From assembly GCA_003024785.1 (NCBI GenBank), contig PUQB01000259.1, positions 62,001 to 126,000 of the forward strand: 64,000 nucleotides of DNA. The letters are read 5' to 3'. Both the position numbers and the translations under genes were made by a program. The notes beneath the pieces were generated by a model. That model saw nothing but the letters and a program-made list of their open reading frames with translations, searched no databases and was not told the origin of the DNA. Source of the stretch: Selaginella tamariscina. Its lineage: Eukaryota > Streptophyta > Lycopodiopsida > Selaginellales > Selaginellaceae. Position 1 is the first letter of the stretch, and every line of letters begins with the position of its first letter. This document shows positions 1 to 64,000 of the stretch, piece by piece.

Positions 1-1
1 A

Positions 2-178
2 CATTATGACCACGATGATGACTCTGATGGCATAATTTTGATGGAATATGTCAAAAACAACGCATCTTTGTCTCTGGTGTTTGTGTTTCTGGTGGGGATG
101 ATTACTGATTTTATTGTCATATACTTCTCACAGAGAGGAGAATATGAGGCCGAGCTGACATTACTGACTCTTGAGGTT
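2..178 (+). CDS. Possible exon running in from the left edge
   Basis: One frame is open from the window edge to about 178 and ends at a possible splice donor (CTTGAG then GTTTGC). It begins with an Asp/His-rich stretch (HYDHDDDSDG), then has one strongly hydrophobic segment of about 20 residues (SLVFVFLVGMITDFIVIYF), then an acidic part. That could be one membrane span. I do not recognise the family. The following 60 bases carry a (GT)n then GA-rich run, the same intron-start pattern seen in firmer genes of this window. It could also be chance open sequence. Confidence 0.25.
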
Positions 179-1796
179 TGCATTTTTATATACACATTGA
201 ATCACATTTATGTATGTGTGTGTGTGTGTGGAGGAGAGATACATATTTAACTGGAATGATAGAATTAAACTATGTATGGTTATAATTGATGAATTGATAC
301 GCATAAATCACTAACACGCAGACATAAATAATATATTCTTTTACATATATAATATACATAATATGCGTCTATGCATCTATGCTCATGTTTAGGAAACCTG
401 TTTCTTTTGCCATAATTTAACATATTGTGAATGTTAAAATTGCATGTATATTATATGCATGCATGCTCCTATATACGTTAAAGCATGCAGATGTTGTCTA
501 TATATGCGACTAATCATCAATTAACACTAATATATAATATTGTATTAACTATGGTATACTCATATTTTACAATTGCTGTTGATCAACATCACTGGGTACG
601 ATGACTCCAGAATTGGTATCTGGAGATACTTAGACTCTCCATCTCATAGAGTCCTTCGGAGCCGTATTTCAACCTCCCAAGATATTCCTTCATGAGTGTT
701 GCTAAATCATGCTTCTTTCTGCGGGTACATATACAATCCTTGGACAAGTGTTCAAGACACCTCCAATAAACGACATAGTGAAGTCCAGATGTACACCCCA
801 CCGAACGACCACGACCACAACAACAACGATGTTGACGACCATGACAATGATGATGATGATGATGATCCTCGTCCGCGCATATGCATGTCCCTATACATAC
901 ATGATTCTGACCTTTGTGGACCCGACACAGCTCATGTAACCCATATGAAGTGGGGCGAATCTACATCACAGTGGGTGGATGAGTACGTACAAGGGTTTGC
1001 ATATGTGACGTACTCTTCCTCGGAAACATTACTGGCGGGTAGATTTCCGAGGAGAAGCTCAGTTTACAATATATGATCAGGTGGCAGATGTTTGGCACCA
1101 CATGTGTTGTCGTCCGTATGTTTTCACTCCTAGTCTTACTGTGGCTCCAAAACAGTCCAATTTACGAGCAATTATGAGAAGGCATCCGTAGTTTATTTTT
1201 TGATGTGGGACTATACGCTAATATCTGACTGTAAGTAATTGATGCACAGGAAACTTTAGTAAGTAGGACAGTTCTTTACAGATTTCAAGTTTTGTTACTG
1301 GGTTTTAATTTTTTAAAATTTTTAAAATGTTTTTCTTCTTTATAAAATTAAATTATAAGGAAAACCTGTAGTGCATAGTAAATGTAAGAGAGGGGTACTA
1401 CTTTTGTCATTTCAGATATTAATCAAGTGATTAAGTAGATAATTTTTTGATGTTCTTTTTCTTTAAGGTTAACGTAACCCTAAACCCTGTTCTTTTTTAT
1501 AAGGTTAACGTAGTCTAAATTTGTGAGGTCGTTTTCAGGGAACATCGACCGTGGATACTCATAATCTCCGTCAGAAACAGGTATGGTACCAAGACTTGCA
1601 GGAGCGTAGATATTCCTAAAATATCTTAGAATATTCATATTATTCTAAAAATAGTTTACAATAATTAAAAATACTATCAAACATAATTACAAATGAAATC
1701 ATTTTCTTATCAACATGTTAATTTTTTTATAAATACTTTTTCCTATCATACAAAGAAATCTTCTCATTTTGTCTAAATCATCACTCTCCGGATTAA
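179..1796. other. Intergenic; one Asp-rich open stretch
   Basis: Mostly AT-rich sequence. A plus-strand open stretch at 696-1076 encodes an Asp/Asn/His-rich run followed by ordinary-looking residues. It resembles the Asp-rich start of the exon-like segment at 2-178, but I see no recognisable domain and no convincing splice sites. From 1200 to 1796 I see only AT-rich sequence and T runs, including the 3' flank of the gene on the minus strand. Confidence 0.4.
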
Positions 1797-2899
1797 TCAA
1801 TCATTTTGGTCAATATCTTGATGTTGTTGCCACCACTTAACACTCTCACGAATGCAATTGGGAGTTGCCATCCTTGTTAATACATAAGATGTGATAAGAG
1901 AAGGTCTGCATAAAGGCTCATCTAAAAACTGACGTTCCTTAAGAATAATATTATAAAGCGCCCGGTTGCTATCCTTCATTTTATAAAATTCAAAATCACG
2001 AGAAAGAAAAGCTTCAGGAAATGTATTTGATACGGTGGATACTGCTCACAAAAATTTTCGAGATTCTTCTTTCTGAGGCACGTATCCAAGTATTCACTAG
2101 TCAGTTCATCATAGCTCATCAGATATCGGTATAAATATGGATCGAAAGTGATTGGATGAATACAAGCAATGTTTTGGTTGAGCATAGCCTTCTGAGGAGA
2201 GTCGTCTACCACTAACATCTGTGCGTTCTTCATTATCCTTAAGCGACTGATCTCCCCATGAGTCCCAATTATTCTTTCATTCTTGAAGAAGTATGGCTTG
2301 CTTTCCTTTTTATATTGTGAAATTCGATTTATATGTTGGTCAAAAATCCAATCTTTACGAATCACCTCTTCTGCAACACTACAATGTTTCTTAAGCAAAT
2401 TCAACAGCGGTGTTAAGTTATGAATCTGCATGCATGACCAAATCCCCACAAGCGCACCCATCTCCTTAAGCTTTTGAAAGAGACGATCCAACCCTGGACG
2501 AAAAATAATATCATATCGAAATTTACCATGACAAGGAATGAAATCTCCTTGTTTGATTTCTTTTTTCCTATCCTCGGGCCTTTGTCGATGAAGCAGAACA
2601 CCATTGACATCCAACAACACAATATGGCCATGAGTAACATGAGATAGCGTTGCCTCTTGAATACTTTGCAAATCACTTGTTTGCTCCCTTTCACATTTAT
2701 CCGTTGCCACTATCTCGTTGCCTATCCCTTCATCATTTAATTGTACATCATCCTTACAAGATTCAGATATTGCATGCGCTGAAGAAATTGATTTCGGAAC
2801 TGAAGCCAATAAAAATGATGATGAAAAAACTGAAGTGGCCCCCATGGTAACGATGTTTTGAGCTGCATTATTATCCATTTCCTGCATGAACTCTGTCAT
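1797..2899 (-). CDS. FCP1/NIF-domain (HAD-like) phosphatase-like protein
   Basis: A minus-strand gene for a CTD-small-phosphatase-like protein of the HAD superfamily. The FCP1-homology domain starts near residue 95 with the nucleophile loop LLDVNGVLLHR. It continues with FRPGLDRLF and the cap-less HAD core (GIWSC, then KDWIFDQ) and ends with the acidic motif MLVVDDSPQKA. The usual DxDx(T/V) loop here reads D-V-N-G, so the general acid/base Asp is Asn. Plant NIF proteins with NGVLL loops exist, and catalysis may be weak or altered. I chose the ATG at 2899; the open frame extends slightly upstream without an ATG. The main frame stops at 1976, but the family-like sequence goes on in another frame from about 2035 to 1797 (PEAFLSRDFEFYK onward). 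One missing base in the C run near 2035 would explain this as a sequencing or run-length error; a real frameshift is the alternative. Confidence 0.75.
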
Positions 2900-3159
2900 T
2901 CTGACATGTGGCACAAGAAATTTCGCCAAACCCCTCTCTTACCTCATGGCAATGCTGAAAATCCATGTTCTCAATTGTTTCATTACATCTGCAAAATGAT
3001 AATTAGCTGACCTTAAAATTATCAAGGTATATTATTTACCTTGTTAATGTGTGACCCATGTTTGAACTAAAAGCTTCATTAATCCTTGAGAATTTATTTT
3101 CTGTACAAATATAAACGAAATATACAAAAATGCCTTATGTTACACTCATTTACAACTAT

Positions 3160-6100
3160 TCGTCACTCTAAGAACATTAACAATTCTTCTTCGCTATTAC
3201 CTTCTGAGTGAGGCGAAGAAGGTCTAAGCTTGTGAGATGGTTCAAGATCTTTCATCTTCTGATGTTTCCATGGGTAATGGAGTGTGTGAATGTTCTGTAC
3301 TCCTCGAGATAACTTCCGGTCTAATATCTGATTGAAGTTCGTCCTCAGACTCCGACATTGAACCAGATTCGTCTTCAGAGCTATCGCACTTATCGGAGGG
3401 AACTTTCTCAAATACTCCTTTGGATTTGTTGGGGTAGTCAGTTGAGAACCTATCTATCCACTTGTTCAGGTCCTCAACCATGGTCTTATCCTTTTCAACG
3501 GCAACACACATGTATCCGAAGGTAACACTCCTTCAAGACGGACCCCCTAGTGCAGTAGTCAAAAACCCACGCATCACTGTGAGGACCCCTGATCAAGTTG
3601 ACGATGCTCCGTGCCGCTTGACTTGTAATGTTTGGATAACGTACATTGCCGAATACGTCACTCTCACTATCGGTGTATCGGATGGAGGTTCAGGGCCGTT
3701 GGAGTGCAAACAGATGCCTGGCCAGTCATTTGGAAGTTTGAAATGTTTGGCGCATTCCTAACAACCAAGTGAACAACCGAATCAATGCACTTCGGATCAG
3801 CATCATTCATATAAAATCCTGTCCAACGATGTTTATTCCTCTTGGCAAAGGCGAAGGCAAAGGTATCGGTGACATGAGCAAGAATCAAGAAATAAATACC
3901 TGAAAACGTAGATATCAGTCAAGAGTGCAAGTATGAATTCAATAATAAATACCTTCTTTGTACATGCTTGCACGGCTAAGTTTCTCCACCAAATCCTCTA
4001 GTGTCCTGTCTGTCGAAGGATTTTTTGACACCGCCGATCCATCACGAACAATTGAAACGGTTTCCTACAAGCAGTGATGGTACCCCATAAAGTCTCCGAA
4101 TCCAACAACAAACATCTGTAGGGCTTGTCGTGATTCGTAGCATCCTCCTTTATAAGGTTCAACTCGGTTCTCCGCTGCTGAAGGACTGCCATAAGAGAAG
4201 GCGTCATCGCAATGTTCTCCTTCTTGGCGTTGGCGTGCAATAGATTCTTGCCCAGATCTTCCGATTGATTCACCCATTCGACAAGCATATCATCGTTTGT
4301 CACATGCAAATATTTCTGACCTCTTCGTATGTTGAAGCCGAGGTCCAACCCAGTTTGTGGCAGTGTATTCCCAACCACTCCTTGAAGTGCCTGACCGTCT
4401 TCAACTCCATTGCCTTGAGATGAAAAGGAGAGGTGGGGCTGCTGTTGTTAATCTGTAATTTGCCATCAATCACCAAATCAGCCAAGACTTCCATCTCCTC
4501 CATCGTTGTTCCATTTAAAGGCTTCAACCATGTGAGCTTGAAATCGTTGTTACATCCTTTATAATTGAACAGACTTAGCCTTCGGCGTCTTACTGGGTTT
4601 CTTTGCAGACTTCTCTGAGGGCTCCTCTTCACTTGTCTGCTTCTTCTTTGTTCCTTTTGCAAAGGATTCCATAATCCCAACCATTTGGCAAAGATCCTAG
4701 GAACAGAAATGATGGTTCATCCTTTCTAGTCTAATGTCTAATGTGGCACTTGAATTGGTTGGGTAACAATGTAGAAGAAAAGGCCTGCTTAGTGCACTTG
4801 GATATCTAGTGATGGTCGTGTCATTAGGTATTTACAAGAAACTATCCTCGGGACAAGAACAACATCATCAAAAAAGGATGTTTCCTTCCCGCACATGGGC
4901 AAAATCAACTACTACAATTTCTTCAACTCTCTGAAAAAAAAGACAGATTAATATATTGGCGAGATAAATCCCGCCCAAACAATTTGCTTACCGGTAGTTC
5001 GCAGATTGTGTATTCCCTGCGGTAGCTCTTTATGGTCGCTGAAGAGATTCCCACACGACTCGCGTGTGTTTGAACTTCTCCCATATTTTGCTGTTGTAGT
5101 GGTTGGTGTCTGCAGTGTCCCATTCCGCCGATAACTTATGGTACTGCTCGATTGTGAGATTCAGCTTCGCTTAAAATGCCGATCTTTTCGTCAGCTTCTC
5201 ACGAGTATGCTCGGAAAGTTTTGTTGCCATCGTTCCTTTGTTGTGTTCGTCGAGAAGTCGTTGGGCTGCCGTTATTGTATGCTGGCCACTAATGATGTAG
5301 TACTTGATTGATTTTTTATTCTCTGTCTGAATCTTCCTCATTTGTTCCGGTGTTGTGATCCACACTTTGTCAGCACCTTTGTTTCTCTCGTAGTATGGGC
5401 ATAAAATAGCATTATGTGGAACGGTGTAAGAATTGCCGTCCTTCATCTTCTCCATGAGCTCACCTACACGTTCCTGATTGAGTAGCATGTAATTGAAGTT
5501 TGGGTTGACGCTGCAATACTTAACCCTGCACTCGTAAATCCTATCATCCAACATCATTTCTTGTGGCTTATTGCAACATGGGATGCCACAGGTGCAGCTG
5601 ACAAAATGACCGAGGATTTTCTTTTACGATCCGAATCAACATGTGTGATCCCCGATTGATGCTATTCTAATGTTCTCGACACACTCTTCTAGCTCCCAAA
5701 GTTTTCTAAGCAAATTGAACGTGATTTATAAAGAACCTGAGACTAACTCAATCTCCCTAATGATGTCGCTGTGTTCTTCTTCAATGTGAAGAGGGACGAT
5801 TGCTCCACTTGTGGATTTTCTGTATTGTGAAGCAATCTCTGCTGAGAATACACATACTCAATGAGTCTGAAGATCTTCGAAGTAGACATCCAGTTGGATC
5901 CCCTCCATAGATGGGCTTTCGTTGAGTTGAAGAAGAACTCCACGGTCAACATCATTAGTGAACACGTGAATGTCATTATCCACAAGTCGACAAGACAATC
6001 CGAGATTAATGTTGTAACTGGCGACCTCTAATCAGAGAACGTGACATTGGATGGAACAAGGCATATGTGTCGAGCATCATTCAATCTGGGTTCGTAGCAT

Positions 6101-6390
6101 GCTTTCGGATGCTTGACTAGCACACCCACTTTCCATTGTTTTGCTTGTCCATGCGATGTGACAGAGGTTAGTTTGACAGCAACCATGGTTGTTCCAATGC
6201 GCTTCCCGTTTAGTTTGAAATATGGCCAAGTTGATTCCAGAATCCCCCTGCTCATCTCTTCTCCTCCTCTCGTCTTCAATGTCACCTCAATTCCACATCT
6301 GAATACAAAAATGATTAGTTCTTCAAACACATATCCGAGTATAACAAATTTTATTTTAATTCTTACCCAGAATTTGACGACGACTCCATA
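3160..6390 (-). pseudogene. Decayed multi-exon gene with ParB-like and DNA methyltransferase-like parts
   Basis: Coding-like segments follow one another on the minus strand. The first is a short exon starting MESSSNSG at 6390 with a GTAAGA donor; its acceptor near 6304 joins a conserved-looking segment (WPYFKLNGKRIGTTMVAVKL). At 5557-5171 lies the part with the motif IISGQHTITAAQRLL, which matches the shape of the ParB box II (I-x-G-E-R-R-x-x-A-A). A Lys-rich linker follows (4680-4550), then an unrecognised domain (about 4550-3990). Near 3570-3500 comes FDYC-x-x-GSVLKECYL then CVAVEKDK, which looks like the SAM-binding motif I (D-x-F-x-G-x-G-S) of N4/N6 DNA methyltransferases. The tail (3500-3242) is Ser/Glu/Asp-rich. 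Several in-frame interruptions suggest a pseudogene, although good splice sites remain. The ParB reading is fairly firm; the methyltransferase reading is inference, and I found no clear DPPY-type catalytic motif. Confidence 0.45.
4768..4850 (+). repeat. Fragment of the 22-26 kb TIR element family
   Basis: About 85 bp match the left subterminal part of the two TIR elements at 22267 and 24188: GCTTAGTGCACTTGG, then ATCTAGTGATGGTC, then GTCATTAGGTATTT, in the same order and spacing. No TIR is left at this copy. It sits in a probable intron of the ParB-like gene, so the family has at least three insertion sites in 64 kb. Confidence 0.7.
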
Positions 6391-6730
6391 CTAATGACTC
6401 GATCTCCTTGTTTAATTAAATTGTCCTTCTGCAAAATAATACACTATGAATACAAATCATATAAAAACGCACACACACTTGTATAAACCCGAATATACAA
6501 AAATAATACACAGAGAGAAGTGGACGGAATTAACTGTCCAAAGCTCACATTTGTGCTAGTGCAAAAGAAAGATAACATTTCATTTTAGAACCACCACAAA
6601 TGTGACCTCCGGACAGTTTTACATAGATTCCTAGCTTTTACTCGAAATATTATGATAAGATGATAAAAGTAAATAAATGAGATATGCAACTTATATATAC
6701 TAATACTATATATATTCACATGGAAGGTAC
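6391..6730. other. Intergenic flank between ParB-like gene and LTR element
   Basis: AT-rich sequence with short CA runs, upstream of the minus-strand ParB-like gene. Its promoter would lie here, but I cannot point to a specific element. The LTR element begins at 6731. Confidence 0.4.
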
Positions 6731-7336
6731 TGTCACGACCCGATACAAGATACATGATATGGGTTGTAGGATATTCCTACAGGGATTCCGGATACAGGAT
6801 ACGGTCGCAGGATATTCCTACAGGATATACCACATGATAATTCCTACACGGATTCCGGATACAGAATACGGTCGCAAGATATTCCTACAGGATATACCAC
6901 AGGATATGCTTAAAGGATAAGGGACATGTGGACTCATCTTAGCCTCTGCATGCATGCAACCACTTTACATGCATACAACCACTTTTAGCACTCATGCCTA
7001 GATTAGCTCTTAGATTTGTAAGCATAAAAGCTCCGACCTAATTGTTAATCAGTTACTATCAACACCAGTCTTACTACGATTAATCTTGTCTTGTCTTATT
7101 CTTGTCTTTCTCTTGTTCTCTCCTTGTTTCGCTCCTGGATCCTGTCCTGTTCCTGTCTTGTTCCTAGATCCTGTCATGCGCCTTCCTGTCTTGCTCCTGG
7201 ATCCTATCCTGTTCCTGTCTTGCGCCTGTCTTGCTCTTGAGTTCCTAGTTCATGTCTGCTCTCTTGTCCTCCTGAGTCAAGCCTTCTTGTTCTTGGAATC
7301 TTGTTCTCTTCCTGGTTCCTGGATCGTGGCTTGACA
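6731..7336 (+). repeat. LTR 1 of the Ty3/gypsy chromovirus compound
   Basis: Starts TGTCACGACCCGATAC and ends CGTGGCTTGACA (TG...CA). The U3 part is made of short CAGGAT/TACAGGAT and TTCCTACAGG units. A CATAAAAG box near 7022 could be the TATA element. The downstream part is rich in CCTGT units, roughly the complement of the U3 units. The 5' flank reads GGTAC; the flank after the last LTR of the compound reads GGTGC, a possible target-site duplication with one mismatch. Confidence 0.85.
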
Positions 7337-8675
7337 GTTTGATAGTAACTGCTTTCATAGCTCTCCATTTTCCAGCTACTTTTTTTTCCTTGATTCTTTT
7401 CCTTTGTTTTCCTCCTTTTTTTTCATAGATCATGGCTGAGTTTAATTTCAACGCGAGCACCAAATGTTGCTTCATGAGCTGGCCACTTTGCGCCAAGTGG
7501 TCACCAATCTGCAAGGTTCCACCAATGTGGCGCATGCAGCTGCTGATGCATCCTCCAAGGCTGCTGCGCAGGCTCTCTCTCAGGCATCGGTGGTTCCCTC
7601 TTCCTCGAACTTTTCTTCGGAGCCAAAGGTCAGCATGCCAAAAAGTTCAGTGGCAATCGTGCCGATTTCCAAGGTTTCCTGAATCAGATCCGCTCTTGAT
7701 CCGCAACCACGCCGCTACTCGACTGATGCACAAAAGGTGGGTCTTTTGGCATCCTTACTAAGTGGATCTCCACGGGCTTGGGTTGCCCCCTTGCTGGAGC
7801 GTGACGACATTGATGAAGACTTTGAAGGTTTCGTGGCTGCCTTTGAAGCCTGCTTTGGAGATCGTTATAAGTACCGTTCTGCATGCACGAAGTTACGGAA
7901 GCTCACTCAAGGATCCCGACCAGCTTCTCTATGCATCCGAATTTCAGCAACTTTGCACGAACATTCCATGGGACGAGACTGCATTGATCGAACACTTCTG
8001 TTTTGGGTTGAGGGATGACGTGAAGGACCTTCTCCTTACGTTACCGGATGCCCAAACATTAACGAGATCATGCAACAAGCTGTTCGTTGCGACAACGTTT
8101 GTTCGAGCGTCGTCAGGAAAGATTCCGTCAGCAGTTCCTACAAACCAATCATGTAGCTGTGGTACATGTTCCTGCACCACCTTCTGGAGTAGTTCCTATG
8201 GAGGTTGAGAAATCCAAGCGTGGCTCTCTTTCCGCTGTTAAGAAGCAACATCGCCGCAGTGAGAACCTTTGCTTGTATTATGGTGAAGTAGGACACAAGG
8301 TGGCAGAATGTCCTATTAAAGCTAAGAAATTCAAGACGCGTGAAGTTGAAGCTGGAGTTCAATCGGAAAACTTTAATGTCCACTTCGTCTAGGTGCCGTG
8401 AAGTTGGACGTAGGTGCAAGCTCCATTGGTGCTGCTCATACCATTCCATCACTCAAGTTTCCTGTACACATTCATTTCAATAATCGAAAGCTCAAGGAGT
8501 TTGCCTTGTTAGACACTGGTGTAAATGCATGCTTCATGGATGACATTTTTGCAACTCAACATGGCATTTCGGTGGTGAAGTTAAAGCGTGTAGTTCCTGT
8601 AAAGTTCAAGGTCCTAAAGCTGCATCATTTAATTGCTTCTGGTGCAATTACCCATGCTACCCAACCTCTCTCCTG
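6731..8675 (+). mobile_element. 5' partial Ty3/gypsy chromovirus copy (LTR, gag, start of protease)
   Basis: A 5' LTR (6731-7336) is followed by a leader, a gag region and the start of a protease region with the DTG-type active-site context. It then stops abruptly at 8675, where the 5' LTR of the next copy begins. It matches the first 1.9 kb of the neighbouring complete copy in order and sequence. It is a broken fossil with several breaks. It is either an older copy into which the second element inserted, with its 3' part lost, or half of a tandem LTR-internal-LTR-internal-LTR product. Divergence from the neighbour looks modest. Confidence 0.85.
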
Positions 8676-9268
8676 TGTCATGACCCGATACAGGATACAG
8701 GATTCCGGATACAGGATATGGGTTGCAGGACTTTCCTACAGGATTCTGGATATAGGATATGGGTTGCAGGACTTTCCTACAGGATATTCCTACCAGGATT
8801 CCGGACACAGGATTCGGTTGCAGGATATTCCTACAGGATATGCCACAGGATATGCCTAGAGGATAAGGGACATGTGGACTCATCTTAGCCTCTGCATGCA
8901 TGCAGTCACTTTGCATGCATGCAACCACTTTTAGCACTCATGCCTAGATTAGCTCTTGGAGTTGTGAGCATAAAAGCTCCGACCTAATTGTTGTACAACA
9001 GTCTTACTACGATCAATCTCGTCTTGTCTTGTTCTTGTCTTGTTTCCTGTCCTGTCCTGTCTCGCTCTGTTTCCTGTCCTGCTCCTGGATCCTGTCCTGC
9101 TCTGTCTTGTTCCGGATCCTGTCCTGTTTATGTCTTATTCCTGTCCTGTCTTGCTCCTGATCCGTCCTGTTCCTGTTCCTAGTTCTCCTGCTCTCGGTCC
9201 TGTTCCTGAGTCAAGCCTTCTGTCCTTGGAATCCTGTCTCTTCCTGGTTCCTGGATCGTGGCTTGACA
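8676..9268 (+). repeat. LTR 2 (5' LTR of the complete chromovirus copy)
   Basis: Begins TGTCATGACCCG and ends GGCTTGACA, aligning throughout with LTRs 1 and 3. The sequence just after it (TTTGATAGTAACTGC) is the same as after LTR 1 and should hold the primer-binding site. It does not look like the common plant initiator-Met tRNA site. Confidence 0.85.
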
Positions 9269-9359
9269 GTTTGATAGTAACTGCTTCATAGTTCTCCGTT
9301 TTCCAGCTACTTTTTTTGATTCTTTTCCTTCATTTTCCTCCTTTTTCTTTCCTAGATCA

Positions 9360-12300
9360 TGGCTGATTTTGAGCGCTTTCAACGCGAGCACCAAATGTTG
9401 CTTCATGAGCTGGCCACTTTGCGCCAAGTGGTCACCGACCTGCAAGGTTCCACCACTGCGGCACATGCAGCTGCTGATGCATCCTCCAAGGCTGCTGCAG
9501 GCTCTCTCCCAGGCATCGGTGGTTCCCTCTTCATCAAACTTTTCTTCGGAGCCGAAGGTTAGCATGCCAGAGAAGTTCAGTGGCAATCGTGCCGATTTCC
9601 AAGGTTTCCTGAATCAGATCCGGCTCTTGATCCGTATGCAACCACGGCGCTACTCGACTGATGCTCAAAAGGTGGGTCTTTTGGCATCCTTACTAAGTGG
9701 ATCTCCACGGGCTTGGGTTGCCCCTTGCTGGAGCGTGACGATCCATTGATGGAAGACTTTGAAGGTTTCGTGGCTGCCTTTGAAGCCTGTTTTGGAGATC
9801 CTGATAAGTACCGTTCTGCATGCACGAAGTTACGGAAGCTCACTCAAGGATCCCGACCAGCTTCCGTCTATGCATCCGAATTTCAGCAACTTTGCACGAA
9901 CATTCCATGGGACGAGACTGCATTGATCGAACACTTCCGTTTTGGGTTGAGGGATGACGTGAAGGACCTTCTCCTTACGTTACCGGATGCCCAAACATTA
10001 GCGGAGATCATGCAACAAGCTGTTCGTTGCGACAACCGTTTGTTCGAGCGTCGTCAGGAAAGATCCCGTCAGCAGTTCCTGCAAACCAATCCTGCAGCTG
10101 TGGTACATGTTCCTGCACCACCTTCTGGAGTAGTTCCTATGGAGGTTGAGAAATCCAAGCGTGGCTCTCTTTCCGCTGCTGAGAAGCAACGTCGTCGCAG
10201 TGAGAACCTGTGCTTGTATTGTGGTGGAGCAGGACACAAGGTGGCAGATTGTCCTATTAAAGCCAGGAACTTCAAGACGCGTGAAGTTGAAGCTGAAGTT
10301 CAGTCGGAAAACTCCAATGTCCACTTCGTCTAGGAGCCGCGAAGTTGGACGTAGGTGCAGGCTCCATTGGTGCTGCTCATACCATCCATCACTTAAGTTT
10401 CCTGTACACATTCATCTTAATAATCGAGAGCTCATGGAGTTTGCCTTGTTAGACACTGGTGCAAATGCATGCTTCATGGATGACATTTGCAACTCAACAT
10501 GGCATTTCGGTGGTGAAGTTGAAGCGTGCAGTTCCTGTAGAGGTGGCCGATGGGCGTCTAATTGCTTCTGGCTTACCCATGCTACCGAACCTCTCCCTGC
10601 AGTTATGGCACATTCAACTGTTCAATTTCCTTCAACTTGATCAAGACTCGGTCGACTCCCATCATTTTGGGCATGCCATGGTTCGTTGTTGCAAATCCGC
10701 AGATCGACTGGAGGTCTAGGACGCTCACGTTTTCCTCTCCGACAGCTAGGATCAATCCTGTACCTTCCTGTGTGCAGGATACATCCTTAGTATCTGAGTA
10801 CAAGCTACAGGATTGACCGTGCCTGTTCCTGTACCAGTGTTGAAGACTCCTCCTCGACAGGATTCACCTCATGTCAGTTCCTCAGCACATCCGCAGGCTC
10901 TCTCCACTCCTGTAAGTTTGCGGTGTCCTGTACAGGGTTCTTCCAATCCTGTATCAGTGTCGAAGGTTCCTCCTCAACAGGATCCACCTCCTGTTGATTC
11001 GTCAGCACATTCGCAGGCTTTTCCCACTCCTGCGCAACCACGGACTCCTGTACAGGATTCTTCCAATCCTGTACACTCATCAACACCACACAGGTTTTTT
11101 CCAATCCTGCTTTTCTGTTACCCTGCTTCTGTTCCACCCCCAAGATCCTTCCTCTTTTCAGTCACAGCTCCCTCCTTCTCCTCTCCGAGTTCTTACCACT
11201 ACCATGCATGAACTCGCCACTGATCCTGCTCCCTTCCACCTTTGCCTTTCAAGTAACTCCTACGTCCTCTTCTACCTTTCCTGTATCCGACTCTCCTGTT
11301 TTTCTCTCCTTCTCCTTCTCCTTCTTCCCTACCATCCAAGTACACGACTTTAAGGACGTTTTTGACAAGCACAAGGCTGCAGTTCTTCCTGTTCACAGGT
11401 CCTACGACTGTCCTATTGATCTTGCGGAAGGAAAGACTCCACCATTCGGACCGATTTATGCATTGTCACCCACAGAGTTGGAGGTTCTTCGTCAACATCG
11501 AGGACAACTTGGCATCCGGCTTCATTCGTCACTCAAAGTCCCCTGCAGGAGCTCCTATCTTCTTTGTCAAGAAGAAGGATGGAGTTTACGTTTGGTTGTG
11601 GACTACAGGGGTTTGAATCAAGTCACCATTCGGAATCGGTACCCGTTGCCATTGATCCCGGAACTTCTCGATCGGCTGCGAGGAGCAAAGGTGTTCACGA
11701 AGATCGACTTACGAGGGCCTACAACCTTGTACGGATTCGTCCCGATGAGTGGAAGACTGCCTTTCGTACAAGGTATACACTTTTGAGTACACGGTAATGC
11801 CTTTCGGCCTTACCAATGCCCCAGCCGTGTTCCAACACATGGTGAACGACATTTTTGTGACTTCTTGGACCAGTTTGTGGTGATCTACCTCGACGACATT
11901 TTGATTTTCTCCAAGGACCAGGCGGCACATGACAAGCATGTACGATAGTTCTAGCGGCTTCGCGAGCATGGCTGTGCGAAGTTGGAGAAGTGTTTTTTTC
12001 GATAGGGATTCGTGGAGTTCTTGGGCTACATCGTCTCTCCTGCTGCGTTTCCATGGACATGCACAAGGTGAAGACCATCGTGGAGTGGGAGAGGCCCAAG
12101 TCGTACGAGATGTACAATGTTTCCTTGGCTTTGCAAACTTTACAGCGGTTCATACAGGACTTCTCCAAGCGTGTACTTCCACTCACGGAACTCACCAAGC
12201 GCACAGGGTTTTTCTTGGTCCACAAGGCGAAATGCATTCACAACACTCAAGGACGCCTTCACGACAGTTCCGATTTTAGCACATCCTGACCCTTCTCGTC

Positions 12301-14260
12301 CTTTCTTCGTTGAAGCAGATGCCTCGATTTTGAGTAGGATCCGTCCTATCACAAGTTGGAGAAGACAAGTTGCTTCATCCTGTAGCTTTTCACTCTCGTA
12401 AGTTCCTTTCGGTGGAGATCAATTACGAGATTCATGACAAGGAACTTAAGGCCATTGTGGATTCGTTCGAGGAGTGGCGGCATTTCCTGGAAGGTGCGCA
12501 TCCTGTACAAGTTCTTACGGATCACAAGAACCTGGAGTATTTCAAATGGCTCGAGTTCTTAGTCGGCGACAGGTAGGTGGGCGGAGTTCCTATCACGCTT
12601 TGATTTCATCATCGTCTACAGGCCCGGTTTTCAGAATGGCAAGGCGGACACATTGTCTAGGCGCTCTTACCTTGCACCGATCCTGGGCGATCCTACATAT
12701 GACTGTCAAAGACAAGTGTTGTTGGGTCCTGATCGTTTCCGGCTTGCGGCACTACATGTTCATCAGGCTCCAGCAAATTCAACACTCCTACAGAACATCC
12801 GTTCGCAGTTGGCTACAGACGACTTAGCAAAGAATGTGTTCTCACACATTCATCTTAACGTTGCAAGTTCCTCTTCCCCAGTTCCTGTTCAGACTACAAG
12901 TTGTTTGCCATACAGGATGGACTCCTGTACCGGGAAGGTCTCCTGTACGTTCCTGTTGGTATTTCCAGGACTCGTGTGGTACAGGATTGTCATGATACCC
13001 CGGCTACAGGACATTTTGGTGTGGCCAAGACAGTGGAGTTGGTGACTCGCAACTATTGGTGGCCTGGGTTGCGAGGTTTTGTGGAAAGGTTTGTACGGAG
13101 TTGTGACACTTGTAACAGGTCGAAGATGCCTCATCATGCACCCTCTGGTCTTCTTCGTCCTCTTCCTGTTCCTTCTGCTCCTTGGAATCCATTTCTATGG
13201 ATTTCCTCACAGATCTTCCTCCTTCTCGTGGATTCGATGCAGTTCTTGTGGTGGTTGACCGTTTCACCAAGCAGCTCATTTCCTACCCTGCAACAAGACA
13301 GCTACAGGTCAGAAACTGCTGAGTTGGTGATCCGTGAAGTGTTCCGACACATGGTCTTCCTGAGAGCATTGTTTCCGATCGAGGTCCACAATTCATGTCC
13401 AAGTTTTGGCGAGAGCTTCTTCGGAGTCTACAGGTTAAAGCGGATCTTTCTTCAGGATATCATCCGCAAACTGATGGGCAGTCCAAACACAATTCAGACC
13501 TTGGAACAGTATCTTCGTTGCTTCATCAGTTACCAGCAGGACAACTGTTGGACCTTTTTCCAATGGCGGAGTTTGCCTACAACAACTCCGTTCACGCATC
13601 TACAACAACACCTTTCTTTGCTCTTACAGGCCACCATCCACGTTTTGACTTTGCTCCTCCTCGCTTCTCCTTCTTCCGCTCCTGCAGTACAGGATCGTCT
13701 CCAGCATCTTCGTCAGGTACAGGATGATCTCCGGGTTCATCTTCAGCAGGCACAGGAACGATAAACATCATGCTGATGCTCATTGTCAGCCGGCATTGCA
13801 TACAAATTGGTGATCTCGTGTGGCTTCTTCGTCGACATATTCGCACCAATATGCCTTTCTTCTAAGTTGGATTTTCAACGATTGGGCCCTTATAGGATCG
13901 TGGCGGAGGTAAATCCTGTAGCTTTCCGACTCGAGTTACCATCCACGGTGAAACTTCATCCTGTGTTTCACACCTCTTGTTGGAGCCGTATCATCCTTCT
14001 TCTCTTCCGGTCGTGTTTCTTCTCCTCCCCCTCCTGTGGTCATTGACACTGAACCTGAGTACGAAGTTGCAGCCATCCTTGATTCTCGTCTTCATCGTCA
14101 CCAACTCCAATACTTGGTGGATTGGAAAGGTATTTGCCTACTGATCGCACTTGGGAACCTGCATCCAACTTACTCCATGCTTCTTCCAAGGTTGCTGCCT
14201 TCCATCGGCATTATCCTGCTAAACCAGGTCCCAAGACTCGTGGAACTCGTCTTTAGGGAG
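9360..14260 (+). pseudogene. gag-pol region of the chromovirus
   Basis: Gag begins MADFERFQREHQ with a coiled-coil-like start, followed by the retrotransposon gag domain and a CCHC knuckle (CLYCGGAGHKVADC) near 10210-10250. The protease (LLDTGANACFMDD) is near 10450. A Pro/Ser-rich linker spans about 10820-11200. Reverse transcriptase ([25 protein letters not shown]) runs from about 11340 to 12000, with RNase H after it. The integrase has an HHCC-type zinc-finger region (GHFGVAKTVELV, then [10 protein letters not shown]) near 13010-13130, and the chromodomain ([24 protein letters not shown] in part) is at about 14055-14130. The region is a fossil with many breaks. Family placement rests on domain order and the chromodomain. 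Confidence 0.85.
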
Positions 14261-14267
14261 GAGGTGC

Positions 14268-14879
14268 TGTCACGACCCGATACAGGATACAGGATATGGG
14301 TTGCAGGATTTCCTACAGGATTCCATACAGGATAGGTGCAGGATATTCTACAGGATTCCTACAGGATATTCCTACAGGATTCCGGACACAGGATCGGTTG
14401 CAGGATATTCCTACAGGATATGCCACAGGATATGCCTAGAGGATAAGGGACATGTGGACTCATCTTAGCCTCTGCATGCATGCAATCACTTTTGCATGCA
14501 TGCAACCACTTTTAGCACTCATGCCTAGATTAGCTCTTGGAGTTGTGAGCATAAAAGCTCCGACCTAATTGTTGTACAATCAGTTACTATCAACACCAGT
14601 CTTACTACGATCAATCTTGTCTTGTCTTTTCTTGTTTCTTGTTTTTCCTCCTTGTCTGCTCTTTTCTTCCTGTCTCCTCCTGGATCCTGTCCTGTTCCTG
14701 TCTTTTCCTGGATCCTATCCTGCTTCCTGTCTTGCTCCGGATCCTATCCTGATCCTGTCTTGCTCCTAATCCGCCTGTCTTTCCTAGTTCCTGTTCCTGC
14801 TCTCGGTCCTGTTCCTGAGTCAAGCCTTCATGTCCTTGGAATCCTGCTCTCTTCCTGGTTCCTGGATCGTGGCTTGACA
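14268..14879 (+). repeat. LTR 3 (3' LTR of the chromovirus compound)
   Basis: Starts TGTCACGACCCG and ends GGCTTGACA, matching LTRs 1 and 2. It is flanked by GGTGC on both sides: inside as the end of the purine tract, outside as the first bases before the palindrome array. The array starts immediately after it. Confidence 0.85.
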
Positions 14880-16075
14880 GGTGCGGCGGGATTGATTTCG
14901 CCACCCTTCAATGCCTCTAAAAAGAGTGGGCGGGATTAATCTCGCCACCTTTCTGGAGGCCCTGAACGGGTATGAGGGATTAATCCTGCCACCCTTCTCG
15001 GTCTCAGAGAGAACTTGGCAGGATTTATTTGGCACACCCCTTCAGTGGCTCCAGAAAGCGGCGGGATTAATCTCGCCCACCATGTAAAAGATGGTGAAAT
15101 GAATCTCGCCACTTTCTCAGTCCCCTCCATTGGTATGTTATAAACCTTCTACGTCTCAGACAGAAACGTTTGGGATTGGTCCGACTCACCAATGGAGGAA
15201 AAAGGAAAGGGTGGCGGGATTCATCCCTCCAACAGGCATTGAAGCCTCGGCGGGATTAATCCCGCCGGACGCCAATGCCCTGTGTGAAATCCGGCGGAAT
15301 TAATCCTGCCGCCTAGGCCCTTCAGACAGGCCTTTGGCGGCGGATAAATTCCGCCCAATTCTGCACAGGGCATGTGTACACGGCGGGATTAATCCCGCCA
15401 GACGCCAATGCCTGCGCGGAATCGAGCGGGATTAATCCCGCGCCTAGGCCCTTTAGGCAAGCCTTTGGCAGTGGGATAAATCCCGCCCGACTCCGTGCAG
15501 GGCATGCATATGCGGCGGGATTAATCCCGCTGCCCAGGCCCTTCACTCGAGTCCTAGGCGGCAGGATTAATCCCACCGGACGCCAATGCCCTTCGCAGAA
15601 TCGGGCGGATTAATCCCGCCGCCTAGGCCCTTTAGGCAGGCCTTTGGCGACGAGATAAATCCCGCCTGATTCCGCACAAGGCATGTGTACGCGGCGGGAT
15701 TAATCCCGCCGGATGCCAATGCCCTGTGCGGAATCCGGCGGGATTAATCCCGCCGCCTAGGCCCTTCAGACAGGCCAATGGCGGCGGGATAAATCCCGCC
15801 GGATTCCACACAGGGCATGCGTGAGCGACGGGATTAATCCCGCCGCTCTTCGGTTAGCTCATGGGTGGCAGGATTAATCCCGCCACTCATGAGGCTAACC
15901 GAATAACCTGCCTGAAATGGCGGCATGATTAATCCCGCTGCTCATGAGGCTAACCGAATAACCTGCCTAAAGGGCGCGGAATTAATCCCGCCGCCAAGGG
16001 ACTAACCATATAGCGGCAGGATTAATCCCGTCGCTACACACGTCTCACCATATAGCAGCGGGATTAATCCCGCCG

Positions 16076-16080
<5 letters not shown>
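14880..16080. repeat. Palindrome array 1: about 26 copies of GGCGGGATTAATCCCGCC
   Basis: About 26 exact or near copies of an 18-bp perfect palindrome lie in 1.2 kb of GC-rich DNA inside an AT-rich region. Common variants are GGATAAATCC and single changes in the GGCGGG arms. In the regular part the centres lie 43-46 bases apart (for example about 15257, 15301, 15346, 15390, 15433, 15478, 15522), just over four DNA turns. Spacers differ, but many are inverted repeats of one another. The left part (14880-15230) is more degenerate. Because the palindrome has no stop codon in any frame it creates meaningless GGINPA/AGLIPP-type reading frames. The array shows no similarity to the adjacent LTR. Confidence 0.95.
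15249..15835. repeat. Higher-order repeat of three palindromes, unit about 133 bp
   Basis: Inside array 1 the order palindrome - X - palindrome - Y - palindrome - X' recurs about four times. X contains CCAATGCCCTGTGCGGAAT, and X' is close to its reverse complement (ATTCCGCACAGGGCATG). Y (GCCTAGGCCC ... GGCCTTTGGC) is itself roughly self-complementary and is followed by the GGATAAATCC variant of the palindrome. Every palindrome is therefore also the centre of a larger inverted repeat, and a whole unit can fold back on itself. This is read directly from the sequence. Confidence 0.88.
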
Positions 16081-16156
<76 letters not shown>

Positions 16157-16636
16157 TATATGTATATGTGTGTGTAGGAGAGTGCATGTGTGTGCCACAG
16201 ATAGACAAATCAGATAAATTATACTGATACACACAGACATGATTATATGTATATGTATATCATATGTGTGTGCTAAATAAATAAATTATACATATACACA
16301 CACACACAACACATATATATGTATATGATATGTATATTTATGTATATGTATATGTATATACAGGAGTGTGCATGTGTGTGCGAGAGATAGATAAATAAAT
16401 AAAATTATACAGATACTGGTACACATAATATATGTATGTATATATGTACATAGGTATATATATATATGTGTGTATATGTATATCGTGTGTATGCGTGTGT
16501 GAAAACAAATAAATCATACAGATAAACAAACACACACACACATATATATATATACAGGAGTGTGCGTGTGTGTGCGAGACATACAATTAACAAATCAATA
16601 AAATTATACAGATACACACACACAACCACCATATAT

Positions 16637-16683
<47 letters not shown>

Positions 16684-16985
16684 CGTGAGTATGCGTGTGT
16701 GAGCGAAACAAATAAAATCATAACAGATAACAAGAGTGTGCGTGCGTGTGCAAGAAATAAAAATTAATAAATTAATAAAATTATACAGATACACAAACAC
16801 AACACACATAGATATATATATATATATCTGTTGTGTTATATGTATACGAGTGTGCGTGTGTGTGCGAGAAATAGAGATCTAAATTATATTATTAAGATAC
16901 ACACACATATAAATATATATATGAATAAAAATAAATAAATAAACTCAGGAGTGTGCGTGTGAGAGAGAGAGAGAGATCTGATCTC
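16081..16985. repeat. (CA)n/(TA)n microsatellite block with degenerate minisatellite
   Basis: Starts with (CA)n and (TA)n directly after array 1. A unit of variable length then recurs about seven times, containing GAGTGTGCGTGTGTGTGCGAG, then AGATAAATAAATAAAATTATACAGATAC, then CA and TA runs. Open frames here are low-complexity and not genes. No gene or RNA is seen. Confidence 0.8.
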
Positions 16986-17214
16986 ACAGTCGCCGCCTTG
17001 CTTCTTCACAAACCCTAGGAATATAGTTAAACCCTAAAAAAAATAGAATATATATTAACCCTAATTGAATATTCCTTCTAAGAATATACTTAAACCTTAA
17101 AAAGAATAAACTTAGATTCGCCCTAAACAAATTTCTTTCATTATATTATCAGCGTGTGCGTGTGCGTGGGTGTATCACATACACCCCAAGAATAAATATC
17201 ATGCAGGGGTTTAA
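16986..17214. other. Short unique stretch between repeat blocks
   Basis: Contains AAACCCTA-type motifs and AT-rich sequence; no gene seen. Confidence 0.4.
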
Positions 17215-17960
17215 CACGTGTGTGTCATGAGAGTATTAAAGTTTCACATGCAGCGATACATATATACACACATAGTATTATACCATAGACATACATACAT
17301 ATTAGTACATATTAATATTAGAGAGACAGAGTACATGATTATGTATGGTGTGTATGTACGAGAGAAGAGTGACAATACATATTATGGATCATGCATGGTG
17401 TGTATGTTTGAGAGAAGAGAGACAATACATATTTACATGGATCATGCATGGTGTGTATGTATGAGAAAAGAGAAAGAGTGTTAACAAATTAAATTCATAC
17501 ACATTGCATATATTAGTACACACATATACATACACACGTGTATACACACAGACATACATACATATTACATGTGTAAATTCAATGTGCCTACATAGGGTTT
17601 TAGGTTTAGGGTTTAGGGTTAGGATGGATCATGCATGGTGTTTATGTATGAGAGGAGTGAGTGTTATACACAGATATACATTATACATATTACATAATGT
17701 TGTAACATCAGTACATATTATGGATCATGCATGGTGTGTATGTATGAAAGAAGAGTCAGGTTATATATTATGGATCATGATTATGCATGGTGTGTATGTA
17801 TGAGAGAAGGGATTATGCATGCTGACACTATGTATGTATGAGATAAGAAATAAAGTGTTAACAAATGAAATCGTACACATTGCATATATTAGTACACATA
17901 TATACATACACACGTGTATACACACATGTGTAAATTCAATGTGTTACATACACACAGACT
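17215..17960. repeat. Minisatellite with ATTATGGATCATGCATGG core, plus telomere-like run
   Basis: About six to seven copies of a unit of roughly 55-65 bp hold ATGGATCATGCATGG followed by TGTGTATGTATGAGAGAAGAG. A second, longer motif (TTAGTACACATATACATACACACGTGTATACACA) occurs twice, at about 17512 and 17890. A short run of plant telomere-like repeats (TTTAGGGTTTAGGGTTAGG) lies at about 17607-17625. Reading frames across this block are artefacts of the repeat. Confidence 0.8.
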
Positions 17961-18154
17961 AAGTACATATATATCATACATGCGTTGAACATGATTGTTT
18001 TCAATAAAGAAGCAACATATAATTTCTCAAGTTTGGTTTAGGGCAATGTGCATGTGTGTGCATATGTGTCTTGTAAGTGCTTCTAATGCGTGTGCACGTT
18101 ATATATAAATTTATGATTGTGTTTATATATATGTGCAAAACAAACATCGAATAA

Positions 18155-18900
18155 TTAAGAAAATAATATTAATATACACACTATGAACATATTTTAAATT
18201 ATACATAATAATATATGATTTTATCTAATATATAGCCATATATAGTTTTAATAATATATATTAATTTAATATTGATAATAAGGTTTAACATTAGAATATT
18301 CTTGAAATAATAAGAAATTAATTGAGAAAATCCCATTAATATATACAAATGTAGATCAAGTATTGAAATAATTAACTAAATTAATTATGATAATCATGTT
18401 TAATATTGAAATATTCTTGGAATAATAAGAAAATAATAAAGAATATCGCATTAATATAAAGAAGATTAATTACTCAAGTAATTAAGAAAATGATATTAAT
18501 ATACACACTATGAACATATTTTAAATTATACATAATAATACATCATTTTATCTAATATATAGTCATATATAGTTTTAATAATATATATTAATTTAATATT
18601 GATAATAAGGTTTAACATAGGAATATTCTTGAAATAATAACAAATTAATTGAGAAAATCCCATTAATATATACAAATGTAGAATAATTACTGAGATAATT
18701 AAGAATAAGACTAATTTAATTATGATAATCAGGTTTAATATTAATATTCTTTCAATATTAAGAAAATAATAAAGAATATCCCATTAATAGTAGGAAATGT
18801 AAATTAATTACTCGAGTAATTAAGAAAATAATAATAATAAACAGACTATGAATATATTTTAAATGATACATAATAATATATCAATTTATTTATTGTATTA
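18155..18900. repeat. Tandem repeat of about 325 bp, 2.3 copies
   Basis: ATTAATATACACACTATGAACATATTTTAAATTATACATAATAATA recurs (in part) at about 18169, 18496 and, more diverged, 18823. The intervening AT-rich sequence also aligns (AATATTGATAATAAGGTTTAACAT; GAGAAAATCCCATTAATATATAC). It is a local duplication without coding signal. An (AT)n run follows at 18903-18945. Confidence 0.8.
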
Positions 18901-18950
<50 letters not shown>

Positions 18951-19049
18951 AATAATATATACTTGAATATTAAGAATGTAGAATAATTACAAAAATTTCG
19001 TAATATTAAACAGCTTGAAGCACTTGAATAACATTAAATGCAATTTTAA

Positions 19050-19524
19050 AACACTCATTGGAATTGGAGAGTATATATGTCAGACTGTCGGTTATTTGTT
19101 TCAACTCATCTTAAATTTTCTTTTCTGTTATTTCAAAAATTTCGAATTTCTGACATAAGTATTATCGGTCTGACATGTAAATTTGAAAATGCATTTAATT
19201 TCCACTCAAATTCAGATCTGGTTCTTTCTCCGGCAAGGGTTTCTTCATTTCTTTATTTTTCACTCTTCAGATTTTCTTTTTTCTTCTTAGTGATAGCTAG
19301 GAGCGACATTAAATTGGGTGCGCTATTGTTTATAGGAAAGCACGGCGCCTTCATGCTGTTTACAAGTAAGTATTATAAACAAATTTAATATATTTATAAA
19401 GATTCACTCTCTTACATTCTCTCTTAAATTTTAGAATTTAGGGATTTAGGAATGCATTAGGATTACAATATATTCTGTTAGGGATTTATCCCGTTTAAAT
19501 TTTTTAACTTAATATTCTCGGTTA
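19050..19524 (+). other. Possible leader exon with GTAAGT donor upstream of the DUF7869-type gene
   Basis: A pyrimidine-rich stretch (19220-19290) is followed by less biased sequence ending TTTACAA then GTAAGTATT at about 19371, a strong donor. The first good acceptor that leads into recognisable coding sequence is at 20394 (TTATGTGCAG). If these are joined, this is a 5' untranslated exon and palindrome array 2 lies in the leader intron. This is inference; no transcript data are available. Confidence 0.3.
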
Positions 19525-20250
19525 GCCGGGGCGGCGGGATTAATCCGGCCATTTTTTTTGCCTCTTTGAAGAGGTGGCGGGATTAATCCCACCACCATCT
19601 CTTTCAATTATGCAGAATTATCGGGCAATGCTTCTCCGCCTCTTAAAAAGAGCGGCGGATTAATCCCGCCGATAACTCTCTCAACTGATAAAGATTTACT
19701 TGAATTTATTAGAAAGAGTTGTCGGCGGGATTAATCTCGCCAACCATTTTAGAGGCAGAGAAGGGGTGGCGGGATTAATCTCGCCACACTTCCCTGTTTT
19801 AAATATTTGTGGCAGATTCATCCCGAATCTCTTTGAAATCATAGTTTCGGAGAGAGTTGTGGGCGGGATTAATCCCGCCGCCTATTCTCCATCGTCAGTG
19901 TTGTGGGCGGGATTAATCCCGCCCCTCTTCCTCGTCGGAGGATTTGCGGCGGGATTAATCCCCCGATCTCCCGTCGAGGAAGAGGCGGCGGGATTAATCC
20001 CGCCGTACTTCCTCGTCGAGGAGTCCGCGGGATTAATCCCGCCGCTCTCTCCCGAGGAGACCGCGGCGGGATTAATCCCGCCGACTCTCTCGGGAGAGTC
20101 GGCGGGATTAATCCCGCCGACTCTCTCCGAGGGTAGAGTCGACGGCGGGATTAATCCCGCCGACTCACTCCGAAGGGGTAGAGTGCGGCGGGATTAATCC
20201 CGCCCATCGTTCCTCGTCGGAGGAGTGTGGGCGGGATTAATCCCGCCCAT
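19525..20250. repeat. Palindrome array 2: about 16 copies of GGCGGGATTAATCCCGCC
   Basis: The same 18-bp palindrome as array 1, here about 16 copies. The right part is dense: centres at about 19870, 19914, 19956, 19995, 20034, 20073, 20109, 20152, 20195 and 20238, that is 36-44 bases apart. Spacers are not shared with the regular part of array 1. Many are short hairpins themselves (GACTCTCTCGGGAGAGTC; TCCTCGTCGGAGGA). The left part has longer spacers with GCCTCTT/AAGAGG inverted pairs, which resemble the degenerate left end of array 1. The array ends sharply before ordinary AT-rich DNA about 145 bp ahead of the first recognised coding exon of the next gene. Confidence 0.95.
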
Positions 20251-22266
20251 CAGTTGTATTAATAAAGCATGAGATATTATCTTTATACATAATTATGTAT
20301 TATTGCACATGCATATTATTAAGCAAACCAGTTATGATTTCTTAGAAATATTGCATAAACAGATATCATAAATAACACAATTATTTATGTGCAGGACAAT
20401 ATGTATAATACTGGAGATAAAGTATGTCTTCTTCGGAACAACGAGATAGTTGGCACTGGAACTGTGGAAGTTCGAGATGATAATGCATCATGTCACAATA
20501 TTGCCCAAGGATCTTGTGTGTACGTATGGGTGAACACCATTTTCAAGCATGTTGAGGTTCCGAATGGAATTTGAGGAGGGTTCTCCTGTATTGTGGAATT
20601 TGGATGAAGTCAAGGCTGACACAGAATATACAGAGTCACAAACAAACAGTAGCACGAGTTTTCCAGATGATGGCTTGCCTGCTGTGATGGATGAGGTGAT
20701 TCTCTTTCTTCATGAGATTGAGGTTGGGAGAGGCATCATCACAGCTATAAATCCAATGGAAGCAGTGTCAGAAGAGAAACTAGGGTCCGACTTCGTGGGT
20801 GTAGTTGTGACAGAGGTTTCACCTAATGGCACTTTGCATCCTGGATCCCTCGTGAGGTGGCGAACATCTGAATTAAGACGGCAAGATGGTTCAACATATT
20901 CTGGGTTGGATTTCAATAATAACAACCCGGAAGAACAACTCATATTTGAAGAGGTTCCTTGCATTGGTCCTATTATAAGAAAAAGGCGATTCATGGGTTG
21001 CAGATCTTCCCCTGCAAGTTTCAGCAAGAGGGTGAAGATGGATCCTACATCTTCCGAAAGTGTTACGAGCATTTCCACGATTGACTGCTGCAAGAAGAAG
21101 TGTTGTCAGATGGCAGACCGGAATGAAATTACCCAATGTAGACATGTCTTTCGTACGCTCACCCAAAAGCAAAGGCATGAGTTTGTATATGCTGCACTAA
21201 CTGGGTGTATTGATGGAATGGCCTCGGACACAGGTTATCAGAGTACATCCATGGTATTTAATAAGGTGGCCATCTGCTTCAAAGCTTGGTACAGTATATA
21301 CGGGATCCCAAAGACCACGTTCTACCGTCGGAGGGATGAGTGGCTAGATGGAGCGCGAACCTCAGTACATGGGAACACTGCTTGGTCAAAACCCGCTCTC
21401 ACATTATGGCAGCCATAGAGATACTCAAGGCTTTTGTGGAAGCAAATGCAGACAGGATGCCTCACAAATGCCGAACCACAAATGCAGGGGTCAGGGAAAA
21501 TCTCAAGGTTTTGCCTTCGATCTACACTCAATTGAAGCTGTGTGAACATGTGAACAAGTGCCTCAGCTTGATGGGGCTGCAAGCAATCTGCACTGGTACC
21601 TTCAACAACATATGGAATACTCATTTTAAGGATGTGGAGATTGCAAAACACTCTAGCTTTTCCAAGTGTGACACTTGTACATCATTGAAGGCTGCAGAGG
21701 CTTGTGCAAAAACCTTGGTGGAGATCACTGCCATTCAAAAGAAGATGGAGGCCCACATGATTGCACAACAAACTTGCCGGTCTCAGTACTATGCACACCG
21801 CATGCTTTCTGTGTCACGCCCATCAGAGTACCTGTGCTTGATCCATGACAAGATGGATCATTCAAAGACCAGCATTCCAAAGCTCGTTGCAACACCAAAG
21901 TGCCTTGGAAATGTCATGAAACTTCCGATTTCATTGACAGGTGTGCTAACACATGGACACGGTTGTGAGTCATATGGACACTTTTCACTTCCACATTGGT
22001 CTAGCGACTCCAATTTCACTATTGGGTCGTTGGCCATGTGTTTCAGAAACCTTGAAGCCCACTCACAGACAAGTCCTATCAGTGATCTCAAAGTGAAGAA
22101 ACAACACCTTCAACCTTTACATAATGCTCTCATGAACACGTCTGCACTTGAGGCTACTTGGGAATATGAGAGGCATTGTAGCAGCCTGCACAAAAAACAG
22201 ATGGCCCTGTTGAGAGTTCAGGTTCAGTGGAGGGATCTAGCTCAAATAGTGTACATGTGTCCTTAA

Positions 22267-24086
22267 TGTCATAGTTTTTACTATGACTCGACCCTTTACT
22301 TTGGACGTTGACTGTTGTTACCTACTGTACTATGTTGATGGACCCTAGATGTAGTAGGAAACAGGCCCGCTTAGTGCACTTGGGTATCTGGTGATGGTCC
22401 GGCTGGGTGTCATTAGGTATTTGCAGGAAACTCTAAGCGAAGCTAGAACTTACCTTCTAGAAACCCACCCCCAATTTTGACGTCCCGAATAGGTTGTTTG
22501 GTCTTTGCAAATGAGTTCGGCGTGTTAAGTAGGGTTAGGAACACCCCTAGGGTTGACCTAACCCATGCCCTAAAACCCCCACCCCCTTGGGTAGGGTTTA
22601 GGGGTAGGAGTAAGGGTGAGTTATGGGCTCATAATGTTAATTTATCTAAGGGTTAGAATTCAATGCCAGCCCACTAATACAAATAGGAAAAGAGGGGGGG
22701 GGGCTCCGTCACATAAATAAGGTAGAGTATATGTAGGAGAGCTCCTGGGCTCATGAATGAGTTCGTTGCTCTTCTGCCGGTGCAAGCTTTAGCTTGTGTC
22801 GTTAAGGTACAACCCTCTGTTGTGCCGCCCTAACTTCCAGATGCCAGGGGTACGTCCCACCTTCGGGGTAGCTTACCCTTAATGTTGGCGAATCCATGCC
22901 TGGGAGGTCTTATCGGAATGCATGTTCCAAGAGGCAGAGGTTGAGGCTTGTCTCCGGCCTCCTCCTCCACGTCAAGCTAGGTGTAGCACTCACGGCCAAG
23001 CAAGGCACATCTGTGTCCTTGCCCAATTGTGAGGGTGGGATCTTGTTTGACAGGTACATGTTACTTGGTTCCTGAGGGTTCATTGAGGGGTTCCAGAGTC
23101 GGCATTTAGGAGCCACGTTAGTGGCACTTGGTGCAACTCTTGAATCTAAGGGCTATGGCATGATAGCCCACATCGGGGAAGGCAGTGTCACATGGAGATG
23201 TGACACTGGGCTAAAAGTCACATGGTACAACGCTCGAGGCACGCCCTTTGGGGTTATGTCATGGGCTTGTCGCCAAGGGGTTGGATACCTTAGCAAATAG
23301 ACATGCTTGTGCTCGCACTAGGGTGCTAAGCCTTGGGCATCCGCTCAAGGGAGGTTAGGTCTCATAACTAGGTGTGCTTTGACACACTTGGCTAGGGGAG
23401 TGTTCTCCTTGGAATCCAAAGGTTGAACAACCTAAGCTCATTAGCAGAAGCCCTTTCATGAGGCACTTGCAAGGTCATGTGCTTAGGGTTATCCCAAACC
23501 TAGCCTTAAGGAGTTTGCTTAGCAGAACACTCGTGTCCGCCTACGGCACACACTCGTGTCCTCACTAAGTACTAACCCTAGGTCTAGGGTATAACTTGGC
23601 CACTCAAACCCTTAGGGGTTAGTCGTGGTTCAGGGTACCCCTTGTCGCCCTAAAGGGGTTGTACTCCCGGATGAGGGTGATTCCTCAAGGGGTAAGTGAC
23701 GATGCCTTAGCTCTGTCTAGGGGTATGTGTGGAACACACGTCTCCTTGATGGGGGTTAGGGCATGAGCCTGTCTAGGTCTTCTAGGGCAAGACCCTAAGT
23801 CAACTAGGGTTATCCCTCAAGGGTTTTGGGGTAGACACTCTAAGGAGACTTAGGCTAAACCCTAAGTCAACTAGGGTTATCCCTCAAGGGTTCTGGGGGT
23901 AGACATTCTAGGAGACTTAGGCTAAACCCTAAGTCTCCTGTCCACTTGGGCATTAGAGTCTAACCCTAGGGGTCGTTGGGGTTGTTCTGGGAAACTTAGC
24001 GTTGCTCACACAGGGTGATGACGCCAAATGGCCACCTGGCGGCCACGTGTTGCCACGTGTTGGCCCTTTGGGTTAAAACTCTGACA
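22267..24086 (+). mobile_element. TIR element copy A (1.82 kb, non-autonomous)
   Basis: Begins TGTCATAGTTTTTACTATGA and ends TTAAAACTCTGACA, whose reverse complement TGTCAGAGTTTTAA matches the start, so it has imperfect terminal inverted repeats. The left end also holds its own hairpin (GTCATAGT/ACTATGAC). It is flanked by CTTAA on both sides. Removing the element and one CTTAA restores an open frame into the DUF7869 exon, so this is a true insertion. Inside it is GC-richer than the surroundings and has a G run and a VNTR of about 72 bp with 2 units. No transposase is seen. Superfamily is uncertain. Confidence 0.8.
23800..23935. repeat. VNTR of copy A, two units of about 72 bp
   Basis: Units contain CTAAGTCAACTAGGGTTATC, CCTCAAGGGTT and GGAGACTTAGGCTAAAC. 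The corresponding VNTR in copy B at about 25675-25950 has four units. Confidence 0.8.
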
Positions 24087-24187
24087 CTTAACATCAAATA
24101 AGCTTCCTCGTCATTTGCTTTTACAAATGGATAATTGTGCAGGCGAGAACAAAAATAGGTAAATCATTTACTTAAGGGTTTCTCATG

Positions 24188-26101
24188 TGTCATAGTTTTT
24201 ACTATGACTCCTCTTTACTTTGGACATTGACTATTGTTACCTACTATACTATGTTGATAAGCCCTAGGTGTAGAAGAAACAGGCCCACTTAGTGCACTTG
24301 GATATCTAGTGATGGTCTGGCCGGGTGTCATTAGGTATTTGCAAGAAACTCTAGGCGAAGCTAGCACTTTCATCTAAAAAACTCTTACCTTGGTTTTCGT
24401 GTCCCGGTTGGATTAATGGCTAGTTCCGGTGAGTTCGGCATGTCGGATATATTTAGAAATATCCCCAGGTTTGACAGGTTAGGGTTTAGGGGTCTATGGA
24501 TAACTCACCAAGTATGTTCCCTCTGGGAATGAGATTTCAATGCTAGCCCACTTATGTAAACAGGAAAACAGGGGGGGGGGGGGGGCCTCTGTCACATAAA
24601 TAAGGTAGTATATAGGAATGAGGGTTCCTAGGTTCATGACTGAGCTCGTTACTCTTCTCCCGGTGCAAGCTCTAGCTTGTGTCGTCAAGGCACAACCCTC
24701 TGTTGTGCCGCCCTAACTTTCAGCTGCCAGGGGTACGTCCCACCTTCGGGGTAGCTTACCCTTAACATTGGCGAATCCATGCCTGGGAGGTCTTGTCGGA
24801 ATGCGCGTTCCAAGAGGCAGAGGTTGAGGCTTGTCTCCAGCCTCCTCCTCCACGTCAAGCTAGGTGTAGCACTCACAGTCAAGCAAGGCACATCCGTGTC
24901 CTTATCCAACTGTGGGCGTGGGATCTTGTTTGACAGGTTCACATTACCAGTTCCTGAGGGTTCACTAAAGGGGTTCTAGAGTTGGCATTTAGGAGCCACG
25001 TTTGTGGCACTTGGTGCAACTCTTGAATCTAAGGGCTATGGCATGATAGCTCACATCGGGAAAGGCAGTGTCACATGGAGATGTGACACTAGGCTAAATG
25101 TCACATGGTACAACGCCTGAGGCACGCCCTTTGGGGTTATGTCATAGGCTTGTCGCCAAGGGGTTGGATACTTTAGCAAACAAACATGCTTGTGCTTGCA
25201 CTAGGGTGCTAAGCCTTGGGCATCCTCAAGGGAGGTTAGGTCTCATAACTAGGTGTGCTTTGGCACACTTGGCTAGGGGAGTGTTCTCCTTGGAATTCAA
25301 GGGTTGAACAACCTAAACATGTTAGCAGGAGCCCTTTCATGAGGCACTCGTAAGGTCATGTGCTTAGGGTTATCCCAAACTTAGCCTTAGGAGTTTGCTT
25401 AGCAGAACACTCGTGTCCGCCTACAGCGCACACTCGTGTCCTCACTAAGTACTAACCCTAGGTCTAGGGTATAACTTGGCCACTCAAACCCTTAGGGGTT
25501 AGTCGTGGTTCAGGGTACCCCTTGCCGCCTAAAGGGGTTGTACTTCCGGATGAGGGTGATTCCTCAAGGGGTAAGTGACGATGCCTTAGCTCTGTCCAGG
25601 GGTATGTGTGGAACACACGTCTCCTTGATGGGGGTTAGGGCATGAGCCTATCTAGGTCTTCTAGGGCAAGACCCTAAGTCAACTAGGGTTATCCCTCAAG
25701 GGTTTTGGGGTAGACACTCTAGGGAGACTTAGGCTAAACCCTAAGTCAACTAGGGTTATCCCTCAAGGGTTCTAAGGGCAGACATTCTAGGGAGACTTAG
25801 GCTAAACCCTAAGTCAACTAGGGTTATCCCTCAAGGTTCTAAGGGCAGACATTCTAGGGAGACTTAGGCTAAACCCTAAGTCAACTAGGGTTATCCCTCA
25901 AGGGTTCTGGGGGCAAACATTCTAGGGAGACTTAGGCTAAACCCTAAGTCTCCTGTCCACTTGGGCATTAGAGTCTAACCCTAGGGGTCATTGGGGTTGT
26001 TCTGGGAAACTTAGCGTTGCTCACACAGGGTGATAACGCCAAATGGCCACCTGGCAGCCACGTGTTGCCACGTGTTGGCCCTTTGGGTTAAAACTCTGAC
26101 A
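24188..26101 (+). mobile_element. TIR element copy B (1.91 kb, same family)
   Basis: Aligns with copy A over its whole length with the same orientation and ends (TGTCATAG ... ACTCTGACA). Flanks read TTTCTCATG on the left and TTTCTCAAG on the right, a 7-9 bp target duplication, while copy A has an exact 5-bp CTTAA. The internal VNTR (CAACTAGGGTTATCCCTC unit) has 4 copies here against 2 in copy A, which explains most of the length difference. It lies inside the intron between the DUF7869 exons ending at 24158 and starting at 26135. Confidence 0.8.
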
Positions 26102-27175
26102 TTTCTCAAGCTCATACTTACTTTTATTTTCTAGATATATGCTAGCATACTTGTCAATGCTTGTTGGCAAAGGTGTGTTTGAAACAATCACACTCAGTTT
26201 TCTTATGGTTAGTCACACTCATGAAAATATTGATGCATTCTTCAGCAAGGTCTCCAACTCTACAAAAAGGACAAGTGCACTTACCTTACCGCATATGATG
26301 AATCTTTTTGAAAACTGCGTCTCCAAAAAAAGTTATGCTTTGCTTGTGACTGAGGTGCCAGACTTCAAAAAATTTCTCAAGGAGTATATAAAGAAGGGAG
26401 TGATTCTTTAGTTGGTCACCTTGTGCCGCTACAATTCTTTTTCTCCATACGAGATGATACCTATTATGCAGTACAAGTTACGGCCATTAGAGCAAGAGTG
26501 GTTACCAAAAGAGGGGTTAATGCTCTTCAAAAGTGGAGAGAATGGAAAGCCACTTCTCTCAGAAGGACAACTAGACCCTATTCCATTGAGTGCCCAGCTC
26601 AAGGAACAAGAGGTTATTATTGATGGCATCAAAAAATATGTGGCATGGGTTCAAAAATCGATGCCAAAGAATTCTGATAAGGCAACTAGTTACTCAGAAC
26701 TATATAAGCATGTGGTCGACTATTGGGAGACTATTGTTCGAGAGCTGGAAGGGCCTACTGTCACAAGTACAGAATTGCAACACCCTTTTTGGCCTAAAAC
26801 AAGGTGGCGAGAGGAGATTGAAACGACATCACTGAGCACAAACGACATAGAAGCCAGTAATGATGTGGAAGTGCAAAACCCCACACTTTGTTTAAACAAA
26901 GGAACTAAAAACCTAAAGCATACTTTGATTGCTGCCAAGATCTTCAAAAACTAATGATGGTTTTCATTACTCCAGATGCATCATATAATCAGCCTATTTG
27001 GATGGGTCAAATTATCGACACACCTGAAGTAATCACAAAAAATAATATTGTTAAGGTTGCATGGTTCAAACCACAAAAAAAGCAACACGAGAAGGAGAGC
27101 GAAAGATATAATGGATGCCTAGAGAAAAACATAGTCTCTCAATCAAAAAGACCTAGCATATTTTATAAATGTTAA

Positions 27176-27790
27176 ATTCATTCGATATGGGTGGATGTCA
27201 AGAAGTGTTAATAAAGTCACAATTAACAAAATTGCAAAGGAATGTATGTTTTTTGAAGCTTAAAGCAATTACAAAATTATAAAATATCATATATTTAATA
27301 TTCATAATTTATAAACTCTTTAATAATAGTACCAAATTGTTTACTTAACTATATAAATTTAAAAAACGATATAGAAGATTGACTATATTATTATAGGATT
27401 TTGTATATTATATATATATTATTACTATTACAAATTTTTTAATTAATAATATTATATTAAATATTAATAATTTAATAACAACATTAATATTTATATAATG
27501 TACCTCTTATGCTCTTCCTTAATTGTTATATTAGGCAATATATTATATAATTTAATACCTTCTACTTTTATAATGTTATTAATTTTTATTCAATGAATGT
27601 TATAATTTATTAAAGAGTCGAATATAAAATAGAATATTCTGTTTTCAAACATATATTTTAAAGAATATTCTTTTAATATTAGAAAATGTTAATTAAATAA
27701 CTAAAATTGCTAATTATTAGGAAATGGGACTATACCCATGCCCATTTTAGTTACAACTTGCATTTAGGTAAAATAACAAAATAACTTAAC
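27176..27790. other. AT-rich intergenic
   Basis: Very AT-rich 3' flank of the DUF7869-type gene. I see no gene, RNA or repeat ends. Confidence 0.5.
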
Positions 27791-27812
27791 TTAATTAACT
27801 ATTAAGGAAAGC

Positions 27813-28204
27813 ATGTATTAAATTCACGAATGTGATCTTATATTTGGAGAGATTCATACTGCACTTGACCTGAGGAGTCCATAGTCCCCGGAAAGTGGGA
27901 ATTGAAACGTTTATTACGCACATAGCTAGTCCGTAGTAAACTTTGCCTGTAAAAATACAATTAGATAGCTTAAGTAATAAGAAAACATCTTTATTTATAT
28001 ATATATACACATATACATTTCTAGTCATTCGTTTTTTCTCTGAAGGACATGAAAATACAGTGATAAAGGGCTAAATGGAAGTTATTTTGTTAATTAGATA
28101 TATACTCTCACTTCTTTTATATATATAAACTAAGTGGGCTAAGTATACACTTCTCAATCATCTAAAGAGAGCCAACAAGAAAACATAGCATTCTAGTATA
28201 TACA

Positions 28205-28236
<32 letters not shown>

Positions 28237-28395
28237 TCTCTCTCTCTCTCTCACACACACACACGAACCATTTGGTGCATGAAAGCTATCTGTGAATGAG
28301 AGTAAGAAACACAAATAATAAGGCCAAGCTCAACCAGCAACTTTCCACGCCGGACAGGATTGGATCGAGCGTTTGAAAGAAGAGTACAGTACGTT
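27813..28395 (-). pseudogene. Inverted partial copy of the DMP gene
   Basis: The reverse strand matches the neighbouring DMP gene at 28992-29891 closely: the end of its exon 1 (CTCGATCCAATCCTGTCCGG), the whole intron including the GT/GA microsatellite and flanking unique bases, and the first half of exon 2 (GGCAAAGTTTACTACGGACT). It has an insertion of about 24 bases in exon 2 and lacks both ends of the gene, so it is a pseudogene fragment. Copy and gene face each other as an inverted repeat with arms of about 580 bp and a spacer of about 740 bp. Confidence 0.85.
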
Positions 28396-28991
28396 TCATT
28401 TCTCATAAATAGTACCTTAAAATTAAATATTTAACAAATATTCTAAACTTATATCTATAACATAAAGCACAGTGAAACTTATATTAATGAATTATATTAA
28501 TAATAAATATTATTCAATATAACATATGTATTTTGTTAGAAATTGTCCGTGAACGAGTTGGATCTGTCTGTCAGTCCATGCACGTCAAGAATGTCAGTGC
28601 GCACGTATTTGTTAAGTCAACTTAAGCTTTTGTATCAATTTAGTGATCATGATCTACAATGATATGCAAATTGCAACCAGAGCTGGCTTATTCAAACTTT
28701 TAAAGTGTAAAACTTAATAAACAATAATATATATAATAAAAGCATGCATTCATGCTTGTTCAATTCTTCAAGTTGCCACAAGTTTAATATTCATACACTG
28801 TATCTTTGTACTGCTTGCTCTTATTTCTGGTTAAATCTTGAAGTCGTATGAACCGTGAATCTAGATCAGAAGATTGCAGGTAAAAACTTCAACACTCTGC
28901 GTGGGTGCGTGTGATTCCATGTATTCCTTGCAGGCTAATCTTATATGAGAGCAAATCAAACTTATGCAACATATACTGAAGCTATTTTATC
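28396..28991 (+). promoter_or_regulatory. Upstream region of the DMP gene, with possible leader intron
   Basis: AT-rich sequence. A GCAG/GTAAAA donor at 28880 and a CCTTGCAG acceptor ending at 28933 would define a 54-base leader intron 58 bases before the start codon. The decayed DMP copy on the minus strand at 30.3-31.0 kb has a comparable arrangement, which supports it. No core promoter motif could be fixed. Confidence 0.35.
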
Positions 28992-29891
28992 ATGGATAAC
29001 TCAGCAGCAACACAGAACTTACTTCATGACGAGGGAGACAGCCACCGCGGTGAAGATATTGAGGAGTTTGATAGCTTAATCACGAAAGCACTAACCAATG
29101 CACTTCATGGATCGGCTAATTTGTCTAATATGCTGCCAACGGGGACTGTACTCTTCTTTCAAACGCTCGATCCAATCCTGTCCGGCGTGGGAAGTTGCTG
29201 GTTGAGCTTAGCCAATCTCATTATTTGCAGCTTAGTCTGTTTCTTACTTTCATTCACAGATAGCTTTCATGCGCCAAATGGTTTGTGTGTGTGTGTGTGT
29301 GTGTGTGAGAAGAGAGAGAGAGAGAGAGAGAGATTAATGCTAGAATGCAATGTTTTCTTGTTGGCTCTCTTTAGATGATTGAGAAATGTATACTTAGCCC
29401 ACTTAGTTTATATATCTAAAAAAAGTGAGAGTATATATCTAATTAACAATAATATAACTTCCATTCAACCCTTTATCACTTTCATTACATGTCCTTCAGA
29501 GATTTATGCAAACAAAAACAAAAGAAAAACAAATGTATATGTATATATAAAGATGTTTTCTTATCACTTGAGGCTATCTAATTGTATTCTTACAGGCAAA
29601 GTTTACTACGGACTAGCTACTTTCCGGGGACTATGGACTCCTCAGGTCAAGTGCAGGATGGATCTCTCCAAATATAAGATCACATTCATGGATTTTATAC
29701 ATGCTTTCCTTACTATGTTCACGTTCTTAATGACGGCAACGTTCTCCTCCTCCGATGTTATAAAGTGTTTCGTCAAAGTACCTGATGGTCTTGTTAGGGT
29801 TGCACCATTCTTGTCAGGCTTCTTAATTAGCTTTCTCTTCTTTTTTCCTACTACTAGACATGGTGTTGGGTTCCCTCGTACAGCAGCTTAA
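28992..29891 (+). CDS. DMP (DUF679) four-helix membrane protein
   Basis: Two exons, 28992-29280 and 29596-29891, give a 194-residue protein. Exon 1 ends AATG at a GTTTGTGTG donor and exon 2 starts after TTCTTACAG; the join is GK in PNGKVYYG. The DUF679 signature is complete: the N-terminal region is acidic and soluble, then SANLSNMLPTGTVLFFQ, FTDSF, KVYYGLATFRGLW, VPDGLVRVAP and FPTTRHGVGFP. Four membrane spans are expected at about residues 47-60, 71-88, 129-147 and 170-183. DMP proteins act in ER, vacuole or plasma membranes; in flowering plants members function in senescence-linked membrane remodelling and, in sperm, in gamete fusion. Which role applies here cannot be read from the sequence. 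This is the only intact member of the local cluster. The intron starts with (GT)n then (GA)n. Confidence 0.9.
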
Positions 29892-30292
29892 CAGATGTTA
29901 TTCATTTCTAAGGTATTTATAAAGTTTAATTATCATGTTTAACAATAAATCTTCTATTTCTTTATTATGTGTACATATCATTATTATATTCTAATATTTT
30001 GTTTACTAAATTGTACCTTTATAAAGCATTAGGTTATTAACAAGCATGTTCCACATGATGTACCATGCATACATGAAACAAACATTTACTTCTAAACAAC
30101 AGCCTGTCATATATATATATATATGTTCCTCCTACACTATAAAAAACATATAATTCTAAAATCTAATTAAGAAATATCTTAATATAAGACATCGTTAATA
30201 CATCTTAAGAAAATATCTAAAAAATAATTATTAAATAGTACCTTAGTAAAGATACATTTTTTATGGCTATATAAATATTAAATTTTGCAGGA

Positions 30293-30963
30293 CTAAGTAA
30301 CATTTTCACCACTAGAAGATGGTCTGGGTGTAGAAGATGGTGTGGGTGTAAGAGGGAATCCCACACCGTGTCTAGTAGTTGGAAACAATAAAAAAACTAC
30401 GCTAACTAAAAACCCGGACAAAGATGGCGCCGCTCTAATAAGACCGTCCGGAACATTGTCATGAATGTGAACACTGCAAGGAGTGCGTGTACAAAATCTC
30501 CAAATCTAATCCTGTATCTCAAGAGTGAGCCCGTCACTCTCACCTCGGGAGTCCACAGGCCTCGAAACGTAGCAAGTCCATAGTAAACTCTACCTGTAAA
30601 ATTCCCTCATTTAAAAAAAAACTGAAAATTTATGCAGCACATGAAGTGAAGAACACGCACGCACCATTTGCCGCGTGAAAACTGTCTGTGAACGAGAGTA
30701 TGAAGCACACTAAGCTGCAGACAATGAGGAAAGCCACACTAAAGTTCTTATCCTTGCAGCTTCCAGCTTTAAACAGAATCGGATAGATCATTTGGAAGAA
30801 GAGTACTGTCCCAGTGGGGAGCATGTTAGAGAGATTCGCCGAGCCACGGAGTGCATTGGTTAGAGCGTTCGTAATTACGCTCTGGAACTCCTGAATGTCG
30901 TGCACAAGATTCTGGTCCTGCTGGTTGTTTTCCTCGTCATTAAGCAAATATCGAGTTATCCAT
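30293..30963 (-). pseudogene. DMP pseudogene, minus strand
   Basis: The two-exon DMP layout is as in the intact gene: exon 1 30963-30665 and exon 2 30593-30293, with the intron at the same PNG/K position. It keeps SANLSNMLPTGTVLFFQ, FTDSFHAANG, RVYYGLATFRGLW and PTTRHGVGFP. Two lesions make it a pseudogene. The ATG (MDNS, as in the intact copy) is one base out of frame with the rest. About 40 bases are missing from exon 2 between the third helix and NVPDG. On its sense strand CTCTCCAG then GTACAGTACGTGTGTG near 31070 and AACTGCAG near 30978 look like a leader intron that starts with the (GT)n-(GA)n pattern. It is head-on to the intact gene, whose 3' end lies 400 bp away. Confidence 0.85.
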
Positions 30964-31089
30964 AGTAAAACAATTTCACTGCAGTTCTTTGAATTTCAAA
31001 AGGGAAAAATCAACCGTCTCTCTCTCACACACGCACGCACGCACACACACACGTACTGTACCTGGAGAGCCAAACTAGTTTGGGAATAA

Positions 31090-32401
31090 CAATTCACAGA
31101 GCTCTTGTACGACTTTAATGTGTAACTTTGAAAGATTCAAACGCGGAATGAAGCAAGATATACTGTTATGTTTTAAGGCATATTATTATATAAAACTAAA
31201 CTTGTACAAAAGGCAACTTGAGCAAACAGAACCTGATTAACATTTATTAGGTAATTATACACTCTCAAGTAAGCTAAATCATGCAGTTGACTTGTGGGCA
31301 ATGGCGGTTGGCTTAGAAGGTAAACAGCCACGACTTGTTTGCACGTTTTCTTTACGAGTTGCTTGCGTGGAAAAAGAAATATTTTAACATAATCAATGAT
31401 TATTTTATTTTAATTAGAATTTGTCAACTTTTGGACTTTGATTAAGCAAGGCGTTCTTATATCATTGCCTCGTCATGTTTTAACCATTTACAACTAAAGT
31501 ACATCAAAGTATATTATATATATACATTATATAATATCTTTTATGTATTATAATTTGAAATAATAAAAAGCTGCTGTTTACTCGGCCATGTAATTAATTA
31601 TAATATAAATAATAACAATAAGTATACAGTTCGATGGATTTATTTGTTTATATATTCACTTGAATATATTTGATTGAACATACAATTCCTTACATTTAGA
31701 GAACAAAAATGAAGTTTAATTATGTAGTATAATTTGAGGAAATAAAACATATATTATTATTACTAATGTTTCTTTACACCCAACTCGGCCGATGTAGTTT
31801 AAATTTGAAATTTAGTTATAATATAGCAAATCTTATAATACATGCAAATAATAATTATAAATATAACAATAACTAACAGTTCGATGGACTTGCAATTTAA
31901 TCTTAATTTAAACTGTTTATATATTGACTTGAATATCACAAAATTGAAGTTTAATTATATAAACCATATATTATTACTAATACTGTTTATTGAATGTCTC
32001 ACGCAAATTTAATTATAATATAACAAATCTTATAAAACATGCAAATAATTATAAGAAATGTTATCTAATATAATTATAACAATAGCATTTTGATCTTAAT
32101 TTATTCCCTTAAATATATTCTATTGAATATACAATTCCTCAAACAAAATTTTCTTTATTTAAACTAAAAATGTTTTTTTCAGAATATACTTTTACTGTAC
32201 ACGTTAATGCGTAAGTACGCAAGAAGTGGTGGTTTAACATTTCACTTAAAACTTACTCTATATTTCCCCATTATAAACATCTGTCTACCACAATTTCAAT
32301 GGAGGTCCGTCCTGTTTTTCCTAAGGTAAACTTTTATATATACATATATATATATATATATTATAACTTATAATCAATAAGTTTTTAATGATATATATTT
32401 A

Positions 32402-32459
<58 letters not shown>

Positions 32460-32472
32460 AATACCTCATAGA
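31090..32472. other. AT-rich intergenic with a duplicated upstream block
   Basis: AT-rich. Bases about 31276-31340 (GGCAATGGCGGTTGGCTTAGA, AAACAGCCACGA) match 47343-47405 upstream of the other decayed DMP copy, so the duplication that made those copies reaches this far. The roughly 1.1 kb between here and 32460 has no counterpart there and contains two loosely similar AT-rich blocks (GTTCGATGGA at about 31630 and 31880). (GA)n at 32413-32455. Confidence 0.5.
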
Positions 32473-33150
32473 TGGCTGAAGAACATAGAAGTGATATTGA
32501 AAACAAGAGTGACATTGACGACGATATTAAGACACGATAGCCAAGGGTTTAGCAAGGGCTCAGCTGACCTGGCGAATATGCTCCCAACAGGAACTGTAAT
32601 ACTTTTTCAGATACTCGATCCACTCCTACACAAAGTAGGCGGCTGTGAGAATAAGTCAATAAGTGCTGCGTTTCTTATTATATGCAGTATGATAACCTTC
32701 CTCTCAACATTCACAGACAGGTGCGTGCGTGCGCAAATAGACATGCATATGCACGTGCATGCGTAGAGAGAGAGAGAGCTCATATACATGTAAATGCAGT
32801 TTCCAAGCTCCAAATGGGAAAGTATACTACGGTTTTGCCACATTTAAGGGACTATGGACACCACAGTTAAAGGAGCGACCATCAGGTATAGACTTCACAG
32901 TATACAGGATCAAAGTGGACGACTTTGTGCATGCGATCCTGGCAGTATACCTGTTCTTAACAACTACAAGCTTCTCAACAGACGTGGTTAGCGTTTATAA
33001 CAGTTCCAGATGCATTTATAAGAGCAGCCCCGTCTGTGTCTGGGTTTCTAATAAGTGTTGTCTTCCTGTTGTTTCCAAGTACAAGACATGGTATTGGGTT
33101 TCCACTTGTCCCTCCACCTGGCTCTATCCCAGCTAAGGCTCGTCGTTCCT
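32473..33150 (+). pseudogene. DMP pseudogene, plus strand
   Basis: It starts MAEEHRSDIENK and shows SADLANMLPTGTVILFQ, FTDS/FQAPNGKVYYGFATFKGLW, IDFTVYRIKVDDFVHA and PSTRHGIGFPLVPPPG. The N-terminal part and the DUF679 core are in different frames, and a second small change near 32992 shifts the C-terminal part, so it is a pseudogene, or an intact gene spoiled by two sequence errors. The intron lies inside the codon for Ser of FTDS (CAGACAG then GTGCGTGCG; acceptor AAATGCAG at about 32799). That is about 18 bases upstream of the intron position in the copies at 29.0 and 30.3 kb. Confidence 0.8.
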
Positions 33151-33414
33151 AAGTTATATATTTGAAGTTGGATTGATAATGGTTTAATAACGCGATTGTG
33201 ACTTCTAAACTCTCACCCTGTGTGTGTGTATGTATAAGTGTGCGTGTGCGTGTGTGTTGTGAAGAGAGAGAGAGCATTTTCGACCTAAAGGTTATGCCTA
33301 TGTACGTGTCTATATTTAAAGTGTTTCGTAACACTCGATGCTATGTTATGTGCTTTATACGTATTAATATTATATTAATGTAGATAAAACATATACTAAT
33401 ACATGATACATCTA

Positions 33415-33450
<36 letters not shown>

Positions 33451-33563
33451 ATATCATCATAGTTTTCAGTATATAGTACATAAGGTTTATAGTCTATAGT
33501 TTCGCAGGCTTTGGACTAGTTTAGACTACACATACCTCAAGAGATTAATCTAGCCGCACAGCT
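33151..33563. other. 3' flank of DMP copy and (GT)n runs
   Basis: Bases 33160-33300 match 47935-48035, the 3' flank of the other decayed copy, including a GT run then GAGAGAGAGCATTTT. A (GT)n run lies at 33417-33448. No gene seen. Confidence 0.6.
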
Positions 33564-34593
33564 TCACTCCATGTTCTTCACCATTTCCCATCTTTCTCTT
33601 GTCAACACTCTCCATAGCTCAAGGATAGCAGCCTTGCCATTGTTAACCATCTACATGCAGCCAAAGCTATACAAATAAACGTGTATATATGTATACATAA
33701 CCGCTAGATAGATAGATAACAGTTTCCTATTAATATATTGATACAGTGTCTAAACCAATAGCTCGGTCTTTCTGTCGAGCAGCTATGGATCATCTTCAAC
33801 AACTGCAAAAATATGTGGACTTTCGTGATTGTACATTAATATAAGAATATATAATGCATTGTTTGAAACAAATGGATTTCACACACACAAGGCAACTATG
33901 TGCACAGCCCATATAGATCGTACAAATAGGTTAATTATATTTATTACAATAACAGTTAGGCATATGTACAACATTCTGTTTCACATACACACACTAATGA
34001 TAGGCATCTCTCTCTCACACACACACACACAAAACACTTACTGAAACGCAATAAAACAGCCCATGATTCATATTTCAGGACTTAGAAGCTCCTTCTGTTG
34101 CCCAACGGAATTGTCAATGTATTTATACGAGAATATTTAGTAAAAACATGTTATACACAGAAGTAGATAGCTTCTTTAAACTTTAAAAGCTTATTTCCTT
34201 ATAACGGAGTCAAATGAAAACACACACTGATTAGCAAACGATTACCTTGTAAGCTCCTATGTAATACTCAACATCAAACATATCCTGCACCTGTATCCTA
34301 TATATGTTTATATAAGAGACGTTCCATGTAACAAAACTGGTACATGATAGTTGACCAAGAATGTGGTTTCATGAAAAACATACATGTGTATCTGCATACA
34401 TACATAACCTTGTGTGTGTGTGCCAGGCAAGAGAGCCGCTAGGAATGGAACCAAAGGGAGAATCACTGATATGGGGCACACCATGAAAGAAAACAGTGGA
34501 ACTATGGATGTAACAACATTGATTTATAATATCCATAAATACAAAACGTTCAAAATGAGGACTGTTATGAAAGCTAACCTGATAAATGGCCAT
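33564..34593 (-). CDS. Unrecognised small spliced gene
   Basis: Several minus-strand exon-like pieces have good splice signals. MAIYQ at 34593-34579 ends CAG then GTTAGC; the frame is open further upstream to 34683, giving an Arg/Ser-rich start that could be a transit peptide. VQDMFDVEYYIGAYK is at 34290-34246, bounded by ATACAG and AAG/GTAATC. A piece starts after TTTTTGCAG at 33802 (LLKMIHSC). A last exon at 33650-33564 starts MVNNGKAAILELW and ends in a stop. The exon at 34246-34290 is the most convincing. A possible further exon lies at about 34420-34510. I do not recognise the protein, and the joins are uncertain. Confidence 0.35.
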
Positions 34594-34689
34594 TCTGCGT
34601 GCGGACTCGTGCAGATTCGAGAGGATTCGTGTCGGCTGAGCGCAAATTCGAGAAGAGACCCGCGGATCACGCAGCAGAAACATTCTCCT

Positions 34690-36863
34690 AGGGCATTTCT
34701 AGGTGTAGGGTTTATGTAAGTTTTAATCTAATTATCAAATTTTAATCAATATGATTTAAAGTAAGGTCCACGTGACCTATATTAATTTTGAATCAAATAA
34801 ACATTTAATTAAGAGGTATTGAAAGTTAAGTATATTCTGCGTTTTTTTAGGGCCTAAAATTATATATTAATCATCTGTACCATAATTATGTTATATTATA
34901 TACATATCAAAATTAAATAGTTAAATAAATAATCTCATCATTTTATGTTGTGCTTTAAAATTAAAATATAACACAGTTATATTTACAATAAATAATTATT
35001 AAATATTCATTAAAGAATTACAATCATATATTATATTATAATAATGTTATTGACATTAAATTATGTCATATGAATTGTTGTTTATAATGTTAATCATTAT
35101 AATCCAATTACAATTATAATAATTAATAATTAAATATTATACTATTAATAATAACAATAATCTTAAAATGATGTTATACAAAGTTATAATTTTATTTATG
35201 AAACTAAAATTATTACATAATTATAACCATAATAAATAATGTAAGTATTTATTAAATTATGCACAATTACAATCATAAATAATATTAGTCATTTATGTCA
35301 TGTTAATTATTTATTTATAATGTTAATCATTATAATATATTACAATCATAATAATTAATTATATACAAGACTTTTTTATTAATAATATTATTAACCAATA
35401 TTTCTTTAACTATATAATTTACTTTTGTTGTATTTGTTATTATAACTAACATATTTCACGGTCAGTTTTTATTATTAAATGGTTATGATAGTTGGTGTAT
35501 TTTTTTTATTTTTATAATTATAAATGTTTTCATTTCTAAAATGTATATAATATTATGGATTACATATGAAAATTCATTATAATTCTCTAAAAAATAATTA
35601 TTAATGATTTAAACTTTTAAATAAGTATAAGATTTGAAACAAAATTTTCACTATTCAAATTAAAATATATATTTTTAATATACTAAATCATTACTGTATG
35701 AATTTTACACATATGTTATTATTAAATATACTAGCTTTTTATTGTTAGTATTTAATAAATTAAGCAATATATATTTCATTAAATATACTTAATTATCATT
35801 ATTTAAGATATTTAACCTTAATATGATATTATTAAGATATAAATTTTTGTGCTTAAAATTTTTTAAACAAAGTTTAAGAAATCTATTTAATTAAAGTAAA
35901 AGTAAAATTTTATTTTAGATTTTAAATAAATTTGTGGCTTTTTAATGATTAATATATATATATTGAAACAAAAATATGAATTTTGAATTTAAAGCTTAAA
36001 AATAATGTTGTGATTATATAATAGTTAAATGTGAGTATTTTTTTTATAAAAATTAACATTACCTTATTTTTAATAAATACCATAATGGAATATGTAAGTT
36101 TAATAAAATTTTATATTAAAACACAATAAATATTTAAAATTTTATATCATGTATTAATTAATAAAAAATATACAAACAGTTATTATTTATAATTTAAGAG
36201 ATGAAAATTCATAAGTACCAGAATTCATTTAGTATTCCAAATAATATTTTATGTTAAGTTAAAAAGTTTAAATACTATATAATTTTATTTAATTACATAA
36301 TTATGTATAGTATTGACTTAAATTATGTATTATATAATATAATTGTGTTAAGTAAACGCAACTACTTATATTATTTAAAAATGAAATAAATTAATAATAT
36401 TTAAATTATTCAATTAGAACATATTCTTATAATATATTACATAAGATATTTATTAGGTACTATCATTTTCTTATGTTTAAAATTGTTTAAATAATTCAAT
36501 TAAGATATATTCTTAAAATATTTTACATTATTGCTATTTAAGTCCTTTAACCTTAAATTTGAGATATATCAACTTTTTATAATTATTATATTTAAACAAA
36601 GTTTAACACTTTAACTAAAGTTTAAATCATTTAATTAGGTTATTTATCATATTTTAACTCCCATCTCTTAATATTATTAGATAATACCATTTTTTATATT
36701 TAAAATTATTCAATTATAATACATTCTTAAGATATTTGACATTATTAATATTTAAGTCCTTTAATGTTAAAATTAAGATATACCAACTCTTTCACAATTA
36801 GAATTATTAATTAAATGATTTAAATTTTATTTAAGTGTTAAATTTATTTAATAAACAAAGTTA
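34690..36863. other. Very AT-rich intergenic DNA
   Basis: More than 2 kb of extremely AT-rich sequence with short AATTATAAT-type repeats. I see no gene, RNA or element ends in it. Confidence 0.6.
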
Positions 36864-37930
36864 GGGCTGTTTCACCACCTTTACTTAGCCCAAAACTTTT
36901 AAGTTAAATCTATGTAATGGAAAATTTTAAATGTAAATAATCACACTAGTAAAGTTAAGGTCACCTTTAGTCATAATTACCATATTAATACGTAAATGTT
37001 AGTTTTTAAAATAATTTTCTTCACACCAAAGATTTAATAAAATGTAGTTCTAAATAAAAGGTATTATCTTCACATTAACCATTATTTAAAACATGTAAAA
37101 GTAAACGCTTCACACCAACAACTACTTATAAATTTTATTTAAAGCAAATCTTTTTCATTCAAACATTTGCAATATATTGAACTAAACTATGTCTAATCTT
37201 CATTCAGCTTTGATCGAAGTCTGAGCACCGGATCCTCCTTCTCCATATCAGCCACTCTATCCAATCCAAGCTCTCGAATCTCTTCATTAACATTTGCATC
37301 CCAATAACTATTAAAAAGTTGTGTAGTAGACAGCATGCGTAGACAACGTTTGGAACAGCAGTAGGCTGTAGACGAAGCTTGTGAGCCAAAATCTTGAACT
37401 TCCCTGGAAAGAAAAAAAAGGATAGCAAAATCTAGAAGTTTTGAGCAAAAAACATACCTTTGAGCAGACCAAAGGCACACTCAATAAGAAAAGGGCCAAA
37501 AATGTGAGAAGAAAGCATGGAGTTTCAAGTTACAAACCTGATTTGTGATTCATCTTCTTCATAGCAGCTGCCAAATCCTATCTGCAACTCACACCCTAAA
37601 CCTGGTCACCACACCTGTGTATTCAGTCACACCCTAAATCAAGTCGCCACACCTCTACTCAGCTTGCCGCACCTCTACCATGCCCTTAATTAAAGGCTGT
37701 AAACGTTAGAAATTATACATTTAGCTAAATGTTAAAAGCACCATAGAAATTAAAAACATTTACACGAGACATTTAACTTTAAAGTAATTGTACTTTTGGT
37801 GTGAAGAAATTTAATTAAATATAACTTTTACTTTAGCACTTTTAATTTATAAGTAAAGGTAATGTGGTGCGAAGAAAAGACGATTAAAATTCACATTTAA
37901 CCCTAAGTAAATGTTGGTGTGAAATGACCC
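36864..37930. mobile_element. PIF/Harbinger-type DNA transposon, shortened
   Basis: Left end GGGCTGTTTCACCACCTTTACTTA and right end (as reverse complement) GGGTCATTTCACACCAACATTTACTTA form terminal inverted repeats. TTA stands on both sides (36861-36863 and 37931-37933), the target duplication typical of PIF/Harbinger. The ends resemble those of the larger element at 45051. At 1.07 kb it is far too short for a full element and keeps only the last part of a transposase gene. Confidence 0.8.
37199..37520 (-). pseudogene. Harbinger transposase 3' remnant, two exons
   Basis: On the minus strand one exon ends GPFLIECAFGLLKG at 37458 (AAAG then GTATGT). The next starts at 37403 after TTTCCAG and reads KFKILAHKLRLQPTAVPN followed by VVYACCLLHNFLI. 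This is the classic C-terminal stretch of HARBI1-like DDE transposases. The join is in frame (LLKG-KFK), so the intron is genuine. After LLHNFL the frame shifts once, and the Glu-rich tail (NEEIRELGLDRVADMEKEDP) follows to a stop near 37199. The catalytic DDE part is missing. Confidence 0.8.
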
Positions 37931-37956
37931 TTACATTATTATTAACGTATTCCACC

Positions 37957-38160
37957 TGTAAGATACTGTATATTAGGTAACGTACCGTATATACGCATGT
38001 GTATATATGCACATGCGTAGTGACACATGGGTGGTGATCTGGCCCCCATGTGTCAGCGCACGTGTCGCATGTGTGCACGTGGCAGGAGACCTCCTGTATA
38101 TAAGCAGGGTTTTTTGTAAACTAATATATCAGATTTTCATTTAATATATCTGCTCTTTCA
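37957..38160 (+). repeat. 5' LTR of the compact Ty3/gypsy element
   Basis: TG...CA ends. It contains GTATATAAGCAGGG near 38095-38108, which is a good TATA box and start region, and an inverted ATGTGTATAT/ATATGCACAT motif near 38000. Confidence 0.9.
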
Positions 38161-41100
38161 TTGGTGGAGAAGTTGGGTATTCCTTTCTTCCGCATTTTCT
38201 TTTTCTTGTTTCCATGACAATGAACATGGAGACGGCTTTTAGCATTATTGCTACTGCTATTGATGCACAAACTAAGTTGTTGGAGCGCTTCGTTGAGGGT
38301 CCGTCCTCCTCTTCCCGTCTGAGCCTCATGCCGGGGGATCTGCTTCTAGTACTCCTTCATCTTCTTCACAGGCCACAAATCCGAGGGTTCGACCCCGATC
38401 TTTTTGTGGTGATCCGGGAGATGATGTATACCACTGGTTTGATCATTTCCAAGTCATTGTTCGTTATCATGGTTGGGATGAGGCCCGTGCTCTCAGAGAA
38501 TTCCCTACATGTTTGGAAGGCCCTGCGCTCAAGTGGTATAATGGATTGGCTGCGGAGATTCAAGCCAATAGTAATCGGTTAACGGAATGTCTCAAACGTA
38601 CGTTTGGCAAAGTTGAGGATTCAGATGATGCTTTCCAACAACTTGCATGCGATACGACAACATCCTGGTGAGTCTGTTATGCGGTTTAGTATTAGGTTCG
38701 GGGATTTAGTTCGGCGTGCGTATCCTAACATGCCTGAGCCTATTAAGCTCGGTATGTTATGGCCAACTATGCGACCCGAACTTGTTCGATTCGTTCGGGC
38801 TCTTCGTCCTACCACATTGGAGGAAGCTTTTGCACTAGCTCAACGTTTTGAGTTGGTGCCTGGTGAGGGCCGTGTTCCCCTTGGGTTACCTGCTCCTCTT
38901 GTTCAGCGTGCTGATCCAATGGAGGTTGATGCTGCTGCATATGTGCCCGCACGACAAGCCTTTCGTGGTCGACCTCGGGGCCCACCCCGTAGACCACCTC
39001 CACGAAATCGTCCTGCACCTGCTCCAGTTCCTGCCCGTGGTGGTCAAAATCCACGGATTCGTGACAGGAGGAATCGGAACAATGCAGGTCAACCCAATCA
39101 AGTTCACTGCTGGGCCTGTTGGGCACCTGGACATACTTGGCGGGCATGCGATGTGTATCCTGATTGGCGTCCACCACATCCAGGCTGGCGACCATATGTT
39201 CCGGATGGTGTACCTGTGGCGGCCATTATGTCTGATGATGAGCTTCCAGATGATGACGCTTCTCTTGCGGGTGGATCTGTTGCGGAAAACCAGTAATCGT
39301 ACGGGCGACGGAGGGATCCCGTGCGATGGAAACTCCACCTCCATGTTTTTTCGCTATGCATATCAAGGGTTGCAAGTTCCACCAAATCATCCAGTTTTCA
39401 CATTTTCTGCACGAGTGAATGATGTTTCAGTCACAGTACTTGTGGATACAGGATCTAGCATGTCTTCCATAACTACTTCTCTGGCGCATCGGTGCTCATT
39501 ACCCTTGAGACGAGCAGATAAGGTCTTGCACATTTTATATGGTAATGGGCAGTCTCGTGCAGTATCACAGTACACCACTTCGACTACACTAGTTATGGGT
39601 GCCAACTGTAAGTTTCCCTCTGGGTCTCTTAGGGTTGTCCCTTCCCAGGTCTTTGACATCATTCTGGGATGTGATTGGTTAAAGCAGTCGAAAGGTACAT
39701 GTGATTTTTCACTCTCTCCTCCTGTATTACGCTTGGAGTCTGTGTCTTTGCAGTCTGTTCCTTTACGTCCAGAGAAGTTTGTTGCTGTTTGTATCACGCA
39801 TACAGCTCCTTTGATTCCGGTCTTGGGATGGTGTTCATCTCAACAGGTTCAAATGCCGGATCCGTCACCTGAGTGTCGAGCACACTGCATCGAACAACTT
39901 AAGAAACAGTATGCAAGTTTGTTCAAATTTGATCTGTCCCAAGGTGCACGTGTGAAGACTCGACACTGTATACCCACCGGCAATGCAAAGCCTTTCAAAG
40001 TCCCGGTTCGACGCAGGTCACCAAAGGAGTTATCAGCCATGCGAACAGCTGTTACTGATATGATTGGTAAACGAGTGTGTCGTCCGTCACGGAGTCCATG
40101 GGCATGTGAACCTCATTTGGTTCCCAAGCCTGATGGATCTCTCCGATTTTGTGTGGATTACCGACCTCTTAACGATGTTACCATCAAAGATGTCTATCCA
40201 CTTCCGAACTCTGCCGATCTATTAGATCGTTTGGGTCAGAGTCGATGGTTTACTAAGTTGGATTTGGCATCAGGATATTGGCAGGTTCCTATGACTGAGG
40301 AGGATATTCCAAAAACGGCCTTCCGGACACCATTTGGTCTTTACGAGTTTTTGGTTATGCCTTTTGGATTGACTTCAGCTCCTGCCACCTTTCAACGCAT
40401 GATGGATGAGCTTCTTTCCGATATGCCTGATATCACTGCCGATTTTATCGACGATGTGCTCATTCATGGGTCTGGTTCTTGGGAGGATCACATTCGTGAT
40501 GTACGGCGCGTTCTTGATCGATTTCGAGAAGTTGGCCTGAAGTTGAAACTTGAAAAGTGTGTGTTTGGTTCGACCGACACCACTTACTTGGGTTACCGTA
40601 TATCTCGAGAGGGTTTACAGGTGGATCCAATGAAGTTGCGAGCTGTTCGAGAGTTTCCTCGTCCCGTACAGTACAGGAAGTCCAACGTTTCTTGGGCACG
40701 GTGCAGTACTTGGGTCGATTTATCGATCATCTCACTGATCGAACTGCCCCTCTTCGGGAGTTAGTTCGGCCACAGGTATCTTTCAGGTGGACTCGCAGGT
40801 GTCAGCAGGCATTTGACCAGTTAAAAGAGTTCCTGACAACTCCACCATTGCTTCAATACCCAGATTTTACTCGTCCGTTCATTTTACGAGTAGATGCCTC
40901 AGATGTTGGTATTGGTGGTGTATTGATGCAAACTGATGCTGTGGATTCTTCAATTCGACACCCGGTGGCTTACATTAGTCGAGTACTCACGCCGGCTGAG
41001 CGGAATTATTCCACTACTGAAAAAGAATGCCTTGCTGCTGTTTGGGGTTTTGAACGACTTCATGCCTACTTACATGGGAGTGAAACGCTTTTGGAGTGTG

Positions 41101-42297
41101 ATCATGCTGCTGTCACTTCCTTATTAAAACGGAAGAATTTAGTGGGTCGCGTAGCCAGATGGGCATTACGTCTCCAGGTATATAACTTTAAGGTGGTGCA
41201 CACCTGGGCGAACAATGGTGGATGCGGATGCACTTTCTCGAGCACCCCTCTCCGATTCCACTTTGCCTGCTCATGCAGTAGCTGCAGCATTCGGTTTGAT
41301 ACAAGCCCCTCAGGTATTCGATGCCGACTTACCATCCTTGGAACAGTGGCAGGATGCTCAAAAACATGAACCTTGGACGAGGCAATTACGCGATGCGTTT
41401 GCAATTCCGTCTTCCGAACCTCGGTTTCGACAATATCATGCTCAGTTTCGACTTCAGGATGGTTTATTGTATTTTATTGGGACAAATCCAGAGGACAAAT
41501 GGCGTTTGGCTGTACCTCTACATATGTTCACACCTTCTTCAAGCATATCATGATTCACCTATTGTTGGAGTCATCTTGGTCATCAACGAGTGTTGTGTGA
41601 GAGGTTAGGGTAAAACATTCATTTGCCTCTCCGTATCATCCACAAACTGATGGTTTGGTGGAGCGATTGAATCGGACCTTCAAGGGTATGATCTCGAAGT
41701 ATGTGAACTTCAATCACACGGACTGGGATTGGTATTTGCGATTTTGAGATTTGCTTATGTAACAGGCATTCAGAGTTCGATTGGTATCTCTCCATTCAAG
41801 GCATTGTATGGATATGATCCTAAGTTGCCTAGTGAATTGGGGTTATCATCGAATCTGCCACGTGCCGAGGATGCAAAGATGTGGGCTCGACATTTGGATG
41901 CTGTTTTGCCTCTTCTGCGTGCAGAGTCTGCTGAACATTGGTCGAGCTCAAATGCGGCAGCAATCTTCTTACAATACACGACATCAATTCCACCAGATTT
42001 TTCTGACGGTGACTTAGTCCTGGTACGTTTTCCCAAGCTGACTGCACCTGGGCTTGCAACTGGTTTATTACACAAGTGGCTTGGTCCTACCGAGTACTCC
42101 GAAAGGTTGGTCCTCAGGTATATCAAGTAAAGTTGGTGGGATCTCATGAGGTTGAGATAGTTCACGTGGTTCGAATGAAACGGTTTGTCGTTCGAGACTC
42201 GTTGAGTACATTTGGTCATACCTTAGATGGCCCAGCTCACACGGATCCAGGACCATCAGATCCATCACCATCTACACAACCACAGAGGGGAGGATAG
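38161..42297 (+). pseudogene. gag-pol region of the compact Ty3/gypsy element
   Basis: Gag lies at about 38216-39296, with the core domain (RPTTLEEAFALAQRFE), a Pro/Arg-rich stretch and a CCHC knuckle (CWACWAPGHTWRACDVYP in part). The protease (VLVDTGSSMSSI) is near 39440. Reverse transcriptase runs from about 40060 to 40620 (VDYRPLNDVTIKDVYPLP, FTKLDLASGYWQV); its active-site motif reads F-I-D-D in place of the usual Y-x-D-D. RNase H (LRVDASDVGIGGVL; TEKECLAAVWG) is at about 40870-41150. Integrase-like sequence (SPYHPQTDGLVERLNRT) is near 41640, and the C-terminal part runs to 42297. The region is a fossil with several breaks despite the near-identical LTRs. Confidence 0.85.
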
Positions 42298-42503
42298 TGT
42301 AAGATACTGTATATTAGGTAACGTACCGTATATACGCATGTGTATATACGCACATGCGTAGTGACACATGGGTGGTGATCTGGCCCCCATGTGTCAGCGC
42401 CACGTGTCGCATGTGTGCCACGTGGCAGGAGACCTCCTGTATATAAGCAGGGTTTTTTGTAAACTAATATATCAGATTTTCATTTAATATATCTGCTCTT
42501 TCA
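42298..42503 (+). repeat. 3' LTR of the compact Ty3/gypsy element
   Basis: Nearly identical to the 5' LTR; the few differences are mainly run-length changes. It follows the purine tract AGAGGGGAGGATAG. Confidence 0.9.
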
Positions 42504-45047
42504 CACCCACTTTATGCCATTAAAGTTATCATGTTCATAATGTTTTCCAAATAAGTGAGTTGCTTCCCTACCAAAATATAAAACATTTAGTGGTCTCTCT
42601 CTCCCTATACAAACATGCATGTTATGTATTATATTTTAACTCTCTATTAAAAACTACATTAAATATTCTAGTAATAACCTATATTTAAGGTATAATTTAA
42701 AATTATACAAAGAATTAAATAATAAACATACATTTTAATTTGATGATTTAAGTTTTATTACACTAAACTTAGAATATTTTATGTTTAAAATAAAAACTAA
42801 TAAATTATGTATTAAAGATATATCTTAATTAAATTTGTTACAATTTTAAAATTTACTAAAGTTCTTATTATAAATATAAAAATTATCATAATAATATTTA
42901 TGCTTATCACAAAAATATGATTTAATTTTATTCTTAAATTATGTTTAATAAATTTTATACTTTGTCACACATACATTTATATTTTTAATATGATATATGT
43001 GTATAGGTTTTAATTTGTATATATTTGTATAGGTTTTTAAGCAGTATAAATATGTTATACAAGAATCTATAAACATATAAATATGTTATACATATAATTA
43101 AAATTACATGTGACATAAACTTTCAATAAACTTTTTATTATTATATTTCAATTTTTATAATTATTATTTCCTAAAGAAAATTAATGCACATACAATATAT
43201 TTAAAGTACATGTATATAAATCATATTAAAGTTTAAAATGGTGAAATATAATTTAATTTAATTTTACTATATATACATAGATCTAATTATTACAAATATT
43301 ATGTACATGTATACAATAAAGTGCACACATACATATTCATAAGAATTTAAATAATAAAGTAATTTATTTTCACTTAAAACTATATTACATATTACATTAC
43401 ATTATATTATAAAATTACATATGTATATATCTATACATATTACATATTACATTATATTACAGTGTAAATATGTTATACACTTAAGTATAAACATATATAT
43501 ATATATATATACATATATATAATTTAAATTGTGTGTGAAACATAGAGTTTTTAACACACTTTTTGTTTTTATTCTATATGATTATTATTTCTTAAAGAAA
43601 TTATAATTTTATATTATATTTAAAACACACACACACACACACATATATGTTATATTAAAGTTTCATAATTTAATTTCATTTTATTATGTATATATACATT
43701 TTAATTTTACAGATATTATGTACATATTTAAAAAAAAACACGTATACATTTTTAAAATTATTTAAAATTTTACAATTAACAACTTATATTGAAATTAAAA
43801 TATTTAAAATAAATATCTTTTATTAATATCCAAGCCCTTATTTTAAACAAAATACAATATTTTCAAATTTTATGACTAATTTTTTTTATCATTGAATAAA
43901 ATTTAAACTATTTAATTACATATTATTATATACACCATCATCTATATCCAAATCTTAAGCAAAAGATATCATTAAATTGTTTTAATTCTTATTTATGATA
44001 ATTAATTTTAAAATAGATTTAAACCTTTAATTAAATAATTCTTAAATTTTAATGTACATTGTTACATTAACTATATTTCTAATTTCAAATTTTTTAAGGT
44101 AAATAATGCATTTTATAATTGTGATTTAAAAATTATGGTTCATGGTTTTATTTTATCTTATAAGCATTATAGTTTAGGCATCACCAGTGCATTATAGTTT
44201 TTTTAAATAATCAAGCAAAATGATTATTTAATTAATTAATTAATTAATTATTATGGTGATATAAACTTACACTTTTTTTATGGCATAATTAATATTTTGT
44301 AAACGCCTCATTTATATTTATTTTTTCCTTAAGTGTATAATTTTATTAACCACATACACTACTACTCGTTGAAGTGTGCATAATTAACACACACACACAC
44401 ACACATTTATATATTTATATATAGTGTGTGTGTGTGTGCTTGTATATATGTATTTATTTATTTAATATCACTTTGGCTTGGGTAAGGGTGACCTCGTCTC
44501 TCAATGTTACAGTGGTAATTAATATGGATTGTTCAAGTTTTTAATAATGTTATTTGAATTTTATAATGCTTTAACGGGTTTTACACAAGAATAAATAATG
44601 TGATTAGAAGTTACTTAAATAAATTTGTAATTGTGTATATTGTTGACATTCTCATAATATTTGAGATAACATGTTAAACATTTATAAAGATTTTTAAAAA
44701 TGAAAAAAGAAATTATATGTAAAAAAAGCAAACTAGTAAATTAAATTAAGACTTCTTAAAACATTTAATAAAGTGTAGGTTACGATGGACCGAAACAAAA
44801 TATAAAGCATTATTAAATAATTAACACTTGGGAATATATATGAAGTTTAATTTAATAGGATATATCGTATGTTTACAAACGATTACTTTAAATAACACTA
44901 TCATTCACTAATTTCACAAAGAACATTTTATAATATTAGTTTATCAAACTTAAAAAGTTACTTTGTAATCTATATTTTGGTTATTGGTCCGTTTAAAGAT
45001 TGAAGAAATCGTATAAACACGGTTGTACACGTGTATATAAGAGGGTC
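42504..45047. other. AT-rich intergenic DNA
   Basis: Extremely AT-rich with scattered CA and TA microsatellites (for example 43622-43641, 44388-44406). No gene or element ends recognised. Confidence 0.6.
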
Positions 45048-45050
45048 TTA

Positions 45051-45640
45051 GGGTCGTTTCGCACCACACTTAACTTAACTTAGCATGCATAAGTTAAGTA
45101 AAGGTTAAGGGTGCATTTGATTCGCACCAACTCTCTTTTAAAAAGAGAAATTAAGGGTTTTGGATTTGTACTAACCCTTAACTTAAATTAAGGGAATTTG
45201 TTAAGGGCAATTGATTCGCACTCATCAACCCTTAACCTTTTTACTTAAATTAAGGGATTGTGTTAAGGGCAATGGATTCGCATAGATACTTAAGTAAAAA
45301 TATTAAGGGCCATAAATTCGAATATTGCCCTTAATATAATAAAGTTAAGATTATTAACTTAATTATTTTTAATGAACTTAACATATCTACATTTCATATA
45401 ACATTATTATGTCAAGTATAATAAATATTTTAAATAATTTTCAATTTACAATAAAATTTATTTTCAATTTGTAATAAATATTTTTAACCACTTTAAAATA
45501 TATTTATAAATTTATAATATAATGTAGGCAAAGAAAATATAAACCATATATTCGCTAATTAAAACATATACACATATTCACGTATATGAAAGAATATATA
45601 AACATTATTACTTAATAATACATTGAAAAATAAAGCATTT

Positions 45641-45674
<34 letters not shown>

Positions 45675-46958
45675 ATATATATGACGGTGAGTGTTTGCAA
45701 TATTCCTGGAGTTAGCTGAAAGTTATAAAATATATTAAAAGATGTTAAATTTATTTCAAATCAATGCTTCATATTTAATTTTAAAATAATTAAGAATAAC
45801 AATTATATTTGGGAAATAATATACTTTTAGAATGCAGATCAATCAATCTTTTAATTTAAATTAATCAAATAACTAACCATAAACATAATATTTACATACA
45901 TGCATATATACATCCAAGTCAGAATTCATATATAGTTCAATATATACCTTAGAATACTTAATGTATATTTAGTAGAATCATTACATTACTCGTTCCTCTG
46001 GACTGGAACATAGATGCTATAATTATAATAAATATAAGTTAATTTTTAAATATAAAAAATCTTGTGAAAAATACACACACACACATATATTTCTAAATCT
46101 ACATTTCTCATAAATAATAAGCTTAGTTATATATTTAAATTAAGTAGATAATATTTAAATCAAAAGCTCTAAACCTTGTACTTAACAATGAAGAACACAA
46201 ACCGTTACTACGTCATACGTATGTAAGAGATATGCACAGAATTTCAGGAACAGACAACCCAACCGTGCCACACTTGTAGTTTATTCAAAAACTCAGACAC
46301 AAAGCTGATTACGTAATTACGTAATCTGCTTGTCTTCTGCCATTCTCTCCTGATTTCTCCTGAATTCTTCTCTTCCTCTCCCGATGCGCAGAAATCTACA
46401 GAGATGTGCAGAAACCTATAAAAATTAGGGCAGAAATTAGGGCAGGAGGAGAATATACTAAGAATATATTAAGAATAATGAGAAATTCATATTATATTAT
46501 TTTTTATTTTAATTATATATGTTAAATAAAAATATAAAATATAAATATATATTTACATTAAAAAAATGCACATTACACATGTAAAATTTTATTTTTTATT
46601 TATTTTTAAAGAAGGTGGCGAAAAAGGTGGCGAGCCTCGTGAGTCGTTAAGGGTGGCTAAGGGACCCCCCACCTCCCTTAAATTTTCTTTGCAATTTTCA
46701 CTGTTCCCTTAAATTAAAGTTAAGTTAAGTTGAAGTGGGTAAGTGTTAAGTTGACAAGTGCTGCCCTTAGTGGTCAAACCTTAAAAAATCTTAAGTAAGT
46801 GACTTCTTAAGTTAAGGGCAGGTGTGAATTCAATGCCCTTAGTGGTCAAACCCTTAAAAAAGTTAAGTAAGTGGTTACTCAACTTAAGGGCGAGTACGAA
46901 TCCATTTTCCCTTACTTAAGCCCACTTAAGTTAAGTTAAGTGTAGTGCGAAACGACCC
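45051..46958. mobile_element. Non-autonomous PIF/Harbinger-type element, 1.9 kb
   Basis: Left TIR GGGTCGTTTCGCACCACAC and right TIR (reverse complement) GGGTCGTTTCGCACTACAC, both continuing with CTTAACTTAACTTA. TTA is duplicated on both sides (45048-45050, 46959-46961). Subterminal repeats of TTAAGGGCAATTGATTCGCA type occur about four times at the left end, and inverted versions (GAATTCAATGCCCTTA) at the right. The centre is AT-rich with a GC-richer patch at 46190-46450, and I see no transposase. The ends resemble the element at 36864, so both probably depend on the same transposase family. Confidence 0.85.
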
Positions 46959-46961
46959 TTA

Positions 46962-47342
46962 TTCAGTCAATTTAAAAATAATTAAGACATTGATTGCATA
47001 TAAGCCAAAAGTGATCATAAATGCCCATGGTTATACACAAAAGATTTAATTAAATTAACTTAGAAATAATTAATATATATTGATGTGTTACATAATAACT
47101 TAATAATATATATAGATTATTATTATATAATAACTTAGTAAGTCTACAATGAATTTCTCATATTAACTAAACGATAGATCACCAGGTGTAAGAATCAAAT
47201 CACTGTTCCAATTTTGCTATTGAATAGTCTTAAACAGTGAACAATTATGCACAAAAACCACGCACTTACGTGTGCGTCACGGTGTAGTGAACCTTCAAGA
47301 AATTTTGAATTACACATAATGTATACGGTCCAGTAAGCCAAA
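46962..47342. other. AT-rich intergenic
   Basis: No gene or repeat ends seen. Confidence 0.5.
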
Positions 47343-48035
47343 GCATGCTGTTTACTTGTGAGCAATGGCGTTGGCTTAAAAGAAAAGAAGGGAAACAGCC
47401 ACGATCATAATTAATAGTTACAGATTAACTAAATACCTGATACAGATGGCTGAAGGACATAGAAGTGATATTGAAAGCAAGACTGACATTGATGATGATA
47501 TTAAGGAGTCTGATAACATGATAAGGGTTTCGGATTCATCTCACTTGGTGAATATGCTCCAATACACTTTCAGATACTCCTGCACGAAGTAGGCAGCTGT
47601 CTTATTATATGCAGTCTGATAACCTTCCTCTCAACATTCACAGACAGGTGCGTGCGCGTGTAATAGAATTTAAGGGACTATGGACACCACAGTAAAGGAG
47701 CTACCATCAGGTATAGACTTCATAGAATACAAGATCAAAGTGAACGACTCTGTGCAGGCGATCCTGGCAGTATACCTGTTCTTAACAACTACAAGAGTCG
47801 TGGTTAGCTGCTTTACAACAGCTTTATAAGAGCAGCCTCGGGTTTCTAATAAGTGCTGTCTTCCTGTTGCAAGACATGGTATTGGGTTTCCTCCACCTGG
47901 CTCTATCCCAGCTAAGGCTGGGTACTTAAAGTTTAAAGCTGGATTGATAATGGTTTAATAACGCAATTGTGATTTCCAAAGTCTCACCCTGTGTGTGTGA
48001 GAGAGAGAGCATTTTTGACCTAAAGGTTATGGCTA
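47343..48035 (+). pseudogene. Heavily decayed DMP copy in a duplicated segment
   Basis: The start (ATGGCTGAAGGACATAGAAG at about 47449), the helix region, the donor (CAGACAG then GTGCGTGCG), the KGLWTP-like part, the RHGIGF end and both flanks align with the DMP copy at 32473-33150. Many deletions remove most of the LPTGT motif, the start of exon 2 and parts of helices 3 and 4, so it is a clear pseudogene. The duplicated segment runs from about 47343 to 48035. The missing 1.1 kb relative to the other copy is either an insertion there or a deletion here. Confidence 0.8.
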
Positions 48036-48176
48036 TATCTAAAGACATAATATGAACATCATATATATATATATATCCATAACTACACCATATATATGAA
48101 ATGCACAACCAGTTAAACAAGTATAGAGATAAGCATACCATTTAAGCATATATTATGGTATATAATATACGCTTAC

Positions 48177-48452
48177 CTTTTGTGACTCCAGAGGTTGTCT
48201 TAAGCTCTGAAATTCTTAACCCCAGTTCGTTTAGTTTTCCAGTGTTTATGGCAGTCTCGTCCAATGTAAGATGTGTACCTGCTTCTAGTTGTAACCTCCA
48301 CTCACCAACCTGACTACATATAAATACATATCATCAAGGGGACATAACCGATTAATATTAGTTTCATGGTCCTTGCCTGGAGCAAACAATGAAGAGTTTA
48401 AATTCTCAAGTGAAAGTGGTACGCATAAACATGGAAGAAGCATTGATATGGC
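48177..48452 (-). pseudogene. MCMBP/ETG1 gene fragment, two exons
   Basis: The minus strand reads PLSLENLNSSLFAPGKDHETN (in part) in an exon starting at 48452 after CTTTCAG, with a donor CG/GTTATG. A second exon (48309-48177, bounded by AGTCAG and AAAAG/GTAAGC) contains LQLEAGTHLTLDETAINTGK then LNELGLR. This matches the C-terminal core of the MCM-binding protein (ETG1 in Arabidopsis), which unloads MCM2-7 from DNA and supports sister cohesion: PL-x-x-LN, KD-x-x-x-NRL, GTHL-x-x-DET, L-x-x-x-G. The frame breaks by one base at a GG run between RLVSG and LQLEAG. The rest of the gene is not here; the next block downstream is the DMP copy. It is probably an orphan fragment. Confidence 0.6.
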
Positions 48453-51400
48453 CTGAAAGTACATATAAGACCTAGACTAAATAAAATAGAATACATATTA
48501 TTATCATGTAATATCATGACTTAGTTCTTAATCACAGTCAAGTACAAATATCCAGGGGAGGGTATGTAATCTGCCCAGGGTTTCTATACAATTGTCACGA
48601 TTATATGTCACCCTCACTTTAATATGCATTTTGGCTTGTTTGTGTCATAAACAGTGACTTCAAAAAGCGATGGAGGAAGCTTGTTAAAGACACGGTATAT
48701 CCATGTCATGTGATAGGGTATACACATGATTTTAGATTCAGTGCTTGAAGATGGAATGAAGTGGACAAAACTAAAGTCTTTGTTGAATCAATGATTCAGT
48801 CCAGGGAGGACGAGAGAGTTATTGACACTCACATTGTGTAACATGCATCATTTGTGCCAAAATAAAAATTGCATTTGTAATTAAGCAAACATGTATATTA
48901 ACTCACAAGGCGAACGTTGTTCATGCCGTTTGATCAATTATGAGTTGAATTCTTAACACTTACATTGTGTAATAGACAATGTGTGTGATATACAAAATTT
49001 TGTCACAAGAAAGAATTGTTTATATGTATTTTTTTACTCATCACAAGAGTGGTTGTTTATATGTATGTTTTTACTCATCACAAGAGTAGGACTATGGAAC
49101 ACTAGTTATAAATACCGTTCTTACTTTAACATAAATAATGATGTTTATTATAGAATGTGAGTGTCAAGAACTCACATTCATAATTAATCAATAACACATA
49201 TAGTGTTCACTTTGTAAATTTAATGCATATTTTATTTAGTTATGAATATCATTTTTATGTTAGCATAAATAAGATGGTTGAAACAAAGTTTTAATTATTA
49301 TATTTGTGACACATATATGCTTTTGAGTTGTCAAATCAAAAAAATTATTTAACTCCATGGATGTGATGTATTCTCAATTGTCCATCCGAAACTTATCAGA
49401 TATAAACATGTTGTTATATAAATCTTTTTCTCTCTTTATATATATATATATATACATAGACACACACATACACAAATATATGTGTGTGTGTAAATCAAGC
49501 ACTTAAACAAAAATTCAATTGCGATATATAATATTATTTAACATACCATTTAATCAATGTACTCCAGCAGTTCCAGCGCCTCCAAAAGATTTAACAATTC
49601 CAACGTTTTCATGGACTGCAACATCTTCATTATTTTTCTCCTTCCACCTCTGATCTAAAGATTACATTTACTATTGTCATTCCTATTTTTTTCTTTTTTA
49701 ACTATGTTTATGAATAAATTGTGGTACTTATGAATGTCATATAAAAAACCTTAAAATAATGCTTCCTAATTGAATATGCTTTCTCCATGTTAAGGCACAT
49801 AATGTCTTTGCCTTTAACTTATTTAATGCAATTAATAAATTTATATTTCAAATAAGAAAATATTTGCCAATATATACATACATTGTGTCTAATTGTATCA
49901 GTATCTAAGGAATTGAAAAGGTACATACTTTGTACAGGTGTTAATGCCTATTTACATACTCACTTACTTACTTACACGTGCACACGTACATGCAAACTTA
50001 TTGTTCAAGTTTTTCATATATATTGTGTTAAAATATATAATATATATCTTGTTACTTCCTGAGTGTATTTTTAATGTTACAAACTAATTCGGATCTCCAG
50101 GTGCGTGTGTGTGTGTTGTGAATTCGTGGTAATAATATTTGATAAAAAGAAAAAAAAGTCTTTACCAAAGGTTACGGTAGTACATTTAAGTATGATGAAT
50201 TAATATAATTTAAATATAGCTTTTTATAATGTTTTATGAAATTTATAATATATACTCATAATATATATTAAGATAAAATGCTCATGTTTTAGTGGAGATC
50301 TATTTATCTATCTACCTATAAGATTTCTGCTGGGATTAATGAAAACAAATCGTTACTCACAGACATTTGAAGTGTGAGTTTTTTCAAGAATATATATATA
50401 TATATATATATATATACATGCTCTCTACCGCCAGATAAATGTGTTAAAGCAGCATAATATAGTATATATATAAGAAGATATAGCTAGACGACGGGTTGTG
50501 TGATTCGTTAATATACGGTACAATTAGTGAAGATCTTTAATATATATGTATAATCAACATCAATCTTTGTACCAACTTTTTAATTTATTCATTTACTAAA
50601 TTTCTTTCTCTCCTAATTTATATCTTAAGTACAATATTATAATATTAATAATTATGGACTTTTTACGTTGTTTCTTGAAAGGTTTGGAAGTCTCAGTGAG
50701 CTGCACCGTGGCACACATGGTGCAAGCAAGGTTTTGAGAATTTTTTTATGTGACCATTATTTTCATGACACACATGCTGCAAGTCAAGGTACTCATGTTT
50801 GAAATAACAATTATGAGAATTTTCAATACATATAATTACTTTAATGTTTTTGGTGCATAATTATCCACCAATATTAATTTTTGACAAAGTTATCTTAACT
50901 CTTACACATGGTAATTTATTCAGATATACAAGTGCCCTTAATTAATTATTATCATTTCTATTTGATTATATAAATTAATGCTATTCAGATTAATGATACA
51001 TTAACTTGTTATTATAATTCTAATCTAGTGAGCAAGTCAAGATTACGAACTTGGATTAAATTATGAAAACCCAAACACCAATTAATTTTTTTAGAATCTT
51101 AACATTTCAGTAGCAAAATAAATTTTCATTAAGCAAGCAGATTAATCCTTACTTTACACTCTTAACTTTTATATACATGTATACAACCCGGGGTGGCCAA
51201 TCTTTAAACTAGCCCTAATAAACCCCAATGAATATATAAAGTCCCTTTTATAATATTAAAACGGCTTTTCATATTTTTATAAATAAAAAATATTTATTTT
51301 AATTTCTTTGTCTCTAAAATTAAATGTTATTAATATACATAAATGTTATTAATATATATTAAATTCAAATATTATTAATATATATAATAAAATTTTATTA

Positions 51401-51502
51401 GTTTAAACATTATTACTATACAGAAAGTTTGTTTACCTTTGTCCAAGATGAAATTGTCAAAACCATGTTATGTTATACATATTTGTCATCATATCATAAA
51501 TC
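48453..51502. other. AT-rich intergenic DNA
   Basis: A short direct repeat (GTTTATATGTAT...ACTCATCACAAGAGT) lies at 49016-49090, and (TA)n runs are near 49440 and 50390. A stretch at 48650-48800 is less AT-biased (AAAAAGCGATGGAGGAAGC) but I could not recognise coding sequence in it. Confidence 0.5.
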
Positions 51503-51550
51503 AAGTGTTAATTGACAGTGATAATAGATTATCACTGTGAATTAACACTT
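51503..51550. repeat. 48-bp near-perfect palindrome
   Basis: AAGTGTTAATT-(G)ACAGTGATAAT meets its reverse complement ATTATCACTGT-GAATTAACACTT with one or two central bases. It is a strong hairpin in DNA or RNA. It could be the relic of a small fold-back element; no further symmetry is seen outside it. Confidence 0.8.
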
Positions 51551-51783
51551 CTATGTTATCTAGAAGGTTCAATATGTAGACAATCTCTATCTATGTATGG
51601 TATCAGAATATTCGGGGTATATACTTAATCCACGGTGATTTATCATGCCTAGTAAACTAATCAGGAGAGAGACAGCTGTCATGTGGGCAATTTACGTGGC
51701 ATCATCCAATAAACCCACGCACTGTCCTTTTTGTTTTAATTTCTCTTGCTATTAGGTTTTTTTCGGGAGTATAGGGTCTAGCT

Positions 51784-52194
51784 ATGGCGCTCGAATGGGG
51801 AGGACTGGCGTTTGTTGTGACGGTGCAGGCGATTCTACTGCTGTTCGCTACGTTTCCAGGTTCGCATCGATTCGGCAAGGGTATCATACATGTTCTTCGG
51901 ACCGCTCTTCAGCCGCTGCTTTCTGTAGTCCCATTTGCCCTTTTTCTCTTGCTGGATCTGTATTGGAAGTATGAGAATCAGCCCAGATGTGAGGGGTCTT
52001 CGTGCACAATCGTGGAACGGGAGCATCACCAGAAATCCGTGATGAAATCACAGAGGAATTTCTTGCTCGTTGTGGCTGCGCTGTTTCTGTATTGGATTCT
52101 GTACAGGGTGACTGCCATGCTCGTCAGGATCGATCATCTTCAGAGGAAGACGATGAAGATGCAGAAGGATGGGGAGGATGTGGATTCGGATTGA
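51784..52194 (+). CDS. Short plant-type BAP31-like ER membrane protein
   Basis: An uninterrupted 136-residue protein. Three hydrophobic segments (about residues 8-24, 40-58, 92-113) and the motifs LLDLYWKYE, CTIVEREHHQKS and KSQRNFLL match the plant B-cell-receptor-associated-31-like family of about 130 residues, which keeps the three-span N-terminal part of animal BAP29/BAP31 and lacks most of the coiled-coil tail. BAP31 proteins escort membrane proteins out of the ER. The C-terminus here is lysine- and acid-rich (HLQRKTMKMQKDGEDVDSD) without a clear KKxx signal. The ATG at 51784 is the first in frame and gives the family-typical start (MALEWG). Codon use is GC-richer than the surroundings, fitting a functional gene. 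Confidence 0.88.
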   Translation: MALEWGGLAFVVTVQAILLLFATFPGSHRFGKGIIHVLRTALQPLLSVVPFALFLLLDLYWKYENQPRCEGSSCTIVEREHHQKSVMKSQRNFLLVVAALFLYWILYRVTAMLVRIDHLQRKTMKMQKDGEDVDSD

Positions 52195-52725
52195 AGAAAT
52201 TGGATGGGACTATTGCTTTCTTGAAGTTGAAGATGTGCTTACAGTAATTAAGTACTTGTTTAATTGAGTTTTATGTTTGCTTCTAATGACAAGTATTTTT
52301 TATTATGTACACGTGTATATCGATGATTTGGTGTGTCCACGTGTCTCTTGCACGTGTCTTCTTTAATGAATATTTTTAATATTAAAACTTCAAAATGCTT
52401 CTATCATCATATATATATTAAAAACATGTCATATTAATATAAATTATGTCGGTTGTCTAACATCATCAATAGGTGTTTATATTTTATCATATATAAATTA
52501 ATTATTTTTCTGCTTTTATATAGAAAATAGACAATAATAATAGTAAATGTAGTTATCCTTTTTGACAACATAAGTATAATAATTATAACTTATACGGATA
52601 TATTAAAACTATATTATACGGACAGAAAAAGTTTTTAAGGGTTGTTAAGGGCAAACAAGGGCATTGACCGTTGAACCTCTGTTTTAGGGCAGAACATGAA
52701 GAACCCTACGAGGGCATTCTAGAAA
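52195..52725. other. Intergenic, between BAP31-like gene and next gene
   Basis: AT-rich; holds the 3' end of the BAP31-like gene and the promoter of the next. An ACACGTGT/CACGTGTC cluster lies at 52310-52355. No further gene seen. Confidence 0.4.
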
Positions 52726-53975
52726 ATGGTGCTGTGGGAGATCACGCTGATCACAGCATACTATTTGGGATTGAAGAGGACGTATCGCCTCGCCCTCCGG
52801 CTCCAGCGCCGCCTGCTCTCCAAGCAGCCTAAACTCCGTGGATTTGTTTTCAGGTTTGTCCATATAATAGATCACATTTTAACAAATACACCATACCAAT
52901 ATATGTATATTTGCAAAATCATATAAATATTCCTTCTCCTGCAAACACACGCAATAAGTATATATGTATGCACATATACATAATAGCTATTCAAGGAAGT
53001 GTTTTACTGATGTATCGATATATATGGTTTAAACAGGCACACAAGCACCTATACACACGCACACGAGAGAGAGATGTATATATACAAATAGATAGATATA
53101 TATTTGCAAACTCATATAAATATTGATATCAACGGCACACGCACACGCAAAGTATGTAGATCTGTATATATAGATGTAGAGATGTATATTCGTCTGTCTC
53201 AACTCCGTGTGTCATCCATATTATCACTATACTTGGATGCATATATGTATGGTATTTAAACAGGCATACACACGCACATACACGTAGAGAGAGAGAGTTT
53301 AATTTATCTAAGTGCAGACGTACTCGTGCGGTGTTTGATGTGGCTCTCACGGTGCATAGAAGAGTTCAACAACGTGACATAGACTCAGGAAAGAGCTTTG
53401 GCAATCGCATCCTTCGCTTTCTGGATAGCCTCCGGCCTTCTGCAAACATCAGGGGCGAGGATATTCCTGGTAAATATATCTAATATTTGCTTAGTGTTTG
53501 CCTGGTAGAGAAACAGCAGCATACATAAAGCTATATTAGTCTCTAGATACACATATGGACATGCTATATATTGTACTCTCTCTCTCTATACACATGCATG
53601 CGTGGGCATACACATACATAGATATACATATACATGCATATATGTGGATGTAATCATAATAAACAACATTATTTTTACACATTATTATGTTAAGGTAAAC
53701 CAGAGAAGATAGAGGCTAAACCATCTCAGGAGATCACAGAGCCACGAAAAAAACAGCAATGTGGTGGAAGGAACCTAAACTACGTGTCCGTACAAAACAG
53801 TGACTTGTACGGATACGGACCGTATGCTGGGGTTGGTATATTACCAGGTATATACGACCAGCCTCGTATGTTTAAGTCCCTGCCACTTATGTTACTTGAG
53901 AACTACTGGGATCCTTTGAAGAAGAGAATAGAATATTCTCAGAGACGTAAGTACGGAAATACATGGATGCATTAA
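52726..53975 (+). CDS. Conserved-looking protein of unknown function, three exons
   Basis: Exons 52726-52853, 53318-53469 and 53695-53975 join in frame to 186 residues with good splice sites (TTTTCAG/GTTTGT; AGTGCAG; CCTG/GTAAAT; TTAAG). The N-terminus has a hydrophobic stretch (ITLITAYYLGL) followed by a very basic helix (KRTYRLALRLQRRLL), suggesting membrane association. The middle (RRTRAVFDVALTVHRRVQQRD, ILRFLDSLRPSANIRG) looks well preserved. The C-terminal half has a Lys-rich linker and a Tyr/Gly/Pro-rich end (YGYGPYAGVGILPGIYDQP). I recall similar plant proteins but cannot name it safely. A CGTAAGT near 53949 could be one more donor, so the last residues are uncertain. Intron 1 is packed with CA/TA microsatellites. 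Confidence 0.75.
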
Positions 53976-54213
53976 GAGCGTAATATATACGGCTTTTGTT
54001 AAACTCGATAATCAACAGTTAAAATAAAGCAAACTCTTAGATTCGAATCATGTAACTTATAGTCTCATTTTAATAACACACACACACTAATGTCTATTAT
54101 ATTAATTCTCAATAGTGATAAAGAATACTAAAACTTCTTAATACGATAGGACGCCTTAGTAATCATGTATTTATTATCACTAACCACAATAATTTTAACT
54201 GTGTAAAACCTCC

Positions 54214-56066
54214 TCAAGTAGTTGTGAGAGCGAACACCCTCTGTTTTCCAATTCGCACTTCTAAAACACGTCCCAGATGTCGTAGTATCTGCAACAATGC
54301 GTTAAACACACACATCTATATACAAGAACATTTGTGTGTGTATATCACATATCCCTATCTCACACATACACAATAGTACATATGTGTCATACAAAACATA
54401 ATTTGTACGTAGACATAACACACATACACACCACACACACAAATTTATTGATACCGTGAGTATTGCTTTCCCAGTGGTATCCAGTTTAAGAAAAGGCCCA
54501 CGCATATCAGACTCCAAGAAGAAATGCTTGCCTTTGACAGATTCTGCTCCCGCAATATCACGCAGTTCCTGACATAATGAAGTGTAACTATTCGTGATAA
54601 TAATGTTTAAGGAAATGCACCCACCAATACTTTGTCCAGAATATCGTCCCCCAGCTGTACACGCTAAGACAAGTTAGATTATTCGAACTATACATGTACA
54701 GATATATTAACTAACATAACAATGTGTGTGTGGTGTGTGAACTTTGCACATGTATGTATACCTTCTTCCTTGGTGCCGTGATAAGCCGCACGTTTGCTTC
54801 AGCATATCCAGCCATCTCATCAACTGCTGAGTTCACTTTGTCAAGCGTGATTCTCCCCCTCATATAGCTGCATCAAGCATTAGTAATGCATGTGTGCGTG
54901 CGTGAGTGTCTCCATGTACATATTTGTGTATCTACATGTGGGTTTGTATGTATATCTTAGACATAGATAGTACAGTATACATCTACTTCCGCTGTAATCA
55001 TGACACATGTACCCATAGACTGTGTCTGTGTGTGTGTGTGTGTGTACCTTGACAACGAAATCAACTCCTCTTCTGTTACGTATCTACGAGGAGGCAAACC
55101 TTTTCCCTTCTTTTCCTAGAATATATATATATGGGTGTTTGTATCCATATATATAATATGCATACATGAATACATATGCAATTAATTACACATAAATATA
55201 TACAAACATTACCTTTTGCACATGTGCAGGTAGTGGACTGTTGATAGCATGTTTTTCAGGAGGTAACCTGTTAATTAACACGTGATTATATTAACGAAAG
55301 CATGGGTAATTATATATAAATTACCCATTTATGATAGAATGTGGTACTGGAACTACCACTACCGGTTGCTGGGGCAAAGCAGATGGTATATGCTCCTCCA
55401 TAGCACGGATCTTCCTTGCTTGGTGGATCGACAAATCGGCCAATTCCTAACAACGAAGTGTATTACTACATATAAAATGTATGTGCCTTGTAGAACAAAC
55501 TACACACACACAAAAAAAAAAACATATACATATAGGTATTCTAAGTTTTCAATACATATATCTATCCCTTATCCACAGTTGCACGAGCGCGGGCGTGTGT
55601 GCAATAAATGGCCTATGATATGAAACTGTTAACTACTTATATACGGTCACAGTCATAGAGTCAACTTCTGTGGGTGTGTGTGTGTGGTCTGTGTATATTA
55701 ATATGGCTTGGCTATTAAAAGATAAGATTATTCAGTTAATGATACACATAGATTAAGTGCCAGAAACCACATATGTGCGGTGTGTGTGCGTGCGTCCTCT
55801 CTCTCCCTCTCTCTCTTTATATATATATATAGAGAGAGAGAGAGAGACACACACACACATACTGCTTATGCATTATATATGAACTGTCTGTTAGTAATTA
55901 TATGTAGTTCAGACACGCAAACGCGCAAGTACCTTAGCTTTAACAAGGGCTTCCATCTCAGATTTGACATAACGCTCCAATGTGCGGAAATCCTGCTCCA
56001 CTACCTTGAGCGAAGCATCAACCTTAGCCATTTCCAGTGCTCGAGATTCTGGAAAAACGGAGATGT

Positions 56067-56103
<37 letters not shown>

Positions 56104-56190
56104 GCCGCGTACCGTTCCATGAAGAAGCATGAGCTCCTGGAGATCGGAGATTCGCCGATTGAAGGACGCCATGAGCTTCTCCAACGCCAT
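54214..56190 (-). CDS. SKA1: Spindle and kinetochore-associated protein 1
   Basis: Nine exons on the minus strand: 56190-56113, 56048-55933, 55446-55325, 55267-55213, 55115-55048, 54867-54762, 54654-54625, 54568-54455 and 54288-54214, total about 255 residues (flowering-plant SKA1 is about 270). The N-terminal helix (SFNRRISDLQELM; KVDASLKVVEQDFRTLERYV) should form the SKA complex coiled-coil core with SKA2 and SKA3. The C-terminal winged-helix microtubule-binding domain is complete: EEELISLSSYMRGRITLDKVN, EMAGYAEANVRLITAPRKK (in part), GKHFFLESDMRGPFLKLDTTG (in part), LRHLGRV. It couples kinetochores to spindle microtubules in mitosis. Exons 2-9 join in frame with GT-AG sites. The exon 1/exon 2 join is one base off unless a GC donor (CGCG/GCACC) or another acceptor is used. 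Intron 1 is mostly (CT)n on the sense strand. Confidence 0.9.
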
Positions 56191-58250
56191 GGCAAAAATT
56201 GCCGCCCTAAAATTTCCCGCCAATTTGCCAATAATGGGGCACACGTGGACTGATTTAAAGAAAATATTTCTCTGTATGATGTTTTTCTTATTGTATTTAT
56301 CATTGCTTAACAAATTTATAGCAAAATTAAGTAAATAATAGTATGTACTTAAATCTATTCCTCTAAAATGTAGCTTGAACATATACCTATAAGTTATCTG
56401 GATATGTCTCTCTGTGTAAATATACATATATATATTATTGTATGTGTTTAAGATGTGTATACATTATGAATAGAGTACCTCTTACATGTGGACTTGGCAT
56501 GTATGCATACACAAATAGACATGCACATACACTTTGTACATACACGTTTATATACATATACACACACATATATATAGACACACACACATATACAAACACA
56601 TACAGAGAAGTAAAGAGATAGAGTTTATATAGCATGTATTATCAATCTTGCACAGTAACTACATGTATGTATGATATAACACACATAATAACAATAGGTT
56701 CCTTTTATTTTATAAAGAATATTTCCAATATATGTTAAATTTTATAATGCATAAATAAAGTATTATATTTGTATTAAATGACATATATGTTTGAGCTGTG
56801 ATATTTATATAAAGATATAAAGGGATATATAATTACAAATACACACACATATACATACCTTGCCTTTGTATATTATATCGTAATTTGCTTTCCATTTGCC
56901 ATGCTATGTATTTTCATATTTGATACCTTTGATTCTGTGTAACATCACAATTTATCAATGGAAAACATTTATATATTTTATTTAATTTTAATCATTAAAT
57001 ATTTTATTACTACTTGTGTATATTAATAATAAAGATTTATTTTCCAAAGACATAAAAGTATGGTATTAGAAAAAAATCATATATTTATATCATAATTTAT
57101 ATTTATTTTATAAATATAAATTGTTTATAATGTTATAAAAGATTGCAAAGTTTGCCTTTTTATATGGGACCTTATAATTATTTAAGACATTATAATTTTA
57201 ATTTATGGTTTAAAAGGAAATAGGTATTATTACTATATTATATTGTGATATATATAAGTAAATTGATTGTATTAAAATACAACATTAGTGAATTGTTTTT
57301 ATGTAAATGAGAAACTTCACAGTGTGATTTGATTTAAGAATAATTTATATTTTATTTCATTTTGAACTTTATTTTAAAATTTATAATTAATTATTTATAA
57401 TTATGATTTTATATATATATATAGGTATCCCCTTTTGTATTTGTGGTAATTAATTAGCAAATACTAAAAATCAGAAGATGAAAAAACATATATTTAAGAA
57501 AATTTATATGATATATACCTTGAATTTTAAGGTCTTTTTAAATTATATATGCATATATTGCAATATATTTAAAGATATGTCTTAATTGTACCGTTCAACT
57601 TTTATTTTAATGTAAAATATTTTTAAGTAATTAGATGGTTTATATTTTATTTCAGTCTATATTTTACTTAAAAATTTATAATTATAAATATATATATATA
57701 TGTGTGTGTGTCTGTGAGAGAGAGAGAGAGAGTAATATATTATATTTGGGATAAGGGGATATATCATAAATATATTACTTAATTATATTTTATTTCAGTT
57801 TTATGAAATAATAATTTATAAAAAAATTAAATACTTTATATTGCTTTGAATATAGATAATGCAGTATATTTTACACATATACCATAGTTTAATAGCTAAG
57901 TTGCTTCACATGAAAATACATTAGGATATGCATTGTAAATTTATAATATAACTATAGTTCTATTTTCTAAAGTAGTGTTTTTATTACATGTTATAAAATA
58001 TATCAAACAAGATAAGAAAACTATATACATATGTATGTATAAGCACACGGATGTGTAATTATGGATGTATGTATTGAATTAAATGTTATATCAGGATACT
58101 TCAGTGAAGCTGAGGATATTCTTTGGAATCGTTTGCTCTGCATTTTAATGCTGGTTCCCATGCATGCTTATACATATCGTACTATGTGCGTATAGGTGCA
58201 GTGTGTGCGCGTGTAGATGTATCAGCCATAAATATATTATATACGTATGA
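56191..58250. other. AT-rich intergenic DNA upstream of SKA1
   Basis: The SKA1 promoter should lie just right of 56190; TTTCCCGCC at about 56214-56222 is an E2F-type site (TTTCCCGC), fitting a cell-cycle gene, next to a second GC patch. Beyond 56300 only AT-rich DNA with CA, TA and GA runs (for example 57707-57733). Confidence 0.5.
56213..56222 (+). promoter_or_regulatory. E2F-type site ahead of SKA1
   Basis: ATTTCCCGCC, a match to the E2F/DP consensus (TTTSSCGC), lies about 25-35 bases upstream of the SKA1 start codon in the leader or promoter. Cell-cycle genes in plants often carry such sites. The role is inferred. Confidence 0.45.
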
Positions 58251-58550
58251 TTTTATCTCTTCAGCAGGTTTCGACTAGTACATGAGGTGTGGCGTGTGTG
58301 CGTGTGCGTGCGTGCGAGGGAGAGAGAGAGAGAGAGCTCTGTGTCTTATTTTTATCCCATAAATGGATTTAGAGACAAATACAGGTACCTAGAATCTAGA
58401 CTTCGTAAATAAATAGCATAGACTTCATGAAATTACACATAATTATGCATTTCTTACACATGAAAATACACATAATTATATATGTACCATACATATAAAC
58501 AAACACAGACCGAGCTTGTGTACATCAAAGGTTTAAAGGTCAATAAATTA
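58251..58550. repeat. Duplicated segment related to 62268-62640
   Basis: CTCTTCAGCAGGTTTC, then a GA run, GTGTCTTATTTTTATCCCATAA, AAATAGCATAGACTTCAT and CACAGACCGAGCTTGTGTACATCA occur in the same order at 62268-62625. The copy here lacks the coding part of the gene at 62.2-63.5 kb except its very edge. Confidence 0.8.
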
Positions 58551-58959
58551 AAAAAAAAAATTTACATCAGCAATAGAATAGATAAACAAAACAATAGAGA
58601 TAACACTCACATGCATCATCTCTAAATAGATAGATATATATACGTATATATTTATGTGTTTATCTACGTTACATGTTTGAATACACGTATATATTTATAT
58701 GCATATCATGTTACATGTTTGAATACACATATGAATGCATTCATGTTTTCCTCTATATATAAATGTAATATATAATAATATATTATATTTACACTAATTA
58801 AGAGTTTTAAAATGTATATAAATATTATATCATATGTATATATCGATGTGTGTTTGTGTGTACTAGGTATGTCCGATACATACATGTGTATACGTTACTT
58901 GTAATTTAAACAAAATTTATTCAGATATTTTATATGTATATACTGTTTAAACTCATTTA

Positions 58960-61040
58960 TGTATCTATGTGTTGTTCAATATATGTTACATTTACATTTA
59001 CATGTGCATGTTAATGCACATTTACATATACATTTCAAATGTAAACGTAAATATATTACACGTACGTTTACACACACATGTAAATGTACATTTACATTTA
59101 TATTTATATTTTAATATTAATTTAATTTAATTTATATTTATATTTTCATTTTAAATAATTTAAAAACCTTCATAAGAAAATTATTATTATAGTCAAACGC
59201 CATTGTCGTCCAATCCAAAGTTTACTTAATATAAAAACATGAAAATTTAATATTTATAAATGCAAGATAATAAATGTTTTACTGTTTCATATAATAAATA
59301 TAATATTATACATAATAACCAAGTCATAAATGTAAATATAAATGTACATATATATCTAAAATCTATATGTACATATATCATTTACATGCATATGTTAATA
59401 TACATTACATGTGCATTTACCTTTTAAATATAAATGTAAATGTCATTTACATGTACATTTATATACATATGTAAATGTGCATTTATATTTATATTTATAT
59501 TTAATTCACATTTGTATTTACATTTTAATTTAATTTTGTGATATTCTTATCAAAAAATTATTGTAATAATTAACTTATTTGGTGATAATAGATTTTCCAT
59601 TGTTATGTTGTAATTAGAATACCAAAACTTAAAATTTATAAATACATAATAATAAATTTAATATAATAAAGATTATATTATGCATAATAATTAAGTTATT
59701 AATGTACATGTACATGTACATATCAATGTGCATTTATATTTTATTTACACTTTTAAATGTAAATGTATATGTAAAAAGACATTTAGATGCACATGCATTT
59801 ACATTTAAGTGTAAATATAAATGTAATTTTACATGTACATTTACATTTACATACACATACAAATGTAAATTTACATTTTGATTTAATTTAAGATATTTAT
59901 ATTTAATTTTAAGATATCTTCACAAAAAATTATTGTAATAACAAAACATCTTTTTAGTGTTACAATTAATATTAATAATTATAAATTTACCTTAATCAAA
60001 ACGAGAAAAATTAAAATTTAGAAACACAAAATAATGGATATTTTAATATTTTAATATAATAAATATTATATTATACACATTAGCTAAGTTGTAAATGTAA
60101 ATACATACATTTCATTTTAAATATAAATATACATGTAGATTTACTTTTACAATATAAACATAAATACATATTTACAACACTTATACATTAATAAGGTTTA
60201 GAATATTTGTTAAATCAATTCACCCAAATACTTAACATTCTTAAATTATTAAATTAATTTAAATCATAATTTTTTTTTTAAATTTTTTATTACATGATTT
60301 TCATAAAAAATTTCACATGATTCTCATAATATTTTCAGCTGACATTTAAATTTTAAATAATTTTGTATTTCTGTGATTTAACTATATATGTATGAATTAT
60401 TAAATTTTAAAAAGTTTTACTTTAATTAATTTAATGTTATATTCTTTTATAACATTTAAACATTACTCTAATGAAGTATTTATAAAAACCATTCTTTTAA
60501 GATTTCACTTTTGTTAATCAATATAATTAATATTCTTTTAAACTATTTAACATTAAAGTTCTTAAAAAATTCTCACTTTCATTAAATAGAATGGTTTATG
60601 CTTTATTTCAACATTACCTTTTTATAAATACATTTACTTGTAAATGGACATTTACATTGTAAGTGCAATCGATATACATTTAAATATATATTAACATTTA
60701 AATATATATTTATATACAAAATGTAAATGTACATATAAATGCATAATAAATATAAATGTGCATGTGTACATGCAAATTTATATTTACATATACATATACA
60801 TTTGAATTGTACATTACATATATATACATGTGCATATAAATGTAAATGTATATAATATGTAAACGTACGTTTAAATTTATATGTAAATATAAATATAAAT
60901 TACATTTAAACTGTAATGTAAATATAAATATAATATAAATGTACATGTGCGTGTACATTTTCATATCCATATAAATATACATTTATAAGTATATATATAT
61001 TTTAAATGTAAATATATGTAAATGTCTATTTATATGTATA
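58960..61040. repeat. Satellite-like region of TACATTTACAT units, with about 373-bp tandem copies
   Basis: Hexamer-like ATGTAA/TTACAT units in both orientations are scattered over 2 kb, often as self-complementary AAATGTACATTT. Within it a longer unit of about 373 bp is repeated three times. AAAATTATTRTARTA recurs at about 59178, 59553 and 59925, followed each time by an ATTATACATAATAACCAAGT-like stretch and then the hexamer block. No gene seen. Confidence 0.75.
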
Positions 61041-62158
61041 TTAAAAACCTATCGCACTATTTTAAAAGTAATCAAAAATTCAGTTGCAGTCTCTTTTACT
61101 TATGGAAGAGTATTTAAATTTATACAAACTTTATAAGTAATAATTCGTTAGCGATATGAAATAATTTATTAATAATAAAACTATATCGCTTATAAGTGTT
61201 GTAAAATCAAAATGACACATTATAATGTTTTGTACATATGCAGATATATAAATAGAAAAGTCATTTCACATAAATAAATAAAGACATAACAACACATATT
61301 AAATACACACACACACACACACATATATACATATGTGAGTTTAAGCAATACCTATTCTGATATTAAAATTAACATATTATAACGGTTCACAACAAATATG
61401 TTTTAAAATATTCATGGTATATATATATAATGATATATTTTAAAAACATGGCATTCACATGTACATGTAAATGCACATTTACATTTATATTTTTAAATCC
61501 ACAATAATACGACATATAAGCTCGCATTGTAGAACAGTAACTCCATTGCATCAAATGCACCAAAGCAACCTCCACAAATGCCTTAGAATGCGTTTTATTC
61601 GTTTGCATAACTGCTGTTGAGAGTATTCTTGAGGCTGGCTTCTACATATAACAGAAGTTAGTTCGCAAAACATTAATGCTAATACCAAATTAATTTAAGT
61701 GCTTCGAGTTACATATTCGCAGGTATATATTCGCTACATATACACACACGAATATATACATCCATTCGTGGTCGTAAGAATGACAATAAGAAAACATATA
61801 TGTATGTGCAAAACTAAACAGTACCTGAGTATTTTTACTGTTATGTTAATTCAAAACATTCAAAATATGCTCACTGTGCGTGTATGTGCTATATACTCAC
61901 ATGCATAATACATAATGTGCATGCACATGCACATACAACAGATACAAAGTATGTGGATGTAGATCTGTATAAAACTATAAACTAGAATAAACTAAAACTA
62001 CACTAGGTTAAGCTAACCTCGAGTTCAGCGAGAAGTTTAGGGAGTAAAACGGCCTTAATCACGTTTAACGACCATATGTAGCTCCTGTTATCACCCTGAC
62101 TAAGTAGAGTGTGACGTCATCCTCCAATCCCAGGGTTTAATGATGTTCAATGCCATGG
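61041..62158. other. Intergenic, weak coding-like traces
   Basis: Mostly AT-rich. The minus strand at about 61520-61610 (SKAFVEVALVHLMQW) is less biased and could be a gene trace, but no splice sites or family were recognised. Confidence 0.35.
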
Positions 62159-62308
62159 TTAAGTCCGTAATTGATTCGAATATCCCAAGTGCTCTTCAAA
62201 TATATTGTCTCCTGCATGCATGGCCAGATTCCGGAATAGTTCCCTCAGTGCCGACGCCTTGTCCAATATCTCTTCAGCAGGTTTCAACTAGATTATCAAA
62301 TAAGTACA

Positions 62309-62364
<56 letters not shown>

Positions 62365-62746
62365 TATAGAGAGAGAGAGAGAGAGAGTGTCTTATTTTTA
62401 TCCCATAATTGGATATAGAGACAAATACATAACAGTACAGGTATTTAGAATCTTGACTTTGCACAATAAATAGCATAGACTTCATAGAAACTACAGATAA
62501 TTATGTAGTACCAGGAAAACTACACATAATTGTGTATTACACGTGAAAATACACATAATTATATATGTACCATACATATATAAACAAGCATATGACTTAA
62601 CACAGACCGAGCTTGTGTACATCATATGGTATAAAGGTCCAACAGCAAATAGGTAATTCATTAGTTAATAAATAATATAGAATAACCAATACCTTGCCCG
62701 TAGTCACGTAGGTCGGAACTTAACCCTGGATTGCCGTTTAAGTTGT

Positions 62747-62804
<58 letters not shown>

Positions 62805-63500
62805 ATGAAGCACGTGTGCCGCTCGGTGTACCCAGAAATCGCTGGAGCTTTGAAGAAGATGTTTGCACAGCAATTCTATGTCGCACGTTCGAAATCAATC
62901 AAATTCAAAGTAAATAAACGTTAATATATCAGCCTGCATTGGGCTGGGCAAAGTTTCAATCCACATACAACTGCAAATTGCAATGTATTAGCACTTCAAC
63001 AAAAACGGTTTATATGGTAAATAGAGTCCATATTCATAAGTTTTAACTATATGTATCTGTATATGTGTGTTCATGCACTCACGTGTGTGTGTGTGTGTGT
63101 GTGGTGTCTTAAAATCTATTTTGTGCTTCATTAAGGTGATGTTCATATAAAACTGCTGTTTATGTTTATAAACTTGTGTTTATCATTGTCAATTCTATAC
63201 AAATGAATGAGCTTCAAGTATTAAACAACAATATTTCCAGAAAACATGGGGTTTATAAACAAGCTTTATACGATTGTATTAAAAAATGTTCAGAAATAAA
63301 TATATACGATTAGTCAGTGTGTGTGTCTATATATAAACACGTACTTGAATACATTGGGGCCATATATAACTGCGATTTCCTGCGTGAGGAGCTCTGGAAT
63401 CAATCTCTATAGCTGAAGAGCGAACGCTTCTTGAATCTACTACCCACGAATTCACATTCTCGATTGATCGCCTCAGTCCACCGTCCTGCATAAGAGCCAT
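62159..63500 (-). CDS. Unrecognised small spliced gene with microsatellite in its middle exon
   Basis: Exon 1 63500-63371 starts MALMQDGGLRRSIENVNSW. The middle segment 62875-62693 (KLLCKHLLQSSSDFWVHRAAH, then NNLNGNPGLSSDLRDYGQ) begins after CATAG and ends CAAG/GTATTG. The last exon 62287-62159 starts after ATCTAG (LKPAEEILDKASALRELFRN) and ends in a stop after NQLRT. The last exon looks like a real amphipathic helix. The middle segment contains (GT)n(GA)n, which is either read through as (VC)n(ER)n or is the start of an intron. The total is one base off frame, so a join is misplaced, a base is missing, or the gene has decayed. I do not recognise the family. Confidence 0.4.
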
Positions 63501-64000
63501 AAACCTAAACCCTAGTTACCATTAACATAGGGTTACGTTTAAATTAAAACTTACCAATAAAATGTGTTTACAGAGACTAAATTTTTTTTTTTCTATTCAT
63601 GTAAAATATATGTCATAAGTTTGATTCATTCCGTTCCTTCGAAATCCTTAAGAGATTTATAATTTTTTTTTAAAATCTTAAACAATTTAAATCAGCTATA
63701 AACTTAAAGATTAAAATATAATTGTGAAAATGTATATGTAAATGTAAATTTATTAATTGAAATTCTTTGTTTTAAATCTAAAACAAATGTATATTAATAT
63801 AGTCTTGTTGATTTAAATTTTTTAATTTTAAATTTAAAGTAAAATTATACATGATTACATTTATTTTAAATTTAATTATGAACAACAGAACTTTAAATTT
63901 AATTAAAGTGTTTTAAAAGATGATTTAAGACTTATAAATGTAAATATAAATATACATTTACATATACATTTAAAATATAAATGGACATAATAGAAAATGT
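63501..64000. other. AT-rich flank at the right edge
   Basis: Contains TAAACCTAAACCCTAG near the gene start and AT-rich sequence with a few ATGTAAAT units. No gene seen. Confidence 0.5.

Follow-up and report, generated by a model that had tools for sequence, protein, structure and literature searches.

Two arrays of an 18-bp palindrome lie between two diverging, apparently broken genes in Selaginella tamariscina

Why is one short palindrome repeated so many times, and so evenly, in a plant genome, and what might have used it? We addressed this question in a 64,000-nucleotide stretch of Selaginella tamariscina DNA (assembly GCA_003024785.1, contig PUQB01000259.1, positions 62,001 to 126,000 of the forward strand), referred to below as the window. 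The 18-bp palindrome GGCGGGATTAATCCCGCC (hereafter P) is present in 39 copies at ≤3 mismatches in the 64-kb window, compared to 0 in 100 dinucleotide shuffles, which provides the comparison with random expectation that the initial annotation of this DNA had proposed. At this threshold, 23 copies belong to a first array, 15 to a second, and 1 lies alone at 4958 (Table 1). The approximately 26 palindromes announced for 14880-16080 were recovered as 26 counted copies, 4 of them exact. That annotation had missed array 2 and the lone copy, as well as the neighbouring genes and the inverted relationship between spacers. Outside the two arrays, the window contains 1 copy at ≤5 mismatches and 6 at ≤6. 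Palindromy essentially ends with the 18-mer: when 12 flanking positions were compared in each array, p < 0.05 was reached only at the one immediately next to it (palindromic in 17/26 copies, p = 0.003, in array 1 and in 9/16, p = 0.044, in array 2).

Table 1. Features of the palindrome locus (window coordinates)
Feature	Position	Strand	Remarks
Left gene	3498-6428 (approx.)	-	Apparently broken: in-frame stops, frame changes (by eye); N-terminal domain in ORF 6031-6390
Putative left-gene intron	4991-4931	-	61 nt, GTAAGC...TTTTCAG, by eye; contains lone P copy
Lone P copy	4958-4975	.	2 mismatches; inside putative 61-nt intron of left gene
LTR retrotransposon	6731-14879	+	gag and integrase zinc-binding matches; three LTR copies; target duplication GGTAC/GGTGC, one mismatch
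Array 1	14885-16074	.	26 P copies at ≤7 mismatches, 4 exact; median spacing 44 bp
Higher-order repeat region	15248-15845	.	~133-bp unit inside array 1; four units aligned
Array 2	19533-20247	.	16 P copies at ≤7 mismatches, 8 exact
Right gene	20395-27172 (approx.)	+	Apparently broken; open frame shifts within 20534-20571 and within 21340-21415; interrupted by two solo LTRs
TNP1/En/Spm-like stretch, right gene	about 20711-20818	+	PF03017, sub-threshold
DUF7869 (PF25273) piece 1	about 21910-22059	+	ORF 21340-22263, 25.5 bits, just below cut-off 26
Solo LTR 1	22266-24086	+	Inside right gene; CTTAA on either side
Solo LTR 2	about 24188-26101	+	Related to solo LTR 1; without clean duplication
DUF7869 (PF25273) piece 2	26133-26396	+	ORF 26100-26408, 87.7 bits vs cut-off 26, E 9.7e-25

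The copies are also regularly spaced. Steps of 42-46 bp account for 18 of the 25 steps in array 1 (mean 1.8, maximum 9, in 5000 random placements) and for 8 of the 15 in array 2 (mean 1.1, maximum 6, again in 5000), in agreement with the recurrence every 43-46 bases noted initially. The contrast in regularity is weaker by the coefficient of variation, where a few random placements were equally low (0.33 in array 1 vs. a random mean of 0.58 and minimum of 0.30; 0.24 in array 2 vs. 0.56 and 0.24, respectively). The further proposal that all copies face the same side of the helix fails in array 1 (R 0.19, nR2 0.99 at 10.5 bp, n = 26; the best of six helical periods was 11.0 bp, with nR2 2.07) and is marginal in array 2 (nR2 3.15 at 10.5 bp, the highest value among the six periods). 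A 44-bp step corresponds arithmetically to 4.19 turns, or about 69 degrees per copy.

Both arrays lie between two diverging genes, and no palindrome array was found 3′ of either gene within the window. Some of the frame changes in these genes could be due to unrecognised splicing or assembly errors. A comparison of the N-terminal parts of the left and right genes gave a score of 55, vs. a maximum of 43 in 1000 shuffles. Among 48 ORF pairs, one reached z 6.9, two reached 2.6 and the other 45 were at ≤2.5; a short first-exon match between the genes (DN....GD) was equalled in 1 of 1000 shuffles. Other N-terminal comparisons were weak or null (33/1000 shuffles as high for the left piece vs. right piece 1, and 463/1000 for right piece 1 vs. 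right piece 2). Array 2 ends 147 bp upstream of the first recognised right-gene exon, while array 1 lies about 300 bp upstream of the first left-gene exon, if the retrotransposon at 6731-14879 is discounted. Given the related N-terminal parts, these positions mean that a palindrome array of its own precedes each of the two related gene starts. A first intron may contain array 2 (AA/GTAAGT at 19366, GCAG ending at 20394, by eye).

The right gene shows a weak resemblance to PF03017 (TNP1/Transposase_23), with an E-value of 0.022 and 15.1 bits vs. a cut-off of 21 for the trimmed piece, and an E-value of 0.16 for the whole ORF. The N-terminal piece of the left gene gave no PF03017 match, and no left-gene ORF scanned reached a Pfam cut-off. 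By its profile match, the predicted DUF7869 domain of the right gene is clear, with a conserved HDKMD and, by eye, DNCAGENKN and HTHENID stretches. Three protein relatives of the DUF7869 ORF were found and none of the left-gene ORF; AlphaFold modelling gave results of low confidence (mean pLDDT 51.7 and 36.7). A ParB-like identity for the left gene (motif SGQHTITAAQRLL, by eye) was dropped, since neither Pfam, PHROGs, NCBIfam nor PDB sequences supported it; the left-gene ORF 5174-5623 (- strand) has a ParB/sulfiredoxin-type look by eye only. The ORF adjoining the left gene (1979-2938, - strand) has a NIF-type phosphatase domain (E 3.3e-9) and could be either a host gene or one captured by an element.

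The retrotransposon between the left gene and array 1, which is read as being of the Ty3/gypsy type and is not part of the palindrome finding, ends five bases before the first palindrome of array 1. Its order reads LTR-gag-LTR-gag-pol-LTR, with an extra LTR-gag copy that perhaps came from unequal recombination. The two solo LTRs inside the DUF7869 gene are about 1.8-1.9 kb each and 100 bp apart, and a fragment of the same LTR was seen by eye near 4730-4850 in the left gene. A second retrotransposon (37957-42503) has protease and reverse transcriptase between direct repeats of about 206 bp (37957-38160 and 42298-42503) and looks young, since these repeats are 98.5% identical. Elsewhere, 27800-33228 and 47430-47999 contain DNA repeats in both inverted and direct orientation, identified by eye as fragments of DUF679 (DMP) genes, presumably a plant family; DUF679 was confirmed by Pfam in ORF 28980-29375. 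The DNA between the arrays (16078-18961) is long, AT-rich and microsatellite-rich, with diverged direct repeats.

Is it the palindrome or the whole unit that has been kept? P copies are more alike than spacers in all five sub-arrays, even when the better strand is taken for the spacers (Table 2), in keeping with the earlier view that selection or copying acts on the palindrome itself. Between the arrays, P copies are.844 alike and spacers.455 (shuffled.438, sd.004; 23/25 and 13/15 spacers, very short or long ones being dropped). Within sub-arrays, spacer identity exceeds that of shuffled spacers, which indicates that the units share descent, most weakly in array 2 left. Part of array 1 is organised in a higher-order repeat whose unit of about 133 bp has the layout P-S1-P-S2-P-S1′, with three palindromes each and S1′ resembling the reverse complement of S1. 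The spacers are thus diverged tandem and inverted duplicates. The statement that spacers are not the same therefore holds in that they differ, but overlooks both this repeat and the likeness of spacers within sub-arrays. In the four aligned units, pairwise differences affect 29/315 P sites vs. 87/477 spacer sites; the contrast is weaker when variable columns are counted (12/54 vs. 27/80). Decay of P by methylation was considered and dropped: G:C to A:T changes make up 23 of 36 in array 1, but only 3 of 10 in array 2, and those of array 1 show no CG or CHG excess (CG 8/92, CHG 4/46, CHH 11/138 sites; P copies with >3 mismatches were dropped from these counts).

Table 2. Mean identity of palindromes and spacers by sub-array
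Sub-array	P	Spacers, same strand	Spacers, better strand	Spacers, shuffled	Number of spacers
Array 1 left	.731	.552	.638	.417	4
Array 1 higher-order	.842	.544	.593	.430	13
Array 1 right	.833	.502	.570	.378	5
Array 2 left	.767	.403	.436	.370	6
Array 2 right	.963	.574	.618	.417	9

The arrays have a strong potential to fold back on themselves, so that the structural side of the initial idea of a fold-back element is borne out. For single-stranded DNA from 19853-20260, in the right part of array 2, the folding energy is -173 kcal/mol (z -20.5), and 15692-15846 in array 1 is predicted to form one long RNA hairpin (-126.1 kcal/mol, z -15.8). When spacers were shuffled with the palindromes kept, the RNA fold was weaker in each of five segments, together holding 24 of the 26 P copies in array 1 and every one of the 16 in array 2 (z -4.7, -12.0, -6.7, -7.0 and -7.9; 0/60 shuffles as low in each). 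The spacers therefore carry complementarity of their own and, since they pair with each other, the arrays are composite palindromes assembled from smaller ones. Individually, 4 of the 15 spacers in array 2 and 1 of the 25 in array 1 were more self-complementary than shuffles (p < 0.05); spacer self-complementarity is clear only in the whole-segment fold and not spacer by spacer. Covariation in the hairpin was not significant: in four units, 3 pairs had changed on both sides vs. 1.9 expected, with 121 of 500 shuffles as high. We would therefore read the fold as the outcome of inverted duplication, rather than of selection for an RNA shape. No Rfam family matched at gathering thresholds.

The explanation we favour, and to which we give an even chance of being right, is that a decayed DNA-transposon-like element carried the arrays as its cis-acting repeats, along with the two divergent genes. 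P is kept better than its neighbours and recurs next to the starts of two genes with a domain in common; the most fitting interpretation is that the copies form a row of sites for a dimeric protein of the element. Each gene would encode the same kind of N-terminal domain, weakly PF03017-like, and would have its own array just upstream or in the first intron. Most likely, a symmetric, dimeric DNA-binding protein encoded by the element would recognise the 18-mer. Many sites in a row could allow cooperative binding and thereby control of the element's own genes. TNPA binds the subterminal repeats of CACTA elements, and a row of P sites could similarly promote the assembly of transposition complexes, the element protein perhaps pairing the element for transposition. 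Growth of the arrays would have proceeded through duplications, both tandem and inverted, with the hairpin-forming palindrome as a natural point of switching. The sequence directly shows the two arrays, a P better kept than the spacers, the inverted structure of the spacers, the relatedness of the gene N-termini and DUF7869; the identity and limits of the element, the binder, its function and the growth mechanism are inferred. The palindromes may thus be docking sites of a protein that controlled or moved a genetic parasite. The multivalent platform for a dimeric factor put forward initially is, as a putative function, compatible with P being better kept than the spacers. The search for terminal inverted repeats, for a target duplication and for another copy of the element found none of these. 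The missing ends and the sub-threshold PF03017 match weigh most heavily against this explanation; the position of the arrays between the genes instead of near proven ends, the weak or null results of two further N-terminal comparisons, the weaker contrast in variable columns and the likeness of P in array 1 left, at just 73%, also count against it.

An unlikely alternative is that the arrays are a palindromic satellite produced by mutation alone, through hairpin-driven template switching and unequal exchange, with no protein using them. Spacers that are inverted duplicates, a fold stability raised beyond that of the palindromes in 5/5 segments (z -4.7 to -12.0) and lacking significant covariation in four units, and two genes that look dead would all fit such a history. 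Neutral copying alone, however, does not hold P at 96% identity next to spacers at 57%, and it leaves the placement beside two related gene starts unexplained.

We are similarly doubtful that P is the site of a host transcription factor, for example an E2F-like or, as we assume to be a candidate, a GARP-like factor, which a transposon took up and multiplied. The 18-mer was compared with the plant E2F consensus forms, which we take to be WTTSSCSS, TTTCCCGCC, TTTSSCGC and TTTSGCGC. It does not contain the consensus in any form compared: it comes within one mismatch of WTTSSCSS, but needs at least 2 for TTTCCCGCC and TTTSSCGC and 3 for TTTSGCGC. The unit that is conserved is moreover the symmetric 18-mer and not a 10-bp site. 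Amplification of E2F sites by transposons does have a precedent in Brassicaceae MITEs (PMC12595863).

It is improbable that 14885-20247 is a Foldback-like non-autonomous element, in which an AT-rich loop of 3.4 kb would be enclosed by the arrays as long repetitive terminal repeats. The locus does have two arrays around an AT-rich centre without recognised genes, and tandem transposase sites are carried by the ends of Galileo (PMC3688188). Of the spacer matches between the arrays, the top one is inverted (score 15 vs. a shuffled 95% limit of 12), but the second best is direct (score 13, limit 12), and the matching spacers are outer in array 1 and inner in array 2, i.e. not mirrored. By eye, no target duplication was seen around 14885 and 20247, the left side being obscured by the retrotransposon inserted at 14880, and the related gene starts would again go unexplained.

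A selfish, self-inserting mini-palindrome comparable to the hairpin-forming elements of mitochondria is highly improbable: one lone copy does lie in a putative intron, but the 44-bp spacing is regular, the spacers are related, and the rest of the window holds no further copy at ≤5 mismatches. All copies at this threshold are confined to 4958-20247, beside the two related genes, which speaks against the free-living selfish palindrome considered in the initial annotation. Palindromic tandem DNA is hard to assemble, but an assembly artefact is the least credible account of two separate arrays with different spacers, in which copies and spacers are individually different.

Returning to the transposon-like element, a more specific and decidedly tentative proposal is that the window preserves a defunct member of a plant DNA transposon superfamily that has yet to be described. 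DUF7869, with the HDKMD, DNCAGENKN and HTHENID stretches given above, would be its DDE-type transposase, the second gene would share the N-terminal domain, and both genes would be driven from, and mobilised through, arrays of the 18-bp palindrome bound by the shared domain as a dimer. If the explanation favoured above is right, a single 18-mer becomes a handle for finding and naming a plant transposon family behind a domain of 'unknown function', and the arrays offer a natural, easily synthesised multivalent binding platform. A palindrome that is better kept than the DNA in between would also allow binding-site selection and hairpin-driven copying to be separated in other genomes.

The collections searched were of viruses, phages and prokaryotes. 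The 18-mer occurred in IMG/VR as a single copy on one contig, roughly the chance level by a rough estimate, and DUF7869 queries yielded no confirmed relative there. P followed by GGATTAATCC 16-46 bases further on was found 0 times in the bacterial/archaeal genome set, and the right part of array 2 (19853-20260) had no match in phages. The reading frame through array 2, used as a probe for similar arrays, detected none among 7995 candidates scored. In PMC open papers, the full 18-mer and 'DUF7869' gave no match; shorter pieces did, in 60 papers, which look unrelated by title among the matches listed.

Does the element belong to a known group? CACTA ends were sought as the CACTACAAGAAAA type, which we take to be the CACTA-type terminal inverted repeat. 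There were 2 matches to CACTACAA vs. 2.75 expected and 5 to CACTACNAGAAAA at ≤2 mismatches vs. 7.55 expected, none of them at an array edge. PF02992, presumably the tnp2-type transposase, did not appear when ORFs around the arrays, and 10 of 76 further ORFs ≥60 aa, were scanned against Pfam. With no CACTA end found and no tnp2 in the scanned ORFs, we have not filed the element as CACTA.

By analogy, the closest parallel is nevertheless a CACTA element, soybean Tgmt*, whose 24 subterminal repeats, within 732 bp, can form 12 palindromes; these are proposed sites of an element protein, with binding left to be determined by the authors (PMC2613891). The likenesses are the many short motif copies making about a dozen stem-loops in about 0.7 kb, the GC-rich and AT-rich parts of the motif, and a TNP1 domain in the element's gene, sub-threshold in our case. 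The differences are that we see one 18-bp perfect palindrome instead of separate inverted motif copies, and arrays at gene starts between divergent genes, with no CACTA terminal repeat or tnp2 found. The ends of the Foldback-like Galileo consist of tandem repeats with several sites for the THAP domain of the transposase (PMC3688188). The arrays resemble these ends in being tandem repeats that hold multiple, here putative, protein sites, and depart from it in having no P-element-type transposase match among the scanned ORFs and no proven pair of terminal inverted repeats. In the Brassicaceae, E2F sites have been amplified by MITEs and Helitrons (PMC12595863); there too a motif has been multiplied by transposons, but the 18-mer is not a consensus E2F site. 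The hr regions of baculoviruses, which are insect viruses, contain imperfect palindromes of 28-30 bp bound by IE1 and act as enhancers and replication origins (PMC2834656), a likeness of design only. Finally, PMC2800124 describes repetitive hairpin-forming elements in the intergenic DNA of sponge mitochondria; in contrast to these organelle inserts, the Selaginella palindromes form regular arrays beside transposon-like genes.
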